Assembly (NCBI RefSeq): GCF_025742995.1
Contig: NZ_JAOVQM010000001.1
Location: forward strand, 310,001-374,000
Length of the DNA: 64,000 bases
Reading direction: 5' to 3'
Source: Paracholeplasma manati
GTDB taxonomy: Bacteria > Bacillota_I > Bacilli_A > Acholeplasmatales > UBA5453
How positions within the stretch are numbered: position 1 is the stretch's first letter; each line of letters opens with the position of its first letter. Below are positions 1 to 64,000 of the stretch, piece by piece. The position numbers and the translations under genes were made by a program. The notes under the pieces were generated by a model. It saw only the letters and a list, made by a program, of their open reading frames with translations, had not been told where the DNA came from and searched no databases.

Positions 1-717
1 GATGTCGATCGTATGGACTATTTAGAAAGAGACGCTTTCCATACAGGGGCAGCCTATGGTCGTTTAGATAAAGATCGTATCATTCGTATGCTTACCATCG
101 TAGACAATCAAGTGGTCTTCAAAGAAGGCGCAGTTCACGCCATTGAGAACTATTTAATGAGTCGATATCACATGTATTGGCAAGTTTACTACCATCCGGT
201 AGCGAGAAGCTATGAAGTCATGCTAGAATCGATTTACAAACGTATTTTAGACCTGATAAAAAGCCATCAACTCGATGATGAATACGCTGATTACTTAAAA
301 ATAATTATTGAAAATGGCTTCGAAGAAAACGCCTATTTCGAATTGGATGACTATTATGTTAATGGCCTTATTAAGCGTTTTTCACATTGTGATGATTTGA
401 TACTGAGCGAACTATGCAACGAATTTTTAAAAAGAAAACTCTTTAAATATATCTCAGTAAATACCAATCAGGAACAGATTTTTAAAGACATCATCGATCG
501 TAACCATTTAACCGCTTATGAATATAAAATTGATTACATTTCTCAAGCAACCTACCTTGTCGATGAGTTCGACATTGCTGTATCCAAGATTTTGATTCTT
601 TCTAAAGACGGTGAGCTCAAAACCCTAGATCAAATCTCACCCATCATTCGTGGACTATCCACATCAGGCATCAAGTCTGATCAAAAATTATACTATAGAG
701 ATAAAACCCATGCCTGA
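1..717 (+). CDS. HD-domain phosphohydrolase (YwfO/dNTPase-like), 5' end outside window
   Basis: The frame is open from base 1, so the N-terminus with the HD metal-binding motifs lies upstream of the window. What remains (about 238 codons) opens with DVDRMDYLERDAFHTG, the hallmark of the COG1078 family of HD phosphohydrolases related to dGTP triphosphohydrolase and SAMHD1 (Bacillus YwfO). Family members hydrolyse deoxynucleoside triphosphates in the cytoplasm; the exact substrate cannot be read here. The 3' end overlaps the rnmV start by 8 bases (ATGCCTGA), so the two genes are probably translationally coupled. Family assignment rests on the DR-MDYL-RD-TG block; the rest is ordinary helical sequence. 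Confidence 0.85.
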   Translation, partial: DVDRMDYLERDAFHTGAAYGRLDKDRIIRMLTIVDNQVVFKEGAVHAIENYLMSRYHMYWQVYYHPVARSYEVMLESIYKRILDLIKSHQLDDEYADYLKIIIENGFEENAYFELDDYYVNGLIKRFSHCDDLILSELCNEFLKRKLFKYISVNTNQEQIFKDIIDRNHLTAYEYKIDYISQATYLVDEFDIAVSKILILSKDGELKTLDQISPIIRGLSTSGIKSDQKLYYRDKTHA

Positions 718-1249
718 AATCATTGTGGTCGAAGGTAGACACGATTATCAAAAAATCAAAGCGGTCTTACCTGAAGTAGATATTTTAGTCACCAATGGGT
801 CTGCCATTGAAGAATCATTCTTACAACAATTAGAACGCCTTTCAACTACACATGACATTATTGTGTTTGTCGACGCAGATAACGCGGGGGAAAGACTGAG
901 AAGAATCATAACCAAACGAATCCCATCTGCAAAACACGCCTTCATTGAACGGAATCTCTCGTTATCCCACAATGAGAAGAAGGTTGGGATTGAACACGCA
1001 GATCACGACACCATTTTGACTGCGTTACAGTTGAAACGCAGTGCGAAACCAGGTTCAGATATCACAAAACATTTTTTATTAGAACTTAAACTCATCGGCG
1101 AAAACGAGTCACGTAAGAAAAGACTCTTTTTGTGTGAGGCACTCAATATCGGTTATACCAATGGTAAAGGTTTATACCAAAGACTCGCATTATTTGGTAT
1201 TACACAACAAGAAGTGAAGGAGGTACTGGATGGATATCAATCGTCCTAA
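710..1249 (+). CDS. rnmV: Ribonuclease M5 (5S rRNA maturation)
   Basis: RNase M5 trims the 5S rRNA precursor in Bacillota, using a TOPRIM catalytic domain. Counting from the ATG at 710 (179 aa), the TOPRIM glutamate is E8 in VVEGRHD and the DxD motif is D55/D57 in FVDADNAGE, the expected spacing. A longer in-frame reading from 650 would add 20 residues that overlap the HD gene and lack TOPRIM-like sequence, so 710 is preferred. The length fits the family (about 180-190 aa). It is followed by rsmA with a 20-base overlap, the usual Bacillota gene order. Confidence 0.93.
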   Translation: MPEIIVVEGRHDYQKIKAVLPEVDILVTNGSAIEESFLQQLERLSTTHDIIVFVDADNAGERLRRIITKRIPSAKHAFIERNLSLSHNEKKVGIEHADHDTILTALQLKRSAKPGSDITKHFLLELKLIGENESRKKRLFLCEALNIGYTNGKGLYQRLALFGITQQEVKEVLDGYQSS

Positions 1250-2039
1250 AAAGAAATTCGGCCAAAACTTTTTACAGAGTGATGGCATCCTCAAAAAAAT
1301 CATCAGTGAATCCAAAGTCACAGAAGATGATCATGTGATTGAAATCGGTCCAGGTAGAGGTGCACTGACCAAATATTTGGTTCACGCCGCCAAGTCTTTA
1401 ACCGCGTTTGAAATCGATACGACGTTAATGTCATATTTAAAACCCCTTGAAGAAGCACACGATAATTTCAACGTGGTTTATCAAGATATCTTAACGGTGG
1501 ATTTAGATGACTACATTCAAAAACACATTGGATCGAAAGTCAAAGTCATCGCGAACATCCCGTACTACATTACCAGCCCAATCATCTTTAAACTCTTAGA
1601 ATCGAAGATGGTGAGCGAAGCGACACTTTTAATTCAAAAAGAAGTTGCGGATCGGATTGTTGCGAATGAAAAAACAGGGGATTATGGTTCGTTATCGATT
1701 ATGATCAACTATCAAGCGGAAGTTAAAAAGTTGATTCAAGTCAAAAGAACGGCTTTTTACCCTGTCCCAAATGTCGACTCTACGGTGATTCAAATCATCA
1801 AACACAACCAATTCCAAGATTTGATTCAAGATGAAGCGCTGTTTGTAAAACTCGTCAAAGCGGCGTTCACACAAAAGCGTAAAACCTTAATCAATAACCT
1901 GGTTGAATTGTCTGGATTATCCAAAGAAGATTTATTGAACAAGCTCAAAACCATCGATTCAAAATACGACCATTTTACCAGAGCGGAAAGCTTGTCGATT
2001 GAAGATTTCATCAGACTTGCGAACGGGTGGAAAGTATGA
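1230..2039 (+). CDS. rsmA: 16S rRNA (adenine1518-N6/adenine1519-N6)-dimethyltransferase
   Basis: KsgA/RsmA dimethylates two adjacent adenines in the 3' hairpin of 16S rRNA late in 30S assembly, using S-adenosylmethionine. The 269-aa product starts with the family signature KKKFGQNFLQ (residues 7-16). SAM-binding motif I is VIEIGPGRGALT (36-47) and catalytic motif IV is NIPYY (109-113). The C-terminal helical domain has the conserved FTQKRKTL segment. The start lies inside rnmV, preceded by AAGGAGG in GTGAAGGAGGTACTGG. The stop overlaps the ispE ATG (ATGA), so rnmV-rsmA-ispE probably forms one translationally coupled unit. Confidence 0.96.
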   Translation: MDINRPKKKFGQNFLQSDGILKKIISESKVTEDDHVIEIGPGRGALTKYLVHAAKSLTAFEIDTTLMSYLKPLEEAHDNFNVVYQDILTVDLDDYIQKHIGSKVKVIANIPYYITSPIIFKLLESKMVSEATLLIQKEVADRIVANEKTGDYGSLSIMINYQAEVKKLIQVKRTAFYPVPNVDSTVIQIIKHNQFQDLIQDEALFVKLVKAAFTQKRKTLINNLVELSGLSKEDLLNKLKTIDSKYDHFTRAESLSIEDFIRLANGWKV

Positions 2040-2839
2040 TGGAAAAAGCTTATGCAAAAATCAATTTGATTTTGGATATTGTTGGTAAAAGACCAGATGG
2101 TTATCATGAACTAAAGAGTTTAATGATACCGATTGATTTTTACGATGAACTGTATTTTGAACCATCGGATCAAGTAGAACTGATTTCAAATGTCGATATT
2201 CACAATAACGCTATTTTGAAGACTGTTCAATTGATTAAAGACACCTATCATATACAAAGAGGGGTTAAAATCACTTTAAACAAACGCATTCCTCTGGGTG
2301 CGGGATTGGCTGGTGGGTCAGCTGACATCTCCGCGACCATTCGTGGTTTAAATCGTTTATGGGGTTTAAATTTACCCAATCGAGCGCTTACTCAATTGGC
2401 GAATGCACTGGGGTCAGACACACTCTTTTGTTTATATAACCAACGTGCAGTCATCTATGGTCGTGGTGATCAAATTTCGATTTTACCACCTGGAAAACCC
2501 ATTCAAAACATCACGCTGGTTTGTCCAAATATACCAGTACTGACAAAAGATGTCTTTGGTGTATTTGAAAAAGCAGTAGCCCATGATTTTGAAATCGTAT
2601 ATAATACGTATTTGGTGACCAAAAAAGAGTCATTACTATATAATGATTTGTTAGAGCCGGCTTTTAAAGTTTCACCTAAATTGAAAGATATTTATAACCA
2701 CCTTGTTTCGTTGGGGCTCAAACCTCATCTATCTGGTAGTGGTTCAACATGCTTTTTATTCGATTTAACCGAAGATCAAAAAAACTTACTTAAAAACATC
2801 GATGACGTTACAATCATCGATACACAAGAACATCAATAA
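2036..2839 (+). CDS. ispE: 4-diphosphocytidyl-2-C-methyl-D-erythritol kinase
   Basis: IspE phosphorylates CDP-methylerythritol in the non-mevalonate (MEP) isoprenoid pathway. The product (267 aa from the ATG at 2036) begins MMEKAYAKINL, the normal IspE N-terminus, and has the GHMP-kinase ATP loop PLGAGLAGGSAD at 86-97 and a C-terminal LSGSGST motif. A GTG three codons upstream (2027) is in frame, but the GGTGG ribosome-binding sequence at 2026-2030 places the start at 2036 or 2039. Its presence implies the MEP route; no other MEP gene is in the window. The gene is coupled to rsmA by an ATGA overlap. Confidence 0.95.
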   Translation: MMEKAYAKINLILDIVGKRPDGYHELKSLMIPIDFYDELYFEPSDQVELISNVDIHNNAILKTVQLIKDTYHIQRGVKITLNKRIPLGAGLAGGSADISATIRGLNRLWGLNLPNRALTQLANALGSDTLFCLYNQRAVIYGRGDQISILPPGKPIQNITLVCPNIPVLTKDVFGVFEKAVAHDFEIVYNTYLVTKKESLLYNDLLEPAFKVSPKLKDIYNHLVSLGLKPHLSGSGSTCFLFDLTEDQKNLLKNIDDVTIIDTQEHQ

Positions 2840-2849
2840 TTGTTATAAT
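2821..2849 (+). promoter_or_regulatory. Probable promoter of prs-pth
   Basis: TACACA at 2821-2826 and TATAAT at 2844-2849 are separated by 17 bp. The -10 is extended (TG-T-TATAAT from 2841). It sits between ispE and prs and is followed by a GGGGG ribosome-binding site before the prs ATG at 2870. The -35 is weak (4 of 6 consensus positions). Confidence 0.6.
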
Positions 2850-2869
2850 GAAAACGGGGGTAATATCTT

Positions 2870-3847
2870 ATGTCAATCGTAGATGGAAAGAAAGTCAAAC
2901 TATTTAGTTTGTCATCCAACAAAAAACTAGCACAAGAAATCAGTGAGGAATCTGGGATTCCACTATCTGAATGTGAAGTCACACGTTTCGCCGATGGTGA
3001 AATTGGTGTCAATATCACCGAATCGGTGAGAGGTCATCACGTATTTGTGATTCAACCAACATCGAAACCAGTCAATGATCATTTGATGGAAATCCTCATT
3101 TTCACAGACGCACTAAAACGCGCCTCTGCAGCGAGTATCACCATCATCATGCCTTATTATGGCTATTCTAGACAAGACAGAAAAGCGAAATCTAGACAAC
3201 CAATCACTGCGAAATTGGTTGCGGACTTACTCCAAGTTTCAGGGGTTGACCGTGTCATCTGTATTGACTTACATGCAGCCCAAATTCAAGGGTTCTTCGA
3301 TATTCCAATCGATAACTTCCCAGGGATGCCATTACTCGCGAGCTACTTCTTAAAATGCAATCTACCGGATGTAACCATCGTCTCTCCAGACCATGGTGGG
3401 GTGACTAGAGCGAGAAGCTTTGCGAAATTCTTCAACGCACCAATCGCGATCATCGATAAACGCAGACCTGAAGCGAACAAAGCGGAAGTTATGAACATCA
3501 TCGGGGATGTGGCAGGTAGAACTTGTATCATGGTCGATGACATCATCGATACCGGTGGGACACTCATGGCTGGTGCTCAAGCCTTAGTCGACGCTGGCGC
3601 GAAAGCAGTCTATGCTGCAGCGACACACCCATTATTCTCTAATAACGCGATTCAACGGTTACAAGAATCTGCAATTAAAAAAGTCGTTGTGACCAATACC
3701 GTGGTCATCGAAGACTTAAAGAAATACGATAAAATCACGCAACTCTCGATTGGTCAGCTACTAGGTAGAGCGGTCATCAACATCATTGATGACGAACCAA
3801 TCAGCCAAATCTTTGAACGCATTTACGAAACCCACAAAGAGGAATAA
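2870..3847 (+). CDS. prs: Ribose-phosphate pyrophosphokinase (PRPP synthetase)
   Basis: Makes 5-phosphoribosyl-1-pyrophosphate from ribose-5-phosphate and ATP for purine, pyrimidine, NAD and amino-acid synthesis. The 325-aa product has the class I landmarks: ADGEIGVNI (41-49), the flexible loop PYYGYSRQDRK (95-105), DLHAAQIQGFF (133-143) and the PRPP-binding loop VDDIIDTGGT (222-231). The length matches the usual 310-325 aa. Its TAA shares one base with the ATG of pth (TAATG), so pth is likely translated by coupling. Confidence 0.97.
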   Translation: MSIVDGKKVKLFSLSSNKKLAQEISEESGIPLSECEVTRFADGEIGVNITESVRGHHVFVIQPTSKPVNDHLMEILIFTDALKRASAASITIIMPYYGYSRQDRKAKSRQPITAKLVADLLQVSGVDRVICIDLHAAQIQGFFDIPIDNFPGMPLLASYFLKCNLPDVTIVSPDHGGVTRARSFAKFFNAPIAIIDKRRPEANKAEVMNIIGDVAGRTCIMVDDIIDTGGTLMAGAQALVDAGAKAVYAAATHPLFSNNAIQRLQESAIKKVVVTNTVVIEDLKKYDKITQLSIGQLLGRAVINIIDDEPISQIFERIYETHKEE

Positions 3848-4419
3848 TGAAACTCATCGTTGGTTTAGGCAATCCTGGTAAAGAATACGAACACACCAGA
3901 CACAACGTTGGCTTTGAAGTTTTGGATGTTCTTGCAAAAGAACTGGACGCCACCTTCAAACTCGACAAGGCCTTTAAAGGCTTGATTGCGACCGTCAATG
4001 TATCCGAAGAAAAAGTGATTTTATTGAAGCCAACCACTTTCATGAACCTCTCCGGTGAATCGGTAATCGCTGTGGTGAACTTTTATAAAGTCCCCATCGA
4101 AGACATCCTTATTGTATACGATGATGTTGCCTTAGATTTAGCACGATTACGACTTAGAGAAGCAGGTTCAGCTGGTGGACATAATGGCGTTAAGAGCTTG
4201 ATTGCACACCTAGGCACACAAGCGTTTAAACGGGTTCGAATAGGGATATCCGGTACTGATAAATCGCTCTGTTCACACGTTTTAGGCAAGTTCAATAAAG
4301 ACGAAAAAACCCCGATGCAAATCAGTTATCGTTTCGCAGCTGACGCTGCGAAGGATTTCATTAAAGGCGTTAAATTCGTTGATATCATGACCAAATACAA
4401 TACCCCGGGGGTCTCCTAG
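3847..4419 (+). CDS. pth: Peptidyl-tRNA hydrolase
   Basis: Pth releases peptides from peptidyl-tRNAs dropped by stalled ribosomes. The 190-aa product carries GLGNPG (6-11), active-site H19 in THRHNVGFE-like context (RHNVGF), N67 in FMNLSG and D92 in YDDVALDL, and later GGHNG. All substrate-binding residues known from E. coli Pth have counterparts. It sits between prs and mfd, as in Bacillus, but without the spoVG/ctc genes found there. A GC-rich hairpin overlaps the stop codon (see 4407). Confidence 0.96.
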   Translation: MKLIVGLGNPGKEYEHTRHNVGFEVLDVLAKELDATFKLDKAFKGLIATVNVSEEKVILLKPTTFMNLSGESVIAVVNFYKVPIEDILIVYDDVALDLARLRLREAGSAGGHNGVKSLIAHLGTQAFKRVRIGISGTDKSLCSHVLGKFNKDEKTPMQISYRFAADAAKDFIKGVKFVDIMTKYNTPGVS

Positions 4420-4433
4420 ACCCTCCGGTTTTT
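4407..4433 (+). terminator. Possible attenuator/terminator between pth and mfd
   Basis: GGGTCT at 4409-4414 and AGACCC at 4418-4423 form a short stem with a 3-nt loop, extended by G-U and G-C pairs, followed after CTCCGG by TTTTT. It overlaps the pth stop. Because the mfd ribosome-binding site is only about 10 bases further on, it may reduce rather than end readthrough into mfd. Confidence 0.4.
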
Positions 4434-4451
4434 CACGTCCCGAGGTGACTT

Positions 4452-7400
4452 ATGAAGGCATTTTTACAGTATTTTAAAAACTTAATTCCCAATAAGGAAA
4501 TCATTCAAACCCAAAAGGATTTGGTGATCAATCAAACCAATGATCATTATAATATGACACTCATTGCGTGTGACTTCATCGAGAACAATCACTCGATTTT
4601 TGTCGTGCTACCCAACCTCTATATGGCACAACAATACTACGACGGCTTATCTAATCTCCTAACAAATGACGATGTGTTGTTCTACCCATCGGATGAAGTG
4701 TTGACCTCACTCCTCGCGCTCACCTCAATTGAATTCAAAATTGAACGTATCTACACCATAGGTACTTTATTGAAAGGTGTGAAGAAAGTAGTCATCACAC
4801 ACCAAACCGCGGTCATCAAAAAACAACGCAGTCCTTTACACTGGGAAGAAGCGTCGATGACACTCCACGTTGGAGACGCCATCAATCAAACGGTCTTTGT
4901 CAATTATTTGGTTGACCACGGGTATAAACGAGAATACACTGTATTAAAAACCGGTGAGTTCGCGGTTCGAGGAGACATCATCGATATATTCCCAATTGGT
5001 AGTGAAACCCCATACCGTTTAGACATCGGATTTGATGAAATTGAAAAAATCAAACTCTTTAGACCCGATACCCAAATCTCATTTGGACAAACCGAATCCA
5101 TTTCTATCTTACCGATGAACGAACTCTTTTTCAGTGACGCTGAAAAAGAAGGCGTCGTCGATCGTATGGAAGCTTTTATGGCGAAACACAAATTATCGGA
5201 TTTAGAATCAAAGAAGTTTAATCAAGATTTGGATAAACTTTATCAACGTATGGATTTGGATGCGTTAACGTATTTCATGCCATTCTTTAAAGATGCCGAT
5301 TATACGGTACTCGATTTCGCCCATAAAAAGAAAATCTATATTGTTGACAAACATAAGATGGCGAAAAACGATGACCGTATGTTACTAGACTTAGAAGAAT
5401 ATGTAAAAACCTATCATGGACGAACCTTTTTGAATATTCCATTTTATCAGTCTTTATCGCACATCTATGAATACCCACACGTTGAAATCAGTGGCTTTAC
5501 CCCTATCAATGCAGGTCACGCCATTACCGTGCATGCGAGAGATGAAATCGTCTATCAAGGCAATCACGACGCTTTTATTGACAGAGTTATAAAGGAACAA
5601 GATACTTATGTGGTTTCGATTGTTCAAGAGTTTAGATTACACAAACTAGAAGAACTATTGGAATCTAAGAATATTACTTATGTGGTTAATCCAACCAACA
5701 TCGAACCTAAATGTGTGAATATTCTTTACGGTTCATCTTTATACGCTTTTGATTTAATCAAACACGGCTTTCATGTTTTAAACGAATCCGATATTTTTGA
5801 TTATAAAAACAACAAACGTAAAATCCGCTACAAATCGGTCATGTCAGAAGCGATTAAAATCTCTGACATCACGGATTTAAAAGTGGGAGATTTTGTCGTT
5901 CACTATGATTACGGGATTGGACAATACTTAGGCTTAAAATCCATGGAATTATCTGGATCGATGCGTGACTATTTGCACATCGCTTACCAAGGTACGGATT
6001 ACTTATATATTCCGGTAGACCAAATTGAGAAAGTCTTAAAGTATTCATCCAAAGATGGTCATGAACCGAAACTCACCCAATTGGGTACGAACTCATGGGC
6101 CAATACCAAAAAGAAAGTCAAAGCGAAACTCAACGATATATCCGATAAACTCATCGCCTTATATTCAGAACGCGAACAAGCCAAAGGTTACATGTTTGAT
6201 CCAGACAATGAGATGCAAAAACAATTTGAAGCGTCCTTTGAATTTGACGAAACCATCGACCAATTGAAATCCATCGCTTCAGTCAAACAAGACATGGAAT
6301 CTCAAAAACCGATGGATAGATTACTCATTGGAGATGTCGGTTATGGCAAAACCGAAGTCGCGATGCGTGCTGCGTTTAAAGCGGTCATGTCAGATAAGCA
6401 AGTCGCTTATTTGGTGCCGACAACCGTTCTCGCAAGACAACACTATTACGCGTTTAAAAAGCGTTTTGAACCGTTTGGCGTGACGGTTGAATTGTTATCC
6501 AGATTCGTCTCTAATAAAGAACAAACCGATGTCTTAAAACGCCTTAAGGGTGGTTTCGTAGATGTCGTCATTGGGACACACCGATTATTATCCAAAGACA
6601 TTGGATTTAAAGACTTAGGTTTACTGATTATCGATGAAGAACAACGCTTTGGTGTTGAACACAAAGAACGCATCAAAGAGATGCGCGTCAATGTCGATTG
6701 CTTGTCTTTATCGGCGACCCCAATTCCAAGAACCCTTCAAATGGCTCTAATGGGCATCAAAGACTTATCGATGATTGAAACACCGCCCCTCAATCGGTAT
6801 CCAATACAAACCTACATTGTAGAACGCCATGACGCGATCATCAAAGAAGCGATTGAACGTGAAATCTCGCGTGCGGGACAAGTGTTCTATTTATATAATC
6901 GTGTACTAGATATGGAACTCATGGTCACGAAAATCTCGAAACTCGTTCCGGAAGCGAAAGTATGTTTCGCTCACGGAAAGATGTCTAAAGAACAAATTGA
7001 AGATGTTTTATCTGATTTTATCGACCGTAAATACGATGTCTTGATCTCTACGACCATCATTGAAACAGGTATTGATATTCCAAATACCAATACCTTACTC
7101 ATTCACGATGCAGATCAACTGGGGCTATCACAACTCTATCAAATCCGAGGCCGTGTTGGCCGTAGCGATAAAATCGCTTATGCGTATTTGATGTATGCGC
7201 GTGGAAAACACATGACCGAAGACGCGGAAAAAAGACTTAAAACCATCCAAGACTTTACAGAACTGGGCAGTGGTTTTAAAATTGCGATGCGAGACTTATC
7301 GATCCGTGGTGCCGGAGACATTTTAGGCGGTGAGCAGAGTGGTTTCATCGATACAGTCGGGATGGATATGTATTTGAAACTCTTAGAAGAAACCATCGAT

Positions 7401-7886
7401 GAAAAGCGAGGTATTAAAAAAGAAGAACCGAAAGAAGCGATGGATATCCCACTATCCAATCGTCATATTCAAAACGAATACATTGAAAACGATGAAGTTA
7501 GGGTTGCGATCCACAAACGTATCGCGGAACTCAATACACTCAATGACGTTGAAAACCTTCGTATTGAATTATCAGACCGTTTCGGGTCTGTCGATCCTAA
7601 TTTGGTTGAATACATGTTGGAAAAGGTATTCAAGAAGTTGATTGCGAAACTGGGGGTTGAGAAGACCATTAAGACCAAGACCGATGTGACATTGATCTTG
7701 TCCTCTGAAGCATCTAAACGCGTCAATGGACAATCGTTATTCATGTCAACATCATTGGTAGATTCTACCATTAAGCTCGCATTCATTCATGATCGTATAC
7801 AAATCACACTCATCATTCAAAACAAACAAAAGCACTACTTGGAAGAGTTCATCGAATACTTATCGATGGTAACCAAGCACATGTGA
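4452..7886 (+). CDS. mfd: Transcription-repair coupling factor
   Basis: Mfd displaces RNA polymerase stalled at lesions and recruits UvrA. The 1144-aa product has full family length (E. coli 1148). Visible parts in order: UvrB-like N-terminal region; CarD-like RNA polymerase interaction domain around 477 (VGDFVVHYDYGIGQYLG); Walker A at about 626 (IGDVGYGKTE); the DEEQ box at about 725 (IIDEEQRFG); the helicase motif SATPIPRTLQMAL; motif VI QIRGRVGRS; and a C-terminal TRCF domain. The start follows a GAGGTGA ribosome-binding site. A terminator follows at 7898. Confidence 0.97.
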   Translation: MKAFLQYFKNLIPNKEIIQTQKDLVINQTNDHYNMTLIACDFIENNHSIFVVLPNLYMAQQYYDGLSNLLTNDDVLFYPSDEVLTSLLALTSIEFKIERIYTIGTLLKGVKKVVITHQTAVIKKQRSPLHWEEASMTLHVGDAINQTVFVNYLVDHGYKREYTVLKTGEFAVRGDIIDIFPIGSETPYRLDIGFDEIEKIKLFRPDTQISFGQTESISILPMNELFFSDAEKEGVVDRMEAFMAKHKLSDLESKKFNQDLDKLYQRMDLDALTYFMPFFKDADYTVLDFAHKKKIYIVDKHKMAKNDDRMLLDLEEYVKTYHGRTFLNIPFYQSLSHIYEYPHVEISGFTPINAGHAITVHARDEIVYQGNHDAFIDRVIKEQDTYVVSIVQEFRLHKLEELLESKNITYVVNPTNIEPKCVNILYGSSLYAFDLIKHGFHVLNESDIFDYKNNKRKIRYKSVMSEAIKISDITDLKVGDFVVHYDYGIGQYLGLKSMELSGSMRDYLHIAYQGTDYLYIPVDQIEKVLKYSSKDGHEPKLTQLGTNSWANTKKKVKAKLNDISDKLIALYSEREQAKGYMFDPDNEMQKQFEASFEFDETIDQLKSIASVKQDMESQKPMDRLLIGDVGYGKTEVAMRAAFKAVMSDKQVAYLVPTTVLARQHYYAFKKRFEPFGVTVELLSRFVSNKEQTDVLKRLKGGFVDVVIGTHRLLSKDIGFKDLGLLIIDEEQRFGVEHKERIKEMRVNVDCLSLSATPIPRTLQMALMGIKDLSMIETPPLNRYPIQTYIVERHDAIIKEAIEREISRAGQVFYLYNRVLDMELMVTKISKLVPEAKVCFAHGKMSKEQIEDVLSDFIDRKYDVLISTTIIETGIDIPNTNTLLIHDADQLGLSQLYQIRGRVGRSDKIAYAYLMYARGKHMTEDAEKRLKTIQDFTELGSGFKIAMRDLSIRGAGDILGGEQSGFIDTVGMDMYLKLLEETIDEKRGIKKEEPKEAMDIPLSNRHIQNEYIENDEVRVAIHKRIAELNTLNDVENLRIELSDRFGSVDPNLVEYMLEKVFKKLIAKLGVEKTIKTKTDVTLILSSEASKRVNGQSLFMSTSLVDSTIKLAFIHDRIQITLIIQNKQKHYLEEFIEYLSMVTKHM

Positions 7887-7897
7887 TAAAACAGTTA

Positions 7898-7926
7898 ATG
7901 GCATACCCCATGGGGTGTGCCATTTT
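7898..7926 (+). terminator. Rho-independent terminator after mfd
   Basis: ATGGCATACCCC and GGGGTGTGCCAT form a 12-bp stem with one G-U-type mismatch and a tight loop, followed by TTTTC. Confidence 0.75.
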
Positions 7927-7985
7927 CAATTCTTTCGCATTTATTACAAAATTACAGGCCTCGATCGATAGATTTAGAACCAAAG

Positions 7986-7994
7986 TGGTATAAT
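7986..7994 (+). promoter_or_regulatory. Extended -10 promoter element for the Sel1-repeat gene
   Basis: TG-G-TATAAT lies 26 bp upstream of the chosen start codon at 8020; no good -35 is visible, consistent with an extended -10 promoter. An in-frame ATG at 7993 lies within this -10 box and therefore cannot be the translated start. Confidence 0.55.
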
Positions 7995-8019
7995 GAAACC
8001 AAAGATGGGGGAGATTTCA

Positions 8020-9723
8020 ATGGATATTAACGCACTTACACTCAAAGCGAATTCTGGCGATTTAGACGCGTGCTACGACCTCGCGATGTTATATAAAATA
8101 GGTAAAGGTGTTTTACAAAATGACCAGGTCTATGAAAAATACATTAAGATGGCCAGTGCTAAGAATCACCCTAAAGCTTTATTGGAGTTAGGCTTTATTT
8201 TGGTGTCTGTCAATAAACTTGAAGAGGGTATCGATAAAATCAAACTATCCGCTAAAAAAGGCTATTTAGAAGCGAATTATTATTGTGGACAAATCTACTT
8301 TGGTAAACTCTATAATCAACCAGTGAACTACAAAGTAGGTTTTAAATACTTCGAAACCTATATGGAAGAATATGAACCGCAAACAATCCATTTCTTAAGC
8401 GAATTTGACCCACGTCTGTATACCTCATCTGAACAAGAGCTGGAACGTTTTGTCGGGTTATATGAAAAGTACTTAATGCCTAACGGCTTATACAACGCTG
8501 CTTTGGTCCACTTAGAAGCGAAAAAACCCAATTATGAAAAAGCGATTGAAGACTTAACGCTAGCCCATAAGAAGGGCTATTTAGACGCCACACACCAACT
8601 ATTTCATCTATTTTATGATGGTAGCCCAATGTACCCTGAGTTTCACGGTAAAGACTATATTAAGGCAACCACCTATTATGTCTTATTGTTAAATGCGAAC
8701 TACAAACCAAATCAAACAAACGATGGTACTGCTGGTTTCTTTATTCCACCCAAAGGTGGGTATTTAGAAACCATCTTCGACTATAACAAGTATGTTGAAG
8801 ACTATAAAGCTTACATCTTCCAATCCATCTCTTATGAACCCGAATTCTCCACCAACATCAAAGACATTAAAATCATTCCTGAGATGATATTTGAACCTAA
8901 ACCTCTCATGTTCTATACAGGGAAGTTGGATGTATATAAAGAGAAACCGAAGAAAAAGAAACCCGCTGAAGTCATTCAAAAAGAAATCAGTTATAAAAAC
9001 TTTGATGAACGACCAGACAGTAAACATTCGGTACTGTCTGAACGTGCCATCTTAGGCAAATACAACATGACCCAAGGTATTTGTGTCTTTAAACCCTATG
9101 AACCTGAAAAGCTGATATTAGAATCCTTACATAAAGAAGCTGAAAAAGAAAAGGCTACCTATAAAGACTTATTGGTGGACTCTAAAATTGATTTTGACTT
9201 CGCTTATTTATTTAAGCCAACCTTACGTTTACGCTTAAAGTACTTAGATGATACTTATGAAACGACTTTAACACCTAAGGACATTCAAACTGGGGTACTG
9301 TTAGAAGGACCACTCAAACCTGAGGTTGAAAAGGCCATCGTTAAAGTTCAAAAGAGTATGGCTAAACCTAAACCAACGGTGTATACCATCATGAATATCA
9401 TTTTATTGTTATCCTTGTTCGCGATGAACTTTTTATATTATGATGCGTTAGAAGCCAATATCGCATACGCAATGGTTGGTACCTCAGCATTCTATCTATT
9501 ATTGGTCTATCTGTTCAGTAAAATCGGACCTAAGAAACTACAAACCTTATCCAAAACTGAGATGATTAAGATGAATGATTCACTAGACTTTAAAAAAGCA
9601 TTGAAGATCAAAAAACAAAATGCGCGTAAACGAAGATTGCCGATTCTATTAGCCATTTTTGGGATATTGATTGGGTTAGCTTTTGTCTTAGACGTATACC
9701 TGAACATCATCAACTTAATCTAA
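8020..9723 (+). CDS. Sel1-like (TPR-type) repeat protein with C-terminal membrane segments
   Basis: 567 aa from the ATG at 8020, which follows GGGGGAG at 8007-8013. The N-terminal 200 residues contain several Sel1-like helical repeats (for example GDLDACYDLAMLYKIGKGV, KNHPKALLELGF, GYLEANYYCGQIYFGK, GYLDATHQLFHLFYDG). The middle is a lysine/proline-rich region with KEKPKKKKP. The last 110 residues contain about three hydrophobic segments (IMNIILLLSLFAMNFLYY, AYAMVGTSAFYLLLVYLF and ILLAIFGILIGLAFVLDVYL). Sel1 repeats mediate protein-protein contacts, so this may be a membrane-tethered scaffold with its repeats in the cytoplasm; function unknown. It is a single-gene unit between two terminators. 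Confidence 0.75.
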   Translation: MDINALTLKANSGDLDACYDLAMLYKIGKGVLQNDQVYEKYIKMASAKNHPKALLELGFILVSVNKLEEGIDKIKLSAKKGYLEANYYCGQIYFGKLYNQPVNYKVGFKYFETYMEEYEPQTIHFLSEFDPRLYTSSEQELERFVGLYEKYLMPNGLYNAALVHLEAKKPNYEKAIEDLTLAHKKGYLDATHQLFHLFYDGSPMYPEFHGKDYIKATTYYVLLLNANYKPNQTNDGTAGFFIPPKGGYLETIFDYNKYVEDYKAYIFQSISYEPEFSTNIKDIKIIPEMIFEPKPLMFYTGKLDVYKEKPKKKKPAEVIQKEISYKNFDERPDSKHSVLSERAILGKYNMTQGICVFKPYEPEKLILESLHKEAEKEKATYKDLLVDSKIDFDFAYLFKPTLRLRLKYLDDTYETTLTPKDIQTGVLLEGPLKPEVEKAIVKVQKSMAKPKPTVYTIMNIILLLSLFAMNFLYYDALEANIAYAMVGTSAFYLLLVYLFSKIGPKKLQTLSKTEMIKMNDSLDFKKALKIKKQNARKRRLPILLAIFGILIGLAFVLDVYLNIINLI

Positions 9724-9726
9724 TAC

Positions 9727-9752
9727 AAACGACGCATTTTTGCGTCGTTTTC
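9727..9752 (+). terminator. Rho-independent terminator after the Sel1-repeat gene
   Basis: A perfect 10-bp stem, AAACGACGCA / TGCGTCGTTT, with a TTTT loop, followed by a T-rich tail. Confidence 0.85.
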
Positions 9753-9835
9753 CATTTTTGATTTGAAAATGTGAAATAACCATTTATTTTTTATCGTTTA
9801 AGTCTATAATGAAGGTAGATAAGGACAGTGATAAG

Positions 9836-10822
9836 ATGGCATTATCACGACAATCTAGAATCGAACGCGAACGCAAAAACTTCATTCTCAAACGTTACTT
9901 AAGCGGCATTCTTTTAACCACCGTCGCTGCGGTAGCGTCTTTTAGGTTGTTCCAACCGGTGGTGATTCAGTTGTTATCCTTATACAATACAGCGGACACA
10001 TTGAATTATGAATTCTATATAGAACACCACCCAGATTTGAAGATGGATACTTTACGGATTACGCTCGAAAGCCCTGAGGAATATTATGAACAACCGATGG
10101 GTGTCGGTGACCAAATGGGGGTATTTTCGACCCTCATTGTGGGTCGTGAATATACCCTAAAAATCAAAGGTGATTTCGGGTTTGGAGACCAAACCGTTTA
10201 CGAAACCAAATACCGATTAACCACTAAACCTGTCGCAACCATATCCATTTCACAAAACATCCACACCTTATACTATTATCTCAACGTCACTGATATATAC
10301 GATATATTACCAACGGAACAGGTCATCCTAAATGTGTATGAATGGGGCGAATTATTTCAATCCGTTGAAATCACACTAGACCCATCGGGTAATACCCAAA
10401 GTTATGGAGAAATCAATGAGGTTAAAGCCGATGGGCATACATATCACTTCGAACTGGTATATCCAGAACGTGGGGGTTATCAGACACTATTAGAATCCGA
10501 CTTTACTACCACCAATGATCCGATGATTTATGGCAGTGCTTATATCGATATAGAAAACGTATCTTATTATTTCTATCTCTATGATTTCGCTTTAAAACGA
10601 TTAACAGACGATATTCGAATTACCCTCTATTTAGATGGCGTTAAGGTTTATCAAGACACCTTCACTTTAGATGAGACGCTTTCGATTGAAGGTATCATCG
10701 AAAACGTGGATCCAACCAAGGTGTATGAGATTAAGGTCGCGATTTACTTAGAAAAAGGCTTCACCGATATTTACCAATCATATGTGTACCAATGGGAGGA
10801 ACACTACAATGAAACTCAATAA
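9836..10822 (+). CDS. Membrane-anchored beta-rich protein, function unknown
   Basis: 328 aa from the ATG at 9836, preceded by AAGGA at 9821-9825. An in-frame ATG at 9809 overlaps a TATAAT box at 9805-9810, so the shorter start is preferred. A basic N-terminus (SRQSRIERERKNFILKR) precedes one hydrophobic segment (about 30-55), predicting an N-in signal anchor. The remaining 270 residues look like repeated beta-sandwich modules of roughly 85-100 aa (DTLRITLESPEEYYE, VILNVYEWGELFQSVEIT, DIRITLYLDGVKVYQDTFT), so probably an extracellular Ig/Fn3-like stalk. It overlaps the MscS gene by 14 bases and should be cotranscribed with it. I recognise no named family. Confidence 0.65.
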   Translation: MALSRQSRIERERKNFILKRYLSGILLTTVAAVASFRLFQPVVIQLLSLYNTADTLNYEFYIEHHPDLKMDTLRITLESPEEYYEQPMGVGDQMGVFSTLIVGREYTLKIKGDFGFGDQTVYETKYRLTTKPVATISISQNIHTLYYYLNVTDIYDILPTEQVILNVYEWGELFQSVEITLDPSGNTQSYGEINEVKADGHTYHFELVYPERGGYQTLLESDFTTTNDPMIYGSAYIDIENVSYYFYLYDFALKRLTDDIRITLYLDGVKVYQDTFTLDETLSIEGIIENVDPTKVYEIKVAIYLEKGFTDIYQSYVYQWEEHYNETQ

Positions 10823-11744
10823 AAAACAAATCACAACCATCGTATTTGGATCACTCGCAGGCATTTTCTTACTACTCGCGATTTTAGGCAAATACATTTT
10901 TAAACCAGGCACTTTATTATATGAACTATCGGCTGATAACATTGGTAAGTTTTTCGGAATCGTCGATTTCTTTGATAACAACGTACCGAATATTGTCGAA
11001 ACCATCGCCGTGGTGGTGTTCTTGTGGGTAATATCCAAAGTATTTGAACTCATATTGAAGCTCATCACCTTACGAGGTAAGAAATCGAGAACCATCGCGA
11101 ATCTGCTCGCTTCCATGATCAAGTATGGCGTTCTCATTGTGGGTGCATTCCTCATTCTATCCGCTTGGGGTGTACAAACACCGACCTTACTCGCTTCTTT
11201 AGGTATTTTAGGGTTGGCTTTAACCTTTGGTGCACAATCCTTGGTTGAAGACATCCTTGCGGGACTATTCATCATATTTGAAGACCAATTTGAAATCAAT
11301 GACATCATTCAAATTGGTGACTTTAGAGGCCGTGTCACCGATATTGGTGTACGCGTCACCAAATTTGAAGACATCAACGGTGACATCAAAATCATCAATA
11401 ACTCAGATATTCGCGGCGCAATCAATACAACCAATAAGCTTTCTCCAGCAATCTGTGATGTGTCGGTATCTTATGGGGCGAATCTAAAAGACATCGAAGA
11501 AGTCATTAAAAAGAATCTTCACCGTTTGAAAGAAGCCATTCCACACATCAAAGAAGGTCCATTCTATTATGGTGTTCAAGAACTCGGTGCCTCAGGGGTT
11601 GTTTTAAGAATCTACGCGAAGTGTGAAGAAAACGACAAGTACGGTGTTAGAAGACAACTCAACAGAGAAATCAAACTCATTTTTGATGAAAACAACATTG
11701 AAATTCCATTCAACCAAATCGTGGTACATCAAGCAAAAGAATAA
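10809..11744 (+). CDS. Small-conductance mechanosensitive channel (MscS family)
   Basis: 311 aa from the ATG at 10809, with GGGAGGA 8 bases upstream. Three N-terminal transmembrane segments are followed by the pore-lining helix and beta domain signature: LGLALTFGAQSLVEDILAG, then FIIFEDQFEINDIIQIGDFRG and IINNSDI. These channels release solutes on hypo-osmotic shock, which would matter particularly in a wall-deficient cell. The gene is coupled to the anchored beta-rich protein gene upstream and followed by a terminator. Confidence 0.93.
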   Translation: MKLNKKQITTIVFGSLAGIFLLLAILGKYIFKPGTLLYELSADNIGKFFGIVDFFDNNVPNIVETIAVVVFLWVISKVFELILKLITLRGKKSRTIANLLASMIKYGVLIVGAFLILSAWGVQTPTLLASLGILGLALTFGAQSLVEDILAGLFIIFEDQFEINDIIQIGDFRGRVTDIGVRVTKFEDINGDIKIINNSDIRGAINTTNKLSPAICDVSVSYGANLKDIEEVIKKNLHRLKEAIPHIKEGPFYYGVQELGASGVVLRIYAKCEENDKYGVRRQLNREIKLIFDENNIEIPFNQIVVHQAKE

Positions 11745-11803
11745 TTACATTAAAATAATCGATTTGTAGTAATGGAATAAAAATAACACACATAAAAATA
11801 ACA

Positions 11804-11839
11804 AAAAGTGCTTTCATGAAATCGAAAACACTTTTTTTG
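11804..11839 (+). terminator. Rho-independent terminator after the MscS gene
   Basis: AAAAGTGCTTTC and GAAAACACTTTT pair with one mismatch around an 8-nt loop, ending in a run of T. Confidence 0.8.
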
Positions 11840-11903
11840 TATCTTTTAGTTGATTTTTTCGTGCTGATTTGTAACAATATAAGCATTGGAGGATTTAAAC
11901 CCT

Positions 11904-13238
11904 ATGTATACCCGTGAAGACATTTTACAATTAGCTAAAGACAATGATGTTAGGTATGTTAGATTACAGTTTACCGATATGTTAGGTACGGTAAAGAACG
12001 TTGAGATTCCAGTGACCAATTTACATAAGGCACTCGATAATGATGTGATGTTCGATGGTTCATCGATCAAAGGCTTCGTTCGTATTGATGAAGCAGACAT
12101 GTATTTATACCCAGATTTAAATACGTGGTTGGTACTTGAATGGGAAAAACCCCCATTTGGAAAAGTGGCTCGTTTGATTTGTGATGTATATAAATCCGAT
12201 AGAACCCCTTATGAAGCTGACCCACGTTTTGTATTAAAGAAAAACCTCGCCGAATTAAAAAAACTCGGCTTTGACAAGTTCAACGTTGGCGTTGAACCTG
12301 AGTTCTTCTTATTTAAGTTAGACGCTCATGGCAAACCAACAATGGAATTCTCGGATATGGGCGGATATTTCGATTTATCTCCAATCGATGGGTCTGAAGA
12401 CGTCCGTAGGGATATTGTATTAGAACTTCAAAAGATGGGCTTTGAAATGGAAGTATCACACCATGAGGTTGCGTATGGCCAACATGAAATCAACTTCCAT
12501 TTTGACAATGCATTAGAAGCTTGTGATAACATTCAAACCTTTAAAGTATTGGTCAAGAATGTCGCGAGACGCCATGGCTATCACGCCACATTCATGCCAA
12601 AACCAGTTCAAGGCATCAACGGTTCAGGGATGCACTCTAACTTATCCATCTCCGATAAAGATGGAAAGAATGTATTCTATGATCCATCCGTTGAAAATGG
12701 CTTGAGTAAGACAGCACTTCATTTCATCGCTGGTGTGATGAAACATGCCCAAGAATTTGGATTAGTTACCAACCCAATCGTGAACTCATACAAACGTTTG
12801 GTTCCTGGTTATGAAGCACCTGTATATATCGCTTGGAGTGATTCGAATAGAAGTACCATGATTCGTATCCCTGCGGCTAGAGGTAAAGGCCAACGAATTG
12901 AAGTTCGTTCTGTTGACCCAGCTGCAAACCCATATCTCGCGATGGCGGTATTGTTAGCCTCTGGTTTGGATGGCGTACGCAATGAACTCACAGCTTTAAA
13001 CCCACTCAAGAAGAACTTGTTTAAGATGTCTGAAACCGAACGTCGTCGTTTAGGCATTAAGAACCTACCAGAAGATTTAAAGAAAGCCATTGAATACTTT
13101 GTCGATTCACCACTCATGAAAGAAGCGTTAGGCGATGAATTGTTTGAAAAATACATCGAAGCCAAAGAACGTGAATGGGACGAATACAAGATGAAAGTGA
13201 CCGCTTGGGAATTAGAAAAGTATTTACCAATCATCTAA
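11904..13238 (+). CDS. glnA: Glutamine synthetase, type I (GSI-alpha)
   Basis: ATP-dependent amidation of glutamate to glutamine; the dodecameric cytosolic enzyme. 444 aa from the ATG at 11904 (TTGGAGGA lies 11 bases upstream, and an apparent TTG start at 11886 is part of that site). Signatures: [52 protein letters not shown] and [21 protein letters not shown]. Near the C-terminus the sequence [12 protein letters not shown] lacks the adenylylation tyrosine context of GSI-beta enzymes, as in Bacillus. No GlnR-type operator was evident upstream; a weak TTGATT/AACAAT promoter at 11850-11878 is possible. It is a single-gene unit. Confidence 0.96.
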
Positions 13239-13245
13239 AAACGAT

Positions 13246-13280
13246 AGACAAATGCGTGATGTAAGCGCATTTGTCTTTTT
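13246..13280 (+). terminator. Rho-independent terminator after glnA
   Basis: AGACAAATGCG (13246-13256) pairs with CGCATTTGTCT (13266-13276); a T-rich tail follows. Confidence 0.88.
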
Positions 13281-13295
13281 CTTTTCAATGACACT

Positions 13296-14630
<1,335 letters not shown>

Positions 14631-14632
<2 letters not shown>

Positions 14633-14660
14633 AGCGCGAGTTTGCGCTTTTATTCTTTTA
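14631..14660 (+). terminator. Rho-independent terminator after purA
   Basis: AAAGCGC and GCGCTTT form a 7-bp stem with a 6-nt loop followed by TATTCTTTT; it begins within the purA stop. Confidence 0.8.
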
Positions 14661-15172
14661 AGCTTATTTATAACGACGATCACTAAAAATCGAACAATTA
14701 TTTAGAAGTAAAACGAGTTCATGAGTTAATGCTTGATTCATGTTCAATTTTGAACGAAAAAGAAAAAAAATCGGTTTTTAAACATTTCAAGTCGGTTATT
14801 GAATAATGGCTTTGTTGTGAGAATAAGTGATATTTTTTATTAAACAAACATTTTGATAAAACATTGAAATGTATTTGAAATGATAACTAGATAAAAAACG
14901 TGTTAAAATGAGATATCGTCTATTTATATGAACTAGATTTCATGCGAAAATCCACGACATTCAACACTTTATATTAATTTATATGATATAATCATAATGT
15001 GTCATTTTTGAGTGGAATATGTCCATTTATTGTAAGATTACATTTTAATTACAAAACACTAGGCGATTTATATATACATGATAACAACTAGTGTTATAAT
15101 GAGATAAAATGATTTGAACTTAAAATCAATATAAATAGTATTTATAGTGGGGATTACTTGGGAGGGACAAGT
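14661..15172 (+). other. AT-rich leader of the amino-sugar/polysaccharide region
   Basis: About 510 bases without a credible gene. It contains AATCGAACAAT (14688-14698), which recurs at 29784; a near-perfect palindrome, GTTCAATTTTGAAC (14742-14755); two similar extended -10 boxes 191 bp apart, TGTTAAAAT (14901-14909) and TGTTATAAT (15092-15100), each followed by GAGATA; and TTGAAC-17-TAGTAT (15113-15141) close to capD. No riboswitch class was recognised. Confidence 0.5.
15092..15141 (+). promoter_or_regulatory. Probable promoters of capD-glmSMU
   Basis: Two candidates: the extended -10 TG-T-TATAAT (15092-15100), and TTGAAC (15113-15118)/TAGTAT (15136-15141) with 17-bp spacing. Either would transcribe into the gene at 15173, whose ribosome-binding site is GGGAGGG at 15160-15166. 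Confidence 0.5.
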
Positions 15173-17044
15173 ATGCCAATTAAATTGAACAAACAACAGA
15201 TCCTCCATGATCTGGGTATGATGGTCGTTGACATCATATTAATATTTTTTGCGTATTTCGCTACCATCATGATGTATATGGCGGTGGATGTAGAGTACGA
15301 GATTGATATCATGATGTTAGCTATTGCATTACCTTCCATAGCCATTTTTAAAATAGTTGTCATGTATGCTTTAGGCATTTACCGAATGTTATCAAGACAT
15401 GTGGGATTCGAAGATGTCATGCGTATATCTATCGCAGCTGTCATAACCAATGTGGTGATTGTATTATACATCGCCATGACCAACCATTTATTCATGTTTA
15501 AATCCGCGTATATATTCATTACACCGATTGAAATCATTCTATTGACTGTACCGCGTGTATTGAACCGTATTCGTCTATTCATAAAAACCAATATTTTTGT
15601 CAATCCAAATGAAGGTAGAAGAACCCTCATCATTGGTGCAGGTTCCGCAGGTGAACTTGTATTAAGAGAAATCTATCGCAATAAAGATTTGACCAACCAC
15701 CCTGTCGCATTCCTCGATGACAATCCTAATAAGATTGGCAATCGATTGAATGGGATTTTAATTGTAGGTCCAGTGGAACACATCAGTAAATTCATTGATG
15801 ATTTCAACGTCGAAGAAATCATTTTAGCCATTGCTGACTACCCAATTGAAAAACTCAATTGGCTCGTCAAAGAAGTTTCTAAATATAAACTCAAAATCAA
15901 AAAACTATTATCTTATAGCGATGTCGATCGTGGCAATCCAAAAATCGTCAACGTTAAAGTTGAAGACTTATTGAATCGCCAAGAAATCCACTTAGACAAT
16001 AAAGGTATTTCATCATTTATCAAAGACGAAACCGTATTGGTCACCGGTGGTGGCGGTTCTATCGGTAGTGAACTCTGCCGACAAATCGCTGAGCTTAGAC
16101 CAAAGACGCTGGTTATTTTTGATATTTACGAAAATAACGCGTATGAAATTCAACAAGAACTCTTAAGAAAATTTTCCAAAGAAGGCCGCAGTTCAGAACT
16201 GAATTTAGTGGTCAGAATTGGATCTGTATATAATAAGCAAAGATTAGAAACCATTTTCCAAGAATTTAAACCAACCATCGTGTTTCACGCTGCGGCGTAT
16301 AAACATGTACCACTCATGGAAGACAGTGCTGTTGAAGCGGTAAGAACCAATGTCATTGGCACCTACAATACCGCTGTACTTTCCAACCAGTATGGTGTTA
16401 AGAAGTTTGTATTGGTATCTTCCGATAAAGCGGTTCGTTCCACCAACGTTATGGGCGCAACCAAACGTTTCGCCGAACTCATCATTCAAAACCAACAAAA
16501 AGAAAACAAGACCAAATTCTCAGCGGTACGCTTCGGTAATGTCTTGGGTTCCAATGGTTCGGTCATCCCGTTATTTAAGAAACAAATCGAAGACGGTGGT
16601 CCAGTGACTGTGACCCATCCAGAAATCAACCGTTTCTTCATGACTATCCCTGAAGCTGTAAGTCTCATTCTTCAATCAGCAGTTTACGCTGAGGGTGGCG
16701 AAGTATTTATCTTAGATATGGGCCAACCAGTGAAGATTAAAGACTTGGCTGAAAAGATGATTTCACTAGCGGGTTATGAACCTTATAAAGATATTCAAAT
16801 TGAGTTCACTGGATTAAGACCAGGTGAAAAATTATTTGAAGAACTTTTAGTCGATCATAACTATGCTGATCACAAAGTAACGGATAACGACAAAATTTAC
16901 ATTGAAAAACAAAAAGAAGTATGTGATGAAGAACTGTCATTGGTAGATATTCTATTAACATTTGAAGACAAATCAAATGAAGAAATTAAACGCTTGGTTT
17001 CAAGCGTCGTTAAGACTTATAAAGTCAATGGCGTAGATCATTAA
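15173..17044 (+). CDS. Membrane-bound NDP-sugar 4,6-dehydratase (CapD/PglF/FlaA1-like)
   Basis: 623 aa from the ATG at 15173. Four N-terminal membrane segments (about 15-35, 45-70, 87-103, 112-130) are followed by a CoA-binding-like Rossmann domain (IIGAGSAG, 153-160) and the catalytic extended-SDR domain with TGGGGSIGSE (291-300). The catalytic block reads SSDKA (416-420) and NVMGATK (425-431), with methionine in place of the usual SDR tyrosine, as in large UDP-GlcNAc 4,6-dehydratases such as PglF and WbpM. Likely reaction: UDP-GlcNAc to UDP-2-acetamido-2,6-dideoxy-4-keto-hexose. GlmS, GlmM and GlmU, which make UDP-GlcNAc, follow directly; the matching aminotransferase and acetyltransferase lie at 31.6-34.2 kb. 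Confidence 0.92.
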   Translation: MPIKLNKQQILHDLGMMVVDIILIFFAYFATIMMYMAVDVEYEIDIMMLAIALPSIAIFKIVVMYALGIYRMLSRHVGFEDVMRISIAAVITNVVIVLYIAMTNHLFMFKSAYIFITPIEIILLTVPRVLNRIRLFIKTNIFVNPNEGRRTLIIGAGSAGELVLREIYRNKDLTNHPVAFLDDNPNKIGNRLNGILIVGPVEHISKFIDDFNVEEIILAIADYPIEKLNWLVKEVSKYKLKIKKLLSYSDVDRGNPKIVNVKVEDLLNRQEIHLDNKGISSFIKDETVLVTGGGGSIGSELCRQIAELRPKTLVIFDIYENNAYEIQQELLRKFSKEGRSSELNLVVRIGSVYNKQRLETIFQEFKPTIVFHAAAYKHVPLMEDSAVEAVRTNVIGTYNTAVLSNQYGVKKFVLVSSDKAVRSTNVMGATKRFAELIIQNQQKENKTKFSAVRFGNVLGSNGSVIPLFKKQIEDGGPVTVTHPEINRFFMTIPEAVSLILQSAVYAEGGEVFILDMGQPVKIKDLAEKMISLAGYEPYKDIQIEFTGLRPGEKLFEELLVDHNYADHKVTDNDKIYIEKQKEVCDEELSLVDILLTFEDKSNEEIKRLVSSVVKTYKVNGVDH

Positions 17045-17061
17045 AGAGGAGCGTTTATATT

Positions 17062-18843
17062 ATGTGTGGCATTGTAGGATACATCGGCAATAAAGAAGCC
17101 AAAGACGTCATTTTAGACGGATTAAAAAGACTAGAATATCGTGGATATGACTCAGCTGGTATGAGTCTTTTTAATACGCGATATCAAGTCTATGATGTGT
17201 ATAAAGACCAAGGTAGAGTCGATCGACTTGCTGAATCTGTTCAAAACAGCCCAGCATCGAATATCGGTATTGGACATACCCGCTGGGCAACCCACGGTAA
17301 AGTGAACAAAGTGAATGCGCACCCGCATTACTCTCGTTCACGTCGCTTTATCATCGTACACAATGGGGTCATTGAAAACTATCACCAACTCAAAGAACAA
17401 TACCTTCAAGGTGTAAAATTTGAGAGTGATACAGACACAGAAGTGATCGCCCAATTGATTGAAACCTTCGCTGGTACACTCAATGTTGAGAATGCGATAT
17501 TGACTACCTTAAGATTACTCAGAGGATCCTATGCACTCCTCATTTTGGATCAACAAAACCCAGAACAATTTTTCGCAGCGAAATACAAATCACCTCTATT
17601 GATTGGTAGAGGAAAAGAAGGCGTAACGGTCGCTTCAGACCTCATGGCTTTGATTGGATATAGCGAAGAATACTTGCCATTAGAAGATAAAACATTCGTA
17701 GTAGCGAGCCGTGATCGTGTTCAATTGTATGACATCAATCATCAAGCTTTAAACGCGAGATTCTGTCAAATTGACATGAATAATGATGACGTTGAAAAAG
17801 GCGAATATGCCCACTTCATGTTAAAGGAAATTCACGAACAACCATCCGTGGTTCGTCGTATCGTCTCTAATTACTTCGATAACGGAAAATCCCGTATTGA
17901 TGAGAAAATACTCAATGACATTAAAGATTCTGATCGCATCTATATTCTCGCTGCAGGTACTTCGATGCATGCCGGATTAATCGGTAAAAACTTATTTGAA
18001 AGACTCGATAACATTCCGGTTGAAGTACATATCGCGAGTGAGTTTGCCTATCAAAAACCACTGCTTTCTAAGAAGCCATTTTTCATCTTGGTTTCGCAGT
18101 CTGGTGAGACTGCAGACTTAAGAGCTTGCTTGGTTAATATTAAGGAAATGAACTTTCCGATTTTAACTGTTACCAACGTACCTACCTCAACGCTTGCGAG
18201 AGAAGCGAAGTATTTCCTAGAACTGTTCGCAGGTCCAGAAATCGCCGTCGCGAGTACGAAAGCGTATGTTGCACAAGTCGCTGTTTTGGCACTCATTGCT
18301 TATGAATTATCCAATAAAGATTTTGATATCAGAGAAGAATTGACTAAGGTCGCTTTATCGATTGAAAACTTCTTATCTTGTCAAAATATGTTAGACGTTA
18401 CACGCTACTTATTAACCCATAGAAACTGTTTCTTCATTGGTAGAGGACTCGATTACTATACAGGGTTAGAAGCGGCTTTAAAACTCAAAGAAATCTCTTA
18501 TATACAAACCGAAGGGTTCGCTGCAGGTGAACTAAAACACGGTACCATCGCATTGATTGAAGAAGGCACACCGGTCATCGCGATTATCTCAGATCCGAAG
18601 ATTTCACACAACACCCGAAGTAACCTCAATGAAGTTATCGCACGTGGTGCGAGAACCATTCGTATTGTTACCAGTGAGGTTGCAGAAGCGGGCGATGAAG
18701 TGATTGTGGATGCAGTGCATCCGTTACTCACGCCAATGGTCATGGTCGTACCTACCCAACTCTTGTCTTATTACGCCGCGTTAGAACGTAGTTTTGATAT
18801 CGATAAACCAAGAAATCTCGCGAAGAGCGTTACAGTTGAGTAG
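17062..18843 (+). CDS. glmS: Glutamine-fructose-6-phosphate aminotransferase (isomerizing)
   Basis: Makes glucosamine-6-phosphate from fructose-6-phosphate and glutamine. The 593-aa product starts MCGIVGY, giving the N-terminal nucleophile Cys after Met removal; RYDSAGM-type and HTRWATHG motifs complete the glutaminase domain. Two SIS domains follow (AAGTSMHAGL; SQSGETAD and STKAYVAQ). The C-terminus ends with the conserved DKPRNLAKSVTVE. It starts 17 bases after the dehydratase gene with an AGAGGAG site, leaving no room for a glmS ribozyme. Confidence 0.97.
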   Translation: MCGIVGYIGNKEAKDVILDGLKRLEYRGYDSAGMSLFNTRYQVYDVYKDQGRVDRLAESVQNSPASNIGIGHTRWATHGKVNKVNAHPHYSRSRRFIIVHNGVIENYHQLKEQYLQGVKFESDTDTEVIAQLIETFAGTLNVENAILTTLRLLRGSYALLILDQQNPEQFFAAKYKSPLLIGRGKEGVTVASDLMALIGYSEEYLPLEDKTFVVASRDRVQLYDINHQALNARFCQIDMNNDDVEKGEYAHFMLKEIHEQPSVVRRIVSNYFDNGKSRIDEKILNDIKDSDRIYILAAGTSMHAGLIGKNLFERLDNIPVEVHIASEFAYQKPLLSKKPFFILVSQSGETADLRACLVNIKEMNFPILTVTNVPTSTLAREAKYFLELFAGPEIAVASTKAYVAQVAVLALIAYELSNKDFDIREELTKVALSIENFLSCQNMLDVTRYLLTHRNCFFIGRGLDYYTGLEAALKLKEISYIQTEGFAAGELKHGTIALIEEGTPVIAIISDPKISHNTRSNLNEVIARGARTIRIVTSEVAEAGDEVIVDAVHPLLTPMVMVVPTQLLSYYAALERSFDIDKPRNLAKSVTVE

Positions 18844-18854
18844 GAGGATTAAGC

Positions 18855-20162
18855 ATGGGTAAATACTTTGGTACGGATGGCATCCGTGGGGTTGCCTTTG
18901 AAAAACTAACCGCTGAACTCGCATTTAAAGTAGGATTAGCGATTGGTAAAGTGATTCAACCAAAACAAATCGTCATTGGTACAGATACCAGACAATCGAA
19001 TAACATGCTCGCCTATTCACTCGCCTCAGGGGCGATGAGTCAAGGCGTCGATGTCTTATTCGCTGGCGTCGTATCTACCCCAATGATTGCGTATTACAGT
19101 GAGATGAATCAAATCATCGGTGTGATGATTACCGCTTCTCATAACCCTTATTACGATAACGGGATTAAAATCTTTGATAAAGGCTTTAAAACAGTCGATG
19201 AGTTAGAGTTGAAACTCGAACACATCATTGATTTTGGACCATTCGATGTCTTAGAAAAATGGGGTAGTTTAAACCTCACTCAAGACGTAGAAAAGCTCTA
19301 CATTGAATTCTATGAAAAGCTTGGATTAAAACCAAGTAAGTTATCCATCATATATGACAGTGCCCATGGTGCGAACTATCTAATCGCTAAAAAGCTGTTT
19401 GATAAGTATCATCCAAATGCACTACAAATTAACAATCAACCCGATGGTTTGAACATCAATGTCGATTGTGGTTCTACCCACATGGAAATGATATCTGAGA
19501 TGGTTAAATCCAGAAAAGCTGATATTGGTTTCGCTTTTGATGGTGACGCCGATCGTTGCTTAGTTGTTAATAAAAAAGGTGAGTTGGTCGATGGTGATCA
19601 AATGATTTATCTTTTCGCAACCCATTTGAAATCTAAAGGTGAATTACCTAAGAATCATGTCGTACTTACTAAGATGAGTAACCCGGGCATGTTAAAAAAA
19701 TTGAAAGACAATAGCATATCCTACTCCTTAACAGATGTGGGTGATAAATACGTCTTCAAAGAAATGAACGACCATGGTTATGGGTTAGGTGGCGAAGCTT
19801 CTGGACATATTATCTTAAACCACATCATGCATAGTGGGGATGGTTTATTATCTGCTTTATACCTCTTAAAAATCATTGAAGAGAGTGGCCAATCCTTGGA
19901 AACACTTTTAGGTGATATCCAATTATATCCACTCAAAATGATTAATATCAAGAATGTTGATAAAGGCGTATTGAAGCGAGATTCTGTGAATGTATTATTA
20001 GAAGATGTTAAAAAAGTCTTAAAAGACGATTACTTATTATTGGTTAGACCAAGCGGTACAGAACCGCTCATCCGTGTTACGATGAGTTACCAGGATGAAG
20101 CGGTCTTAAACCGTGAAATCAACCGCATTGTTGAACTCATAAAGAAAGAAGGTAGTGTTTGA
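18855..20162 (+). CDS. glmM: Phosphoglucosamine mutase
   Basis: Interconverts glucosamine-6-phosphate and glucosamine-1-phosphate. The 435-aa product has the phosphoserine motif TASHNPYYDNG (S95), the metal loop FDGDADRC (D229 region), the sugar-specificity loop GGEASGH and the phosphate-binding RPSGTEPLIRV. It is slightly shorter than the usual 445-450 aa, with no obvious missing motif. It begins 11 bases after glmS with TAGGAGG and ends in an ATGA overlap with glmU. Confidence 0.96.
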   Translation: MGKYFGTDGIRGVAFEKLTAELAFKVGLAIGKVIQPKQIVIGTDTRQSNNMLAYSLASGAMSQGVDVLFAGVVSTPMIAYYSEMNQIIGVMITASHNPYYDNGIKIFDKGFKTVDELELKLEHIIDFGPFDVLEKWGSLNLTQDVEKLYIEFYEKLGLKPSKLSIIYDSAHGANYLIAKKLFDKYHPNALQINNQPDGLNINVDCGSTHMEMISEMVKSRKADIGFAFDGDADRCLVVNKKGELVDGDQMIYLFATHLKSKGELPKNHVVLTKMSNPGMLKKLKDNSISYSLTDVGDKYVFKEMNDHGYGLGGEASGHIILNHIMHSGDGLLSALYLLKIIEESGQSLETLLGDIQLYPLKMINIKNVDKGVLKRDSVNVLLEDVKKVLKDDYLLLVRPSGTEPLIRVTMSYQDEAVLNREINRIVELIKKEGSV

Positions 20163-21541
20163 TGAAAAAGTACGCATTGATCCTCGCTGCAGGTAAAGGT
20201 ACCCGCATGAGAACTGAATTACCTAAATGTGCTTTCCCGATTTTAGGTAAGCCGATGATTGAATACATTGTCGAAAATATCGAGAAAACAGATATCGACG
20301 AAATCGTCGCGATTGTTGGTCACAAGAAAGAAGTCATTATGGACATTCTCAAGGATAGAGCACAATACGCTGTCCAAGAACAACAACTCGGTACAGGACA
20401 CGCAGCACTATCTGCAGCACCGCTTTTAGAAGGCAAAGAAGGCACCACATTTATTCTCCCAGGAGACATGCCCTTAATGGAATACCCGCTCATGGATAAA
20501 CTTATGAGAGCCCATGAAGAAATGGGTAACGACCTCACGGTAGTTACCATGGTGGTAGATTATCCAAAAGGCTATGGACGCATTGTTAGAGATGAATACG
20601 GTACAGTAAAAGGCATCGTTGAAGAAAACGACTGCACTGAATCTGAAAAGCAAATCAAAGAAGTAAACTCCTCTGTATATATCGTTGATAACAAAGCTTT
20701 ATTTGAAACCTTAAAACAAATCAAAAAGAACGATCGTAAGGGTGAATACTACTTAACCGACATCGTTAGTTTGATGCATCAAAGTTATAAGGTCAATACC
20801 TTCATCGTTAGAAACTCCATGGTAACCATGGGTATCAACGATTTGTATGCCATCTCTATCGCAGAAAAGTATTTAAGAGACTCTATCAATAAAGGCCATA
20901 TGTTATCAGGCGTTTCAATGATCAACCCTGAAACCATCACCATTGGACATAACGTCGTGATTGAAGAAGGTGTATGGATTTATCCAAACACCTCCATCAC
21001 TGGTAATTCGGTCATTAAAAAAGGTGCAATTATTGGTCCAAATACAGAAATCAAGGATTCCATCATTGATGAAGAGGCTGAAATTAGACATAGCTTAGTC
21101 ATTGATAGTAAAGTTGGTAAGAAAACCACCGTAGGTCCATTCGCTCATTTAAGAGGTCACGCAAATGTGGGTGATCATAACCGCATTGGTAACTTCGTCG
21201 AAGTGAAAAATTCAACGACTGGCGATGATACTAAAGCCGCACATCTAGCTTATATTGGTGACGCAGAAGTTGGCGAACGTGTTAACTTCGGTTGTGGATC
21301 CATCACAGTGAATTACGACGGTGTTAAAAAACACAAGACTACTATTGGCAATGATGTCTTTATTGGATGTAACGTCAATATGGTCGCACCAATATCAATC
21401 AGCGATAACGTATTCATCGCAGCTGGTTCAACTGTTACAAAAGACATTCCAAAAGGTTCATTGGCGATTGCGAGAAATCAACAAATCAATAAAGAAGATT
21501 ACTACAAATACTTAATTAAGCCAAAACCAAGTGAAAAATAA
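20162..21541 (+). CDS. glmU: Bifunctional N-acetylglucosamine-1-phosphate uridyltransferase / GlcN-1-P acetyltransferase
   Basis: Last two steps to UDP-GlcNAc. 459 aa from the ATG that overlaps the glmM TGA. The N-terminal pyrophosphorylase has LILAAGKGTRM with RTELPK (residues 6-22); the C-terminal half is a left-handed beta helix of hexapeptide repeats ending in the acetyltransferase active site (AHLAYIGDAEVG, NYDGVKKHKT). Together with glmS and glmM it gives the cell a complete route to UDP-GlcNAc, here in one operon with the dehydratase that probably consumes it. Confidence 0.96.
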   Translation: MKKYALILAAGKGTRMRTELPKCAFPILGKPMIEYIVENIEKTDIDEIVAIVGHKKEVIMDILKDRAQYAVQEQQLGTGHAALSAAPLLEGKEGTTFILPGDMPLMEYPLMDKLMRAHEEMGNDLTVVTMVVDYPKGYGRIVRDEYGTVKGIVEENDCTESEKQIKEVNSSVYIVDNKALFETLKQIKKNDRKGEYYLTDIVSLMHQSYKVNTFIVRNSMVTMGINDLYAISIAEKYLRDSINKGHMLSGVSMINPETITIGHNVVIEEGVWIYPNTSITGNSVIKKGAIIGPNTEIKDSIIDEEAEIRHSLVIDSKVGKKTTVGPFAHLRGHANVGDHNRIGNFVEVKNSTTGDDTKAAHLAYIGDAEVGERVNFGCGSITVNYDGVKKHKTTIGNDVFIGCNVNMVAPISISDNVFIAAGSTVTKDIPKGSLAIARNQQINKEDYYKYLIKPKPSEK

Positions 21542-21555
21542 TAGATAAAAACAAA

Positions 21556-21592
21556 GAAAAAGCGATATTTTTGAAAAATATTGCTTTTTTTG
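21556..21592 (+). terminator. Rho-independent terminator after glmU
   Basis: AAAAAGCGATATTTTT pairs with AAAATATTGCTTTTTT around a short GA-containing loop. It ends the capD-glmSMU unit just before the AT-rich island. Confidence 0.85.
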
Positions 21593-21642
21593 TTGGAAAA
21601 GTGGACAATTAAAGGGAAAAATACGTTTTATTGTTTGATGTA

Positions 21643-21664
21643 ATCGTATTGCATCTTATACGAT
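21643..21664 (+). repeat. Perfect 7-bp inverted repeat with 8-bp spacer
   Basis: ATCGTAT (21643-21649) and ATACGAT (21658-21664) flank TGCATCTT. It lies 38 bp before the first island gene. The geometry fits either an operator or a tyrosine-recombinase core site. Confidence 0.5.
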
Positions 21665-21701
21665 AAAGTATAAATCAATTAAAAATAGAGAGGGAAGAAA
21701 C

Positions 21702-22397
21702 ATGAATAAAAAATATGAATTACAAAAAAAAGAGTATTTAGATAACTATGAAGATGTTCTTAGAGAGAATGAAGAGTATTTTAAAGGAAAAGATGAAAAT
21801 ACAGTAAAAGGACTTAAAGAATTATTGAAACAGGCCCTAGATGTAGCATTAGATGTAAGAAAGTTTGAGATTGAAATGTATTGGAAAAGAGCAACATATT
21901 TTTGGGTCTTTATCTCAGTGACGTATGCAGCATACTTTTCTATTTTATCAGATGAAAACTTATCAAAAATGCCAATATTAGCTGTAATTGTATCATTCGT
22001 TGGTATTGTATTTTCGTTAGCGTGGTATCTCGTAAATAGAGGTAGTAAGTATTGGCAAAATAATTGGGAACACCATGTTGATATGCTTGAGAACATGAAT
22101 ATTGGACCTCTTTATAAATTGACAATTGATAATAACAACAAACCGTTACAGTTATTGAAAGCATTTCCATTATCAGTATCAAGAATCAACATAACAGTTA
22201 GCTTATACATTACACTTACATGGTTTTTTCTAGCATATTTTAGTATAAATTTGTATCTTAAAAGATCTCCTGACTTTAGTGAACATACATATTTGATAAT
22301 TGGATTAGTAACTACACTATTTTTTATAGCATTACTTGTATTCAATATGGAATCAACGAATAAAGTCGATGAATCAAATTTAAAAAGAAGAGACTAG
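21702..22397 (+). CDS. Four-helix membrane protein resembling the RipA/octameric membrane protein family
   Basis: 231 aa with a charged N-terminal helix (about 1-55), then segments EMYWKRATYFWVFISVTYAAYF, split by a short loop from PILAVIVSFVGIVFSLAWYLV, and a second pair at about 165-215. The blocks EMYWKRATYFW and GSKYWQNNWEHHVDMLE resemble the RipA-like bacterial octameric membrane proteins; this is recall of the pattern, not a search. The biochemical role of that family is unclear. The gene is clearly more AT-rich than the upstream glm genes and opens the island. Its ribosome-binding site is GAGGGAAG. Confidence 0.6.
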   Translation: MNKKYELQKKEYLDNYEDVLRENEEYFKGKDENTVKGLKELLKQALDVALDVRKFEIEMYWKRATYFWVFISVTYAAYFSILSDENLSKMPILAVIVSFVGIVFSLAWYLVNRGSKYWQNNWEHHVDMLENMNIGPLYKLTIDNNNKPLQLLKAFPLSVSRINITVSLYITLTWFFLAYFSINLYLKRSPDFSEHTYLIIGLVTTLFFIALLVFNMESTNKVDESNLKRRD

Positions 22398-22475
22398 ACT
22401 TATTATGCATATTAATGTTGTTGAATCATATTAATGAATTTACTATATATAAATGTAAAGGGAGAACTGTAAACT

Positions 22476-24809
22476 ATGGAAAGTTTATCAACGTGTAAAA
22501 TATATAGAAAAAGATATCTGTGGTCAATTTCAATTTTCATAATATTTATAGGAATTCTTTTTGATACATATCTCAGTGAAGTTTATATTATAACAATTAG
22601 TGATATTTCAATGTACTATACAGCCCTAGTTACAGTTGGCGCAATTTCAGCAACTCTAATTACGATTGTGTCTTCATCATTAGATAATCGAGTATTATCA
22701 TTTAAACTTAAAGAGATTTTGAACTTTACGAATAAATACTTATCTATAAAGACATTTGTTCCGACTAATATAGTACTAATATTTGTCGGTACAATAGCGT
22801 ATATGTTAAATTTAACTAATGCGTTATTTATGGTGTTTTTTGTCATTTTAATGTTCACAGGAATATTTTCATTTTATATATGGATTTGTGCTACAGATTC
22901 TAGTTTTCCAATCGAATTAGCAAAAGAAGAAATTGAGCGATTAAGTAGTCTGAAAGATCAAGAAAATAAAACATTTGATTTGCTAATGAAAGCTTTCAAA
23001 CACACATATAATACCGATAGCAGCGAGTATGCAATCATCGAAGATTTATTAAGAGATAACTACTCAAAAACAGATCAAACATACAACATTAGCAAAATTA
23101 GAGAAATATTTGATTATATTATTTCGAAAGATGGTCCAACGAAGGCATTTTCAATAATTATCTATATTACCTCTAAAAATAATAAAGAATATAAGAATTA
23201 TGAAATTAAAAAGATAATTTTGGATTTTGCTTTCGAAATGCAAAATGCTACGTACGTAAAAATTGATAATTATGACATTTTCAACTTCTATAGAAACATA
23301 ACCAGACAGTATGAATTATTTGGTACATATTCGACACTTCTTTTATATAAATCCTTTTCAATGATCTTCGATAATAACAAGCTAGGGTATAAGCCACGCT
23401 TGTTATTTGCTGAACAATATATTGGATTATTATGTCGATTTATATCAGCATATAAAGCAGATTTGTTCTCTATTCAACAAAGAGTCTATCTGGAATTATA
23501 TATTGATTACGTACTTCTTAACTCTAATAACGATAATATGAAAATGACAATCCACAATTATTTTGTTAACGGATTAACAAATATTTCAACATACTTAAAA
23601 GAACGTCTCTTTGAAACGCTGCTGTTAATGTATTTTTCTGAATATATGCTAAGTAGAATGATACAATTTAACTCTCAAAATAATCAAAAAGTATTGGATT
23701 TGAAAGGAATAAGCATAATTAGACATATTAAAAAACTAGATTATGTTTTTATTCAAACATCAATAAAGCTTTATCAAGAAATCAATAGTTATTTATATCT
23801 TGGAAAAGTGTTGAAAAATGGGCCATTTTTAGAGAATCTCAATTATGAATTTATTGAATTTTTACTGATTAACTCATTCGTATTCGACAGTTTTATTAAA
23901 TGGCCACAAGTAATGGAGAGGATTATTCATGAAACGACTTTAGAGAATACTAAGCAGTTATTTAGATTATTTGATAAGGGAAAAGAAATCTTAGTTGAGG
24001 AAGTTAGAGACCACATTAAATTTATTTCAATAGAAGCATTGAAGCAGCGGAATGATTTAGTTCAATTGTCTAAAACGTATTTCAATATAATAAATAAGAA
24101 GATTATAAATGCTGAGATCATTGTTGGAAAACTAGATGAGAACAGGATCAGCATAAGGAAACAAGATTTATTGTCAAGTATTGACCTTTTTCTTGATAAG
24201 TTACCCCATCAGACACTTGGTGAGAAACTAGATTGCGTTGATAAGTATGTTGAATTTATTGTTGAGAAAGATGATTTAGATAATGATATCTTATTCGTAG
24301 ATGTAGCTATGGCTAACATTAAATCAGTACTATTTGAGTTATTAAAAGAGAAAGGTAGCAAAATACAATTTAGTTATAACGATGAGTCATATGAGAAACT
24401 ATTAGATTTGCTTATAGAAAAGGGTTATAACACACATAATTCTACTATTGATTCAGAGATAGAACTTTGGACTAACGAAAAAATCTACAAATTGTGGAAA
24501 GAAGAAACAGCTAACCTAAATTACATTGATGTGTTAAATGAATATGGAATCATTTTTTATAATTCCAGTATGTTTAAAATTAGTCTCGAATTACTAGATT
24601 TCACATTAAGAGATTTAACAGATACTGAAATATCTAGTTTCTTAGAGGGGTATGAAATTTATCCTAATAAATATAGTTTTGTAGATGCATTGTATGTTCG
24701 TTCGGAAGCGGAAAAATATGTTAGTAATAAATATCAAAAAATTGTAATTAGGGTTACAATTTGTGTAGGTTTTGGACCCGATGATTTGTTAATCGTTGAA
24801 CAGTTGTAA
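22476..24809 (+). CDS. Large membrane protein of unknown function
   Basis: 777 aa, starting at the ATG at 22476 with GGGAG 11 bases upstream. Four hydrophobic segments lie in the first 140 residues (about 14-31, 47-68, 95-112, 116-137); the remaining 640 residues are hydrophilic, mostly helical and probably cytoplasmic. No catalytic motif was recognised. Codon choice is strongly AT-biased, as in its neighbour at 21702, suggesting shared foreign origin. A 10-bp direct repeat, CATATTAATG, lies at 22408 and 22427 between the two genes. The pair might be a stress or phage-defence unit, but that is only inference from its genomic setting. Confidence 0.6.
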   Translation: MESLSTCKIYRKRYLWSISIFIIFIGILFDTYLSEVYIITISDISMYYTALVTVGAISATLITIVSSSLDNRVLSFKLKEILNFTNKYLSIKTFVPTNIVLIFVGTIAYMLNLTNALFMVFFVILMFTGIFSFYIWICATDSSFPIELAKEEIERLSSLKDQENKTFDLLMKAFKHTYNTDSSEYAIIEDLLRDNYSKTDQTYNISKIREIFDYIISKDGPTKAFSIIIYITSKNNKEYKNYEIKKIILDFAFEMQNATYVKIDNYDIFNFYRNITRQYELFGTYSTLLLYKSFSMIFDNNKLGYKPRLLFAEQYIGLLCRFISAYKADLFSIQQRVYLELYIDYVLLNSNNDNMKMTIHNYFVNGLTNISTYLKERLFETLLLMYFSEYMLSRMIQFNSQNNQKVLDLKGISIIRHIKKLDYVFIQTSIKLYQEINSYLYLGKVLKNGPFLENLNYEFIEFLLINSFVFDSFIKWPQVMERIIHETTLENTKQLFRLFDKGKEILVEEVRDHIKFISIEALKQRNDLVQLSKTYFNIINKKIINAEIIVGKLDENRISIRKQDLLSSIDLFLDKLPHQTLGEKLDCVDKYVEFIVEKDDLDNDILFVDVAMANIKSVLFELLKEKGSKIQFSYNDESYEKLLDLLIEKGYNTHNSTIDSEIELWTNEKIYKLWKEETANLNYIDVLNEYGIIFYNSSMFKISLELLDFTLRDLTDTEISSFLEGYEIYPNKYSFVDALYVRSEAEKYVSNKYQKIVIRVTICVGFGPDDLLIVEQL

Positions 24810-24902
24810 TAGAATACATTTTTATGAGTTTTCAAGCATATGATATTTAAGTGTTTTTTATAGAATTCTTTTTAAATCAGGATTATTAATTGTTATAAAA
24901 CG

Positions 24903-24932
24903 AAAAAACGGACAATTTGATGTCCGTTTTTT
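24903..24932. terminator. Bidirectional terminator between convergent genes
   Basis: AAAAAACGGACA and TGTCCGTTTTTT form a perfect 12-bp stem with a 6-nt loop, with A-run and T-run on opposite flanks; it serves the + gene ending at 24809 and the - gene ending at 24936. Confidence 0.88.
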
Positions 24933-24935
24933 GAT

Positions 24936-26132
24936 TTATACTGAAACAGTTCTTTTTGCATTTAATGTTTTGATGGCGTTAACTTTTCTGTCGTAATCAG
25001 CCTTTTTATTCTTGTTTATTCTACCTACAAGCATAAGTGATAAAAGTATTAAAACGATGAGCGCTGATCCCGAAACGATCACTGCAGTTCTTACATTCGT
25101 CGAATCATAAATAATAAAACCTAAAACCACCGATACCAAGATACTTATTAAGTACCAAGGTATAGCGCTTGTTTCGTGATAAGGATCTATATCAAGTTTG
25201 TCTTCAGTAACGGTTCTAAACTGAATATTATCCTCAACTTTTAGTTTCTCTTTATCATATGACTTCTTTTCATCTTTATCAATTAATATTGATTTTTGCT
25301 TAAGAATATAACGGTCAAATGCGTTATCTTTTTCTTTTTCAGTTAGATATGGTGGATACCCTGTTTCCTTACATATAGATGCCTTTTCTTTATACATTTT
25401 AAGTGCGAACTCTTCTTTTGACTGATTAAATTTTTCTAGTAATTCCTTCTGTCGGTTGTTGAAATACCCATCGAACATCATATCTTTTAGATTACTAGGG
25501 ATTTTTGTGTCTTTAATAACACAATAATGTAGACTTAATCCGTATCTATCAATATCTATACCACTCAGAATATTTTTAGATAATTCAGTTAGATACTTTG
25601 GAAGTTCATAGTAACTGATGTTTTTAAGCATAATATATTCGGAAATAATTGACTTGGATTCACTTACCAAAAGGGTTGTAAAATAGTTATAAATGTTTTC
25701 TAGGGTAATGAAATCAAATCCAAGATCAACTGCATTAATGAATTTGAGTGGTGAGATAATTTTCAATTTCACCTCAATATTCATTTGTAATTCAGTAGGT
25801 ATACCGATAAATGAATCTATATAGTCAATTAAAACAGAATAACTAATCTTAAAAGATGTTTGATCTTCTAGTGACGTAAACACTAATTGTTTATTTACAG
25901 AATCTGTAGCTAAAAGTTTTTTATTTAAGTATGAATTTAATAACTGTTCTGTTAGTAGGTGCTTAGGTAAAACTTTTATGAATTCATAGCTAGATTTGAC
26001 AGCTAACAATAATTTACTATTGTGTTGATCATTAGTTGGGTCTAATTGTAAAAGTAAATCAGGTTTTTCGAGCACAGAAGCGATGAATCTTTCGTTATTT
26101 AACTGAAGTAAATCGTTCAAAGTAAGAGCCAT
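24936..26132 (-). CDS. SPFH-like protein with C-terminal transmembrane pair
   Basis: 398 aa, downstream member of a two-gene minus-strand operon; its ATG follows the partner's TAA directly, with AGGAGG inside the partner's end. Residues about 100-280 parallel the SPFH region of the partner: in particular ALKMYKEKASICKETGYPP followed by YLTEKEKD aligns with LKLYTEKAKIYKEYNYAYM followed by TEYEKD. Two hydrophobic segments near the C-terminus (about 325-345 and 350-372) would anchor it. SPFH proteins oligomerise as membrane scaffolds. The N-terminal 90 residues are unassigned. The SPFH assignment is inference from similarity to the partner. Confidence 0.55.
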   Translation of the reverse strand: MALTLNDLLQLNNERFIASVLEKPDLLLQLDPTNDQHNSKLLLAVKSSYEFIKVLPKHLLTEQLLNSYLNKKLLATDSVNKQLVFTSLEDQTSFKISYSVLIDYIDSFIGIPTELQMNIEVKLKIISPLKFINAVDLGFDFITLENIYNYFTTLLVSESKSIISEYIMLKNISYYELPKYLTELSKNILSGIDIDRYGLSLHYCVIKDTKIPSNLKDMMFDGYFNNRQKELLEKFNQSKEEFALKMYKEKASICKETGYPPYLTEKEKDNAFDRYILKQKSILIDKDEKKSYDKEKLKVEDNIQFRTVTEDKLDIDPYHETSAIPWYLISILVSVVLGFIIYDSTNVRTAVIVSGSALIVLILLSLMLVGRINKNKKADYDRKVNAIKTLNAKRTVSV

Positions 26133-27200
26133 TTAAATGTCCTCCTGATATGAACAATATTGACATTGAGTAGAATTAGAAGATATTTGATTACCACAAA
26201 CTTCACAAGTCTTTAAGTCAATTTGTTTCTTTTCATCTGGGTTTGTAACATTAACTGGTGGTGTACAGACGTGGACTTCTTTGACAATGTTTGGTTGTCT
26301 ATCTGGAGCAATCGGCGAATTTTCTTTTATAGAAAAATCGTACTTAGTTTCTGCAAAGTTCTTGGCTTTTAATAACACTCGGTTCAATTCCTTATCTTTT
26401 TCATATTCAGTCATGTAAGCATAATTGTATTCTTTATAAATTTTTGCTTTTTCTGTATATAATTTTAAAGAATCCTCTGCTATTCGAATATCATAATTAT
26501 GTTTAATCAATTGAGTATTGATTTGTGCATATTCTTTTTGTAGTGATTTCTTGACCTCATCATCTACAAGTACACCAGTCACCAAAAACTCAGTTAAAGC
26601 TAAACCCATTTCCTCGCACTCAGGTGTCAATAAACCTAACATTTTTTGAGATAACTCTTTTAAGAAACCATAACTATTGAGAATAGATCTTTTTTCATCC
26701 GTAATGTAAGCAGCATAATTGGATTGAAGTTCCATGTATATCAGATGCTTGAATACCTCAAACACACTCTTGGCAGTAATATCTATCTGCTTTCCGAAAT
26801 GTTCAAATAACTTTTGGACATCCAACAACTTGATTGAAAAATAACCTTTGAACTTAACTTGAAATGGTATATTCAAGGTTGGGTCGAAAATCCAAAAATC
26901 CATATCACTGGTAACGAACTCATGTTTTAACTCTAAAGAAACATTAATAAAATGGATATCACCGATTTTTGAAATGGGTTCTTTAATGCGAAGAAAGTAC
27001 AAAAAATTTGACCATTTTGAGACGGTTGTTTGAAGAAGTGTTTCTCTACCTGGGGAAAATGTTAAAGTTTCGTCCTCAAAAATAATATTGACCTTATGAT
27101 ACTCTGGTACAATCAAAATAGCATTTTGTCTTACACGGAAATTAACATATGAAGTGATTAATTTCGTAGACCCCGTCACAGTAATGATCTGATTTTTCAT
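26133..27200 (-). CDS. SPFH-domain (YdjI-like) protein with C-terminal zinc ribbon
   Basis: 355 aa. The early block QNAILIVPEYHKVNIIF and the segment FQVKFKGYFSIKLLDVQKLF, followed by GFLKELSQKMLGLLTPECEE and MGLALTEFLVTGV, match the layout of YdjI-type SPFH proteins, where an oligomerising beta domain is followed by a helix. The C-terminus holds a four-cysteine zinc ribbon (CEVCGNQ, then CQYCS), also common in that family. YdjI in Bacillus belongs to a membrane-stress module, which suggests but does not prove a role here. The start follows AGGAG with good spacing, and a TTGATA-17-TACAAT promoter lies upstream, bracketed by an inverted repeat. Confidence 0.68.
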   Translation of the reverse strand: MKNQIITVTGSTKLITSYVNFRVRQNAILIVPEYHKVNIIFEDETLTFSPGRETLLQTTVSKWSNFLYFLRIKEPISKIGDIHFINVSLELKHEFVTSDMDFWIFDPTLNIPFQVKFKGYFSIKLLDVQKLFEHFGKQIDITAKSVFEVFKHLIYMELQSNYAAYITDEKRSILNSYGFLKELSQKMLGLLTPECEEMGLALTEFLVTGVLVDDEVKKSLQKEYAQINTQLIKHNYDIRIAEDSLKLYTEKAKIYKEYNYAYMTEYEKDKELNRVLLKAKNFAETKYDFSIKENSPIAPDRQPNIVKEVHVCTPPVNVTNPDEKKQIDLKTCEVCGNQISSNSTQCQYCSYQEDI

Positions 27201-27228
27201 ATTTCTCCTATTTTTCTCGCGTAATGCG

Positions 27229-27319
27229 TTGATTCTATTTGTTTTTTATATAAATTGTATTCTCACCTACATAATATATCAAAGTATGGAATAAATAAAG
27301 ATAAAAATAATAGAATCAA
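27229..27319. repeat. 11-bp perfect inverted repeat flanking the SPFH operon promoter
   Basis: TTGATTCTATT (27229-27239) and AATAGAATCAA (27309-27319) are exact reverse complements separated by 69 bp that contain the minus-strand promoter at 27254-27282. Confidence 0.65.
27254..27282 (-). promoter_or_regulatory. Promoter of the SPFH pair
   Basis: Read on the minus strand, TTGATA (27282-27277), a 17-bp spacer and TACAAT (27259-27254), about 50 bp before the start codon at 27200. Confidence 0.65.
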
Positions 27320-27676
27320 TATATAGATATCAAATGTATTTCGAAATTATTTCAATTTATATAAACGAATCTATTTATCAATGGTTTGCTGTGATTTTAA
27401 ATTAAACATTTAATTTTATTTGTCATTGATATAATATACAAATTTCTCACATCCGTGCGGTTAAAAAGGGGTTGAATCTATGACCACCTGTACGGACCAT
27501 TCAAGATTAGTATGAACTTAATGTAATAATTTTGAATCGCTTGAATAAGTAATCAAGAATGACCGCTCTATATAAGTATTATCAAATAAAGCGGTTTTAT
27601 AGACATCATTTAAAGTAAAACTACACCGCGTGTCTGTACTATTATAAAAGAAAATACAGGGTGGGATGAACAAGCT

Positions 27677-28627
27677 ATGAACGAACATTTTCTCGAACCA
27701 TTGATTAAACAATACCTCTCTGAAAAGGACATCACACAAGGCACCTATAACCTGTTTAAAATCATTCTCGACCAATATATCTCCTATTTAAAAACACATC
27801 AAATAGACTTTCCAACGACAATAGATGTCATCGCGTTCCTAGAATGGAAGAAAAGTGATGGTTGTTCCATTCGATGGACCAACCATCAAATTGGGACCTT
27901 AAAAAACTTTTACAGGTATTTATGTTTGAATCTACAGCGCTTAAGTTTACCTGAAGTGTATGCGTTTGATATCATGCAGACAATCCAGAGGGAAATATTA
28001 GATCATAATGAATTTAAACCCACCTTATCTACAGAACAAGCCAAACAGCTGTTATTGTATTGTAAGGAACGTAGACATACTCGCTCACAATACCGTGATT
28101 ACGCCATTGTTTATCTAATGCTCACCACAGGCGTTAGAAGTATTGAGATAAGACGAGCGAAGCGAAAAGATTTAAAGCGGGTTAAACGACAGCTGGTCTT
28201 GTATATCCAAGGGAAAGGTAAAACCGCTTCGGATACGTATGTGAAGATTCCTGAAGGGTTAGAACAGGCGATCAACGATTATTTGAGTTTAAGGAAAGAC
28301 AATAATCCTTTTTTATTCATTGGTCATTCTAGACACCAAACAACGCCTTACTTATCGCGATCTTTCGTGATTAAGATGTTTAAACAACTGATGAAAGACG
28401 CTGGGCTTGAAGAAACCCAAGTGACTGCTCATGGGTTAAGACACACGGCTGCGACCATGAATTTACAGAGGGGTGGTTCATTAGAATCGACCAGGCAACT
28501 CTTACGTCACGCAACTGTAACAACAACCATGATTTATGCCCATCATGTGGGTCAGATGAAGGATGAACCAGAAAATGAAATCGAACGTTTGATTTTAGAC
28601 TTTCATGAGATTAAAACGGAGACATGA
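27677..28627 (+). CDS. Tyrosine recombinase (XerC/XerD-like integrase)
   Basis: 316 aa with an N-terminal SAM-like core-binding domain (about 5-95) and a C-terminal catalytic domain. Catalytic residues are visible: Arg I at R154 in LTTGVRSIEIRRA, the lysine in the following beta hairpin (QGKGKTASD), HGLRH box, RHATVTTT and nucleophile Y287 in IYAHH. It should cut and rejoin DNA at paired inverted sites. The ATG overlaps nothing upstream and follows GGGTGGGATG. Its TGA overlaps the ATG of a second recombinase, so the two are coupled. Codon use resembles the core genes rather than the adjoining island. Confidence 0.92.
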   Translation: MNEHFLEPLIKQYLSEKDITQGTYNLFKIILDQYISYLKTHQIDFPTTIDVIAFLEWKKSDGCSIRWTNHQIGTLKNFYRYLCLNLQRLSLPEVYAFDIMQTIQREILDHNEFKPTLSTEQAKQLLLYCKERRHTRSQYRDYAIVYLMLTTGVRSIEIRRAKRKDLKRVKRQLVLYIQGKGKTASDTYVKIPEGLEQAINDYLSLRKDNNPFLFIGHSRHQTTPYLSRSFVIKMFKQLMKDAGLEETQVTAHGLRHTAATMNLQRGGSLESTRQLLRHATVTTTMIYAHHVGQMKDEPENEIERLILDFHEIKTET

Positions 28628-29601
28628 AGATGATTACACACCCATTAGAGGCGTTATCTGAACAATATTTATCGGAAAAGAAACTGGCCGCTTCGAGTTT
28701 AAAATCTTACCGAATCGCTTATAAACACTTCACTCAGTACTTGAAACAACACGACATTACATATCCGAAAACGAGCGATGTTATCAAGTATCGTGACTAT
28801 AAACGCGAGATTGGATGCTCAACTTACTACATACACATTCACATTAGCGCGTTGAAAGGTTTATATAATTATTTGAGTTTGAATCAAAAACGATTGTCAC
28901 TACCAGAGGTTTATCAATATGACATCATGATGCCGATTAAAAGCGAACGCATTCAAAAACAGATGGTCAAACCCGTGTTAACACTAGAAGAAGCGCGACA
29001 ACTCATTCTATTCACCAAAGAACAAAGACGGTTCATTTGGCACTACCGTAATCACGCGATCATCTCTTTGATGTTGACCTCGGGGTTAACCGTTCATCAG
29101 GTCGTACATGCGAAAAGGGCGGATTTTGTTGAAATGGATGGGACGGATGTGCTTTACATCGTACGCCGAACTGGCCAAAACAAAACCCGTGTTAAACTCT
29201 CTAAAGGTACCATTCTAGTGATTAAAGATTATTTATCCAAGCGGAAAGACGATAATCCACATTTGTTTTGTGCCCACAAAAATAAACCAACCCATCAACC
29301 GTTAGAAAGAATGTTTTTCTATACCATGTTTAGAAAGGTATTGAAGGAAACGGGTTTAGAATATACGGAGATTACCCCGCATTGTCTAAGACATACCGCT
29401 GCGTTATTCAATTTAGAACGCGGTGGATCAATTGAACAAACCAAGGCGTTACTAGGCCATGTGAATATCCAATCCACTTTAGTTTATCAAGCCTATTTGG
29501 ATCGGATGAAAAACGATTCGGAATATCAAATTGAGTCGATGCTCCTACATGAAGATGATTGGAAATCAGACGTGTTTCTCATGTACATTTTGTTTGATTA
29601 A
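28624..29601 (+). CDS. Tyrosine recombinase-like protein lacking catalytic Arg I
   Basis: 325 aa, paralogous to its upstream neighbour over the whole length (QYLSEK, SLNQKRLSLPEVY, LTLEEARQL). The HCLRH box, the GH of LLGHVNIQ and the tyrosine (Y288, in LVYQAY) are kept, but the Arg I position reads LTSGLTVHQV: T156 where the partner has R154. Loss of Arg I normally abolishes cleavage. It may therefore be a non-catalytic subunit in a heteromeric recombinase, or a recently inactivated copy. It overlaps the first gene by ATGA. An unrelated 20-residue hydrophobic tail ends the protein. Confidence 0.87.
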   Translation: MKMITHPLEALSEQYLSEKKLAASSLKSYRIAYKHFTQYLKQHDITYPKTSDVIKYRDYKREIGCSTYYIHIHISALKGLYNYLSLNQKRLSLPEVYQYDIMMPIKSERIQKQMVKPVLTLEEARQLILFTKEQRRFIWHYRNHAIISLMLTSGLTVHQVVHAKRADFVEMDGTDVLYIVRRTGQNKTRVKLSKGTILVIKDYLSKRKDDNPHLFCAHKNKPTHQPLERMFFYTMFRKVLKETGLEYTEITPHCLRHTAALFNLERGGSIEQTKALLGHVNIQSTLVYQAYLDRMKNDSEYQIESMLLHEDDWKSDVFLMYILFD

Positions 29602-29637
29602 ACCCATCATTATTTAGAAAAATGTTGTTTATTAATC

Positions 29638-29667
29638 TAGCACTTAAATTCCATAAGTGCTATTTTT
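29638..29667 (+). terminator. Rho-independent terminator after the recombinase pair
   Basis: TAGCACTTA and TAAGTGCTA form a 9-bp stem with a 7-nt loop, followed by TTTTT. Confidence 0.88.
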
Positions 29668-29704
29668 CGCGTTAAATGGGGGTTGCGAAAGGTTTTAGAA
29701 ATCA

Positions 29705-29725
29705 TTTGTTCGAAAAAGGAACAAA
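29705..29725 (+). promoter_or_regulatory. Operator-like inverted repeat upstream of polysaccharide operon
   Basis: TTTGTTC and GAACAAA (7-bp perfect arms, 7-bp spacer) end 15 bp before the -35 box of the promoter at 29741. The half-site GAACAA recurs at 29788 and in the capD leader at 14692. Confidence 0.5.
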
Positions 29726-29740
29726 AAGTCACTTTTTTAC

Positions 29741-29770
29741 TTGTTATTTCATAAGGTTATGGTGTAGAAT
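29741..29770 (+). promoter_or_regulatory. Promoter of the polysaccharide operon
   Basis: TTGTTA (29741-29746), 18-bp spacer and TAGAAT (29765-29770). The first start codon is at 29808. Confidence 0.6.
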
Positions 29771-29807
29771 ATGATTATTCAATAATCGAACAATGGATGG
29801 TGACCCG

Positions 29808-30428
29808 ATGAACGATAATACCTTCTTCAAACCGACAATGCTTTTAAAAGAATATATGATCCTCGACATGATCGAAAAAAACCCTAAGATTACTCAACGG
29901 GAAATGAGTAAATTGATTGGGATTGCGGTCAGTATGGTGAATGACTATTTGGAAGAGTTTGAGAAAAAAGGCCTCATTAAAAAGAAGAAATACTCAACCA
30001 AAACCGTTGAGTATTTAATCACGAAAAAGGGAAATGAAAAGAGGAAAGTCTTAAACATCGGTTATTTAAACTCCACTAAAGACTTATACTTCCAAGCCAA
30101 AGAGTCTTTTGAAAAGTTTTTGTCTCAAGTGAAAGACAAAGGATTCACCAATATCTTATTATACGGAGCTGGTGAAGTCGCAGAGATGTTGATTCATACC
30201 ATTATGACCAGTAAAACCAATCAAGTCAATGTCTTAGCGGTCATTGATGACGATCCTAATAAGATTGGATCGAAGATTGGTAGTTATGTCATCATACCTA
30301 AAGAAAGTATTAGAGACTTTGAACATGATGGTATCTTGGTTTCAACATACAATCGTAAAGATGAGATTAAAGCTAAGTTATTAAAAATCGATTATCCGAT
30401 TGAAAATATTATAGAGTTTTTTGAATAG
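29808..30428 (+). CDS. Winged-helix regulator fused to a nucleotide-sugar-binding-like domain
   Basis: 206 aa from the ATG at 29808, preceded by GGATGGTGA; an ATG five codons upstream lacks a ribosome-binding site. Residues about 10-75 form a MarR/Lrp-like winged helix ([19 protein letters not shown] then [10 protein letters not shown]). Residues about 100-200 form a Rossmann-like domain, [14 protein letters not shown] then [15 protein letters not shown], that closely parallels the CoA-binding-like domain of the dehydratase at 15173 (IIGAGSAGELVL, LDDNPNKIGNRLNG). Such regulators head surface-polysaccharide loci in Bacillota and Mollicutes; here it probably senses a nucleotide sugar and controls this operon, possibly through the GAACAA motif. 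Confidence 0.78.
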
Positions 30429-30441
30429 GGAGAATTATTTT

Positions 30442-31608
30442 ATGAAAATTACAATAATAGGTACAGGTTATGTTGGTTTATCCAACGCTGTATTATTAAG
30501 TCAACACCATGAAGTGGTAGCCTTAGATATTATTAAAGAAAAAGTAGACATGGTGAATAATCGACAATCACCAATTGTCGATCAAGAGTTAGAAGATTAC
30601 TTAAAAAACAAATCATTAAACCTTCTCGCAACCCTAGACAAACAATTAGCGTATAAAGACACATCTTTTGTTGTTATCGCTACACCAACCAATTACGACC
30701 CAACTCAAAACTATTTTGATACATCCTCAGTCGATAAAGTCATCGATGACGTTTCAAAATTTGCACCTAAGGCTTCAATCATCGTAAAATCTACGATACC
30801 AGTTGGATACACTGAAGAACAAAAAAAGAAACATCCAGCATTAAAAATCATCTTCTCGCCAGAATTCTTAAGAGAAGGCAAAGCTTTATATGATAACTTA
30901 TATCCATCAAGAATCGTCGTAGGTGAACATTCTAAAGAAGCAGAAACATTCGCACATTTGTTATTAGAAGGCGCGATTAAGAAGGATGTCCCGATTCTTT
31001 ATACGGGATCAACTGAAGCAGAAGCGATTAAACTATTTTCTAACACATATTTAGCGTTACGTGTTGCGTTCTTTAATGAATTGGACACCTACGCTGAGAT
31101 TAGAGGATTAGACACTAAAGAAATCATTGAAGGCGTTGGTTTAGATCCAAGAATCGGATCTCATTATAATAACCCATCATTCGGATATGGTGGCTATTGC
31201 TTACCAAAAGATACCAAACAGCTATTAGCAAACTATAAGGATGTTCCACAGAACATTATGACAGCGATAGTTGACGCAAATAGAACTCGAAAAGATCATA
31301 TCGCTGATATGGTTATCGGTAGAAAACCAAAAGTGGTTGGTATTTACAGACTGGTTATGAAATCTAATTCAGATAACTTTAGACAGTCTTCAATTCAAGG
31401 TATTATGAAGAGGATTAAAGCTAAAGGTATTGAAGTAATTGTATACGAACCTGTTTTACAAGAAAATGATTTCTTTGGTTCTAAAGTGGTACGTGATTTC
31501 GATGAGTTCATTAAAGAATCAGATGTTATTGTTTCAAATAGGTTTTATAAAGAATTAGAAATTGTGAAAGAAAAAGTCTATACACGAGACTTATTTAATA
31601 GGGACTAG
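30442..31608 (+). CDS. UDP-glucose/UDP-ManNAc-type 6-dehydrogenase
   Basis: 388 aa from the ATG at 30442, with AGGGAG upstream. NAD-binding [11 protein letters not shown] (6-16), the K197/N201 pair in [10 protein letters not shown] and the catalytic C253 in YGGYCLPKD are all present. The enzyme makes a UDP-hexuronic acid by two successive oxidations. The [11 protein letters not shown] and short C-terminal domain fit UDP-glucose 6-dehydrogenases, but UDP-GlcNAc or UDP-ManNAc as substrate cannot be excluded. Codon use resembles the core genome, unlike the more AT-rich genes that follow. It is transcribed with the regulator 13 bases upstream. Confidence 0.9.
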
Positions 31609-31622
31609 AGGAAATTATTAAT

Positions 31623-32834
31623 ATGAAGAACATACTTTTTTCACCACCAGATATTACACAAGAAGAAATTGATGAAGTAACATCAGCACTTAAATCGGGT
31701 TGGATTACAACAGGACCAAGAACCAAAGAACTTGAAAGAAGAATAGCAGAATATGTGGGTGTAAATAAAGCAGTTTGTCTTAATTCTGCAACAGCTGCTA
31801 TGGAATTGTCACTACTATTATTAGGTGTTGGTCCAGGAGATGAAGTAATCACTTCTGCTTATACATATTCAGCTTCAGCAGCAGTTATAGATCATGTTGG
31901 AGCAAAAATAGTCTTAGTTGATACCGCCAAAGACTCATATGAGATGGACTATGATAAACTTGAAGTAGCGATAAGCGATAAAACAAAAGTAATAATCCCA
32001 GTAGACATTGCGGGTGTAATGTGTGATTATGATAAATTATATGAAATAGTTGAACGTAAAAAGAATTTATTTATTCCTAATAATGTTAGGCAAGAATCTT
32101 TAGGTAGAATAACTATTTTATCTGATGCTGCACATTCATTTGGGGCATATAGAAATAATGTTAAAGCTGGTCTAGTGGCAGACATCACCTGTTATTCATT
32201 TCATGCTGTGAAAAACTTGACTACAGCAGAGGGTGGCGCAATCGTTTGGACAAAAACATTTGGGATGACCGATGATGAAATGTATAAAGAGTATATGCTA
32301 CTAAGTTTACATGGTCAATCAAAAGATGCGCTTTCAAAAATGAAAAAAGGGTCATGGGAGTATGATATTGTATATACTGGATACAAGTGTAATCTAACTG
32401 ACATTTTAGCTTCTTTAGGTTTAGTGCAACTTAGGCGATATGATCAATTGTTAGAAAGAAGATTTGAAATTATAAAACTATACAGCGAGACACTAAATTC
32501 GAATTATGTTAATATACTTCAACATGAAGATAAAAATACAAGAAGCTCGGGACATTTAATGTTAGTAAGATTCAAAGGTTTTAATGAAATGAAACGAAAT
32601 CAGTTGATAATGTATCTTGCAGAACAAGGTATTGCAACGAATGTTCACTATAAACCACTTCCAATGTTCACTGCATATAAGAATCTTGGTTTTGATATCA
32701 TCAACTTCCCTAATGCTTTCAAACAGTATGAAAACGAGATATCTTTACCATTGCATACACTATTATCAGATGACGATGTGATATATGTATCAGAAAAGAT
32801 TAACGAATATATCAAGGGTTTAATTGAGGGATAA
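31623..32834 (+). CDS. DegT/DnrJ/EryC1 family sugar aminotransferase (PglE-like)
   Basis: 403 aa. PLP enzyme that adds an amino group to a 4-keto nucleotide sugar. Marks are SGWITTGPRTKELE (25-38), SATAAMEL (56-63), SAYTYSASA, SDAAHSFGA and the PLP lysine K197 in SFHAVKNLTTAEGG. It fits as the partner of the 4,6-dehydratase at 15173, producing a UDP-4-amino-4,6-dideoxy-GlcNAc-type sugar; the substrate assignment is from context. The reading frame is distinctly AT-rich from here on. It begins 15 bases after the dehydrogenase, with AGAGGAAA as ribosome-binding site. Confidence 0.9.
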   Translation: MKNILFSPPDITQEEIDEVTSALKSGWITTGPRTKELERRIAEYVGVNKAVCLNSATAAMELSLLLLGVGPGDEVITSAYTYSASAAVIDHVGAKIVLVDTAKDSYEMDYDKLEVAISDKTKVIIPVDIAGVMCDYDKLYEIVERKKNLFIPNNVRQESLGRITILSDAAHSFGAYRNNVKAGLVADITCYSFHAVKNLTTAEGGAIVWTKTFGMTDDEMYKEYMLLSLHGQSKDALSKMKKGSWEYDIVYTGYKCNLTDILASLGLVQLRRYDQLLERRFEIIKLYSETLNSNYVNILQHEDKNTRSSGHLMLVRFKGFNEMKRNQLIMYLAEQGIATNVHYKPLPMFTAYKNLGFDIINFPNAFKQYENEISLPLHTLLSDDDVIYVSEKINEYIKGLIEG

Positions 32835-32835
32835 T

Positions 32836-33426
32836 ATGTATAATACAATAATTAAGCGTATCATGGATTTACTCTTTGCAATCATCTTAGTACCATTTTT
32901 CATCCTACTAACAATATTTTTAGGAACTATAATATATCTTGATGATAGAGGACCGATTTTTTATAAAGCTAATCGGTTGGGTTTGAAAACTAGAACATTT
33001 AAAATGTATAAGTTTAGAACAATGAAAGTAAACTCTCCCGACCTACGCAATTCAGATGGTTCGACATATAATTCAGACAATGACCCTCGTTTAACAAGAT
33101 TTGGGAAAGTGTTGCGAAAAACAAGTCTCGACGAATTACCACAATTGTTAAATATTTTAAAGGGTGATATGAGTTTTATCGGACCGAGACCAGATTTATC
33201 AAGCCAAATTGAATATTATATACTCGAGAGTGAAACCAAGTTTAACGTAAAACCTGGAATTACAGGATATGCTCAAGTTAATGGCAGAAACGATTTATCA
33301 TGGGATGAAAAGAATAAATTAGATCGCTATTATGTTCAAAACATATCTTTGTTTCTTGATATTGTGATTTTTTTTAAAACGATAATTAAAGTATTGAAAC
33401 GCGAAGGAGTAAATAAAAATGGATAA
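32836..33426 (+). CDS. Initiating sugar-phosphate transferase (PglC/WcaJ type)
   Basis: 196 aa from the ATG at 32836, with GAGGGAT upstream. It transfers a sugar-1-phosphate from a UDP-sugar to undecaprenyl phosphate, starting repeat-unit assembly on the inner face of the membrane. A single N-terminal hydrophobic segment (about 9-33) is followed by the catalytic module: KMYKFRTM, RKTSLDELPQLLN with the Asp-Glu dyad, GPRPDL, and KPGITGYAQVNGRN. The short form with one membrane hairpin is the PglC class, which uses UDP-diacetylbacillosamine in Campylobacter. It overlaps the next gene by 8 bases. Confidence 0.92.
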   Translation: MYNTIIKRIMDLLFAIILVPFFILLTIFLGTIIYLDDRGPIFYKANRLGLKTRTFKMYKFRTMKVNSPDLRNSDGSTYNSDNDPRLTRFGKVLRKTSLDELPQLLNILKGDMSFIGPRPDLSSQIEYYILESETKFNVKPGITGYAQVNGRNDLSWDEKNKLDRYYVQNISLFLDIVIFFKTIIKVLKREGVNKNG

Positions 33427-34153
33427 GCTAGTATTGAAAAAGGATGAGTTTAATAGCAATATTTTTGAATTAAATTTTGGTTATGTTGATTATTATGACC
33501 CATCATTACAAACTAATGAAATATTGGATATACTGAATAAAAGTGCATATGATATAACAGGAATTAAAATAAATTCAACAGACTTAAATGCAATGTACAA
33601 TTTTCAAAAAGCGGGATTTTATGTTGTCGATTGCTTGGTTACGTATGAGTACGACAAGAATAATGCCAAACCTATAAGCGATGAGTATTCAGTCAGTTTT
33701 AAAGAGAACGTAACTCAACACGAAATTGTTGAACTAGCATCAATAGCACGAAGTGTATTTAAGATTGATAGATTTCATTCTGATCCTAATTTGAAAACTG
33801 AGTTGGCGGATAAGTATTATTACCAATGGGTCATAAACTCATTCAATGGATTTTCTGATGGTGCTATCGTTCCAGTAATTGATGGAAAACCAGTAGCATT
33901 TACTACTTACAAGATAAATAATGTTAGCGAAAGTACATCAACAATGGTTCTTAGTGCAGTCAACCCTAATTATATGGGTAAAGGAATTTATCATAATATG
34001 ATACAAAAAGGAACACAATACTTACTGCAATTCTCAAGTAAAATAAGAGTCGGCACTCAAGTAGATAATATTGCTGTTCAAAGAACGTGGCAAAAAATAG
34101 GATACAAAATGATAGATGTAAAATACATATTGCACTATTACAAAAAGGAATAG
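33419..34153 (+). CDS. GNAT-type sugar N-acetyltransferase (WecD/RffC-like)
   Basis: 244 aa. The sequence IDRFHSDPNLKTELADKYY followed by QWVINSF, and the acetyl-CoA region NPNYMGKGIYHNMI with VGTQVDNIAVQRTWQKIGY, match the RffC/WecD group that acetylates 4-amino-4,6-dideoxy sugars. Lying directly after a sugar aminotransferase and a PglC-like transferase, it probably acetylates the 4-amino group of the initiating sugar. Campylobacter PglD does this with an unrelated left-handed beta-helix enzyme, so this would be a functional substitute. It overlaps the transferase gene by 8 bases; AAGGAG lies before the ATG. Confidence 0.82.
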   Translation: MDKLVLKKDEFNSNIFELNFGYVDYYDPSLQTNEILDILNKSAYDITGIKINSTDLNAMYNFQKAGFYVVDCLVTYEYDKNNAKPISDEYSVSFKENVTQHEIVELASIARSVFKIDRFHSDPNLKTELADKYYYQWVINSFNGFSDGAIVPVIDGKPVAFTTYKINNVSESTSTMVLSAVNPNYMGKGIYHNMIQKGTQYLLQFSSKIRVGTQVDNIAVQRTWQKIGYKMIDVKYILHYYKKE

Positions 34154-34165
34154 AAGGGTAAACAT

Positions 34166-35347
34166 GTGAAATATCTTTTCATTGCGAATAGCACTAAACC
34201 TAGTAAAGAAGAGTATTTTAGTCGAGAAAAGTATGCAATTAATAGTTTTTCTAAATCAAGTATAGAGGCCGCACTGAAACTTGGATATGAAGTTTACATG
34301 GGAATTAATAGAAAATATGCAAGTGAAATTGTTTGTGATTATCCCGTGAAATTCTACAATGCGGGTATCTATAGAAGTATTTTTAACATTGCAGACATAA
34401 TGAAAGCTTTTTTTAGATTAAATAGATTTCTTAAAAGAACTAAAATAGATGTACTCCATTGCAATACACCCATAGGCGGAGTGTTAGGAAGATTATGCGG
34501 CAGACTTCATAAAGTTAATAAAATTATTTATACAGTACATGGGTTTCATTTTTATGAAAATGCATCTAGTGTATCTTCGAAAATTTTCAAGTTTATAGAA
34601 AAAAGACTAGCGAAATATACTGATGTTCTAATCACAATAAATTCTGAGGATTATAATTTTTCGAAAGAAGACTTGAGTTTTAGAAGATGTCATGTTTACA
34701 AGATTAACGGAGTCGGTATTGGCAATTTTGATTCATCTAAAACCATATCCAGAAGTGACATTCGACTAAAAAATTCAATCAACAAAGATGCATTAGTCAT
34801 AATCTCCGTAGGCGATCTTGTCATGAATAAGAATCATGAAACAATCATTAAGGCTATGAGCCAACTGGATAATAAAAATTCAGTATTGTTGATTTGTGGC
34901 AAAGGTAATTATATCAATAAATTACGAAAGGTTTCAGCAAAATATAACTGTATTGATAGAGTGATGTTTTTAGGATTTAGAAATGACATCAAAGAGTTGT
35001 TAGTGGCTTCGGATATTTTCATTTTAGCATCATTTAGAGAAGGACTTCCAAGATCAATAATGGAGGCTATGTATAGCAAAACATTATGTGTTGTATCTGA
35101 TATTAGAGGAAATCGGGATTTAATCACCCATAAAATTTTAAGATTTTCGCCGGAAAACTCTAAGGAACTTGCAGAGATAATCAATAAAATCGATCATAAA
35201 GATTATCACACACAATCAATAATAGAACATAATTATAGATTTGTGCAAAACTACAGTTTCGATGTTGTCGTTGATCAACTAATTAGCATTTTTAATAATG
35301 AAATAGGGAGGGTGCAAAATGAAAGTACTTCATTTACTAAGCAGTAA
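34166..35347 (+). CDS. GT4-type glycosyltransferase
   Basis: 393 aa, beginning at a GTG (34166): the overlapping ATG at 34164 runs straight into TGA, and GAAGGG lies 8-13 bases upstream. The N-terminal domain has HCNTPIGGVLGRL and YTVHGFHFYENA; the C-terminal GT-B domain has ISVGDLVMNKNHETII, ICGKGNY, LGFRNDIKELL and the EX7E block SFREGLPRSIMEAM. This resembles the TuaC/EpsD-type retaining transferases. It would add a sugar to the lipid-linked repeat unit; donor and acceptor cannot be told. It overlaps the next gene by 29 bases. Confidence 0.9.
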   Translation: MKYLFIANSTKPSKEEYFSREKYAINSFSKSSIEAALKLGYEVYMGINRKYASEIVCDYPVKFYNAGIYRSIFNIADIMKAFFRLNRFLKRTKIDVLHCNTPIGGVLGRLCGRLHKVNKIIYTVHGFHFYENASSVSSKIFKFIEKRLAKYTDVLITINSEDYNFSKEDLSFRRCHVYKINGVGIGNFDSSKTISRSDIRLKNSINKDALVIISVGDLVMNKNHETIIKAMSQLDNKNSVLLICGKGNYINKLRKVSAKYNCIDRVMFLGFRNDIKELLVASDIFILASFREGLPRSIMEAMYSKTLCVVSDIRGNRDLITHKILRFSPENSKELAEIINKIDHKDYHTQSIIEHNYRFVQNYSFDVVVDQLISIFNNEIGRVQNESTSFTKQ

Positions 35348-36356
35348 TACTTTCTCCGGCGCTGAGAATGTAGTTTTTCAGATAATTATGAGTACTCAAT
35401 CAATAGATTCATTGTACTGTTCAGTCACTGGACCGATTAAAAATGACCTTTTAACAAATAAAATAAACCATATATTAATTGAAAAACTTACTTTAAATAA
35501 TGTTTCTAAAATCATAAAAGATGTAAAACCAGATTTGGTACATGCACATGATGTTAGAGCAACTGCAATTGCCGTACTTGCCTCTAAAAAAGCGCCAGTT
35601 ATTTCTCACATGCACGTAAATGATGAATCAATGCGTATTGTTTCAAGAAAGTCTCTTATATTTTTGCTGATTTCATTTAAACTAAAGCATGTTTTTTGGG
35701 TTTCTGAATCATCCTTTAAAAAGTATTTTTTTCGTAATGTGGTAAAAAGAAAAAGTTCTGTTTTAATTAATGTAATGGATAAGCAGTGGATTATTGACAA
35801 GAAAAATAGTGACCTAGACAATTATCAGTTTGATCTTTGTTTCGTAGGTAGATTGGTTTACCAAAAAGATCCCTTGAAATTTATAGATATAATTAAACTA
35901 GTTACAGATAGAATACCAACATTACAAGTTGGAATTGTCGGTGATGGAGAACTAAGAAAAGAAATTGAAGACAAGATCTTAGAGTTGTCTTTGAAGTCAA
36001 ATGTCAAACTATTTGGATACAATCCTAACCCTTTGAAAATTATTAGTGAGTCAAAAATATTAGTAATGACTTCTAGATTTGAAGGTACACCAATGGTAGC
36101 TTTGGAAGCACTAGCACTCGGTACACCTATAATAGCAACTCCAACAGATGGTTTAATGAATTTAGTTGAAGAAGGGTTTAACGGTTATTTACAGTCAGAC
36201 AATCGGGATATTTCCGACAAGATAATAAAAATTTTAACTAATAATAGTTTATATAATGAGCTTTCCCAAAACTCAATATCCAAGTTTGATCAGATTAACA
36301 ACGTTCAAAATTATGCTAATTTAATTGTGAAAGAATACTTAGAGGCAATTAAATGA
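35319..36356 (+). CDS. GT4-type glycosyltransferase
   Basis: 345 aa. The start MKVLHLLSSNTFSGAENVV (GT-B glycine-rich loop) follows GGGAGGG. Further landmarks are HAHDVRATA, CFVGRLVYQKDPLKFID, GDGELRKEIE and SRFEGTPMVALEALALGTP (EX7E motif). It is a cytoplasmic-face sugar transferase of the repeat-unit pathway; specificity unknown. It overlaps both neighbours (29 bases upstream, 4 bases ATGA downstream), so its translation is coupled. Confidence 0.9.
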   Translation: MKVLHLLSSNTFSGAENVVFQIIMSTQSIDSLYCSVTGPIKNDLLTNKINHILIEKLTLNNVSKIIKDVKPDLVHAHDVRATAIAVLASKKAPVISHMHVNDESMRIVSRKSLIFLLISFKLKHVFWVSESSFKKYFFRNVVKRKSSVLINVMDKQWIIDKKNSDLDNYQFDLCFVGRLVYQKDPLKFIDIIKLVTDRIPTLQVGIVGDGELRKEIEDKILELSLKSNVKLFGYNPNPLKIISESKILVMTSRFEGTPMVALEALALGTPIIATPTDGLMNLVEEGFNGYLQSDNRDISDKIIKILTNNSLYNELSQNSISKFDQINNVQNYANLIVKEYLEAIK

Positions 36357-37516
36357 CTAAAATCTTATTTATTATACCAAAATTGAATGGTGGCGGGGCA
36401 GAAAAAGTAGTGTCAAACTTATCTCATGATTTGTCTATGCATTATGATGTTCATATTGCAGTTTTTGATAATTCAGATCAAACATATGATTGCACTGGAA
36501 CTATACATGATTTAAAAATCCCAGCGCAAAAAAAGTATTTTAACAAAATCCTGAACATATATAAAAGATATAAAAAAATTAAGACAATTAAGAAAAATCA
36601 TGATTTTGTAGCATCAATTAGTTTTTTGGATGGCCCCCACTTAATAAATGCAATGACTAGAAGGAGAGAAAAAATAATAGTTTCAATACGTAACAACATT
36701 TCTATGGAAAATAAATCTTTTCTTAGGCTATTAATATTAAAATATATCTTCAAAGTTGCTAATAAAATTGTTGCCATTTCGAGTGATGTAAAAAACGACA
36801 TCATCAACTTGAAACTGTCAAAATCAGATAAAATTGATGTAATCTATAATTCTGTAAACTCAAATCTAATAAGAAAACTTGCTGACACTGAAATCAACTT
36901 TAATTTTGAACCTAATGCACATTATTTAATCAATGTGGGTAGGTTAACTTTTCAAAAGGGACAATGGAATCTCATACAGGTTTTTAGTGAATTAATTAAA
37001 ATAAAATCCAATGTTTATTTGTTAATTGCGGGTACAGGAGAGTTAAAAGAGAAACTAGTAAATTATTGTGAGTATCTTGGTATTCAAGATAAAGTGATTT
37101 TCTTAGGCTATGTATCAAACCCCTATCCGTTCATTAGAAAATCAGATATCTTTACATTCTCATCAAATTTTGAAGGTTTAGGTAACTCAATATTAGAGTC
37201 ATTAGCCCTTTCTACGACTGTTATATCAACAGATTGCAAATCTGGACCAAGAGAAATCCTTGATCCAGGCAATAATGAGATTCTACTTGATTATAAAATT
37301 GCAAAATACGGTATATTAACACCAATCATGGAAAGTAGTTTTGATTTTTTAAATCAAGAACTATCAAAGTCACAAAAAATCTATCTAGAGGCTATTCTTA
37401 AAGTACTAAGTGAAAAAGAAATACAAGATTATTACAAGAAAAATTCAGAAATTCGTATTAGTGACTTTTCACCAGAAAAAATAGCAAACGAATGGATCAA
37501 AATAATTAATAAGTGA
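36353..37516 (+). CDS. GT4-type glycosyltransferase
   Basis: 387 aa. It begins MTKILFIIPKLNGGGAEKVV, the GT4 donor-loop signature, and has INVGRLTFQKGQWNLI, AGTGELKEKL, FLGYVSNPYPFI and FSSNFEGLGNSILESLAL (EX7E motif). This is the third consecutive GT-B transferase of the operon; with the initiating transferase and others they imply a repeat unit of at least four sugars if each adds one. The ATG overlaps the upstream stop. Codon use is very AT-rich. Confidence 0.9.
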   Translation: MTKILFIIPKLNGGGAEKVVSNLSHDLSMHYDVHIAVFDNSDQTYDCTGTIHDLKIPAQKKYFNKILNIYKRYKKIKTIKKNHDFVASISFLDGPHLINAMTRRREKIIVSIRNNISMENKSFLRLLILKYIFKVANKIVAISSDVKNDIINLKLSKSDKIDVIYNSVNSNLIRKLADTEINFNFEPNAHYLINVGRLTFQKGQWNLIQVFSELIKIKSNVYLLIAGTGELKEKLVNYCEYLGIQDKVIFLGYVSNPYPFIRKSDIFTFSSNFEGLGNSILESLALSTTVISTDCKSGPREILDPGNNEILLDYKIAKYGILTPIMESSFDFLNQELSKSQKIYLEAILKVLSEKEIQDYYKKNSEIRISDFSPEKIANEWIKIINK

Positions 37517-37526
37517 GGTGATGGAA

Positions 37527-38855
37527 TTGTCAATTATTAGTCAAGTTATACTTCTTATATTTATGCATTCCATGTATTCAATAATTGTTGTTACTAGAGA
37601 AATTTTTCGAATAGTCAAAAATAGAGATATTGCTTTAATTTCCTATGTAAATTTAATGTTTGGATTCGTTTACGGAATTGTACCTATGTTAATTCACATT
37701 GGTTTTATTAATGGCACCTACATAAATCAATTTATCTCATATAATACGAATGGAATGAAGTATTTTTTCATATTTTATATATTTTCGGTTTTATCATATA
37801 TTGCACTTCAGATAGGATATCAAATAAAGTTTAGAAATAAAACGAAGGTTAAAATTATAGACAACCGTATTATTGCACTTTCTGCACATGCGTTACTCGT
37901 TGTATCAATTTTATCGTTATACTTTTGGACATTAGCTTATGACTCTATTTTTGATATAATTCGATACGCAGACTTTATTCGTGCCGGTTATACGCCTGTG
38001 AATAATTCTTTTGCTTTTTTAAAATATTTTGTCAGCCTTTTTATGTTTTCTTCGTATTTGTATTTTATTTTGATATATTCAAAAAAAGTAGCAAAAACTC
38101 CAGTTTTTTATATTATCCTATTTTTGTTATCTTTTGCAGGCTCAATATTTTATATCTTAGCCAATGATGGAAGGATGTTAGCAGTTATATATTTAGCAGT
38201 TTTTGTATTAATTAAATTTAAAATTGATATATCTAATAAGGTGAAAAGGTATGATGAAATATTAAGAAATTATTTTCTGATTGGAATTATATCTTTAATT
38301 GGAGTGTCCCTTATAGAGCCAGTGCTATATTATGCAAAATATCAAGTATGGAGATTTGATCAAACCATCAATCCAATAGTAATAATACGTGATGAGTTTA
38401 ACTTTTTATTGATAAGTCTTCAGACGTCACTTAGAGTTAGAGAATACGGTATTGTTCAACCAAGATTTTTTGAAGACTTGTTGAGTGGAATCCTTGCATG
38501 GGTACCGTCGAGATTTACGACGAATATGTTTACTACAACATTCGAAATAAATACAAGATTAATCACTGGAGTAAGTGGACAAGTGCCAACTGATATAGTT
38601 TCGATGAGTCTTTATAGCTTAGGCTATATAGGTCCAATTGTTTATCCATTTCTTTTTGGAATGTTAATAAAGCTTATCGAATCTTCTTTTTATAATACAA
38701 GAAAATCAAGTTATTACAATATGCTATATATTTTAATTGGGTTCTACATGTTAAAATTTGTAAGTCACTCAGATTTCAACAACATACTTCTAAATATCTT
38801 TTTTTTCATAATAGGTCATTTGGTTGTAAAAATTCTTAGTAGGGTAAGGCTGTGA
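37527..38855 (+). CDS. Probable oligosaccharide repeat-unit polymerase (Wzy-like)
   Basis: About 442 aa with roughly 10-12 transmembrane segments and one large loop, the architecture of Wzy polymerases, which join lipid-linked repeat units on the outer face of the membrane. Sequence itself is poorly conserved, so the call is from topology and operon position between transferases and flippase. GAGGTGAT (37515-37522) is an almost ideal ribosome-binding site; it fits a TTG start at 37527 (spacing 6) better than the ATG at 37521 or GTG at 37518, which lie within it. Confidence 0.75.
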   Translation: MSIISQVILLIFMHSMYSIIVVTREIFRIVKNRDIALISYVNLMFGFVYGIVPMLIHIGFINGTYINQFISYNTNGMKYFFIFYIFSVLSYIALQIGYQIKFRNKTKVKIIDNRIIALSAHALLVVSILSLYFWTLAYDSIFDIIRYADFIRAGYTPVNNSFAFLKYFVSLFMFSSYLYFILIYSKKVAKTPVFYIILFLLSFAGSIFYILANDGRMLAVIYLAVFVLIKFKIDISNKVKRYDEILRNYFLIGIISLIGVSLIEPVLYYAKYQVWRFDQTINPIVIIRDEFNFLLISLQTSLRVREYGIVQPRFFEDLLSGILAWVPSRFTTNMFTTTFEINTRLITGVSGQVPTDIVSMSLYSLGYIGPIVYPFLFGMLIKLIESSFYNTRKSSYYNMLYILIGFYMLKFVSHSDFNNILLNIFFFIIGHLVVKILSRVRL

Positions 38856-38863
38856 TATAAATC

Positions 38864-39838
38864 ATGCGAAACAATAAGATAGATATAATACGTGCCGGTG
38901 GAACAATTTTGGTCATTTTGGCACATGTTTTCCCTCCTGACTTGATTCAAAATATAAGATCTTTTGATGTGATTGCTTTAGTATTTATTTCTGGATTATC
39001 GTTTAAGAGTAACGAGCAAATAAAATACTTTAAGTATATATCGCATAGAATTAAAAAATTGGTAATCCCGACTTATCTAGTTATTACCTCAATTTTTTTA
39101 TTTACATTTATAGCCTCATTAATTTTTTCAATTAATAATCCGTTTACAACTGAGGACATTATAAAGTCATATTTTTTTATAGAAGGTATTGGATACATTT
39201 GGATTGTAAAAATTTATCTAATTTTAGCTCTTGTAAGCACAACTATAACTAGTATCAATAAAAAAATCAGAAATGATTATTTATTCGTGTCATACATAGT
39301 GACAATATTTTTTATATTTTTTTCTCTATCTAAAAGTCTAGTTGGATTGAACTCTCTAATATTGAACGAGTATATCATAATCTCTATTCCTTACGTATTA
39401 ATTTATTGGATCGGGATTCGGATTAGAGAGTCAGGTACCACATTAAAAATTATGACGTTATTATCGACAGTAGTTGTGTTTAGTGTCGTTATCTATAGTA
39501 TTAATAATTCAATTCTTTTACCTATGAACGATAAATATCCACCGGGGTTTATTTATGTTACATATGGCATTTTTATTTCACTATTATTGTATATACTTAT
39601 TCCGAATAAAGAAATTAGAATTGTAAAATGGATTAGCATGAATTCGTTCATCATATATCTTATGCATATTTATTTTGTTTTAGGTTTAAATTTGTTACAG
39701 GATTATGTCAGCTTTTCATTTATCAATTTTTGGTTGATAAAATACCTGGTTATATTATTTGGCTCATTTATTTCAACCTATTTTATCAAATATGTATTGA
39801 ACTATTATAGAAAAAGAGTGAAAAATGAAATCAAATAA
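38864..39838 (+). CDS. Membrane acyltransferase (acyltransferase 3 family)
   Basis: 324 aa with about 10 transmembrane segments. The N-terminus MRNNKIDIIRAGGTILVILAH has the R-x10-H pattern typical of OafA/WecH-type O-acyltransferases. It probably O-acetylates a sugar of the repeat unit. ISGLSFKS and KKLVIPTYLV fit the fucose 4-O-acetylase subgroup. The product is short of the usual 340-380 aa but shows no obvious break. It overlaps the flippase gene by 14 bases. Confidence 0.82.
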   Translation: MRNNKIDIIRAGGTILVILAHVFPPDLIQNIRSFDVIALVFISGLSFKSNEQIKYFKYISHRIKKLVIPTYLVITSIFLFTFIASLIFSINNPFTTEDIIKSYFFIEGIGYIWIVKIYLILALVSTTITSINKKIRNDYLFVSYIVTIFFIFFSLSKSLVGLNSLILNEYIIISIPYVLIYWIGIRIRESGTTLKIMTLLSTVVVFSVVIYSINNSILLPMNDKYPPGFIYVTYGIFISLLLYILIPNKEIRIVKWISMNSFIIYLMHIYFVLGLNLLQDYVSFSFINFWLIKYLVILFGSFISTYFIKYVLNYYRKRVKNEIK

Positions 39839-41288
39839 TATTAACCACAAGATAATGACTGCTACAAAATGGTCAACTCTTTCACAAATAACCACCAAAT
39901 TGATGCTACCAATATCCAACATGATACTCGCTAGAATATTAGACCCTTCTGTGTTTGGCACAGTTGCATTAATTACAATGGTAATAAGTTTTGCTGATAT
40001 GATTGCAGACGCAGGTTTTCATAAGTATATAGTACAACACGAATTCAATGATATTGTTGAAGTTGATATAACATTTAATGTTGCATTTTATACTAGTTTA
40101 TTTTTAGGCGGTATACTTTATATTGCAATAGCAATATTTTCAAAAGTAATTATTGATTCTACAAATAGTTCTCTGCCATTTTATATGCTGATAATTTCTG
40201 CAATTCAAATACCTCTATCTACACTTTCTAGCACACATATCGCTATATTAAAAAGAGAATTGAATTTTAAAAAGTTATTTAGGATAAATTTTGCTTCCAC
40301 ATTCGTTAACGTTAGTATAACGGTTTTTACTGCCATAATTGGGATGGGAATATGGGCATTGATACTCGGACCAATTAGCGCATCCATATCAGTTTGTGTA
40401 CTAACTTATTTAACGGCAAAATGGAAACCAAGTGTGAAATATAGCTTTCAATCTCTAATCAAAATGATGTCGTTCTCGATATTCTCATTAGCTGAATCAA
40501 TCTCTATTTGGCTAACTGTATGGATAGACATTATTATTATAACAGCATCATTTAATGCGTATTATCTAGGATTATATAAAAATTCACTAAGTATGGTTAA
40601 CAATTTAATGGCTATAATTACTTCCTCTATAGCACCTGTACTTTTTTCAGCATTGTCTCGAACACAAAATGATCCTATCAACTTTAAGAATATTTTTCTA
40701 ACAATACAAAAGATAACGGCTTATTTTGTTTTCCCAATAGGAATAGGGTTATTTTTATTTAGAGATCTCGCAACTCTGATTCTATTTGGAGATAAGTGGA
40801 TTGAGGCTAGTTTAGTTGTAGGTACTTGGGCATTGTCTTCATCAATGGTAATTGTATTTTCTCATCTAAATGGTGAAGTTCTGAGAGCAAAAGGTAGACC
40901 TGGCATCTCATTAATAGTGCAAGTTACTCATATAATGGTAGTAATTCCCACTTTAATACTAGCTTCACATCATGATTTTACTACAGTAGTTATTTTTCGT
41001 TCAATAATAAGGCTTGAATACATTTTAGGAAGTGTTGTTGCTACTGGTCTAATAAGCAACATCAGCATCTCTGATACATTGCGCAATATTGTAAAGCCAA
41101 CCATTTTTACACTATCAATGAGTATTATAGTGGTAATATTAAAGAACTTAGTTTTTGGATTTTTTTACCAATTTGCTATAATTTTAGTAGCTGCATTAGC
41201 ATATTTTATTATGATATTCATTTTTGCGAAAGAAGATTTAAAAATATTCAGTATGATAGCCAAAGGAAGTGGAAACGATGAGATTTAG
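39825..41288 (+). CDS. Polysaccharide repeat-unit flippase (Wzx-like, MOP family)
   Basis: 487 aa with about 14 transmembrane segments. The N-terminus TATKWSTLSQITTKLMLPIS and the following ARILDPSVFGTVALITMV match the WzxC/TuaB subgroup of the MOP/MATE superfamily. It should move the lipid-linked repeat unit across the membrane for the Wzy-like polymerase encoded two genes upstream. Its end overlaps the next gene by 11 bases. Confidence 0.92.
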   Translation: MKSNNINHKIMTATKWSTLSQITTKLMLPISNMILARILDPSVFGTVALITMVISFADMIADAGFHKYIVQHEFNDIVEVDITFNVAFYTSLFLGGILYIAIAIFSKVIIDSTNSSLPFYMLIISAIQIPLSTLSSTHIAILKRELNFKKLFRINFASTFVNVSITVFTAIIGMGIWALILGPISASISVCVLTYLTAKWKPSVKYSFQSLIKMMSFSIFSLAESISIWLTVWIDIIIITASFNAYYLGLYKNSLSMVNNLMAIITSSIAPVLFSALSRTQNDPINFKNIFLTIQKITAYFVFPIGIGLFLFRDLATLILFGDKWIEASLVVGTWALSSSMVIVFSHLNGEVLRAKGRPGISLIVQVTHIMVVIPTLILASHHDFTTVVIFRSIIRLEYILGSVVATGLISNISISDTLRNIVKPTIFTLSMSIIVVILKNLVFGFFYQFAIILVAALAYFIMIFIFAKEDLKIFSMIAKGSGNDEI

Positions 41289-42174
41289 CGTCATTATAAA
41301 GAGAGCATATCGCAGGTTAAGATATTTATACAGGAAATATGTAATTAAAAACGATGAAAAATATATTAGAAAAATATTTAAGAAAAAACTTAAAAGAGAA
41401 TTGGATTTAGATAATCCAATTCTATTCAATGATAAAATTCAATGGCTTAAACTTAATAATAGAAATTCTAATATTACTGATTTGAGTGATAAAATCAAGG
41501 TTAGAGAGTATGTAACTAGAACTATTGGTGAAAAATATTTAAACAATATATACGGAACTCATGCGCACGAAAAACAGATTCAACTATCTAGTTTGCCTAA
41601 CAAGTTTGTTATTAAGCTTAATCACGGTTCAGGTTTCAATATAATTGTTAAAGACAAATCAAATATTGACTTTAGAGAAATTTCTGCAAAGTTAAAAGAA
41701 TGGAGGAAAACAAATTATTATTACTATGGCCGTGAATGGCAATATAAGAACATTCATCCACTAATCTTAATAGAAGAATATTTAGAGGATGAAGATGGCG
41801 AACTTAAAGACTATAAGTTTTTTTGTTTCGATGGCGAGCCTAGATTTATTCAAGTAGATTTCAGTAGATTTACCGGACATAAGAGAAATATTTACAATTT
41901 AGATTGGATACTTCAACCATTTACAATAGAACATCCTAATGAAAAAGATAGAGCAATAATTAAACCTGCAAAACTTGAAGAAATGATCGACTTGAGCCGA
42001 AAATTATCGAAGAATTTACCATTTGTAAGAGTTGATTTTTACTTTGTTAATAATAAAATTTATTTTGGCGAAATGACATTCACACATGGTAATGGAATCG
42101 AAGAATTTTCACCACCAAAATACGAAAAGACATTCGGAGATTTAATACCCTTACAAAAATTTAAAAAACTGTAA
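41278..42174 (+). CDS. TupA-like ATP-grasp protein
   Basis: 298 aa from the ATG at 41278; a GTG three codons upstream is also possible. Features of the TupA-like ATP-grasp family: NDKIQWLKLN, DKIKVREYV, YLNNIYGT, FVIKLNHGSGFNIIV (nucleotide-binding), LIEEYLEDEDGELKDYKFF and VDFYFVNNKIYFGEMTFTHGNG (metal-binding). TupA ligates amino acids to teichuronic acid in alkaliphilic Bacillus, so this enzyme may attach an amino acid to the uronic acid made by the dehydrogenase at 30442; that link is inference. Last gene of the polysaccharide operon. Confidence 0.85.
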   Translation: MRFSVIIKRAYRRLRYLYRKYVIKNDEKYIRKIFKKKLKRELDLDNPILFNDKIQWLKLNNRNSNITDLSDKIKVREYVTRTIGEKYLNNIYGTHAHEKQIQLSSLPNKFVIKLNHGSGFNIIVKDKSNIDFREISAKLKEWRKTNYYYYGREWQYKNIHPLILIEEYLEDEDGELKDYKFFCFDGEPRFIQVDFSRFTGHKRNIYNLDWILQPFTIEHPNEKDRAIIKPAKLEEMIDLSRKLSKNLPFVRVDFYFVNNKIYFGEMTFTHGNGIEEFSPPKYEKTFGDLIPLQKFKKL

Positions 42175-42236
42175 TAGATTTAAAGTGCAAGATCAGTATT
42201 GATATAACAAACCAAGTACACAAAAGGAATCGAATA

Positions 42237-43298
42237 ATGGAAATAACAATCATAAAAACTACAACGAATAAGAAACTATCCACACCTGTAGTTACTGGAT
42301 TTGGGAAATATTTTACGGATCACATGTTTACTATGGATTACATTAAAACCGTCGCATGGACTAACCCTCAAATTATCACATTCGATTATTTAGCAATCAG
42401 CCCTTCTACGAGTGTTTTTCATTATGCTCAAAGCGTTTTTGAAGGTATGAAAGCTTATCTCAATGATAAGGGTGAAGTTGTTCTATTTAGACCTTACGAG
42501 AATGCTAAAAGGTTTAAGAAATCATGTCTTCGTATGGCAATGCCTTATATTGAAGAAGATGACTTTGTTCAAGCCATTTCTGAACTAGTCAAACTCGATA
42601 AAGATTGGATTCCGTCTGAAGAAGGCACATCATTATATATAAGACCATTTATGTTTGCTACTGATGAAGTATTAGGTGTGCATCCAAGTAACACCTATAA
42701 ATTCATCATCATATTATCTCCAGTAGGTCATTACTACCCAAATGGATTAAAACCCATTTCGATTAGTATTAACCCCATCTATTCAAGATCATTCTTTGGT
42801 GGTACAGGTGATGTTAAATGTGCAGCTAACTACTCCATATCATTATTAGCTCAAAAAGAAGCGAAAGAAAAAGGCTTTGATCAAGTCTTATGGTTAGGTG
42901 GTAAAGAACATAATATCATCGCTGAAGTTGGTGCGATGAATATTATGTTTGTTATTAATAATGAGGTCATTACACCAAAACTAGATGGTACCATTTTAGC
43001 AGGTGTTACAAGAGATTCTTCGATTACTTTATTAAAAGAATGGGGATATATAGTATCTGAAAGAGATATGACAGTAGATGAGTTACTAGAACACATTAAT
43101 AATAATGAAGTATCAGAAGCCTTTGGTACGGGTACGGCTGCAACCATCTCACCTGTAGGTTTAATTGAATACAAAGGTACCAATTATCATATCTCAGATG
43201 ATATTGGACCAGTTGCGAAAAGATTGTACGAGACATTTAATGATATTAAAACAAAATCAGATGCACCACATAGAGAATGGGTACAAATCGTCAAATAA
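42237..43298 (+). CDS. ilvE: Branched-chain amino acid aminotransferase
   Basis: 353 aa, class IV PLP transaminase, group II BCAT. Diagnostic blocks: SVFHYAQSVFEGMKAY, LFRPYENAKRF, YIRPFMFATDE, the PLP lysine K194 in GGTGDVKCAANYS, EVGAMNIMFV and GTGTAATISPVG. It interconverts leucine, isoleucine and valine with their 2-oxo acids. Codon use returns to the core type here, so the polysaccharide cassette ends before it. No T-box or other leader was seen in the 62-bp gap upstream. Confidence 0.95.
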   Translation: MEITIIKTTTNKKLSTPVVTGFGKYFTDHMFTMDYIKTVAWTNPQIITFDYLAISPSTSVFHYAQSVFEGMKAYLNDKGEVVLFRPYENAKRFKKSCLRMAMPYIEEDDFVQAISELVKLDKDWIPSEEGTSLYIRPFMFATDEVLGVHPSNTYKFIIILSPVGHYYPNGLKPISISINPIYSRSFFGGTGDVKCAANYSISLLAQKEAKEKGFDQVLWLGGKEHNIIAEVGAMNIMFVINNEVITPKLDGTILAGVTRDSSITLLKEWGYIVSERDMTVDELLEHINNNEVSEAFGTGTAATISPVGLIEYKGTNYHISDDIGPVAKRLYETFNDIKTKSDAPHREWVQIVK

Positions 43299-43358
43299 CC
43301 GACGACGTGTTACCCTTTTTTCTTTATAGGTATATAATAACTCTAGGTGGTGATAACG

Positions 43359-44273
43359 ATGAAACTGATGGATTATTTGAAAGATAGCGACAACTCAATT
43401 CAATCCATATTATCCAAAGTGTTTGATAAAAAGAACACTAAAGTCAAAAACAGTCAAATCATAGATTCATACTTATCTCATTTTAATCCAAAAACAAATA
43501 AATTTGGTGATGGTATCTATTCACCTAAATGGATATCTACCTTTTATACATTAAGAGACCTCACGCAATTCAATATTGATTATAAGAACCCTATCTATCA
43601 AAAAGGTATAGATACGTTAATTCATTACATGTGGAATAAAGATCAATTCATGGAAGATGATATCTGTGTGGTTGCGATGCTTGTCAGTCTATGTACTTAC
43701 GCCAGAAGAGACACCACCATCATCGATTCCATGATGGATTATCTCATCCAAACCCATCAAAAAGAGGATGGTGGATGGAACTGCGCATGTACAAGACATG
43801 ACACACACAAAAGTTCCATCAATACTACCCTATCCGTATTAGAAGCTTTCAGAGATTATGAAGTTTATGGCTATACCAATAAATTAAATGAGATTAAACC
43901 ACTCATTAAACCAGGTATTGATTATCTTCTTAGAAAAAAACTATATTTGAGAGAAACCACTCAAACACCGATATTTAAATACATCACGGATATTCATTTT
44001 CCAGTCCATTGGCAATACGATATCTATCGTGCATTAGAATATCTAGCATCCATTCAATATCCATATGACCCAAGGATGGAACAAGCCTTAAACATCATTA
44101 AACAATCTTTTAAGAATGGATTATTACCAAGAGGAAAAACATCTTCTGGGAAAACCCATTTTAAACTAGACACATTGGATGTTATTAAGATCAATACCAT
44201 TAGGGGTTTGTCAATAATCAAGATTTATTGTCCAACGATGTACAAAGAACGATTAAACTATGTAACAGACTAA
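43359..44273 (+). CDS. Terpenoid cyclase/prenyltransferase-fold (alpha/alpha toroid) protein
   Basis: 304 aa from the ATG at 43359, set by AGGTGGTGAT just upstream (a GTG at 43347 is part of that site). Repeated helical pairs with QW-like motifs, clearest in LIQTHQKEDGGWNCACTRH, and KSSINTTLSVLEAFRDYE, LEYLASIQYPYD and TLDVIKINTIRGLSII suggest the alpha/alpha toroid seen in squalene/oxidosqualene cyclases and prenyltransferases. The DxDD cyclase motif is absent, so isoprenoid cyclase activity is not supported. Function unknown. TATAAT at 43333 may give it its own promoter. Confidence 0.65.
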   Translation: MKLMDYLKDSDNSIQSILSKVFDKKNTKVKNSQIIDSYLSHFNPKTNKFGDGIYSPKWISTFYTLRDLTQFNIDYKNPIYQKGIDTLIHYMWNKDQFMEDDICVVAMLVSLCTYARRDTTIIDSMMDYLIQTHQKEDGGWNCACTRHDTHKSSINTTLSVLEAFRDYEVYGYTNKLNEIKPLIKPGIDYLLRKKLYLRETTQTPIFKYITDIHFPVHWQYDIYRALEYLASIQYPYDPRMEQALNIIKQSFKNGLLPRGKTSSGKTHFKLDTLDVIKINTIRGLSIIKIYCPTMYKERLNYVTD

Positions 44274-44291
44274 ATTCGATACTTAAGATGA

Positions 44292-44326
44292 AAACAACCC
44301 ATAACAGCACTTGTTCTGGGTTGTTT
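44292..44326. terminator. Bidirectional terminator between convergent genes
   Basis: AAACAACCCA (44292-44301) and TGGGTTGTTT (44317-44326) form a 10-bp stem. The minus-strand stop codon lies immediately beyond at 44327. Confidence 0.8.
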
Positions 44327-45256
44327 CTATTTATGAATATGTCTCTTGAATCTAATAAATTGTAGAATGTATTGAACAAAATGGAATGAAAACATCACAA
44401 TCACGATAGACATTAAAACAATGTAAAAAATCGTAACATTACGTTTTAATAATTGCCCTTCAAAGAACTCATATAAAGACGTAAAGCTGAGTGTTAAGGA
44501 TAACATTGTAACCAAATACGATGTTATTTTTTGTCGTTTTTCTTTGTCATGTTTCCAAGTGAAAGTTAACATATCAATGATAGAGACGGTACTGTTTATA
44601 TTGAGTGTTAAATTCATACTAATATCCCATTTTTCATAAATCAGGTTATAAAGTGCAAGTTCATCTTTGTTCACTAAGAAAGAAGAAGGTTTCACCACTT
44701 TATTCATAGTGCCAAGGTAAAAACCAATTAAGTATGAATCAATTTTGGTTAGATTATTTTTATTCACGTTATTGTTGAGGAACTCTTTAATGTAATAGAT
44801 GGATTCATATATGAAACAACAATCGATAAAACCATATGTTTTATAATGATTGATGTCAATATTATCGGTCACATAGAGTCGATTCAAATCATTAGTAGCA
44901 TCTTGAATTTCTTTCTTTGAAACATAAATGATCATATTCCAATCGGTATCAGACTTTCCGTATCGATTTAAAACTTGTGTCTTGAGTTCATTATATGTTT
45001 TTTCATACTTTGGACTGGAAGGATCACCCAAATAATCCCTTAAAGCTTTATCAGATGAGGTAAAGGATCCATAAGGTTGAATAGTAATGATAACACCCAA
45101 GGTATTTGATAGTACGATGATATCACCAATATCTTCTCTATCATATTTAATCAATTCCGGAACCAGTGTCAAATTGTCTCTCTTAATAATGCCTTTAACT
45201 GGTGTTGTTCCATATGAACCACTATGGAAAGCATTAACAATATAGGTATTTACCAT
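44327..45256 (-). CDS. Hypothetical protein with two C-terminal membrane segments
   Basis: 309 aa. The first 235 residues are soluble with no recognised motif (begins VNTYIVNAFHSGSYGTTPVK); residues about 245-270 and 275-300 are hydrophobic, probably a membrane hairpin with a basic cytoplasmic tail (RFKRHIHK). Its start overlaps the end of the peptidase gene upstream by 7 bases, so the two are coupled and may work together, for example as a membrane partner for the peptidase. This is inference from arrangement only. Confidence 0.6.
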   Translation of the reverse strand: MVNTYIVNAFHSGSYGTTPVKGIIKRDNLTLVPELIKYDREDIGDIIVLSNTLGVIITIQPYGSFTSSDKALRDYLGDPSSPKYEKTYNELKTQVLNRYGKSDTDWNMIIYVSKKEIQDATNDLNRLYVTDNIDINHYKTYGFIDCCFIYESIYYIKEFLNNNVNKNNLTKIDSYLIGFYLGTMNKVVKPSSFLVNKDELALYNLIYEKWDISMNLTLNINSTVSIIDMLTFTWKHDKEKRQKITSYLVTMLSLTLSFTSLYEFFEGQLLKRNVTIFYIVLMSIVIVMFSFHFVQYILQFIRFKRHIHK

Positions 45257-46341
45257 AATCGATAAAAGTCACCTATGTGACCTTGTGAAATATGATCAAG
45301 AAAATCAACGATGTTCTTATACTTATTTTTGTCTAGCAAATATTCAATCATAAATGCCCCTAAATAGTAAGACTCCATATAACCGATGTATTGAGTATAA
45401 TAAATCAAAGATTCTCCTTTGGCGGTTTCCTCATAGGTACCATCCAACATTTGCTTTGAGATGTTGGCATATTTTACCCTTAAAAAGTTAGCATAGTCGC
45501 TAATACTGGTTGCCATCTCAACAAAGGTTGCGTAGCCTTCGATTAAGAACATCGAGCCTGAATCAATGACATTATGATCGTTTTTCTTAATTCGATCAAA
45601 AAAGTAACCGTGACCTGGATATACTTCGTGAAGAATGGTATATAAAAAGTCATCATAGTTCATGGCGTCATCATTTTTATATAGGATTAATGTATTTTCA
45701 TTATAATCATCATATAAGTCTTTATCCCACCATTCTCCAAATCCATGGTCCTCATTTACGATGATGTTAAAGTTACGATTACTCATCGGACCAAATTTTT
45801 CGATGAGTTTTTGGTTTGTCGATATTTCTTGAATTAACTGCCTGAAAGTTTCTTTAACATCGTGAGTGACCAAGGTTTCTTTGGTATGATTTGGTGGCGT
45901 TGTATTTGAGACAACGTGAATATAATCAGACAAAGGTGAAAGATACTGGCCAAATATAATGTCATATAATCGATACATGTGATTGATATTCTTGGATTTA
46001 TTGACAGCGAAATCAAGTATAAATGTTAGTTCTTTTTCGTACATTTTCCAACCTGAAATTGATTTCAAGTAATAATCATATAGCGCTATTGGAACGGATA
46101 TCACTTCATCGATGTGGTCCATTGCTTTTTGGATAATTGATGAGTGCGAAGATTCTGACTGTTCTGACAAAGCATCTATTAACAACTGGAATGTGTAAAA
46201 ACCTTGATAATACTTTAATACTTCTGTCATGATGTTCTTTTCTAATGGATTATAGTGATGGATGAATTCAATAACCTCATTAAGTACGATGTCATTAAAA
46301 TATATTTGATAACGCCACATCCATTTTTTATTAATAATCAT
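45250..46341 (-). CDS. DUF885-like metallopeptidase (gluzincin-type motif)
   Basis: 363 aa from the ATG at 46341, with AAGGAGG 8 bases before it. The motif ILHEVYPGHGYFFD followed about 20 residues later by FLIEGYATFVE matches the HExxPGH...EG zinc site of the DUF885/M3-like family (usual form HEAYPGHH). The protein is shorter than typical DUF885 enzymes (550 aa or more), lacking much of the N-terminal half. No signal peptide, so probably cytoplasmic. Substrate unknown. First gene of a minus-strand pair with the membrane protein at 44327. Confidence 0.75.
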   Translation of the reverse strand: MIINKKWMWRYQIYFNDIVLNEVIEFIHHYNPLEKNIMTEVLKYYQGFYTFQLLIDALSEQSESSHSSIIQKAMDHIDEVISVPIALYDYYLKSISGWKMYEKELTFILDFAVNKSKNINHMYRLYDIIFGQYLSPLSDYIHVVSNTTPPNHTKETLVTHDVKETFRQLIQEISTNQKLIEKFGPMSNRNFNIIVNEDHGFGEWWDKDLYDDYNENTLILYKNDDAMNYDDFLYTILHEVYPGHGYFFDRIKKNDHNVIDSGSMFLIEGYATFVEMATSISDYANFLRVKYANISKQMLDGTYEETAKGESLIYYTQYIGYMESYYLGAFMIEYLLDKNKYKNIVDFLDHISQGHIGDFYRLW

Positions 46342-46740
46342 TTGTTCATCCTCCTTAGAGTTACTGGCATAGTATAAATATAATAACACATTTGAGTAAT
46401 CACTTCATAGTTACGAGAGTGGTTTTATTCGCAATCTGCACATATCGTAGCTTAATAGTACGAATGTTATAAATGGATGATTTGAAGTAGTTTAGAAAGA
46501 ATTGAATAAAATGCTTCATAATAAATCTAATTTTGTAATAATTTGATTAAAAACCACGTAGTACAAATCAAATAAATTATGCTATAATTCAAATAATGAA
46601 TTCGTTTTTAATAACGTTTAGTTCTCATACATTTCAGTTAATGTTGTTGACCGAAACACCTAACAGTTGATGTTTTGTAAGTCAATGAGGTGTGGTTCTA
46701 AATCAGTTAAATTTATAATGAAGGGGTTTGGAGATAAGAC
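46342..46740 (+). other. Intergenic region upstream of the TerY-P operon
   Basis: 399 bp with no gene. It contains a perfect 8-bp inverted repeat, ATTTGATT (46541-46548)/AATCAAAT (46566-46573), just before the extended -10 TG-C-TATAAT (46580-46588); a leader stem ACACCT (46656-46661)/AGGTGT (46688-46693) with an inner TTGA/TCAA pair; and another TATAAT at 46714-46719 near the start codon. The left end must hold the divergent peptidase promoter, not clearly identified. Confidence 0.5.
46541..46588 (+). promoter_or_regulatory. Promoter with operator-like inverted repeat for the TerY-P operon
   Basis: Extended -10 TGCTATAAT (46580-46588). The 8-bp inverted repeat at 46541/46566 covers the expected -35 region, so a bound protein would block polymerase. 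Confidence 0.5.
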
Positions 46741-48033
46741 ATGTTATTCAATATTGCACAAAAAGTTAAACTAGAGAACGGCGAATTTGCGATCATCAAA
46801 AAGTTTTTAGGTGAAGGTGGACAAGGCGAAGTGTATTTGGTTTCACAGGGTAGTAGAGATTATGCTTTAAAATGGTACAAAATGTTGCCAAGTGAAAGCT
46901 TTATTAACAACCTTAGAAACAACATTCATTTAGGTCAACCGAGTAATGATTTTTTATGGCCACTTAGATTAACAGAAAAGAGCAATCAAGGTGTTGGATA
47001 TTTGATGGATTTAAGGCCATCGATTTTTAAAGACTTTATCGCATTTTTAAATGCCAAAGTGAAGTTCTCATCACACAGTGCATTAGTAACCTACTGTTTG
47101 AATCTAACCAATGCTTTTAAACAACTACATCAACGTGGGTATAGCTATCAAGATTTAAATGACGGCTCATTCTTTTTCAATCCCGACAATGGTGATGCAC
47201 TAATATGTGATAATGACAATGTCGCGAAGTATGGAACGAACCTTGGTATCATGGGAAAGATGAAATACATGGCTCCTGAAGTTGTGGTAAAAAAGAACTT
47301 GCCAGATACACATACTGACCGATTCAGTTTGGCAGTTATCTTATTCATGACTTTGACCTATGGACATCCATTCCAAGGAGAACTGTTAAGAAATTATCCA
47401 ATGATTGATGAAGCAGCAGAATATGAACTATATGGCGCTTCACCGATATTCGTTTTTGATCCTAACAACACCAGTAACAGGCCAATTCGTGGCTATCATA
47501 ATGCTGTATTGAAACTATGGCCAGAATTGCCAAACTATGTCAAACAAGAATTCATTAAGACGTTTACTGAAGGTTTGTTGGATAGAGAAAACGGAAGAAC
47601 AACCGAACTCAAATGGGTTAAGACATTTCAAAAATATAGAGATGAAATCGTCAAATGTCCAAAATGTAATTTTGAATATCCTGCTCAAACTTATCCAAAA
47701 TCAACTTGTCCAAAATGCAAACTAAATCATGAAATATTGGGCAAATTAACAATTAATAACCACTTAATTTACTTAGATTCAAACAAAGAAATCTACCAAA
47801 CACATATAGACAAAACATCCAGCGAATATGGAAAAGTTGTAGGTCGAGTAGTTGAAAACAAGAATAATCCAAACCTCAAAGGCTTTAAAAATCAATCTGA
47901 TCGAGAATGGAAAATTACAGATATTAATGGTATGAGTAAAATAATACCGCCAGAAGGTGTTTTCAGACTCGATATCAAACAACTTACAATAGATTTTGGC
48001 GAAGGCATTACAGGAGAATTTCAAAGTATATAG
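46741..48033 (+). CDS. TerY-P triad protein kinase with zinc ribbon
   Basis: 430 aa. Serine/threonine-kinase fold: glycine loop GEGGQG (24-29), K44 in YALKWY, catalytic D138 in YSYQDLNDGSFFF, and metal-site D157 in ICDNDN in place of DFG. A zinc ribbon (CPKCNFEYP, then CPKCKLN, about 303-330) and a beta-rich C-terminal module (VVGRVVENKNNPNL, DFGEGITGEF) follow. This layout is that of kinases in TerY-P triads, described in tellurite-resistance-type stress modules, and the VWA and PP2C partners follow directly. The usual Asn five residues after the catalytic Asp is Ser143, so activity may be reduced. Confidence 0.88.
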   Translation: MLFNIAQKVKLENGEFAIIKKFLGEGGQGEVYLVSQGSRDYALKWYKMLPSESFINNLRNNIHLGQPSNDFLWPLRLTEKSNQGVGYLMDLRPSIFKDFIAFLNAKVKFSSHSALVTYCLNLTNAFKQLHQRGYSYQDLNDGSFFFNPDNGDALICDNDNVAKYGTNLGIMGKMKYMAPEVVVKKNLPDTHTDRFSLAVILFMTLTYGHPFQGELLRNYPMIDEAAEYELYGASPIFVFDPNNTSNRPIRGYHNAVLKLWPELPNYVKQEFIKTFTEGLLDRENGRTTELKWVKTFQKYRDEIVKCPKCNFEYPAQTYPKSTCPKCKLNHEILGKLTINNHLIYLDSNKEIYQTHIDKTSSEYGKVVGRVVENKNNPNLKGFKNQSDREWKITDINGMSKIIPPEGVFRLDIKQLTIDFGEGITGEFQSI

Positions 48034-48045
48034 GGAGGGTAACAC

Positions 48046-48786
48046 ATGAACGGGAACAGCAGTAATTACGATTTTGTAGAAGGTATTGCTAAACAAGTAT
48101 TAAATTTATTTTTCATCATCGATTCATCTGGATCGATGAGCGGAGAGCGAATTGGGGCAGTTAATAATGCCATCCGTGATGTGATGGATATCATGCCTGA
48201 AATTCAAGAAGAAACAGCAGATGTTGAAATTAAGATATCTGCATTAAAGTTTTCAGATAAAGCCTCATGGATTTATCCTGAAGCCAAATCTGTGGAAGAA
48301 TTTAAATGGAAAGACATCAATGCAGATGGTGTTACCAATTTAACTGATGCATATCAGGAACTTGAGAAACAACTAACCAAGGAATCCAACGGTGGTATGA
48401 TGCCCGATTTTGGTGGTTATGCACCGATCATGATTTTAATGACTGATGGATTACCAACATCTCCAGATTGGCCAACTGCGCTAGAAAGTTTAAAAAAACG
48501 TGGATGGTTTAGAGTTGCTTTAAGATATGCGTTAGCTATTGATATCGATTCTGATGAAGCAAGAGACGTGCTTATTGCATTTACAGGTAATTCAGAAACC
48601 CTATTAAAAGTACATTCAGCAGAATCGCTAAGAAAAGTTATCAAGCTCATTGCAGTCACTGCATCTAAAGTTAAGAGTCAATCATCAACCACTTTAAATA
48701 ACCAAGCTGGTGCTCAAAACCAAGCAGCAACGAAACAAATCAATGATTCTTTAGCAGACATTGATGACGTAGACGGTTGGAATTAA
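48046..48786 (+). CDS. TerY-like von Willebrand factor A domain protein
   Basis: 246 aa, essentially one VWA domain. The metal-ion-dependent adhesion site is complete: DSSGSM (D26, S28, S30), the threonine in GVTNLTDAY, and the aspartate in LMTDGLPT. The TerY type lacks a signal peptide and acts in the cytoplasm as a metal-dependent binding partner. It sits between the kinase (12 bases upstream) and the phosphatase (2 bases downstream), the standard triad order. A low-complexity tail rich in Gln/Asn/Ala (about 215-235) precedes the end. Confidence 0.92.
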   Translation: MNGNSSNYDFVEGIAKQVLNLFFIIDSSGSMSGERIGAVNNAIRDVMDIMPEIQEETADVEIKISALKFSDKASWIYPEAKSVEEFKWKDINADGVTNLTDAYQELEKQLTKESNGGMMPDFGGYAPIMILMTDGLPTSPDWPTALESLKKRGWFRVALRYALAIDIDSDEARDVLIAFTGNSETLLKVHSAESLRKVIKLIAVTASKVKSQSSTTLNNQAGAQNQAATKQINDSLADIDDVDGWN

Positions 48787-48788
48787 CA

Positions 48789-49871
48789 ATGAGCTTTGAA
48801 GTTCATCACTACAAATCAATTGGAAAAAAACACGCGCTTGAAGGAAGTGTTTGTCAAGACGCGGTTGACTCCTACCAAGATGAACATATCGCCATTACGG
48901 CAGTAGCGGATGGCCATGGCAGTAGCCAATATTTTAGAAGTCATCTAGGTAGTCAATTTGCAGTCGAGGGTACTATTGAATTATTAAAAACTTTTTATCA
49001 GGTACATCCAAATTATTTAGATGCTCAAAAGCATTTAGAAAATCTTAAGTTGCAAATCCTAGTAGAATGGAACAACCGAGTAGAAATGGATTACAAACAA
49101 AACCCCATTAAATGCGAGGAATTACACCATTTGAGTGAAAAACAACAACAAAGAATCAATGATAATTACTTTACCGCATATGGCACCACATTGTTAGCAT
49201 CTTTATGGTGTAAACAATATTTATTGGTCTTTAGAATTGGCGATGGGATAATTGCCAAAATGGATCCATCACTTGAGGTGAAACAACTTTTAGTTGATCA
49301 AGAGGAACAAGGGGGCAGTTTAACGGATTCTATGTGTCAAGAAGATGCTTACACAAGAATGCAAGTTGAAATTGTCGACAATCCAAATACGACAGCGCTC
49401 GCAATATGCAGTGATGGAGTGATCAATGGATTTGGCAATTTATACAAGTTCAACACATACCTTTTTAAACCGTTATTGATTGAAAGATTTAGATATGACC
49501 AAGCCAGTATGGCTAATATATTAAACCAAGCAGTCACACAAATAGCGGGGGCATTCTCATCCAGCGATGACTCTAGTCTTGCCATAAGTTATGTGGTACC
49601 AACCACATCACCCAGCTTAGATTTTTATGATTGCGAAAAAATGAGAACTTTATTAGAATTGGACAATCTAGATCAAGTTGATATCGATAATCAGCTGAAA
49701 TTATACAAGACCATCGATAATGATGCTTTGTTAACATTTACTGCTTTTATTCATAATCAAGAACTGCTGAATCCAACAGAACGACAACTACGTTTATATC
49801 AAACATTAGTAACCTCACATCAACCTTTAGAAGCCTTAGTAAAATTCACGGATCAAGTTATCAAAGAATAA
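48789..49871 (+). CDS. PP2C-type protein phosphatase of the TerY-P triad
   Basis: 360 aa from the ATG at 48789; a TTG at 48777 would overlap the VWA gene and lacks a better site. PP2C metal ligands and motifs: CQDAVD (D24), VADGHGSS (D41), GTTLLASLW, FRIGDGIIA, ICSDGVINGF and SSDDSSLAI. It would remove phosphate from targets of the kinase encoded two genes upstream. The last 90 residues are helical and specific to this protein. Confidence 0.92.
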   Translation: MSFEVHHYKSIGKKHALEGSVCQDAVDSYQDEHIAITAVADGHGSSQYFRSHLGSQFAVEGTIELLKTFYQVHPNYLDAQKHLENLKLQILVEWNNRVEMDYKQNPIKCEELHHLSEKQQQRINDNYFTAYGTTLLASLWCKQYLLVFRIGDGIIAKMDPSLEVKQLLVDQEEQGGSLTDSMCQEDAYTRMQVEIVDNPNTTALAICSDGVINGFGNLYKFNTYLFKPLLIERFRYDQASMANILNQAVTQIAGAFSSSDDSSLAISYVVPTTSPSLDFYDCEKMRTLLELDNLDQVDIDNQLKLYKTIDNDALLTFTAFIHNQELLNPTERQLRLYQTLVTSHQPLEALVKFTDQVIKE

Positions 49872-49880
49872 AGGTGCTGT

Positions 49881-51500
49881 ATGATATTACACGAAGCATT
49901 AAGAAAAATTAAAACTGACTATTTAAAGGATTCAAAAATTACCAATTTTGAGTTGGTTCATTCTTATCTTTTAGATTTGTGCTCATCGACTGAAGATGAA
50001 AAACGCTCGGTGAGAAAATTCAAACTATTTATGAATGATATCAATGTATTCTCTTATTTAGTCAATAGTGATAACGCCGATGATGCAATTTCAAAGGCGG
50101 TTTTTGCTTTTGAAAATCACGGTATAGATGCAGATAATTACAAATGGGTAATTGCGCAATGTGTATATGCATTTAAAGTGACGGTCAGTTTAGATTTAGG
50201 TAAATACAAAATACCATTACGAAAATCAAGTACAAACGGGTCAACGCAGCCTAAAACAACCAATAGTGTGAGTTCGATCGGTAAGACATCTACAGCAAGC
50301 AAAACATCGACTTCCGCTACACCCAAAACATTCACACAACCAACAGTATCAAAACCAAGCACATCACAACAATCTGCACCGCTGAAACCAGTAGTTAGTA
50401 AATCGGTATCACAGTCGTCAACAACATCAACGCCAGCATCACACACACCTGTTACGAACACACCAACAACACCTACATCAAGTTATTCAAATTCCTCGTA
50501 TTCCTCTAGCTCGTATTCGACAAGAAATTACTATTCTTCAAGTCGTCTAGACTTATTCTTCACACGTCACTGGGCAATTTCACTACTCTTTTGGTTAGTT
50601 TTATTAGGCATTAGCCTCTATTTTTTCCCGGGGCATAGTAAACTTATTTCAATACTTTCATTGATAGTTGGTATCATCGGTATCGTGGACATGAGTTTTT
50701 CATTATACAAACATATCGATGATGATGATATGTTTATTCTTGTACTCATATTACCACTATTCATAGCAGTTAATGCAGTCGTATTATTCTTTTTACCACA
50801 CTCATATTATTATATTCTTGGCGGTCTATATATTCTTATCCTTCTTTCAGGTGCATTATTAGTATTGTTTTATTGGATGAGTGATGAATTTGATAGTGCG
50901 TATATTAGTACATTTCTAATTATCATTTTAATTTATATGCCACTCACTTATTTTATTTTCAATATATGGTTAGAATGGCATGATCTTTTTGGACTTTCAC
51001 TCGTATTTGGTACATTATTACTAGCTATTAACTTGTACTTTTTAAGAAAAAATTACTATAGTTCGAAAGGCTTTACAGACATTATCTACACATTAACATT
51101 ACCAATAATCAGTTCATTGGCTTTCTTCTATTTAATTGATAACCATATCAATGGCTTGTTTGGAGAACTTATTTTCCTTTACATACTCTATTTCGTTGTC
51201 TATTCAGTATTCCATACACTGATAAGTTTTTTTAGTAAGGATGGTCCTGTTCGTCAAAATATTTTAACCATTTCAATGATTGTTTTCACCTCATATGCGG
51301 TGGGTTATTTATATCTACTTGAAGTATTCGAACCTAGACATGTCGCGATTGTCGGGCTATATGGGGGACTACACTTCATATTCCATGCAGCGATTCATAA
51401 CGATGAAATGAATGATGGGACGGCGACATTCCATTTTCTCACATCTATTTTGCTGATAGTAGGCAGTATTGTATTATTTATTTTTCCAAACATTATCTAA
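49881..51500 (+). CDS. Polytopic membrane protein with shared N-terminal domain and Ser/Thr-rich linker
   Basis: 539 aa. Residues 1-110 form a helical domain shared with the next gene (VRKFKLFMNDINVF; SKAVFAF; WVIAQCVYAF). Residues about 115-225 are a Ser/Thr/Pro/Gln-rich linker. From about 230 there are some ten transmembrane segments to the end. The linker is a plausible phosphorylation target of the adjacent kinase (inference). The N-terminal domain resembles helical modules found in bacterial kinase/Hsp70-linked proteins (pattern D-LC-x-R-x-n-L-x-GV...W-V), recalled, not searched. AAGGTG precedes the ATG, 9 bases after the phosphatase. Confidence 0.7.
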   Translation: MILHEALRKIKTDYLKDSKITNFELVHSYLLDLCSSTEDEKRSVRKFKLFMNDINVFSYLVNSDNADDAISKAVFAFENHGIDADNYKWVIAQCVYAFKVTVSLDLGKYKIPLRKSSTNGSTQPKTTNSVSSIGKTSTASKTSTSATPKTFTQPTVSKPSTSQQSAPLKPVVSKSVSQSSTTSTPASHTPVTNTPTTPTSSYSNSSYSSSSYSTRNYYSSSRLDLFFTRHWAISLLFWLVLLGISLYFFPGHSKLISILSLIVGIIGIVDMSFSLYKHIDDDDMFILVLILPLFIAVNAVVLFFLPHSYYYILGGLYILILLSGALLVLFYWMSDEFDSAYISTFLIIILIYMPLTYFIFNIWLEWHDLFGLSLVFGTLLLAINLYFLRKNYYSSKGFTDIIYTLTLPIISSLAFFYLIDNHINGLFGELIFLYILYFVVYSVFHTLISFFSKDGPVRQNILTISMIVFTSYAVGYLYLLEVFEPRHVAIVGLYGGLHFIFHAAIHNDEMNDGTATFHFLTSILLIVGSIVLFIFPNII

Positions 51501-51522
51501 AAGAAAACATGCGGGGTAGATT

Positions 51523-52386
51523 ATGCTATTCAATGAAGCGCTTTTTCTCATCTTATCCAAATACTTGTCTAGTGAACAATTAATGAATTATAAGATTGTT
51601 CAAGCACATCTGATCGATTTATGTTCTGATTCACCTGAATCGCTAAAAATGGTCAGAAAGTTTTCAATTTATATGAACGATATCAATGTATTTAAATTCT
51701 TGCTAGATAAGTCTTCAAGTGATCCATTATCTAAAGCATTGTATGAATTTAATAGTTATGGTATCTCTGCCTCTGATGCTAGTTGGGTTATAAACCAATG
51801 TTTGATGGCTTACAATAAATCCTATAAGACATCCATACCACTGTTGGATATGAAACAGCAAATAGGATCAACCAATACAGATAAAATGAATAAACCAAAT
51901 TCTAATAAAAGAATAACGAAACCAAATGAATTAAACGTGAAATCAACTACTAACAACACAAATGAATTATCACAATTAGTAAGATTACCACAAGTCATGT
52001 TGAGGTTTGATTTGCCTAATAGCTATCAAATTACAGAACATTATTCAAGTAGTTTTGGTGCGAATAGAGGAAGTCACAGAATATATATAGCTATCGGAGA
52101 AAAATCACCCTATAAAGAAAAATTCAAAATAACAAATTTGGAGCATTTCGCCTATTTTATTCTAGATTTTTTAAGCGCTAAGGGGATGCTTTTCAAAGCA
52201 AAAATAGGAGAATTCGAAGGATTTGAAGCAGATTGTGATACCAATACACCAGAAGAACAAAAGAGGTTTGCATTCTTTGAAACAAATAATCACTACATCG
52301 CGATATCTTTTACTACGTTAAAACCCATGAAGAAGTCACAAATTAATGAATTTGAAAGTATAATAAATACGATAAGGGCATATTAA
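51523..52386 (+). CDS. Soluble protein with the shared N-terminal domain
   Basis: 287 aa. Residues 1-110 match the previous protein (VRKFSIYMNDINVF; SKALYEF; WVINQCLMAY). A short Asn/Lys/Thr-rich linker leads to a C-terminal alpha/beta domain (about 155-287; YQITEHYSSSFGANRGSHR, YIAISFTTLKPM) that I do not recognise. No membrane segment. The shared domain suggests that both proteins are recruited by the same partner, perhaps the kinase or VWA protein. It starts 22 bases after the membrane protein gene. Confidence 0.65.
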   Translation: MLFNEALFLILSKYLSSEQLMNYKIVQAHLIDLCSDSPESLKMVRKFSIYMNDINVFKFLLDKSSSDPLSKALYEFNSYGISASDASWVINQCLMAYNKSYKTSIPLLDMKQQIGSTNTDKMNKPNSNKRITKPNELNVKSTTNNTNELSQLVRLPQVMLRFDLPNSYQITEHYSSSFGANRGSHRIYIAIGEKSPYKEKFKITNLEHFAYFILDFLSAKGMLFKAKIGEFEGFEADCDTNTPEEQKRFAFFETNNHYIAISFTTLKPMKKSQINEFESIINTIRAY

Positions 52387-52407
52387 ATTCCTATAGGAGG
52401 AGAAAAA

Positions 52408-53181
52408 ATGAGAAAAGTATTAACATTGGTATTAAGCGTCATTATGGTTTTATCATTGGTTGCTTGTGAGAAAAGTAAACCATCGAAAAATCAATTTGGT
52501 TATTTTTCTGTAAATGGGAAAACATTAATCTCCCTAGCCGAAAATGAATTGTCTTATGAAAGTGCAAAGGCCTTTGTCACTAGAATTAGTTCTGCTGACA
52601 ATGAACAAAAATTATTATCAGCAAGTAGAGATACGACATTATCGACTGATGAAATTAATCGTATTCTTAGTACATTCGGGGGACTTGAAATCGATTATAT
52701 GTATTATGATTTGAGCGGAGATGAAAAGAGTGGTAGTTTTAAATTAGAAGGATCTGACTTAGCTAACCATGTTACGAACGGAAGCATACCATTATTCTAT
52801 GGGATACTTATTACTGATATTGTTATTAATCTAGAAGTATTAGAATATTATCAAGAACAAAACACACTATTTAAGACATTACCTAATTACAATGTTTTTC
52901 CATTTTCGAATATTTACACCTACCACCAAACATTTGATGGGAAGTCATTTGTTTTACAAGTTCACGATTTTACAGAACTACCAAATAGTATCGGATATGC
53001 ATCTGGTTTCTCATCAACCTATCTTAAAGAAAATGAAGTTGTTTATGATGGTGAATCTCGTCTAATCACAACCTATCAAACTGCACAAGGAATAAAAATA
53101 CAGTATCCTGATGGAACTGGATTTTATGGCGCACTTTTTAGAGCGGATTTTAACTGGATTCCTAAGACTAACAATAACTAA
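52408..53181 (+). CDS. Lipoprotein of unknown function
   Basis: 257 aa. The N-terminus is a classic lipoprotein signal: basic start, hydrophobic core and lipobox LVAC with C20, followed by a charged segment. The mature part has no recognised domain. AGGAGGAG precedes the ATG. As last gene of the triad operon it gives the module an extracellular component that could report surface stress to the kinase; that role is speculative. Confidence 0.75.
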   Translation: MRKVLTLVLSVIMVLSLVACEKSKPSKNQFGYFSVNGKTLISLAENELSYESAKAFVTRISSADNEQKLLSASRDTTLSTDEINRILSTFGGLEIDYMYYDLSGDEKSGSFKLEGSDLANHVTNGSIPLFYGILITDIVINLEVLEYYQEQNTLFKTLPNYNVFPFSNIYTYHQTFDGKSFVLQVHDFTELPNSIGYASGFSSTYLKENEVVYDGESRLITTYQTAQGIKIQYPDGTGFYGALFRADFNWIPKTNNN

Positions 53182-53242
53182 TATAAGATGTCTATTAGTT
53201 GATAGTGTTTATAATGATTTATTAAGGATAACATAAACAAAT

Positions 53243-53303
53243 AAAAACAATAATAGTGCACCACAATTAGAACGTTCAACGTGGTGGGCATTATTGTTTT
53301 TTT
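53243..53303. terminator. Bidirectional terminator between the triad operon and the Ntn cluster
   Basis: AAAACAATAATAGTGCACCAC and GTGGTGGGCATTATTGTTTT pair over almost 20 bp with few mismatches around a 16-nt loop; A- and T-runs flank it. Confidence 0.85.
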
Positions 53304-53304
53304 G

Positions 53305-53883
53305 TTACAGTTCAATAACCTGTCTTTTACAACCAGTATAGTCAATAATTTGGTAGAATAATTTATTAGGTTTTCTTTGGATATATCTGGTGAGGGTTCT
53401 ATAAACCTCAAGCATCATATCTAGTGGATTCGAGGTGGAAGAAAACTTTTGGTTAATTTGAGCAGTGAATAGATCCTTATACTCTCCAATAGTAAAAAAT
53501 GAATCAATTTTGTTGATGACGTAAAATGAATCCATGATATATATATCTTGTTCATGAATGAATAAATAAGACCCATATAATCGTTTTGGTGGTTTTTGAG
53601 TGTATTCCGAGAAGTTGGTTAAATGCTGACGAATCTGTGGTGTAAATATATCTTTTATCCATTTAGAAGAAAATGATTGTGGGTCGAATTGAATGTATTT
53701 TATAACTTCAGAATTTCTACCAGAATCAGTGGTTATTACATAGGTGTTATTCATTGATGGAATTTGCCAAAACGGATGATTTTCAACATTTTGCATGTCA
53801 TCATCGTGATAACCGATTAACCCGATATTTTCACTGTCATAAAATAAATGGATTTGAGTATCTTTTTTAATTACTGTAATCAT
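53305..53883 (-). CDS. Degenerate Ntn-hydrolase (proteasome-fold) paralogue
   Basis: 192 aa, last gene of four overlapping minus-strand genes. It aligns with the C-terminal half of its neighbours (YLFIHEQDIYIMDSFYVINK then FFTIGEYKDLFTAQI, equivalent to IIIAKRDKLFRIYDSGAVVE then FVAIGSGQSYALAFY in the first gene). The N-terminus MITVIKKDTQIHLFYDSENI keeps the two-strand pattern but no nucleophile/Asp17 pair and no GSG. Probably a structural subunit. Overlaps the upstream gene by 4 bases (ATGA). Homology to the Ntn fold is inferred through the first gene of the cluster. Confidence 0.55.
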   Translation of the reverse strand: MITVIKKDTQIHLFYDSENIGLIGYHDDDMQNVENHPFWQIPSMNNTYVITTDSGRNSEVIKYIQFDPQSFSSKWIKDIFTPQIRQHLTNFSEYTQKPPKRLYGSYLFIHEQDIYIMDSFYVINKIDSFFTIGEYKDLFTAQINQKFSSTSNPLDMMLEVYRTLTRYIQRKPNKLFYQIIDYTGCKRQVIEL

Positions 53884-54455
53884 AATGGATTTACCTCATT
53901 AAAATGATAGGTATGATCTGATGTGTTGTAAACCACATATCGAGTTGAATAGTTACTATATGAGTGGGATACTTTTTTCATCAAATCATGAATAAAGTCA
54001 TGAATATTGAGGTCATCAGTGAAGGTCATTAAATTACTAAACAAAACTTGTTCCTCTTGACCAAATGCAGCGTAATGATCTACTTCAACAACGAAAAGAG
54101 ATCGCAAAAGCTGATAAATCTTGTTTTTATATACAATAATATGTCGAAACGCTTTTTGTGAATTTTCTTCTTTAATTAAACCCAAATCACAAGCGCGTTT
54201 GAACCAAGGGTTTACAATTTGATTCACAATGATACCTTTGTTGGATAAATCATTTTGAGGTAATTTGAACCACTGTGGGTTATCACTTAATATGTAGTCT
54301 ACGGGATTGGGTTCGTACGATCCCACGACAAAATTATCGTTTTTAAAAACGACTCCGAAATCTTTTGGTGTCAAGTGCGCTTGTTTCAATTCAGGGTTTA
54401 AGTTACCAACCAAATAAACAATCCCACAATGTTTAATAGCAAAATTTATACTCAT
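53880..54455 (-). CDS. Degenerate Ntn-hydrolase (proteasome-fold) paralogue
   Basis: 191 aa. The start MSINFAIKHCGIVYLVGN parallels MSLVIAIKHGEIVYFGAD of the first gene, including the Ser after Met, but the Asp at the 17th position of the mature chain is Asn (LVGN). Later blocks are similar in position (FRHIIVYKNKIYQLLR; VVEVDHYAAFGQEE). The catalytic lysine cannot be located. Likely inactive or altered. GGAGG lies ahead of the start, within the upstream gene; overlaps of 4 bases on both sides. Confidence 0.6.
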   Translation of the reverse strand: MSINFAIKHCGIVYLVGNLNPELKQAHLTPKDFGVVFKNDNFVVGSYEPNPVDYILSDNPQWFKLPQNDLSNKGIIVNQIVNPWFKRACDLGLIKEENSQKAFRHIIVYKNKIYQLLRSLFVVEVDHYAAFGQEEQVLFSNLMTFTDDLNIHDFIHDLMKKVSHSYSNYSTRYVVYNTSDHTYHFNEVNPL

Positions 54456-55015
54456 AGGTCCTCCATTGAATGGATGTATCTTATACGTTCTGTTTTAGTA
54501 TCAAGAATCGCAATTGGAAACGGATTTTTGAAATTATCCTCACAGTCTGCTTTTATACTTAATACCAATCGTGTAATTGGGTCGTTATCTTTATGTGCTA
54601 GCAGTGTAGCAGTTAACAAAGAACTTCCAAACTGGTTATCATAACTGAGTATTTTAATAGTCTCATCTGTATCGACGAAATAGGCATCATCATTTTTAGC
54701 AATATATATGCCACAGTTCATGTTACCCTCTTCGTTTAATCGCCCCATCGATTTTAAAAGAAAGTTGTATTTTGGGATAATAGTTTCTACTAAATTAGAA
54801 TAGGTGAGTGTTATATGAATGGGTTCATATCTAAGTATGTCTGCGTCTCTCAAACTAGGAAAAACGGCCATAATGGTATTTTTTGACCCTTTGACCTTCC
54901 AAAAAGGAATGTTTTCTTCAATCAAAAAGGCATCTATATCGTAACAATACAACGATATAGAACTTACGGATGTTGCAAAGTAGGTTGTTCCTTTTTCACG
55001 TAACATTATAAACAT
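54452..55015 (-). CDS. Degenerate Ntn-hydrolase (proteasome-fold) paralogue
   Basis: 187 aa. Pattern of strands as in the first gene (MFIMLREKGTTYFATSVSS; NTIMAVFPSLRDADI; NCGIYIAKNDDAYFVDTDE; AILDTKTERI). The start has no Ser/Thr/Cys immediately after Met, and no Asp17 or GSG equivalent is visible, so no peptidase activity is expected. AAAAGGA lies 10 bases before the start; an internal ATG at 55006 is less well placed. It overlaps the first gene by 10 bases. Confidence 0.55.
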   Translation of the reverse strand: MFIMLREKGTTYFATSVSSISLYCYDIDAFLIEENIPFWKVKGSKNTIMAVFPSLRDADILRYEPIHITLTYSNLVETIIPKYNFLLKSMGRLNEEGNMNCGIYIAKNDDAYFVDTDETIKILSYDNQFGSSLLTATLLAHKDNDPITRLVLSIKADCEDNFKNPFPIAILDTKTERIRYIHSMEDL

Positions 55016-55602
55016 AGTTGAGAATTCCTTTTCTCTATTTTTAAAGTATCTGTATCCATGAGTGTGACTTGCCCACCGACGGAGTTAACATATTCATCTG
55101 TAAAGGCGATTGCATTTACAATAAATTGATTCACATCTTTAATGGGTTTATGGATTCTGTAAAATGCGAGTGCATAAGATTGACCACTGCCAATGGCCAC
55201 AAATTCAGGTATCTCAACGACTGCACCTGAATCATATATCCTAAACAACTTATCTCGTTTTGCAATAATTATTGACATCGATAGAGTTTTAGCACCATTA
55301 GAAGTAGTCGTTAATTGATCATAGGATTTCAACTCTTTAAAAAGTTTTGGCAACACTTCTGTGACTAAATATTTCTTGCTCAACGGTTGGTTTTCTAAAC
55401 CGTCAAACCACTCAGGATGAAAAGTTATTTGCTGAATTGAACTCACATAACCACTAAGCCCAACTACAATACCGTGTCCTAAAGAAATGATTTTATATTC
55501 TTCTTCAAAGCTACTAAAGATTTTTCCATCGCCAATAGTTGTTTGTGTATCAGCTCCGAAATACACTATTTCACCATGTTTAATTGCAATAACTAAACTC
55601 AT
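55006..55602 (-). CDS. Proteasome/HslV-like Ntn-hydrolase with Ser1 nucleophile
   Basis: 198 aa, promoter-proximal gene of the four. Sequence MSLVIAIKHGEIVYFGADTQ has the proteasome-beta/HslV/Anbu pattern: after Met removal Ser1, then Asp17 in GAD, Lys36 in EEYKIISLG (Lys33 in proteasomes), GLSG at the usual strand after it, and FVAIGSGQSYALAFY, equivalent to the AIGSG helix-start of the family. The nucleophile would be Ser rather than Thr. No ATPase partner (HslU, Mpa) is in the window. GGGGG lies before the ATG. The nearby kinase/phosphatase operon is convergent. Confidence 0.8.
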   Translation of the reverse strand: MSLVIAIKHGEIVYFGADTQTTIGDGKIFSSFEEEYKIISLGHGIVVGLSGYVSSIQQITFHPEWFDGLENQPLSKKYLVTEVLPKLFKELKSYDQLTTTSNGAKTLSMSIIIAKRDKLFRIYDSGAVVEIPEFVAIGSGQSYALAFYRIHKPIKDVNQFIVNAIAFTDEYVNSVGGQVTLMDTDTLKIEKRNSQLCL

Positions 55603-55996
55603 TCTTTACCCCCGAAATAACTAATCAAATTTGTGCATAAAAATCAAATTGCACATAAACATCAAAGTCAGTTGGTAATTCTGCCACATTAGTAGCTCAA
55701 CTGAGTATGATATAATAATTATACATTACTTCTTGAGGTATTAGTACAAACAAGTAATTAAAAGAAATATCTTAAAATGACGAACTTGTGAAGCAGTTAA
55801 GGATTTCAATTTTTTTATACGATACAGTTTCATCGTCATTAGGATGACTAATATCATTAAGAGCATTAAATAAATGAATAACAACACAATTAGAGTCGAT
55901 ATTGATTGAATTAAATCGTAAAAACAGGGGGTTTCTATACTAAATTAAAGACATCTATATGTTATAATTATTATGTCATTTAAACTGAGGTCCATC
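55603..55996. other. Divergent intergenic region, Ntn cluster / TetR gene
   Basis: About 394 bp without a gene. Near the Ntn cluster: TGTGCA (55632-55637) and TGCACA (55650-55655), an inverted pair also forming an imperfect direct repeat with AAATCAAA/AACATCAAA. Centre: GTCATTAGGATGAC (55837-55850), a small palindrome. Right: extended -10 TGTTATAAT (55960-55968) for the TetR gene. The minus-strand promoter of the Ntn cluster is not clear. Confidence 0.45.
55960..55968 (+). promoter_or_regulatory. Extended -10 promoter element of the tetR-like gene
   Basis: TG-T-TATAAT, 29 bp before the start at 55997; no convincing -35. Confidence 0.5.
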
Positions 55997-56557
55997 ATGA
56001 AAGAAACAGAAAAGCAAATATTATTAGCAGCAACCAAACTATTTTCCGAAAATGGGTATGCAAATACGTCCACGAAGAAAATAGCGGATGCTGCTGGGGT
56101 CAATGAATTGACCATCTTTAGACAATTTAAAAGTAAGAGTAACCTTTTACAAGCCGTGATTCATCACCATGCCTTTGAAGGATATATTGTAGATAAGATT
56201 GCACATCTCATTACCAACGATGTGAAGAAGGACATTGAAATTTTTACACATACGTATTATCTATTTTTAAAGAACAATATTAAGATGTATTTAATTCAGG
56301 TTAGAGAAACGGATGACACGTCAAAACGCTTCACAAATACCATCGATTACACGGCTTTTATGAAGAAATACTTTCAACAAAAGAAAGAAGAAGGCACATT
56401 TGTTGGTGATCCCAATTTGATCTCTACATCGATTGTTTCAATGGTTATGGGCATATTTACGCTCAAAGTATACGCACCTGAAATCTATCACGATACAGAT
56501 TATCATGATTTAATGAATATCTTCATAGAAAATTTGATTAAGCTTTACACGAAATAA
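55997..56557 (+). CDS. TetR/AcrR family transcriptional regulator
   Basis: 186 aa from the ATG at 55997, placed by TGAGG; an in-frame ATG at 55973 lies just after the -10 box. The N-terminal helix-turn-helix is typical (ILLAATKLFSENGYANTSTKKIA then NELTIFRQFKSKSNLL). The C-terminal ligand domain is unassigned. It lies directly upstream of the atoDAEB-like operon, separated by its own terminator, and an inverted repeat overlaps that operon's -10 box, so it is the obvious candidate repressor. The effector could be an acyl-CoA or short-chain fatty acid (inference). Confidence 0.9.
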   Translation: MKETEKQILLAATKLFSENGYANTSTKKIADAAGVNELTIFRQFKSKSNLLQAVIHHHAFEGYIVDKIAHLITNDVKKDIEIFTHTYYLFLKNNIKMYLIQVRETDDTSKRFTNTIDYTAFMKKYFQQKKEEGTFVGDPNLISTSIVSMVMGIFTLKVYAPEIYHDTDYHDLMNIFIENLIKLYTK

Positions 56558-56586
56558 ATAAGTTGCGAAAGTGACTTATTTTTTTA
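56556..56586 (+). terminator. Rho-independent terminator after the tetR-like gene
   Basis: AAATAAGT and ACTTATTT with partial pairing TGC/GTG around GAAA, followed by TTTTT. Confidence 0.7.
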
Positions 56587-56609
56587 TCACATTTTTTTCA
56601 TGAAAACGC

Positions 56610-56638
56610 TTGTATTTTTAAAATGGCGTACGTATAAT
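56610..56638 (+). promoter_or_regulatory. Promoter of the ato operon
   Basis: TTGTAT (56610-56615), 17-bp spacer, TATAAT (56633-56638). Confidence 0.75.
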
Positions 56639-56656
56639 GTAAGTAAGTGCTTACAT
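56637..56656 (+). promoter_or_regulatory. Probable TetR-family operator
   Basis: ATGTAAG (56637-56643) and CTTACAT (56650-56656), perfect 7-bp arms with 6-bp spacer, overlapping the -10 box and transcription start of the ato operon. Confidence 0.65.
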
Positions 56657-56682
56657 GTATTATGAAGAAAGGAAGGTATGTA

Positions 56683-57342
56683 ATGAAGCAAAAATTAATC
56701 TCAACAAAGGATTTTGTTGCGAAAATCCACGATGGCGCAAGCATCATGGTTGGTGGGTTCATGAACATCGGAACACCTGTTGGAATCATTGAAGAAATCC
56801 TCAAATCCGATTTAAAAGACCTCACCATCATTTGTAATGATGCAGGCTTACCGGGGGTTGGTGTAGGTAAACTCATCGATGCAGGTAAAGTCAAAAAATT
56901 GATTGCATCACACATCGGGTTGAATCCAACCGCAGGTAAGAAGATGCAAGCCGGTGAAATGGAGGTCGAACTCGTTCCTCAAGGCACCCTGGCAGAACGC
57001 ATTCGTGCTGCAGGTGCAGGCTTAGGTGGTTTCTTAACCCCAACCGGTAGAGGTACCATTGTTGCTGAAGGGAAACAAATCATTCAGTACGAAGGTCAAG
57101 ATTATTTATTAGAAAGACCACTCAAGGCTGATGTCGCTATTTTATTAGGACATCAAGTGGATCAAAAAGGGAACACCATTTACAACAAAACGATTCGTAA
57201 TTTCAACCCAATCATGGCTACCGCCGCCACTTTGGTCGGTGTCGAAGCCAGAACAGTCGTTGAAATAGGCGCATTGAATCCAGATTCGATTCATACCCCA
57301 CACATTTTTGTGGATTATATTATGGGAGGTAATGACAAATGA
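56683..57342 (+). CDS. atoD: 3-oxoacid/acetate CoA-transferase, subunit A
   Basis: 219 aa from the ATG at 56683, with GGAAGG 6 bases upstream; in-frame starts at 56647-56665 lie over the operator and ribosome-binding site. The class I CoA-transferase alpha subunit blocks are [50 protein letters not shown] and [15 protein letters not shown]. With the beta subunit it activates acetoacetate, butyrate or related acids with CoA. It overlaps the next gene by 4 bases. Confidence 0.94.
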
Positions 57343-57992
57343 TGAATCCAAAAGAACTCATCGCACGTCGTGTCGCTAAAGAACTTAACGATGGCGACGT
57401 CGTCAATCTAGGTATTGGATTACCGACCATGGTAGCGAATTACGTACCCAAAGATAAAGACATTACATTCCAATCTGAAAATGGAATGTTAGGCTTAGGT
57501 CCTGCGCCTGTACAAGGCCAAGAAGACTTTGATTTGACCAATGCAGGTGGTTCACCTGTCACGATGACCAATGGGGGGGTCTTCTTTGACAGTGCAACAT
57601 CGTTTGGGATCATTCGAGGTGGACATGTGGACGCCACAGTCTTAGGCTCACTTCAAGTAGATGAAGAAGGCAGCATCGCAAACTGGATCATTCCTGGCAA
57701 AATGGTGCCAGGCATGGGCGGCGCGATGGATCTACTGGTAGGGGCTAAAAAAGTCATTGTTGCGATGCAACACACATCCGGGGATGCACTCAAAATATTG
57801 AAGAAATGCACACTCCCACTCACGGCATTTAAAGAAGTAAACCTGATTGTCACTGAATACGGTGTAATGGAAGTCACCCCACAAGGCCTTTTATTAAAAG
57901 AAATAGCCGAAGGTGTTACCGTAGAAGACATTCAAAAAATCACTGAGCCGACTTTGATCATCAGTGAAGATTTAAAAATTATGGAGATATAG
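57339..57992 (+). CDS. atoA: 3-oxoacid/acetate CoA-transferase, subunit B
   Basis: 217 aa. The catalytic glutamate that forms the CoA thioester is E47 in [12 protein letters not shown]. Other family blocks: [37 protein letters not shown] and [20 protein letters not shown] precedes the ATG. Length is normal for the small beta subunit of the two-chain enzyme. Confidence 0.94.
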
Positions 57993-58001
57993 GAGAAAAA
58001 A

Positions 58002-59396
58002 ATGAAAAAGTTATTCATGAAAGTAGTAAATGGCTTCAAACTAGCTTTTGAAAAAACGACTTCGGGTTCCGTTAAACTCGTTGAAAAGTTTTTACCAGAT
58101 CCATTCATTTTCGCTATCGCATTAACATTCGTTGTTGTTATCATCAGTTTCTTCGTTACTAAGACTCAACCTCTAGGCTTGGTTCAAGCATGGTATGGTG
58201 GATTCTGGAGCTTATTAGCATTCGCTATGCAAATGGCTTTAATCTTAGTTACAGGAACCATACTTGCTACAGCGCCATTATTTAAAAAAGGCTTAGGCTG
58301 GTTAGCAAGCATTCCTAAAAACAGATTTACAGCCATTATTATGGTATCCGTTGTTTCATTACTCGCATCCTTCATTAACTGGGGATTCGGTTTAGTCATT
58401 GGTGCGATTTTCGCTAAAGAAGTGGCTAAGAGAGTTAAAAACATTGACTACCCTCTATTGGTTGCTACCGCATATGCCGGTTTCGTTATTTGGCATGCCG
58501 GTATGTCCGGGTCAATCCCACTAGCACTTGCAACCGCTGGTGCAGCCCTTGGCACAGCTACCGGTGGTGCTGTTGTTGACCCTATCGCAACCTCACAAAC
58601 CATTTTCTCAATGTTCAACTTAGTCATCGTTGGCGTCATCGTCGTTACATTACCGTTCTTGCTTGCAGCGATGCATCCAAAAGGCGATAAGATTAAGACT
58701 GTTGATCCAAGATTGTTAGAAGATGAACCAGAACCTGCTAAAAAACCTAGAAGTGAAATGACACCAGCTGAAAAACTAGAAAACAGCTATGTCGTTAACT
58801 ACTTGTTAGCAGCGATGGGTTTCGCAGTCATCATTAAGTTCTTTATGGACTATGGTTTCAATCTAAACTTAAATATCGTAATCTTTATTTTCTTATTTGC
58901 AGCAATCGCGTTACATGGTACACCAATCGCCGTCGTTAGAGCCGTCAACAGTGCAGCTAAATCGACCGGTGGTATCATCTTACAATTCCCATTCTATGCA
59001 GGTATTATGGGGCTAATGACCACTCAAGGGCCTACAGGTGTTTCACTTGCTGGCGCTATCTCTGATTTCTTCGTCAATGTGTCTAATGAAACCACATTCC
59101 CATTATTCTCATTCCTATCCGCAGGTATCGTTAACGTATTCGTACCTTCTGGTGGCGGTCAATGGGCAGTTCAAGGTCCAATCATGATGCCAGCCGGCGC
59201 AGCTTTAGGCGTAGACGCAGCTAAAACAGCGATGTCTATCGCGTGGGGTGACGCTTGGACCAACATGATTCAACCGTTCTGGGCATTACCAGTCTTAGGT
59301 ATTGCTAAACTTGGTGCGAAAAACATCATGGGTTATTGCTTAATCGTCTTGTTATATACAGGTTTAATCATCGGTTTAGGCTTACTCTTATTATAG
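58002..59396 (+). CDS. atoE: Short-chain fatty acid permease (AtoE family)
   Basis: 464 aa, about 12 transmembrane segments. Blocks typical of AtoE: LPDPFIFAIALTFVVVI, QAWYGGFWSLLAFAMQMALI, FINWGFGLVIGAIFAKEVAKR, LVATAYAGFVIWHAGMSGS and FVPSGGGQWAVQGPIMMPAG, ending WGDAWTNMIQPFWALPVLG. It would take up short-chain acids for the CoA-transferase encoded just upstream. A charged cytoplasmic loop (about 230-260) is rich in Glu and Lys. AGGAG lies before the ATG. Confidence 0.93.
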   Translation: MKKLFMKVVNGFKLAFEKTTSGSVKLVEKFLPDPFIFAIALTFVVVIISFFVTKTQPLGLVQAWYGGFWSLLAFAMQMALILVTGTILATAPLFKKGLGWLASIPKNRFTAIIMVSVVSLLASFINWGFGLVIGAIFAKEVAKRVKNIDYPLLVATAYAGFVIWHAGMSGSIPLALATAGAALGTATGGAVVDPIATSQTIFSMFNLVIVGVIVVTLPFLLAAMHPKGDKIKTVDPRLLEDEPEPAKKPRSEMTPAEKLENSYVVNYLLAAMGFAVIIKFFMDYGFNLNLNIVIFIFLFAAIALHGTPIAVVRAVNSAAKSTGGIILQFPFYAGIMGLMTTQGPTGVSLAGAISDFFVNVSNETTFPLFSFLSAGIVNVFVPSGGGQWAVQGPIMMPAGAALGVDAAKTAMSIAWGDAWTNMIQPFWALPVLGIAKLGAKNIMGYCLIVLLYTGLIIGLGLLLL

Positions 59397-59406
59397 GGTA
59401 ACGTCT

Positions 59407-60612
59407 ATGTCGAAAGTATATATTGTCGCGGCTAAAAGAACCGCTATTGGTACATTTTTAGGATCTCTATCCAATGTATCACCAGCATACTTAGGCGCGG
59501 CTGTTGTCAAACAAATCGTCGAAGATGTACAGGTAAACCCTGTACACATCGATGAAGTTATTTCTGGTAACATTTTACCTGCGGGTCAAGGACAAGGTGT
59601 GGGTAGACAAGTTGTTATTAGGGCTGGTTTTCCTGATTCTGTCGTAGGCTATGGCGTATCCATGGTCTGTGGTTCTGGGATGAAAGCCATCATGGATGGT
59701 TATCTAAAGATTTCTGCAGGCTGGGCGAATCTCGTGATTGCTGGTGGTACAGAATCGATGAGCCAAGCGCCGTATCTGATTCCTTATAAAACCAGAATAG
59801 GCGCGAAGATGTCCAACTTTGAAGTGGTTGACCACATGATTTATGACGCACTCATCGATGCCTATGATGGCATTCATATGGGCATTACCGCTGAGAACAT
59901 TGTGGATAAACATCAACTATCCAGAGAAGAACAAGACGCTTTCGCGTTCGCTTCTCAACAAAAAGCCATTCAAGCAGTGGATTCCGGCCGTTTTAACGAT
60001 GAAGTCGTTCCACTTGAAGTCAAAATGGGTAAAGAGACTGTTTTATTTGATAAAGATGAATATCCAAATCGTAAGACTTCTCTTGAAAAGTTAGCGTCCT
60101 TAAAACCAGCATTTAAAAAAGATGGCAGTGTCACTGCCGGAAACGCCTCTGGTATCAATGATGGTGCAGCGTATGTCATGCTTGCATCCGAAGCGGCGGT
60201 AAAACAATACAACCTCACCCCACTCGTTGAAGTTGTGGGTGTTGACCAAGCAGCGATTGATCCCAAAGTCATGGGCTTAGGTCCAGTACACGCGATTAAA
60301 AATGTTTTAAAAAGAACAAATACCGATATTAAATCATTGGATTTATTGGAACTCAATGAAGCCTTCGCTGCACAAAGTCTAGGCGTCATTAAAGAATTAT
60401 CCGAAGATTTACATGTCGATAAACAATGGTTTTTAGAAAGAACAAACGTCAATGGTGGTGCCATCGCTTTAGGACACCCTGTTGGTGCGAGTGGTGCGAG
60501 AATCGTGGTTACTTTGATTCATGAAATGAAGAAAAGACAAAGCCAACAAGGTTTAGCATCTCTATGCATCGGCGGCGGGATGGGTACAGCTATTATCTTA
60601 AAAAACGTATAA
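59407..60612 (+). CDS. atoB: Acetyl-CoA acetyltransferase (thiolase)
   Basis: 401 aa. Nucleophile C88 in SMVCGSGMKA, histidine in GGAIALGHPVGASGAR and second cysteine in SLCIGGGMGTA are all present, and NEAFAAQ is intact. It cleaves acetoacetyl-CoA to two acetyl-CoA, or makes acetoacetyl-CoA in reverse. With AtoDAE this gives uptake, activation and cleavage of acetoacetate-type acids. Last gene of the operon, 10 bases after atoE. Confidence 0.95.
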   Translation: MSKVYIVAAKRTAIGTFLGSLSNVSPAYLGAAVVKQIVEDVQVNPVHIDEVISGNILPAGQGQGVGRQVVIRAGFPDSVVGYGVSMVCGSGMKAIMDGYLKISAGWANLVIAGGTESMSQAPYLIPYKTRIGAKMSNFEVVDHMIYDALIDAYDGIHMGITAENIVDKHQLSREEQDAFAFASQQKAIQAVDSGRFNDEVVPLEVKMGKETVLFDKDEYPNRKTSLEKLASLKPAFKKDGSVTAGNASGINDGAAYVMLASEAAVKQYNLTPLVEVVGVDQAAIDPKVMGLGPVHAIKNVLKRTNTDIKSLDLLELNEAFAAQSLGVIKELSEDLHVDKQWFLERTNVNGGAIALGHPVGASGARIVVTLIHEMKKRQSQQGLASLCIGGGMGTAIILKNV

Positions 60613-60647
60613 TCTATATTTGAATTTTTACCCCCAGATTTAAGCAG

Positions 60648-60688
60648 AAAAGGATGGAATCCCTTAACTCACTTCCATCCTTTTTTCT
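60648..60688 (+). terminator. Rho-independent terminator after atoB
   Basis: AAAAGGATGGAA and TTCCATCCTTTT form a 12-bp stem with a 13-nt loop, followed by more T. Confidence 0.9.
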
Positions 60689-60779
60689 TTTATTACATAG
60701 ACCAAAAGTACAGGGATAAACAAGCATTTTTATATTATGATATAACGGACTCAAGAAGAATATATAACGAGGTATTTAA

Positions 60780-61832
60780 ATGAATCGATTATTTAGAGAT
60801 ATGTGCAAAAATGATGGTCTAAGACAACGGTTTATGATTTCAATATCGGCGATTCAAGTCGTCTTTTCAATCATTGTCATGATCATCCTCAACATTCAAC
60901 CCATCCTATGGGTGAATGTATTTGGATTAGTATCTTTATTGATGAGTTTTTATGTCATTAAACAAAAACGAGCCTACATTTTATATGCAGCATTTACCTT
61001 ATATGCATCAGGGTCTATTCTTTTTACGACTCGATTCTTAGAAAAAGGGTACGGCTTTGTCTATTACCTCATCGTCATCATTCCATTTGGATTCGTCATT
61101 CTTTATGATATTGTCTCATTCAAGAAGATGGTTATGAGTACGATGGCTGGATCACTCATCGCACTCATCACCTATGTCCTTTATCATCTATTGATTAATG
61201 AGTATCAACCCGTATCTGGGGGTAGTCCACTATTTCAAGAAGCGGTGTTATACATCAATATCTTTATGATCATGGTATTATTGTTCGTATTCAGCCTAAT
61301 GTTTTCCTTTAGATTAGAATGTTCAAAAGAACGTGAAAAACTCATGCGGGACCAGTTATCTTATGAAGCGAGTCACGATAAACTCACCAGGTTATACAAT
61401 CGAAAATTTATTGACACACTGATTGAACCTATTCAAAGAGCCGTTGGTGAGGTTTACATCATTCTAGCGGATCTAAACGACTTCAAAAAGATCAACGATA
61501 CCTATGGTCATAGCGTGGGTGATCAAGTATTGTTCGATGTCACTAACAGAATACAAAAACACTTACCAAAAGAAGCTTATGCTTTAAGATGGGGTGGTGA
61601 AGAATTCATCGTTGTATGCTTAAATCAAAACCAAGAAACCATTCAAACCTACATCCATGAAGTCAAACAATCGATTGAACAAATTCGATATACGGAATAC
61701 CCAAATCTATCTATTTCAATCGCTATGGGTTTATCCAACTATAATCCAACTCAAACCATTGACCAAACCATTCAAAAAGCAGATCATGCGATGTATCAAG
61801 ACAAAAAAGAATATAAAGGATTGAATAGATGA
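60780..61832 (+). CDS. Membrane-bound GGDEF diguanylate cyclase
   Basis: 350 aa. About six transmembrane segments (residues 17-180) are followed by a GGDEF domain: LTRLYNRKF (202-210), ADLNDFKKINDTYGHSVGD (230-248) and the active-site variant GGEEF (272-276). It should make cyclic di-GMP from GTP. The inhibitory I-site RxxD, expected five residues before GGEEF, is absent (KEAY at that place). No EAL, HD-GYP or PilZ protein is in the window. The membrane part is probably a sensor of unknown signal. Confidence 0.93.
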   Translation: MNRLFRDMCKNDGLRQRFMISISAIQVVFSIIVMIILNIQPILWVNVFGLVSLLMSFYVIKQKRAYILYAAFTLYASGSILFTTRFLEKGYGFVYYLIVIIPFGFVILYDIVSFKKMVMSTMAGSLIALITYVLYHLLINEYQPVSGGSPLFQEAVLYINIFMIMVLLFVFSLMFSFRLECSKEREKLMRDQLSYEASHDKLTRLYNRKFIDTLIEPIQRAVGEVYIILADLNDFKKINDTYGHSVGDQVLFDVTNRIQKHLPKEAYALRWGGEEFIVVCLNQNQETIQTYIHEVKQSIEQIRYTEYPNLSISIAMGLSNYNPTQTIDQTIQKADHAMYQDKKEYKGLNR

Positions 61833-61833
61833 T

Positions 61834-61932
61834 ACACCTAAGCTGATATGATTCCCTAAAAGTAGACACTACAAATAATTAAAGTTGTAGAAGTTTACAG
61901 AGAAGGAAGCATATCAGACCAGGTGTTTTTTT
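61834..61932 (+). terminator. Very long imperfect hairpin ending in a T-run
   Basis: Nested complementary arms: ACACCT/AGGTGT (61834/61921), CTGATATG/CATATCAG (61843/61910), TTCC/GGAA, GTAGAC/GTTTAC (61862/61893) and CTACAA/TTGTAG (61869/61885), with a 10-nt loop. The final AGGTG is followed by seven T. It acts as terminator for the GGDEF gene but is far longer than the others here, so it may derive from a small mobile element or be a structured RNA. Confidence 0.6.
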
Positions 61933-62143
61933 ATTCATTATGCGTTACAAAATTCGGTGTGTTAATCCATTGTTTTATTATATATATTTACAAAAAATAG
62001 AGTTAAAAATTAAAATATAAATGCGAAAAAAGATGTTATGAAAACAATCACTAACACCCAACTTTTATAACAGCCACAAAGAAATCAGTCTAGCCAATGA
62101 TACACCTCTAATAAAATAGTTAAAAACATCTAATTGGCAGGGA

Positions 62144-62171
62144 TTGACATAGTTATTGACTGTGATAAAAA
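62144..62171 (+). promoter_or_regulatory. Upstream promoter candidate
   Basis: TTGACA (62144-62149), 16-bp spacer and TAAAAA (62166-62171) with TGA before the -10. Confidence 0.45.
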
Positions 62172-62216
62172 CCAGACACACCTATAATCATAGATTTATC
62201 TATGACAATTCAACTT

Positions 62217-62230
62217 TGTAAGCGCTTAAA
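62217..62230 (+). promoter_or_regulatory. cre-like catabolite control site
   Basis: TGTAAGCGCTTAAA fits 13 of 14 positions of the CcpA consensus TGWAARCGYTWNCW. It lies just upstream of the -35 of the LacI gene promoter. Confidence 0.55.
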
Positions 62231-62237
62231 TTTCTTC

Positions 62238-62266
62238 TTTACAACCGGTTACACATCGGTTATAAT
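62238..62266 (+). promoter_or_regulatory. Promoter of the LacI-type regulator gene
   Basis: TTTACA (62238-62243), 17-bp spacer, TATAAT (62261-62266). Confidence 0.7.
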
Positions 62267-62273
62267 AGAAATG

Positions 62274-62289
62274 AGAAAATCGATTTTCT
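62274..62289 (+). promoter_or_regulatory. Palindromic operator, copy 1
   Basis: AGAAAATCGATTTTCT, a perfect 16-bp palindrome with the central CG typical of LacI-family sites, near the expected transcription start of the regulator gene; identical to the copy at 63383. Confidence 0.75.
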
Positions 62290-62311
62290 AATCTTTTATT
62301 GAGGTCGTCTT

Positions 62312-63322
62312 GTGGAAAAAGTAACCGTATATACTATTGCAAAAAACTTAGGGGTGGCACCCAGCACTGTATCTAAAATATTGAGACATACAGGTAATTT
62401 TTCCGATGACTTAAGATTAAAGGTATTGGCTTATATCAAAGACATTGGGTATGTGCCCAACGCGTCTGCACGCGTCTTAAAATCGCGCAAAAGCTGGACC
62501 ATCGGTGTGATATATACCGAAGAATCCAAAATTGGACTAGAACACCCATTGTTTTCAAACATTTTACAAACCTTTAAAGACAGTGTCGAAAGAGAAGGCT
62601 ATGATATCAGTTTTATCGTTAGACAAATTGGGGATAACCATATGTCCTATTTAAACTGGTGTAAAAATAAAAAAGTCGATGGCGTATTGATTGTCGTGGG
62701 TTCCCCATATAACCCTGAAGTCATTGAACTGGTTAATAGCGATATCCCATGCGTTTCCACCGATATTGTTAAAGAACATCTACACACCATCATCAGTGAT
62801 AATCGACAAGGCATTGAGTTGTCGATTAATCACGCCTTAGAATTGGGCAAAAAACGCATTGGTATGATTACGGGTCCGTTAACAGCAACCCACTTATTAT
62901 ATCGATTCAATGTATACAAAGAAGTACTCAAAGAAAAAAACATCCCGTTTGATGAAAAAATAGTTATTTCATCCAAAGGCTTCGGTTTCAATAGTGGCTA
63001 TGAAGCCGCCACCATCCTGCTCGATCGAAACGAAGAAAAACCCGATTTATTATTGGTTGGGTCAGACATCCTCGCCTTCGGTGCGATTCAGGCGATAGTT
63101 GCGAAAGGGTTACGTGTGCCTGAAGATATTGCAGTCATCGGGTATGATGACATAATTTTTGCGAGCATGGCCAGACCAAGTTTAACAACCATTAGACAAA
63201 ATACAAAAGAAATCGGAAAAGTCGCCGCTGAAGTGTTACTCGACATGATTGAAAACAACAAACCCAACCACACCGCCATCACACGGATCCCGGTTGAGCT
63301 AATCAAAAGACAGACAACATAA
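62312..63322 (+). CDS. LacI family transcriptional regulator
   Basis: 336 aa from a GTG start at 62312, with GAGGT about 7 bases upstream; no ATG is suitably placed. The N-terminal helix-turn-helix and hinge are typical (TVYTIAKNLGVAPSTVSKIL; NASARVLKSRKSWTIGVIY), followed by a periplasmic-binding-protein-like effector domain (VDGVLIVVGSP, GMITGPLTA, DLLLVGSDILAFG, VIGYDDIIFASMARPSLTTI). It probably represses itself and the downstream oxidoreductase gene through the two identical palindromes. Effector unknown, presumably a sugar or sugar derivative. Confidence 0.94.
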   Translation: MEKVTVYTIAKNLGVAPSTVSKILRHTGNFSDDLRLKVLAYIKDIGYVPNASARVLKSRKSWTIGVIYTEESKIGLEHPLFSNILQTFKDSVEREGYDISFIVRQIGDNHMSYLNWCKNKKVDGVLIVVGSPYNPEVIELVNSDIPCVSTDIVKEHLHTIISDNRQGIELSINHALELGKKRIGMITGPLTATHLLYRFNVYKEVLKEKNIPFDEKIVISSKGFGFNSGYEAATILLDRNEEKPDLLLVGSDILAFGAIQAIVAKGLRVPEDIAVIGYDDIIFASMARPSLTTIRQNTKEIGKVAAEVLLDMIENNKPNHTAITRIPVELIKRQTT

Positions 63323-63324
63323 CG

Positions 63325-63367
63325 ATACTTACCTCCGTTTAGGTACGACCTAAATGCCCGTAAGTAT
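63325..63367 (+). terminator. Hairpin after the LacI-type gene
   Basis: ATACTTAC (63325-63332) pairs with GTAAGTAT (63360-63367), and TTTAGGT with ACCTAAA inside. Only a weak T-rich tail (TATTATTATG) follows, so termination may be partial. Confidence 0.55.
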
Positions 63368-63382
63368 TATTATGCATTTATA

Positions 63383-63398
63383 AGAAAATCGATTTTCT
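63383..63398 (+). promoter_or_regulatory. Palindromic operator, copy 2
   Basis: AGAAAATCGATTTTCT, identical to 62274-62289, 25 bp before the start of the oxidoreductase gene; both copies are also followed by AATC/TAATC. Confidence 0.75.
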
Positions 63399-63422
63399 AA
63401 TCGAGAAACGAGGCATAAATTC

Positions 63423-64000
63423 ATGGAAAAAAACTTTAGTAGACGATTAACCCTCAACACCAATTTTGATGTGATTGTGGTTGGTGGCGGTCCTGCCGGT
63501 ATTACTGCAGCACTCGCATCAAGCCGTGAAGGTGCTAAAACTTTATTGGTAGAAGCGACCTCAGCCCTCGGTGGGATGAGCACCACTGGTTTAGTCACCT
63601 CATGGTGTCCATTCTCGGACCGAGAAAAAATGATTTATCGTGGGTTGGCAGAAAAAATCTTCCACCTATCGAATCAAGGGTTACCACACCTTAAAAAAGA
63701 TGTGTTGGATTGGGTTGCCATCAATCCAGAACATCTCAAGGTTGTTTATGATGATTTGATGATTCAATATGGGGTCTCCGTATTATTCAACACACAGTTG
63801 GCAGCTGTGGATACCCATGAAGATGTTGTTGAGTCAATCATTCTAAGCAATAAAGCGGGACTAACCGCCTATCAAGCAAAAACATACATTGATACCACGG
63901 GGGATGCTGACTTAGTCGCGTTCGCTGGGGGTGCGTTTATGAAAGGTGACGATTGGGACGGTGAATTACAATCGGCTACCCATTGTTTCATCTTAAGCAA
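63423..64000 (+). CDS. FAD-dependent oxidoreductase, 3' end outside window
   Basis: The frame is open from the ATG at 63423 to the window end (192 codons). The ADP-binding fold FDVIVVGGGPAGITAALASS (15-34) and the following GGMSTTGLVTSW resemble the FAD_oxidored family of flavoproteins often linked to sugar or polyol breakdown. IDTTGDADLVAFAGG is the second FAD-contact block. ACGAGG lies 10 bases upstream. The operator copy just before it ties it to the LacI-type regulator. Substrate unknown. Confidence 0.85.
   Translation, partial: MEKNFSRRLTLNTNFDVIVVGGGPAGITAALASSREGAKTLLVEATSALGGMSTTGLVTSWCPFSDREKMIYRGLAEKIFHLSNQGLPHLKKDVLDWVAINPEHLKVVYDDLMIQYGVSVLFNTQLAAVDTHEDVVESIILSNKAGLTAYQAKTYIDTTGDADLVAFAGGAFMKGDDWDGELQSATHCFILS

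What the first reader, a model, noticed from the sequence alone, without database searches (positions are those of the whole stretch)
46741..55602. TerY-P phospho-signalling operon convergent with the proteasome-like cluster
A kinase/VWA/PP2C triad with three accessory genes is separated by only a shared bidirectional terminator from the four Ntn-like genes. TerY-P triads are known to associate with diverse effectors; a proteasome-like effector would be new and suggests phosphorylation-controlled proteolysis or surface-stress response.
Basis: inference. Interest (0 to 1): 0.65.

Follow-up and report, generated by a model that had tools for sequence, protein, structure and literature searches.

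The report
Phospho-switch genes paired with proteasome-like proteins
A bacterial kinase–phosphatase signalling cassette travels, in one branch of its family, together with genes for small proteasome-like proteins, usually one that looks able to cut proteins and often partners that look unable to, which suggests a protein-cutting machine switched on and off by phosphorylation.

Summary
Window 46741-53181 (+) encodes a TerY-P triad (kinase with zinc ribbon, VWA, PP2C) and three accessory genes; 53305-55602 (-) encodes four paralogous proteasome-like (Ntn) proteins; a hairpin that suits a two-way terminator lies between. In a tree of 86 triad kinases, all 12 triads with Ntn genes nearby fall in one 17-member clade; none of 69 outside has one. 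In 11 of those 12 the Ntn genes share the kinase's strand; the window is the exception. A later search found one further triad of this type, with an Ntn gene 24 bp upstream. The paralogs are of two types: A, with a full Ser/Thr-Asp-Lys site in one copy per locus, and B, lacking it but modelled with the proteasome fold (best PDB match BPH). Clusters are A, A-A, A-B or A-B-A'-B'. Against: in the window's order 9 of 12 Ntn-bearing genomes have no such triad (mostly mobile elements), and three clade members with adequate flanks lack Ntn. I read it as a TerY-P variant whose effector is a heteromeric proteasome-like protease. Co-inheritance is well supported; hetero-assembly, phospho-control and a defence role are inferred. 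No report of the pairing turned up in the searches named.

The parts
46741..48033 (+). TerY-P kinase: Ser/Thr kinase domain, four-cysteine zinc ribbon, C-terminal extension
   Evidence: Pfam Pkinase 51.2 bits; 46-50% identical over most of its length to the clade members; deepest branch of the Ntn-linked kinase clade
48046..48786 (+). TerY-like VWA protein with a DxSGS metal-site motif (motif reading recalled)
   Evidence: Pfam VWA 40.7 bits; VWA genes follow the kinase in clade loci
48789..49871 (+). PP2C-type phosphatase
   Evidence: Pfam PP2C_2 118 bits; related PP2C in 13 of 17 clade loci
49881..51500 (+). membrane protein: N-terminal ~100-aa helical adaptor domain, Ser/Thr-rich linker, about 10 hydrophobic segments
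   Evidence: shares its N-terminus with the next gene (38% identity); related domain beside the triad in 58 of 86 loci, this gene itself only borderline (E 0.005-0.008); hydrophobicity scan
51523..52386 (+). soluble protein with the same adaptor domain and an unknown C-terminal domain
   Evidence: adaptor model pLDDT 89.9, all helical; no Foldseek match in PDB at E<=0.001
52408..53181 (+). lipoprotein (lipobox ending ..LVAC), conserved partner
   Evidence: homologs in L031, L035, L037, L041 (E 1e-20 to 2e-25), all with a lipobox-like N-terminus; between Ntn and kinase in L037 and L041
53243..53303 (.). hairpin that suits a bidirectional terminator between the convergent blocks
53305..53883 (-). 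Ntn paralog B': non-catalytic
   Evidence: 44.3 bits to B profile from other loci; no position-1 nucleophile, no Lys33; in B clade 98/91
53880..54455 (-). Ntn paralog A': degenerate (Asp17 to Asn, Lys33 lost)
   Evidence: 49.7 bits to A profile from other loci; residue table
54452..55015 (-). Ntn paralog B: non-catalytic, proteasome fold
   Evidence: 93.6 bits to B profile from other loci; model pLDDT 88.3; BPH 5ovt_A Z 15.4, rmsd 3.0, 164 aligned
55006..55602 (-). Ntn paralog A: predicted catalytic; Ser1 (after Met removal), Asp17, Lys36, Gly50, GSG
   Evidence: Pfam Proteasome 34.3 bits; BPH 5ovu_A E 1.1e-6; residue table

Best explanation
The two convergent blocks are one accessory cassette: a variant TerY-P system whose effector is a small, probably ring-forming, proteasome-like complex of catalytic A subunits (N-terminal Ser exposed by methionine aminopeptidase) and non-catalytic B subunits, with a duplicated degenerate A'-B' pair in the window. 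Shown here: shared presence with one kinase clade, gene linkage, two subunit types, intact active site in A only, proteasome fold of B (model). Inferred: A and B assemble together; the kinase, phosphatase and VWA protein set the assembly, gate or substrate access of the complex; the membrane adaptor and the lipoprotein sense an envelope event (phage attack or other stress); proteolysis of host or invader proteins is the output. My step estimates: one functional system 0.9; A-B hetero-complex 0.65; phosphorylation controls proteolysis 0.45; role in defence or conflict 0.45. The window has no AAA+ gene among these ten, and the nearest match in its genome to the AAA+ of related loci looks like FtsH by length, so the complex may act without a dedicated unfoldase.
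For: Kinase tree of 86 triads: all 12 Ntn-linked triads in one 17-row clade (SH-aLRT 97), 0 of 69 outside, 0 of 500 label shuffles as clustered; Fisher 4e-11, or 10 of 13 against 0 of 49 with at least 2 kb on both sides, 3e-9. Ntn genes lie on the kinase strand in 11 of the 12 (all but the window); Ntn end to kinase start is 14 bp in L038 and a 4-bp overlap in L034. Later triad G542, found after the pattern was noted: Ntn ends 24 bp before the kinase. A-type and kinase divergence correlate over 12 loci (Mantel rho 0.44, p 0.003). Gene order A-B-A'-B' in all four four-gene clusters beside a triad, and B-A-B-A in G228. Ser/Thr1, Asp17, Lys33 and Gly47 are complete in one subunit of each of the 11 tree loci with a full-length A, and in no B subunit; the G542 A gene shows the same residues by eye. 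B model closest to BPH. Lipoprotein homologs in four other clade loci. WYL-type regulator in 7 of 17 clade loci (Pfam WYL/WCX). AAA+ gene in 4 of 17 clade loci. FtsH remark.
Against: In the order, 9 of 12 Ntn-bearing genomes lack a triad kinase at E<=1e-60; in the class sample 5 of 6 (co-occurrence p 0.07). Three clade members with 2 kb or more on both sides lack Ntn (L033, L040, L068, one nested group). The window is the only Ntn-bearing clade locus of the tree with the blocks convergent rather than co-directional. B and B' are not resolved as orthologous (the best leave-one-out assignment swaps B and B' in 2 of 4 loci). Five of the 13 Ntn-linked triads (L008, L035, L037, L038, L041) and G542 show no B gene, so B is not essential everywhere. 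BPH, the nearest solved relative, was inert on test substrates (PMC5777263, section 8), so protease activity is not assured. Nothing here tests phosphorylation or phenotype. No same-genus genome searched carries the cassette.
Confidence: 0.6

Rival explanations
1. Two independent modules that share a variable island: the triad is one system and the Ntn cluster another, brought together by island accretion.
For: Convergent with a hairpin between them in the window; most Ntn genes in the order are away from triads and in mobile-looking elements; same-genus genomes lack both.
Against: On the kinase strand in 11 of the 12 Ntn-bearing loci of the tree, in records named from Clostridia to Erysipelotrichaceae; clade-specific; later case G542.
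Confidence: 0.1
2. The Ntn complex is not a protease but a peptide-binding, ligase or structural ring (compare connectase, a proteasome homolog that is a ligase), switched by the triad.
For: Three of the four window subunits are non-catalytic by residue; BPH was inert in assays and connectase is a ligase (PMC5777263 section 8; PMC8665760 abstract and parts read).
Against: One A keeps the full catalytic set in each of the 11 tree loci with a full-length A.
Confidence: 0.2
3. The control runs the other way: the proteasome-like complex degrades or trims a component of the triad or the lipoprotein sensor and so sets the signal.
For: Lipoprotein gene lies between Ntn and kinase in L037 and L041.
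Against: No direct evidence either way.
Confidence: 0.15
4. The cassette serves a stress response (metal, envelope) rather than defence.
For: [quoted passage not shown] lipoprotein and membrane adaptor genes.
Against: Defence-type neighbours: WYL regulator in 7 of 17 clade loci, MkoA-like helicase (L120) and NERD-UvrD-like helicase (L033); a TerY-P system acts against T7-like phages (passage of PMC7699616).
Confidence: 0.35

Closest known systems
TerY-P triad (VWA + PP2C + Ser/Thr kinase with zinc ribbon)
   Same: all three proteins in one operon, zinc ribbon C-terminal to the kinase
   Different: known partners in the passages read are restriction and DNA-processing systems (CoCoNuTs, PMC11090510); here the partner is a proteasome-like cluster
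BPH (beta-proteobacterial proteasome homolog, 5ovs/5ovt/5ovu)
   Same: fold, subunit size, catalytic set Thr/Ser1-Asp17-Lys-Gly-Ser; Ser as N-terminal nucleophile is also known in BPHs (PMC5777263 section 8)
   Different: BPH is a homomeric tetradecamer of a single gene for which no regulatory partner was found; here catalytic and non-catalytic paralogs sit beside a phospho-switch
20S proteasome alpha/beta
   Same: one catalytic and one non-catalytic subunit type of one fold
   Different: B here is about two residues shorter at the N-terminus than A, without the N-terminal helix of alpha subunits, and groups with the A-type proteins of this family; no ring and no alpha/beta descent was shown
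New proteasome homologs of Firmicutes (FC1-FC5) and AAH (PMC8665760)
   Same: bacterial proteasome-like proteins, some spread by phages
   Different: that paper reports no suggestive genomic context and no AAA+ partner; sequences of those clusters could not be compared here

Membership tests
TerY-P triad | Ser/Thr kinase with C-terminal zinc ribbon | tested here: met
   Pfam Pkinase over cut-off; four cysteines invariant among six kinases; that they form a zinc ribbon is recalled from the family description
TerY-P triad | TerY-like VWA gene adjacent | tested here: met
TerY-P triad | PP2C gene adjacent | tested here: met
TerY-P triad | phosphorylation switch activity | not testable with these tools
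   needs biochemistry
Proteasome-like (Ntn) family | proteasome fold or significant profile match | tested here: met
   A: Pfam 34.3 bits, profile finds HslV 1.1e-9 and BPH 9.4e-9 in PDB; B: model Z 15.4 to BPH, profile alone not significant in PDB; A' and B' by profile within the family only
Proteasome-like (Ntn) family | catalytic Thr/Ser1, Asp17, Lys33 | tested here: met
   only in 55006-55602; the other three window genes lack Lys33 and more
BPH | single gene, homomeric double ring | tested here: not met
   four paralogs in one run of genes; the oligomeric state itself is not testable here
HslV | HslV family score and HslU partner gene | tested here: not met
   TIGR03692 24.2 bits against cut-off 157.75; no AAA+ gene among the ten genes of the region
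FC1-FC5 / AAH of Fuchs 2021 | cluster membership by sequence | not testable with these tools
   reference sequences not at hand

The most novel reading that the evidence does not exclude
Bacteria have independently built an alpha/beta-like, signal-gated proteasome: a ring of catalytic and non-catalytic Ntn subunits, expanded as A-B pairs, kept closed or opened by a kinase-phosphatase-VWA switch that listens to a membrane adaptor and a lipoprotein, and used as a self-limiting immune effector.
Probability: 0.3. Interest if true: 0.92.

Novelty: new variant of a known kind. Interest (0 to 1): 0.74.

Why it matters
The functions of most bacterial proteasome homologs are unknown; the survey that described 22 of them found no telling genomic context and no AAA+ partner (PMC8665760, parts read), and BPH showed no activity in the assays tried, for which its authors suggest an unknown cofactor (PMC5777263 section 8). 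A conserved cassette that supplies candidate regulators, subunit partners and, in some loci, an AAA+ gene makes that question directly testable. It would also be a catalytic/non-catalytic proteasome-like pair outside the 20S lineage, and a new kind of effector for TerY-P systems.

Tried and rejected
Considered and rejected: (1) that the blocks are unrelated because class-level genomes mostly carry one or the other: the kinases of the class triads without Ntn are only 37% identical to the window's and fall outside the Ntn-linked clade. (2) That the AAA+ gene of G060 marks an unfoldase specific to the Ntn: the same AAA+ family also sits in triad loci without Ntn (L027, L029), so it goes with triads at least as much; on the other hand G589 and G595 have it beside an Ntn with no triad in view before the contig ends. 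(3) That B and B' are orthologous across loci: not supported. (4) That the three weak genes are not Ntn: rejected by leave-one-out profiles and, for B, by the model.

Led nowhere: viral contigs and plasmids gave no Ntn relative; phages gave one weak hit, E 1e-3. Window kinase in plasmids: two relatives at 39.5% and 33.5% identity, not followed. PADLOC had models only for the kinase among the ten window genes, all generic kinase-type hits. The adaptor domain has no PDB match at E<=0.001. The attempt to see an empty site in same-genus genomes failed: one flanking gene was not found at all and the other only as distant relatives. The simple terminator scan did not list the hairpin. The gene map of L042 was wrong (opposite-strand ORFs won); its four Ntn genes come from the frame-by-frame search. 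L146 (G541) showed no Ntn ORF in the gene map although the genome search had a hit with a stop inside.

Limits of the counts: the genome-contig scan kept the best 80 of at least 355 relatives; the clade was recognised after seeing the result, so the Fisher values describe it rather than test it; only G542 is a later case, placed by score (642.7 bits against about 302-313 for the two other new kinases of the order) and not by tree. Tree method 'quick'. The window's organism was not identified. Papers: PMC8665760 outline, parts 2-4 of 6 and passages; PMC5777263 passages and section 8; PMC7159879, PMC11090510, PMC7699616 passages only. The statement that the pairing is not in print rests on searches of an open-access library; Anantharaman 2012 and Gao 2020 were not seen and are known only through the passages cited.
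Full report
WHAT IS THERE. On the + strand: a kinase with a zinc ribbon, a VWA protein, a PP2C phosphatase, then a 539-aa membrane protein, a 287-aa protein and a lipoprotein. On the - strand: four genes of 187-198 aa that overlap by a few bases. Pfam names kinase, VWA, PP2C and, for the promoter-proximal '-' gene only, Proteasome, all over cut-off. The gap between the blocks holds a hairpin with a run of A before it and of T after it, stable against shuffles on both strands, as a shared terminator would look.

THE FOUR SMALL GENES. Iterative profiles over the fetched loci, starting from seven proteins that include only the first of the four, take in all four. Because such E-values flatter their own members, I also left each locus out in turn: profiles from the other loci give the window genes 152.5, 93.6, 49.7 and 44.3 bits, and in 16 of 16 genes of the four four-gene clusters beside a triad the better-scoring type (A-like or B-like) matches the position in the operon. 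In the paralog tree all 11 B and B' genes fall in one clade (98/91) that also takes two G228 genes; branches are long, and a clade of the 11 alone is neither shown nor rejected (AU p 0.106). AlphaFold2 models B with pLDDT 88.3; Foldseek and VIA-align put BPH first, followed by 20S subunits, HslV and Anbu, Z 15.4 for BPH. By sequence alone the B profile finds nothing significant in PDB.

ACTIVE SITE. The A gene of the window has Ser, Asp, Lys and Gly at the positions of Thr1, Asp17, Lys33 and Gly47 of the proteasome (residues 1, 17, 36, 50 of the mature protein; compare Thr1, Asp17, Lys37, Gly50 of BPH, PMC5777263 section 8). The set is complete in one subunit of each of the 11 tree loci with a triad and a full-length A (window, L008, L031, L034, L035, L037, L038, L039, L041, L042, L097); L036 is cut by the contig end. 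The second A gene of L008 has Arg for Lys33, and all four A' genes lack at least one residue. No B or B' gene has the set.

WHO CARRIES IT. A kinase profile scan of the genome collection (one genome for each of 84,980 species) kept 80 loci of at least 355 relatives. With the window, G060 and four class genomes that makes 86 kinases, one per locus. The 12 loci with Ntn genes (window, L008, L031, L034, L035, L036, L037, L038, L039, L041, L042, L097) all lie in one clade of 17 (SH-aLRT 97); none of the 69 other loci has one. The five clade members without: L032 and L043 on contigs of 6.1 and 3.7 kb, and L033, L040, L068, a nested group with enough flank, where Ntn seems lost or moved. Of the 69 outside, 42 have at least 3 kb on both sides; with a 2-kb rule on both sides the count is 10 of 13 against 0 of 49. 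After this pattern was noted I searched the family of G060 (55 genomes) and the order of the window (160 genomes) for the kinase: five hits in the order, three of this type (window, G060, G542) and two not (G018, G035). The new one, G542, has an A gene ending 24 bp before the kinase; the two others have no Ntn.

AGAINST. The same order holds 12 Ntn-bearing genomes, nine without a triad kinase at E<=1e-60. I fetched eight of these and had G039 already: four lie in integrative-looking elements with serine recombinases, three of them with a RadC-like gene by eye (G039, G593, G622; G549 without), one in a prophage-like stretch (G561), one beside ClpP and a type IV coupling protein (G548), two beside a coiled-coil protein and an AAA+ gene at a contig end (G589, G595), one on a 3.7-kb contig (G541). 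In the class sample of 395, six genomes have Ntn, five the kinase, one both (p 0.07). In the order the co-occurrence is p 0.003, or 0.024 without the window genome. So Ntn genes of this family also live alone; what is specific is the link with one kinase clade. G228 has four Ntn genes and no triad, between a DdmD-like helicase and a type IV restriction-like helicase.

ANATOMY OF THE CASSETTE. Ntn genes are on the kinase strand in 11 of the 12 tree loci, often within a few bases; only in the window are they convergent. Cluster size in the tree loci: one A (L035, L037, L038, L041), two A (L008), A-B (L031, L034, L036), A-B-A'-B' (window, L039, L042, L097); several contigs end nearby, so these are minimum counts. 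Other genes shared by clade loci: a lipoprotein like 52408-53181 in five loci counting the window, each with a lipobox-like start; a WYL-type regulator in seven of 17 (Pfam); an AAA+ gene in four. An all-helical ~100-aa domain starts proteins beside the triad in 58 of 86 loci; window genes 49881 and 51523 share it with each other, but 49881 reaches the profile only at E 0.005-0.008. It models with pLDDT 89.9 and has no PDB match. The variable C-termini (membrane segments, RCC1-like repeats by eye, others) fit an adaptor role of the kind described for effector-associated domains (passages of PMC7159879); that is an inference.

MECHANISM. I propose that lipoprotein and membrane adaptor sense an envelope event; kinase and PP2C, with the VWA protein as metal-dependent scaffold, set a phosphorylation mark; the mark opens, assembles or loads a ring of A and B subunits; A cuts. 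Shown: genes, linkage, residues, modelled fold of B. Inferred: everything from the sensor to the cut. BPH is inert in vitro and its authors suggest a missing cofactor (PMC5777263 section 8); a phospho-switch in the same operon is a candidate for such a cofactor in this family. Defence is favoured slightly over stress: WYL regulators, MkoA-like (L120) and NERD-UvrD-like (L033) helicases near clade loci, and an experimental TerY-P system active against T7-like phages (passage of PMC7699616). No window gene but the kinase hits a PADLOC model.

NOVELTY. TerY-P triads and bacterial proteasome homologs are both known. I found no paper that joins them (searches, open-access library only); the main survey of new proteasome homologs reports no suggestive genomic context and no AAA+ partner (PMC8665760, part 4). 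A catalytic/non-catalytic pair repeated as A-B-A'-B' was not described in the parts I read. I file it as a new variant of a known kind.

Noticed in passing
L018 (G228) 1895-13561: Four Ntn genes (order B-A-B-A) without a triad, between a DdmD-like helicase (PADLOC 3e-32) and a PLD-helicase-DUF3427 protein like type IV restriction enzymes (6e-88): a defence-island setting.
   Followed up: partly
L009, L017, L143, L144: A lone A-type Ntn gene recurs beside RadC-like (by eye) and serine-recombinase genes in integrative-looking elements of several genomes.
   Followed up: partly
L041:15708-19565 and L030:7170-9380: Downstream of Ntn-TerY-P loci: a 1285-aa protein with a MACPF domain, and a 736-aa lipoprotein-like protein with a PT-HINT domain.
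   Followed up: no
L141:5879-7589: A-type Ntn gene, one 162-aa gene, then a ClpP gene and, further on, a type IV secretion coupling protein: two unrelated protease types in one mobile-looking stretch.
   Followed up: no
L027, L029, L140, L142: A coiled-coil protein and a Vps4/Cdc48-like AAA+ gene recur as a pair, in triad loci without Ntn and beside Ntn without a visible triad.
   Followed up: partly
window 44327-46389 (-): Two genes divergent from the kinase have no Pfam match at E<=0.01; the one tested was not found in six same-genus or same-species genomes.
   Followed up: partly
window 49881-52386 and 58 of 86 triad loci: An all-helical ~100-aa domain at the N-terminus of varied proteins beside TerY-P triads, without a PDB fold match at E<=0.001.
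   Followed up: partly

Follow-up and report, generated by a model that had tools for sequence, protein, structure and literature searches.

Four genes, A-D, form an array on the minus strand of the window, the 64-kb stretch of Paracholeplasma manati DNA analysed here, at positions 53305-55602. Gene A (55006-55602, 198 aa) encodes a proteasome-like Ntn hydrolase with a complete Ser1/Asp17/Lys33 set, and genes B (54452-55015, 187 aa), C (53880-54455, 191 aa) and D (53305-53883, 192 aa) encode predicted proteasome-fold paralogues. Neighbouring genes overlap by 10 bp (A/B), 4 bp (B/C) and 4 bp (C/D), and the reading frames of B, C and D are all intact and of full length. Purine-rich, Shine-Dalgarno-like stretches lie upstream of the starts, most clearly those of C (GGAGG) and A (GGGGG). 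An ORF check reproduced the coordinates, overlaps and motifs given in a preliminary description of the array; the lengths of 187-192 aa reported there hold for B-D, but A has 198 aa, so that the range becomes 187-198 aa. The gene overlaps also fit co-translation, in keeping with the suggestion made there that the four proteins are made together.

Active-site columns were read from an alignment of 30 family members. The catalytic set, Thr1 or Ser1 with Asp17 and Lys33, is found in A only, in agreement with the initial view that a single gene of the four is apparently catalytic. A has S1, D17 and K33 (Lys36 in its own numbering), as well as GLSG and GSG. B, which starts with MF, has nothing at position 1 and carries D17S and K33P, and thus retains none of the set; C retains S1 only, with D17N (GAD to VGN) and K33G; D, which starts with MI, has nothing at position 1, retains only D17 and carries K33P. 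Single-copy relatives have Ser1 or Thr1, Asp17 and Lys33, the exception being L026, in which the ORF starts too late to include position 1. Methionine aminopeptidase prefers small second residues. B (Met-Phe) and D (Met-Ile) would retain the methionine and would therefore be without a nucleophile at position 1, and A and C (Met-Ser) would expose Ser1 after its removal. The branches of B, C and D are long in the family tree; loss of function would also give such branches.

A matches the Pfam Proteasome family PF00227 above the cut-off (2.5e-8) and is the only protein encoded in the whole genome to do so; a failure to align with proteasome-beta/HslV/Anbu profiles, which would have spoken against the initial reading, was not seen. 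Its best match in a single-sequence PDB search is BPH (5ovu, 1.1e-6); a profile of relatives in place of the single sequence also brings up HslV and the alpha and beta subunits of the proteasome. On the NCBIfam HslV equivalog, whose cut-off is 157.75 bits, A scores 24.2 and so is not classed as HslV. Single-sequence searches of genome contigs and plasmids found no close relatives of A, and the relatives came by profile; a search of IMG/VR viral contigs with the family alignment yielded none. Rfam and tRNA scans of the 64-kb window gave no matches.

B-D have no convincing match of their own in Pfam, NCBIfam or PADLOC. They are nevertheless recovered by the relatives' profile, which was built from 11 relatives, collected in other genomes of this order and class, with A-D left out, and whose matches weaken from A (1.4e-33) through B (2.4e-13) and C (2e-8) to D (2.4e-4). 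Direct matches in one-sequence databases connect A with C (1e-8), B with D (5e-7) and A with B (2.5e-4). The structure of D, the member with the weakest profile match, was modelled from an alignment of 20 sequences (pLDDT 87, pTM 0.83), and in the PDB the model resembles proteasome subunits and BPH (best Foldseek 1.2e-7; Z 17.1 over 174 residues); the alignment could have helped to pull the model towards the proteasome fold, but the model is confident along nearly the whole chain. D also gave matches to NusG and LoaP (0.008 and 0.007), a reading that was rejected because the model of D has a proteasome fold. A proteasome (Ntn) fold is thus predicted for D from its modelled structure and for A, B and C from their sequences, and all four are almost certainly homologous members of one proteasome-like family. 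The description of four proteasome-fold genes is upheld by the matches of B-D to the relatives' profile and by the model of D, and the contrary outcome named beforehand, that the folds of B-D would prove unrelated to Ntn hydrolases, did not materialize.

Relatives of the family are mostly single, intact genes, and the Ntn family as a whole is found in 12 of the 160 genomes of the order. Two adjacent Ntn genes, one complete and the other with K33R, are present in G061 (locus L058), and four adjacent Ntn genes are found in G317 (L027:7601-10005), which belongs to another family of the class. The multi-gene layout is therefore not a one-off. The active member is the first in the window array (A, Ser1) and the last in the G317 array (Thr1). 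Two non-Thr1 members of the latter match the relatives' profile (2.1e-7 and 1.1e-4), to which the Thr1 member of this array had contributed; the remaining member does not match it (1.4), and its model is a proteasome subunit (pLDDT 88, Foldseek 8.1e-7). Mutual best matches pair A with 9418, B with 8849, C with 8230 and D with 7601 of G317, all except that of A at just 5-8 bits, and an AU test rejected neither gene-by-gene pairing between the two arrays nor common origin within each of them. The array is absent from the six congeneric genomes searched, three of which are incomplete, and the same-species genome G004 (82% complete) is without it. On conservation of the four-gene order in related genomes, proposed as a check at the outset, the comparison thus yields a second array and a pair, mostly single relatives and no array in the congeners. 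Single Ntn relatives, 24-31% identical, also occur in 22 phage records, e.g. Geobacillus virus E3 (H2) and Psychrobacter phage D'Alembert (H1), and several of these already carry an HslV-family or proteasome-like annotation.

Particles that mix active with inactive paralogues are best known from the 20S proteasome. Like it, the array combines active and inactive homologous members, and D aligns with both alpha and beta subunits over its full length. By contrast, B-D open directly with the first strand and have neither the N-terminal helix of alpha subunits nor a propeptide of the beta type. BPH (5ovs, 5ovu) and HslV share with the family a Ser or Thr nucleophile, and form homo-oligomeric double rings (PMC8665760, PMC5777263); they differ in that one gene supplies the particle and every subunit is active, and A falls far below the HslV cut-off. 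Five clusters, FC1-FC5, are known among the proteasome homologues of Bacillota (Fuchs, Alva and Lupas 2021, PMC8665760). They resemble A in the proteasome fold, Thr1/Ser1, Asp17 and Lys33, the lack of a propeptide, the occurrence in Bacillota and the accessory distribution, and they probably include A and its single relatives. FC1-FC5 are, however, described as single genes, with no degenerate multi-gene array reported, and a four-gene, mostly inactive array was not found described in the openly accessible literature. Since FC1-FC5 homologues in Bacillota are known, what is new is confined to the mostly inactive, multi-gene array and the genes around it.

The array is convergent with a plus-strand TerY-P operon whose triad lies 3.4 kb away, a cassette that the preliminary description had missed. 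This operon encodes a TerY-P-type Ser/Thr protein kinase (46741-48033; PF00069, 1.5e-13), a TerY-like vWA protein (48046-48786; PF00092, 3.7e-10) and a PP2C protein phosphatase (48777-49871; PF13672, 5.5e-34), orthologues of which lie beside Ntn genes in six other loci. The TerY-P triad consists of a vWA protein, a PP2C and a Ser/Thr kinase with a zinc ribbon (PMC11090510). The window kinase ends in a zinc-ribbon-like CxxC...CxxC tail, a putative zinc ribbon judging from its sequence, in which C306, C309, C323 and C326 are invariant in seven orthologues, and the three genes (46741-49871) are adjacent or overlapping on one strand. The locus resembles the antiphage TerY-P of Gao et al. 2020 and the CoCoNuT-linked TerY-P (PMC11090510, PMC7699616) in its three proteins, its single operon and its CxxC...CxxC kinase. 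A TerY-P system has been reported to be active against T7-like phages (PMC7699616) and elsewhere goes with CDC48/SpoVK-like AAA+ and restriction genes (PMC11090510, PMC7699616). The window kinase is 48-50% identical to triad kinases elsewhere, and the vWA protein shares 58-64% identity with the first of the vWA proteins in other triads; a plasmid kinase from a gene row annotated as TerY-C, kinase, VWA and PP2C is 39.5% identical to the window kinase. In PADLOC the kinase matches PD-T4-6 and other kinases, and the vWA and PP2C proteins match nothing.

Three further plus-strand genes (49881-53181) fill the interval between the triad and the array. A probable membrane protein of the TerY-P operon, with a hydrophobic C-terminal half (49881-51500), starts 10 bp past the PP2C gene and has its N-terminal ~110 aa, a domain without Pfam match, in common with the next protein (51523-52386), which has no significant Pfam match of its own. 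The third gene (52408-53181) encodes a probable lipoprotein with a lipobox-like LVAC, and its homologues directly follow PP2C in the Ntn/TerY-P loci L034 and L038 (phmmer 4.6e-25 and 2.7e-13). The domain shared by 49881-51500 and 51523-52386 bears a weak likeness to post-PP2C proteins of other loci (hhalign probability 7%), and no relationship is claimed.

Clustering of neighbouring genes revealed a single Ntn gene beside a kinase, two vWA proteins and PP2C in L022, L032, L034, L038 and L039. In the window these families are represented by a kinase, a single vWA protein and PP2C, and L058 has the full set near its Ntn pair. Of the 23 non-redundant Ntn loci, 7 have the triad nearby, the window included; the other 16, the G317 array among them, are without it. 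Triad and Ntn genes share a strand in six loci, and in five of these they lie within about 550 bp. In the census of the order, a close kinase (>700 bits) occurs in 3 of the 160 genomes, all three of which carry the Ntn family at the same place. The probability of this overlap by chance, if the two were independent, is ~3e-4 (220/669,920), a figure that is indicative only, as Ntn loci, these sequences among them, went into building the kinase model. Samples of 296 and 392 genomes contained no further close kinases, and no Ntn gene was present in the stretches read around distant kinases of ~300 bits (G019, G036, G156, G178). Taken together, the Ntn/TerY-P association very probably exceeds chance. 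No published link between TerY-P and proteasome-like proteins was found in the openly accessible literature. Several small genes round the triad are possible further components (L034:5757-6188, L038:3411-3878, L022:13690-14583 and L032:9638-10450); the one in L034 matches DUF4097 (toastrack), and the other three appear beta-rich by eye. At L072:1108-12086 and L073:1240-11100 the TerY-P-like set is doubled and comes with an AAA+ gene, and no Ntn gene could be detected.

A CDC48-like AAA+ gene lies near Ntn genes in three loci: between the kinase and vWA genes in L058 and, as a related gene, two genes from the Ntn gene in L017 and L020. The L020 protein matches the NCBI models CDC48, PAN and CdvC below their cut-offs; a search of the window genome with it returned one match, a 657-aa frame that is probably FtsH, and no dedicated AAA+ gene was found in that genome. 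A C-terminal HbYX motif was not seen in the four AAA+ neighbours read, of which the L020 protein runs to the contig end. Adjoining the CDC48/PAN/CdvC-class AAA+ gene (CdvC 1e-54; N-terminus MIT-like by eye) are genes for charged coiled-coil proteins of ~190-213 aa, ESCRT-III/Snf7-like by eye, at L017:836-1456 (-), L020:2917-3558 (+), L072:6056-7231 and L073:5917-7071. The coils of L017 and L020 have no Pfam or PDB match, and the coiled-coil genes of L072 and L073 adjoin TerY-P genes.

The array lies in a stretch of low GC content (22-56 kb; 0.27-0.38, mostly ~0.31, versus 0.36-0.43 in most of the window outside) that holds an integrase at 27677. Comparison of the flanks with congeners gave no clear boundaries for an island. 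A Band 7 protein and surface-sugar genes are also encoded in this AT-rich stretch (22000-56000). The surroundings of the G317 array include AbiEii, DdmD-like and type IV restriction genes; within L027:274-13061 the array sits between a DdmD-like/DdmE-like pair (3.4e-32 and 8.7e-4) and the type IV restriction gene, with AbiEii nearby. Other relatives are found on resolvase-bearing elements, near a conjugation gene, in phages and on Bacillus plasmids. Given this patchy presence and the mobile settings (islands, elements, phages and plasmids), the Ntn family is accessory. In L018 a single Ntn gene is followed, one gene further on, by a gene that is ClpP-like by reading (7038-7589), with a TraG/TraD-type conjugation gene close by.

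These observations suggest the following model. A-D, which have diverged as paralogues of one proteasome-like hydrolase that has no propeptide, would be made together and may form one mixed oligomer, an assembly to which we give an even chance. Removal of methionine would bare Ser1 of A and create the hydrolytic sites, and B, C and D could have a part in structure, docking or gating, much like the inactive subunits of the 20S proteasome. Under stress or phage attack the kinase and phosphatase may turn the particle or its substrates on or off, the vWA protein being their adaptor, and the particle would be the effector of the TerY-P cassette on an accessory island. As no dedicated AAA+ gene was found, unfolding would be either unneeded or left to a housekeeping ATPase; a fuller form may be seen in the G061 locus, with its CDC48-like AAA+ gene and Ntn pair. 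As a whole, the reading of A-D as a co-translated mixed oligomer that supplies proteolysis to a TerY-P cassette on an accessory island seems to us about evenly poised between right and wrong. It is weakened by the opposite strands of array and triad in the window, by the 16 Ntn loci that have no triad, by the long branches of B-D and by the missing array in the same-species genome G004. More tentative, and somewhat doubtful, is the step to a bacterial particle of mixed subunits, with one catalytic and three inactive types, that evolved independently of the 20S proteasome and acts as a phosphorylation-gated TerY-P effector; a role of the locus in defence, suggested by its context, is possible at a similar level.

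Single-copy relatives evidently function by themselves, and A might likewise work alone, as a homo-oligomer or monomer, with B-D being decaying, roleless duplicates on a mobile island. The missing catalytic residues and long branches of B-D agree with such decay, as does the absence of the array from six congeneric genomes. Decay, however, accords poorly with the intact, full-length frames of B-D, their tight overlaps and ribosome-binding-like sites, or with the confidently predicted full fold that D keeps; moreover, the G317 array, in another family, also keeps three degenerate members. We consider this explanation unlikely. A proteasome-like protein need not self-assemble or be a protease, as illustrated by connectase, a monomeric ligase (PMC8665760), and the products of the array could instead be a specific peptidase, a ligase or a peptide-binding scaffold, in which B-D would be recognition or sensor subunits, possibly without any ring. 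Such a role would suit C, which has Ser1 without Asp17 and Lys33, and a genome in which no unfoldase partner was found apart from the FtsH-like match, but A has Ser1, Asp17 and Lys33 and its best match is the ring-forming BPH; this explanation, too, we consider unlikely.

The link between array and cassette could also be accidental, the two being independent cargo of a mobile island. Relatives do occur on resolvase-bearing elements and near a conjugation gene, and those on phages and Bacillus plasmids are without the triad; in the window itself, array and TerY-P operon converge within a low-GC stretch of 22-56 kb that carries an integrase. Nevertheless, in six other loci Ntn genes and triad lie on the same strand, in five of them within about 550 bp, and every one of the three genomes of the order with a close kinase has the Ntn family. 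A chance neighbourhood is in our view improbable.

If the reading of A-D as a mixed oligomer tied to TerY-P is correct, it would add a second mixture of active and inactive paralogues to the 20S proteasome, and in a small bacterial genome. The one-, two- and four-gene stages found in related bacteria would then allow a direct test of how hetero-oligomeric proteases evolve. The survey that defined the Bacillota clusters found 22 new homologues with no informative context and no AAA+ interactor (PMC8665760), and the TerY-P link offers a concrete lead on the function of proteasome-like proteins in Bacillota.
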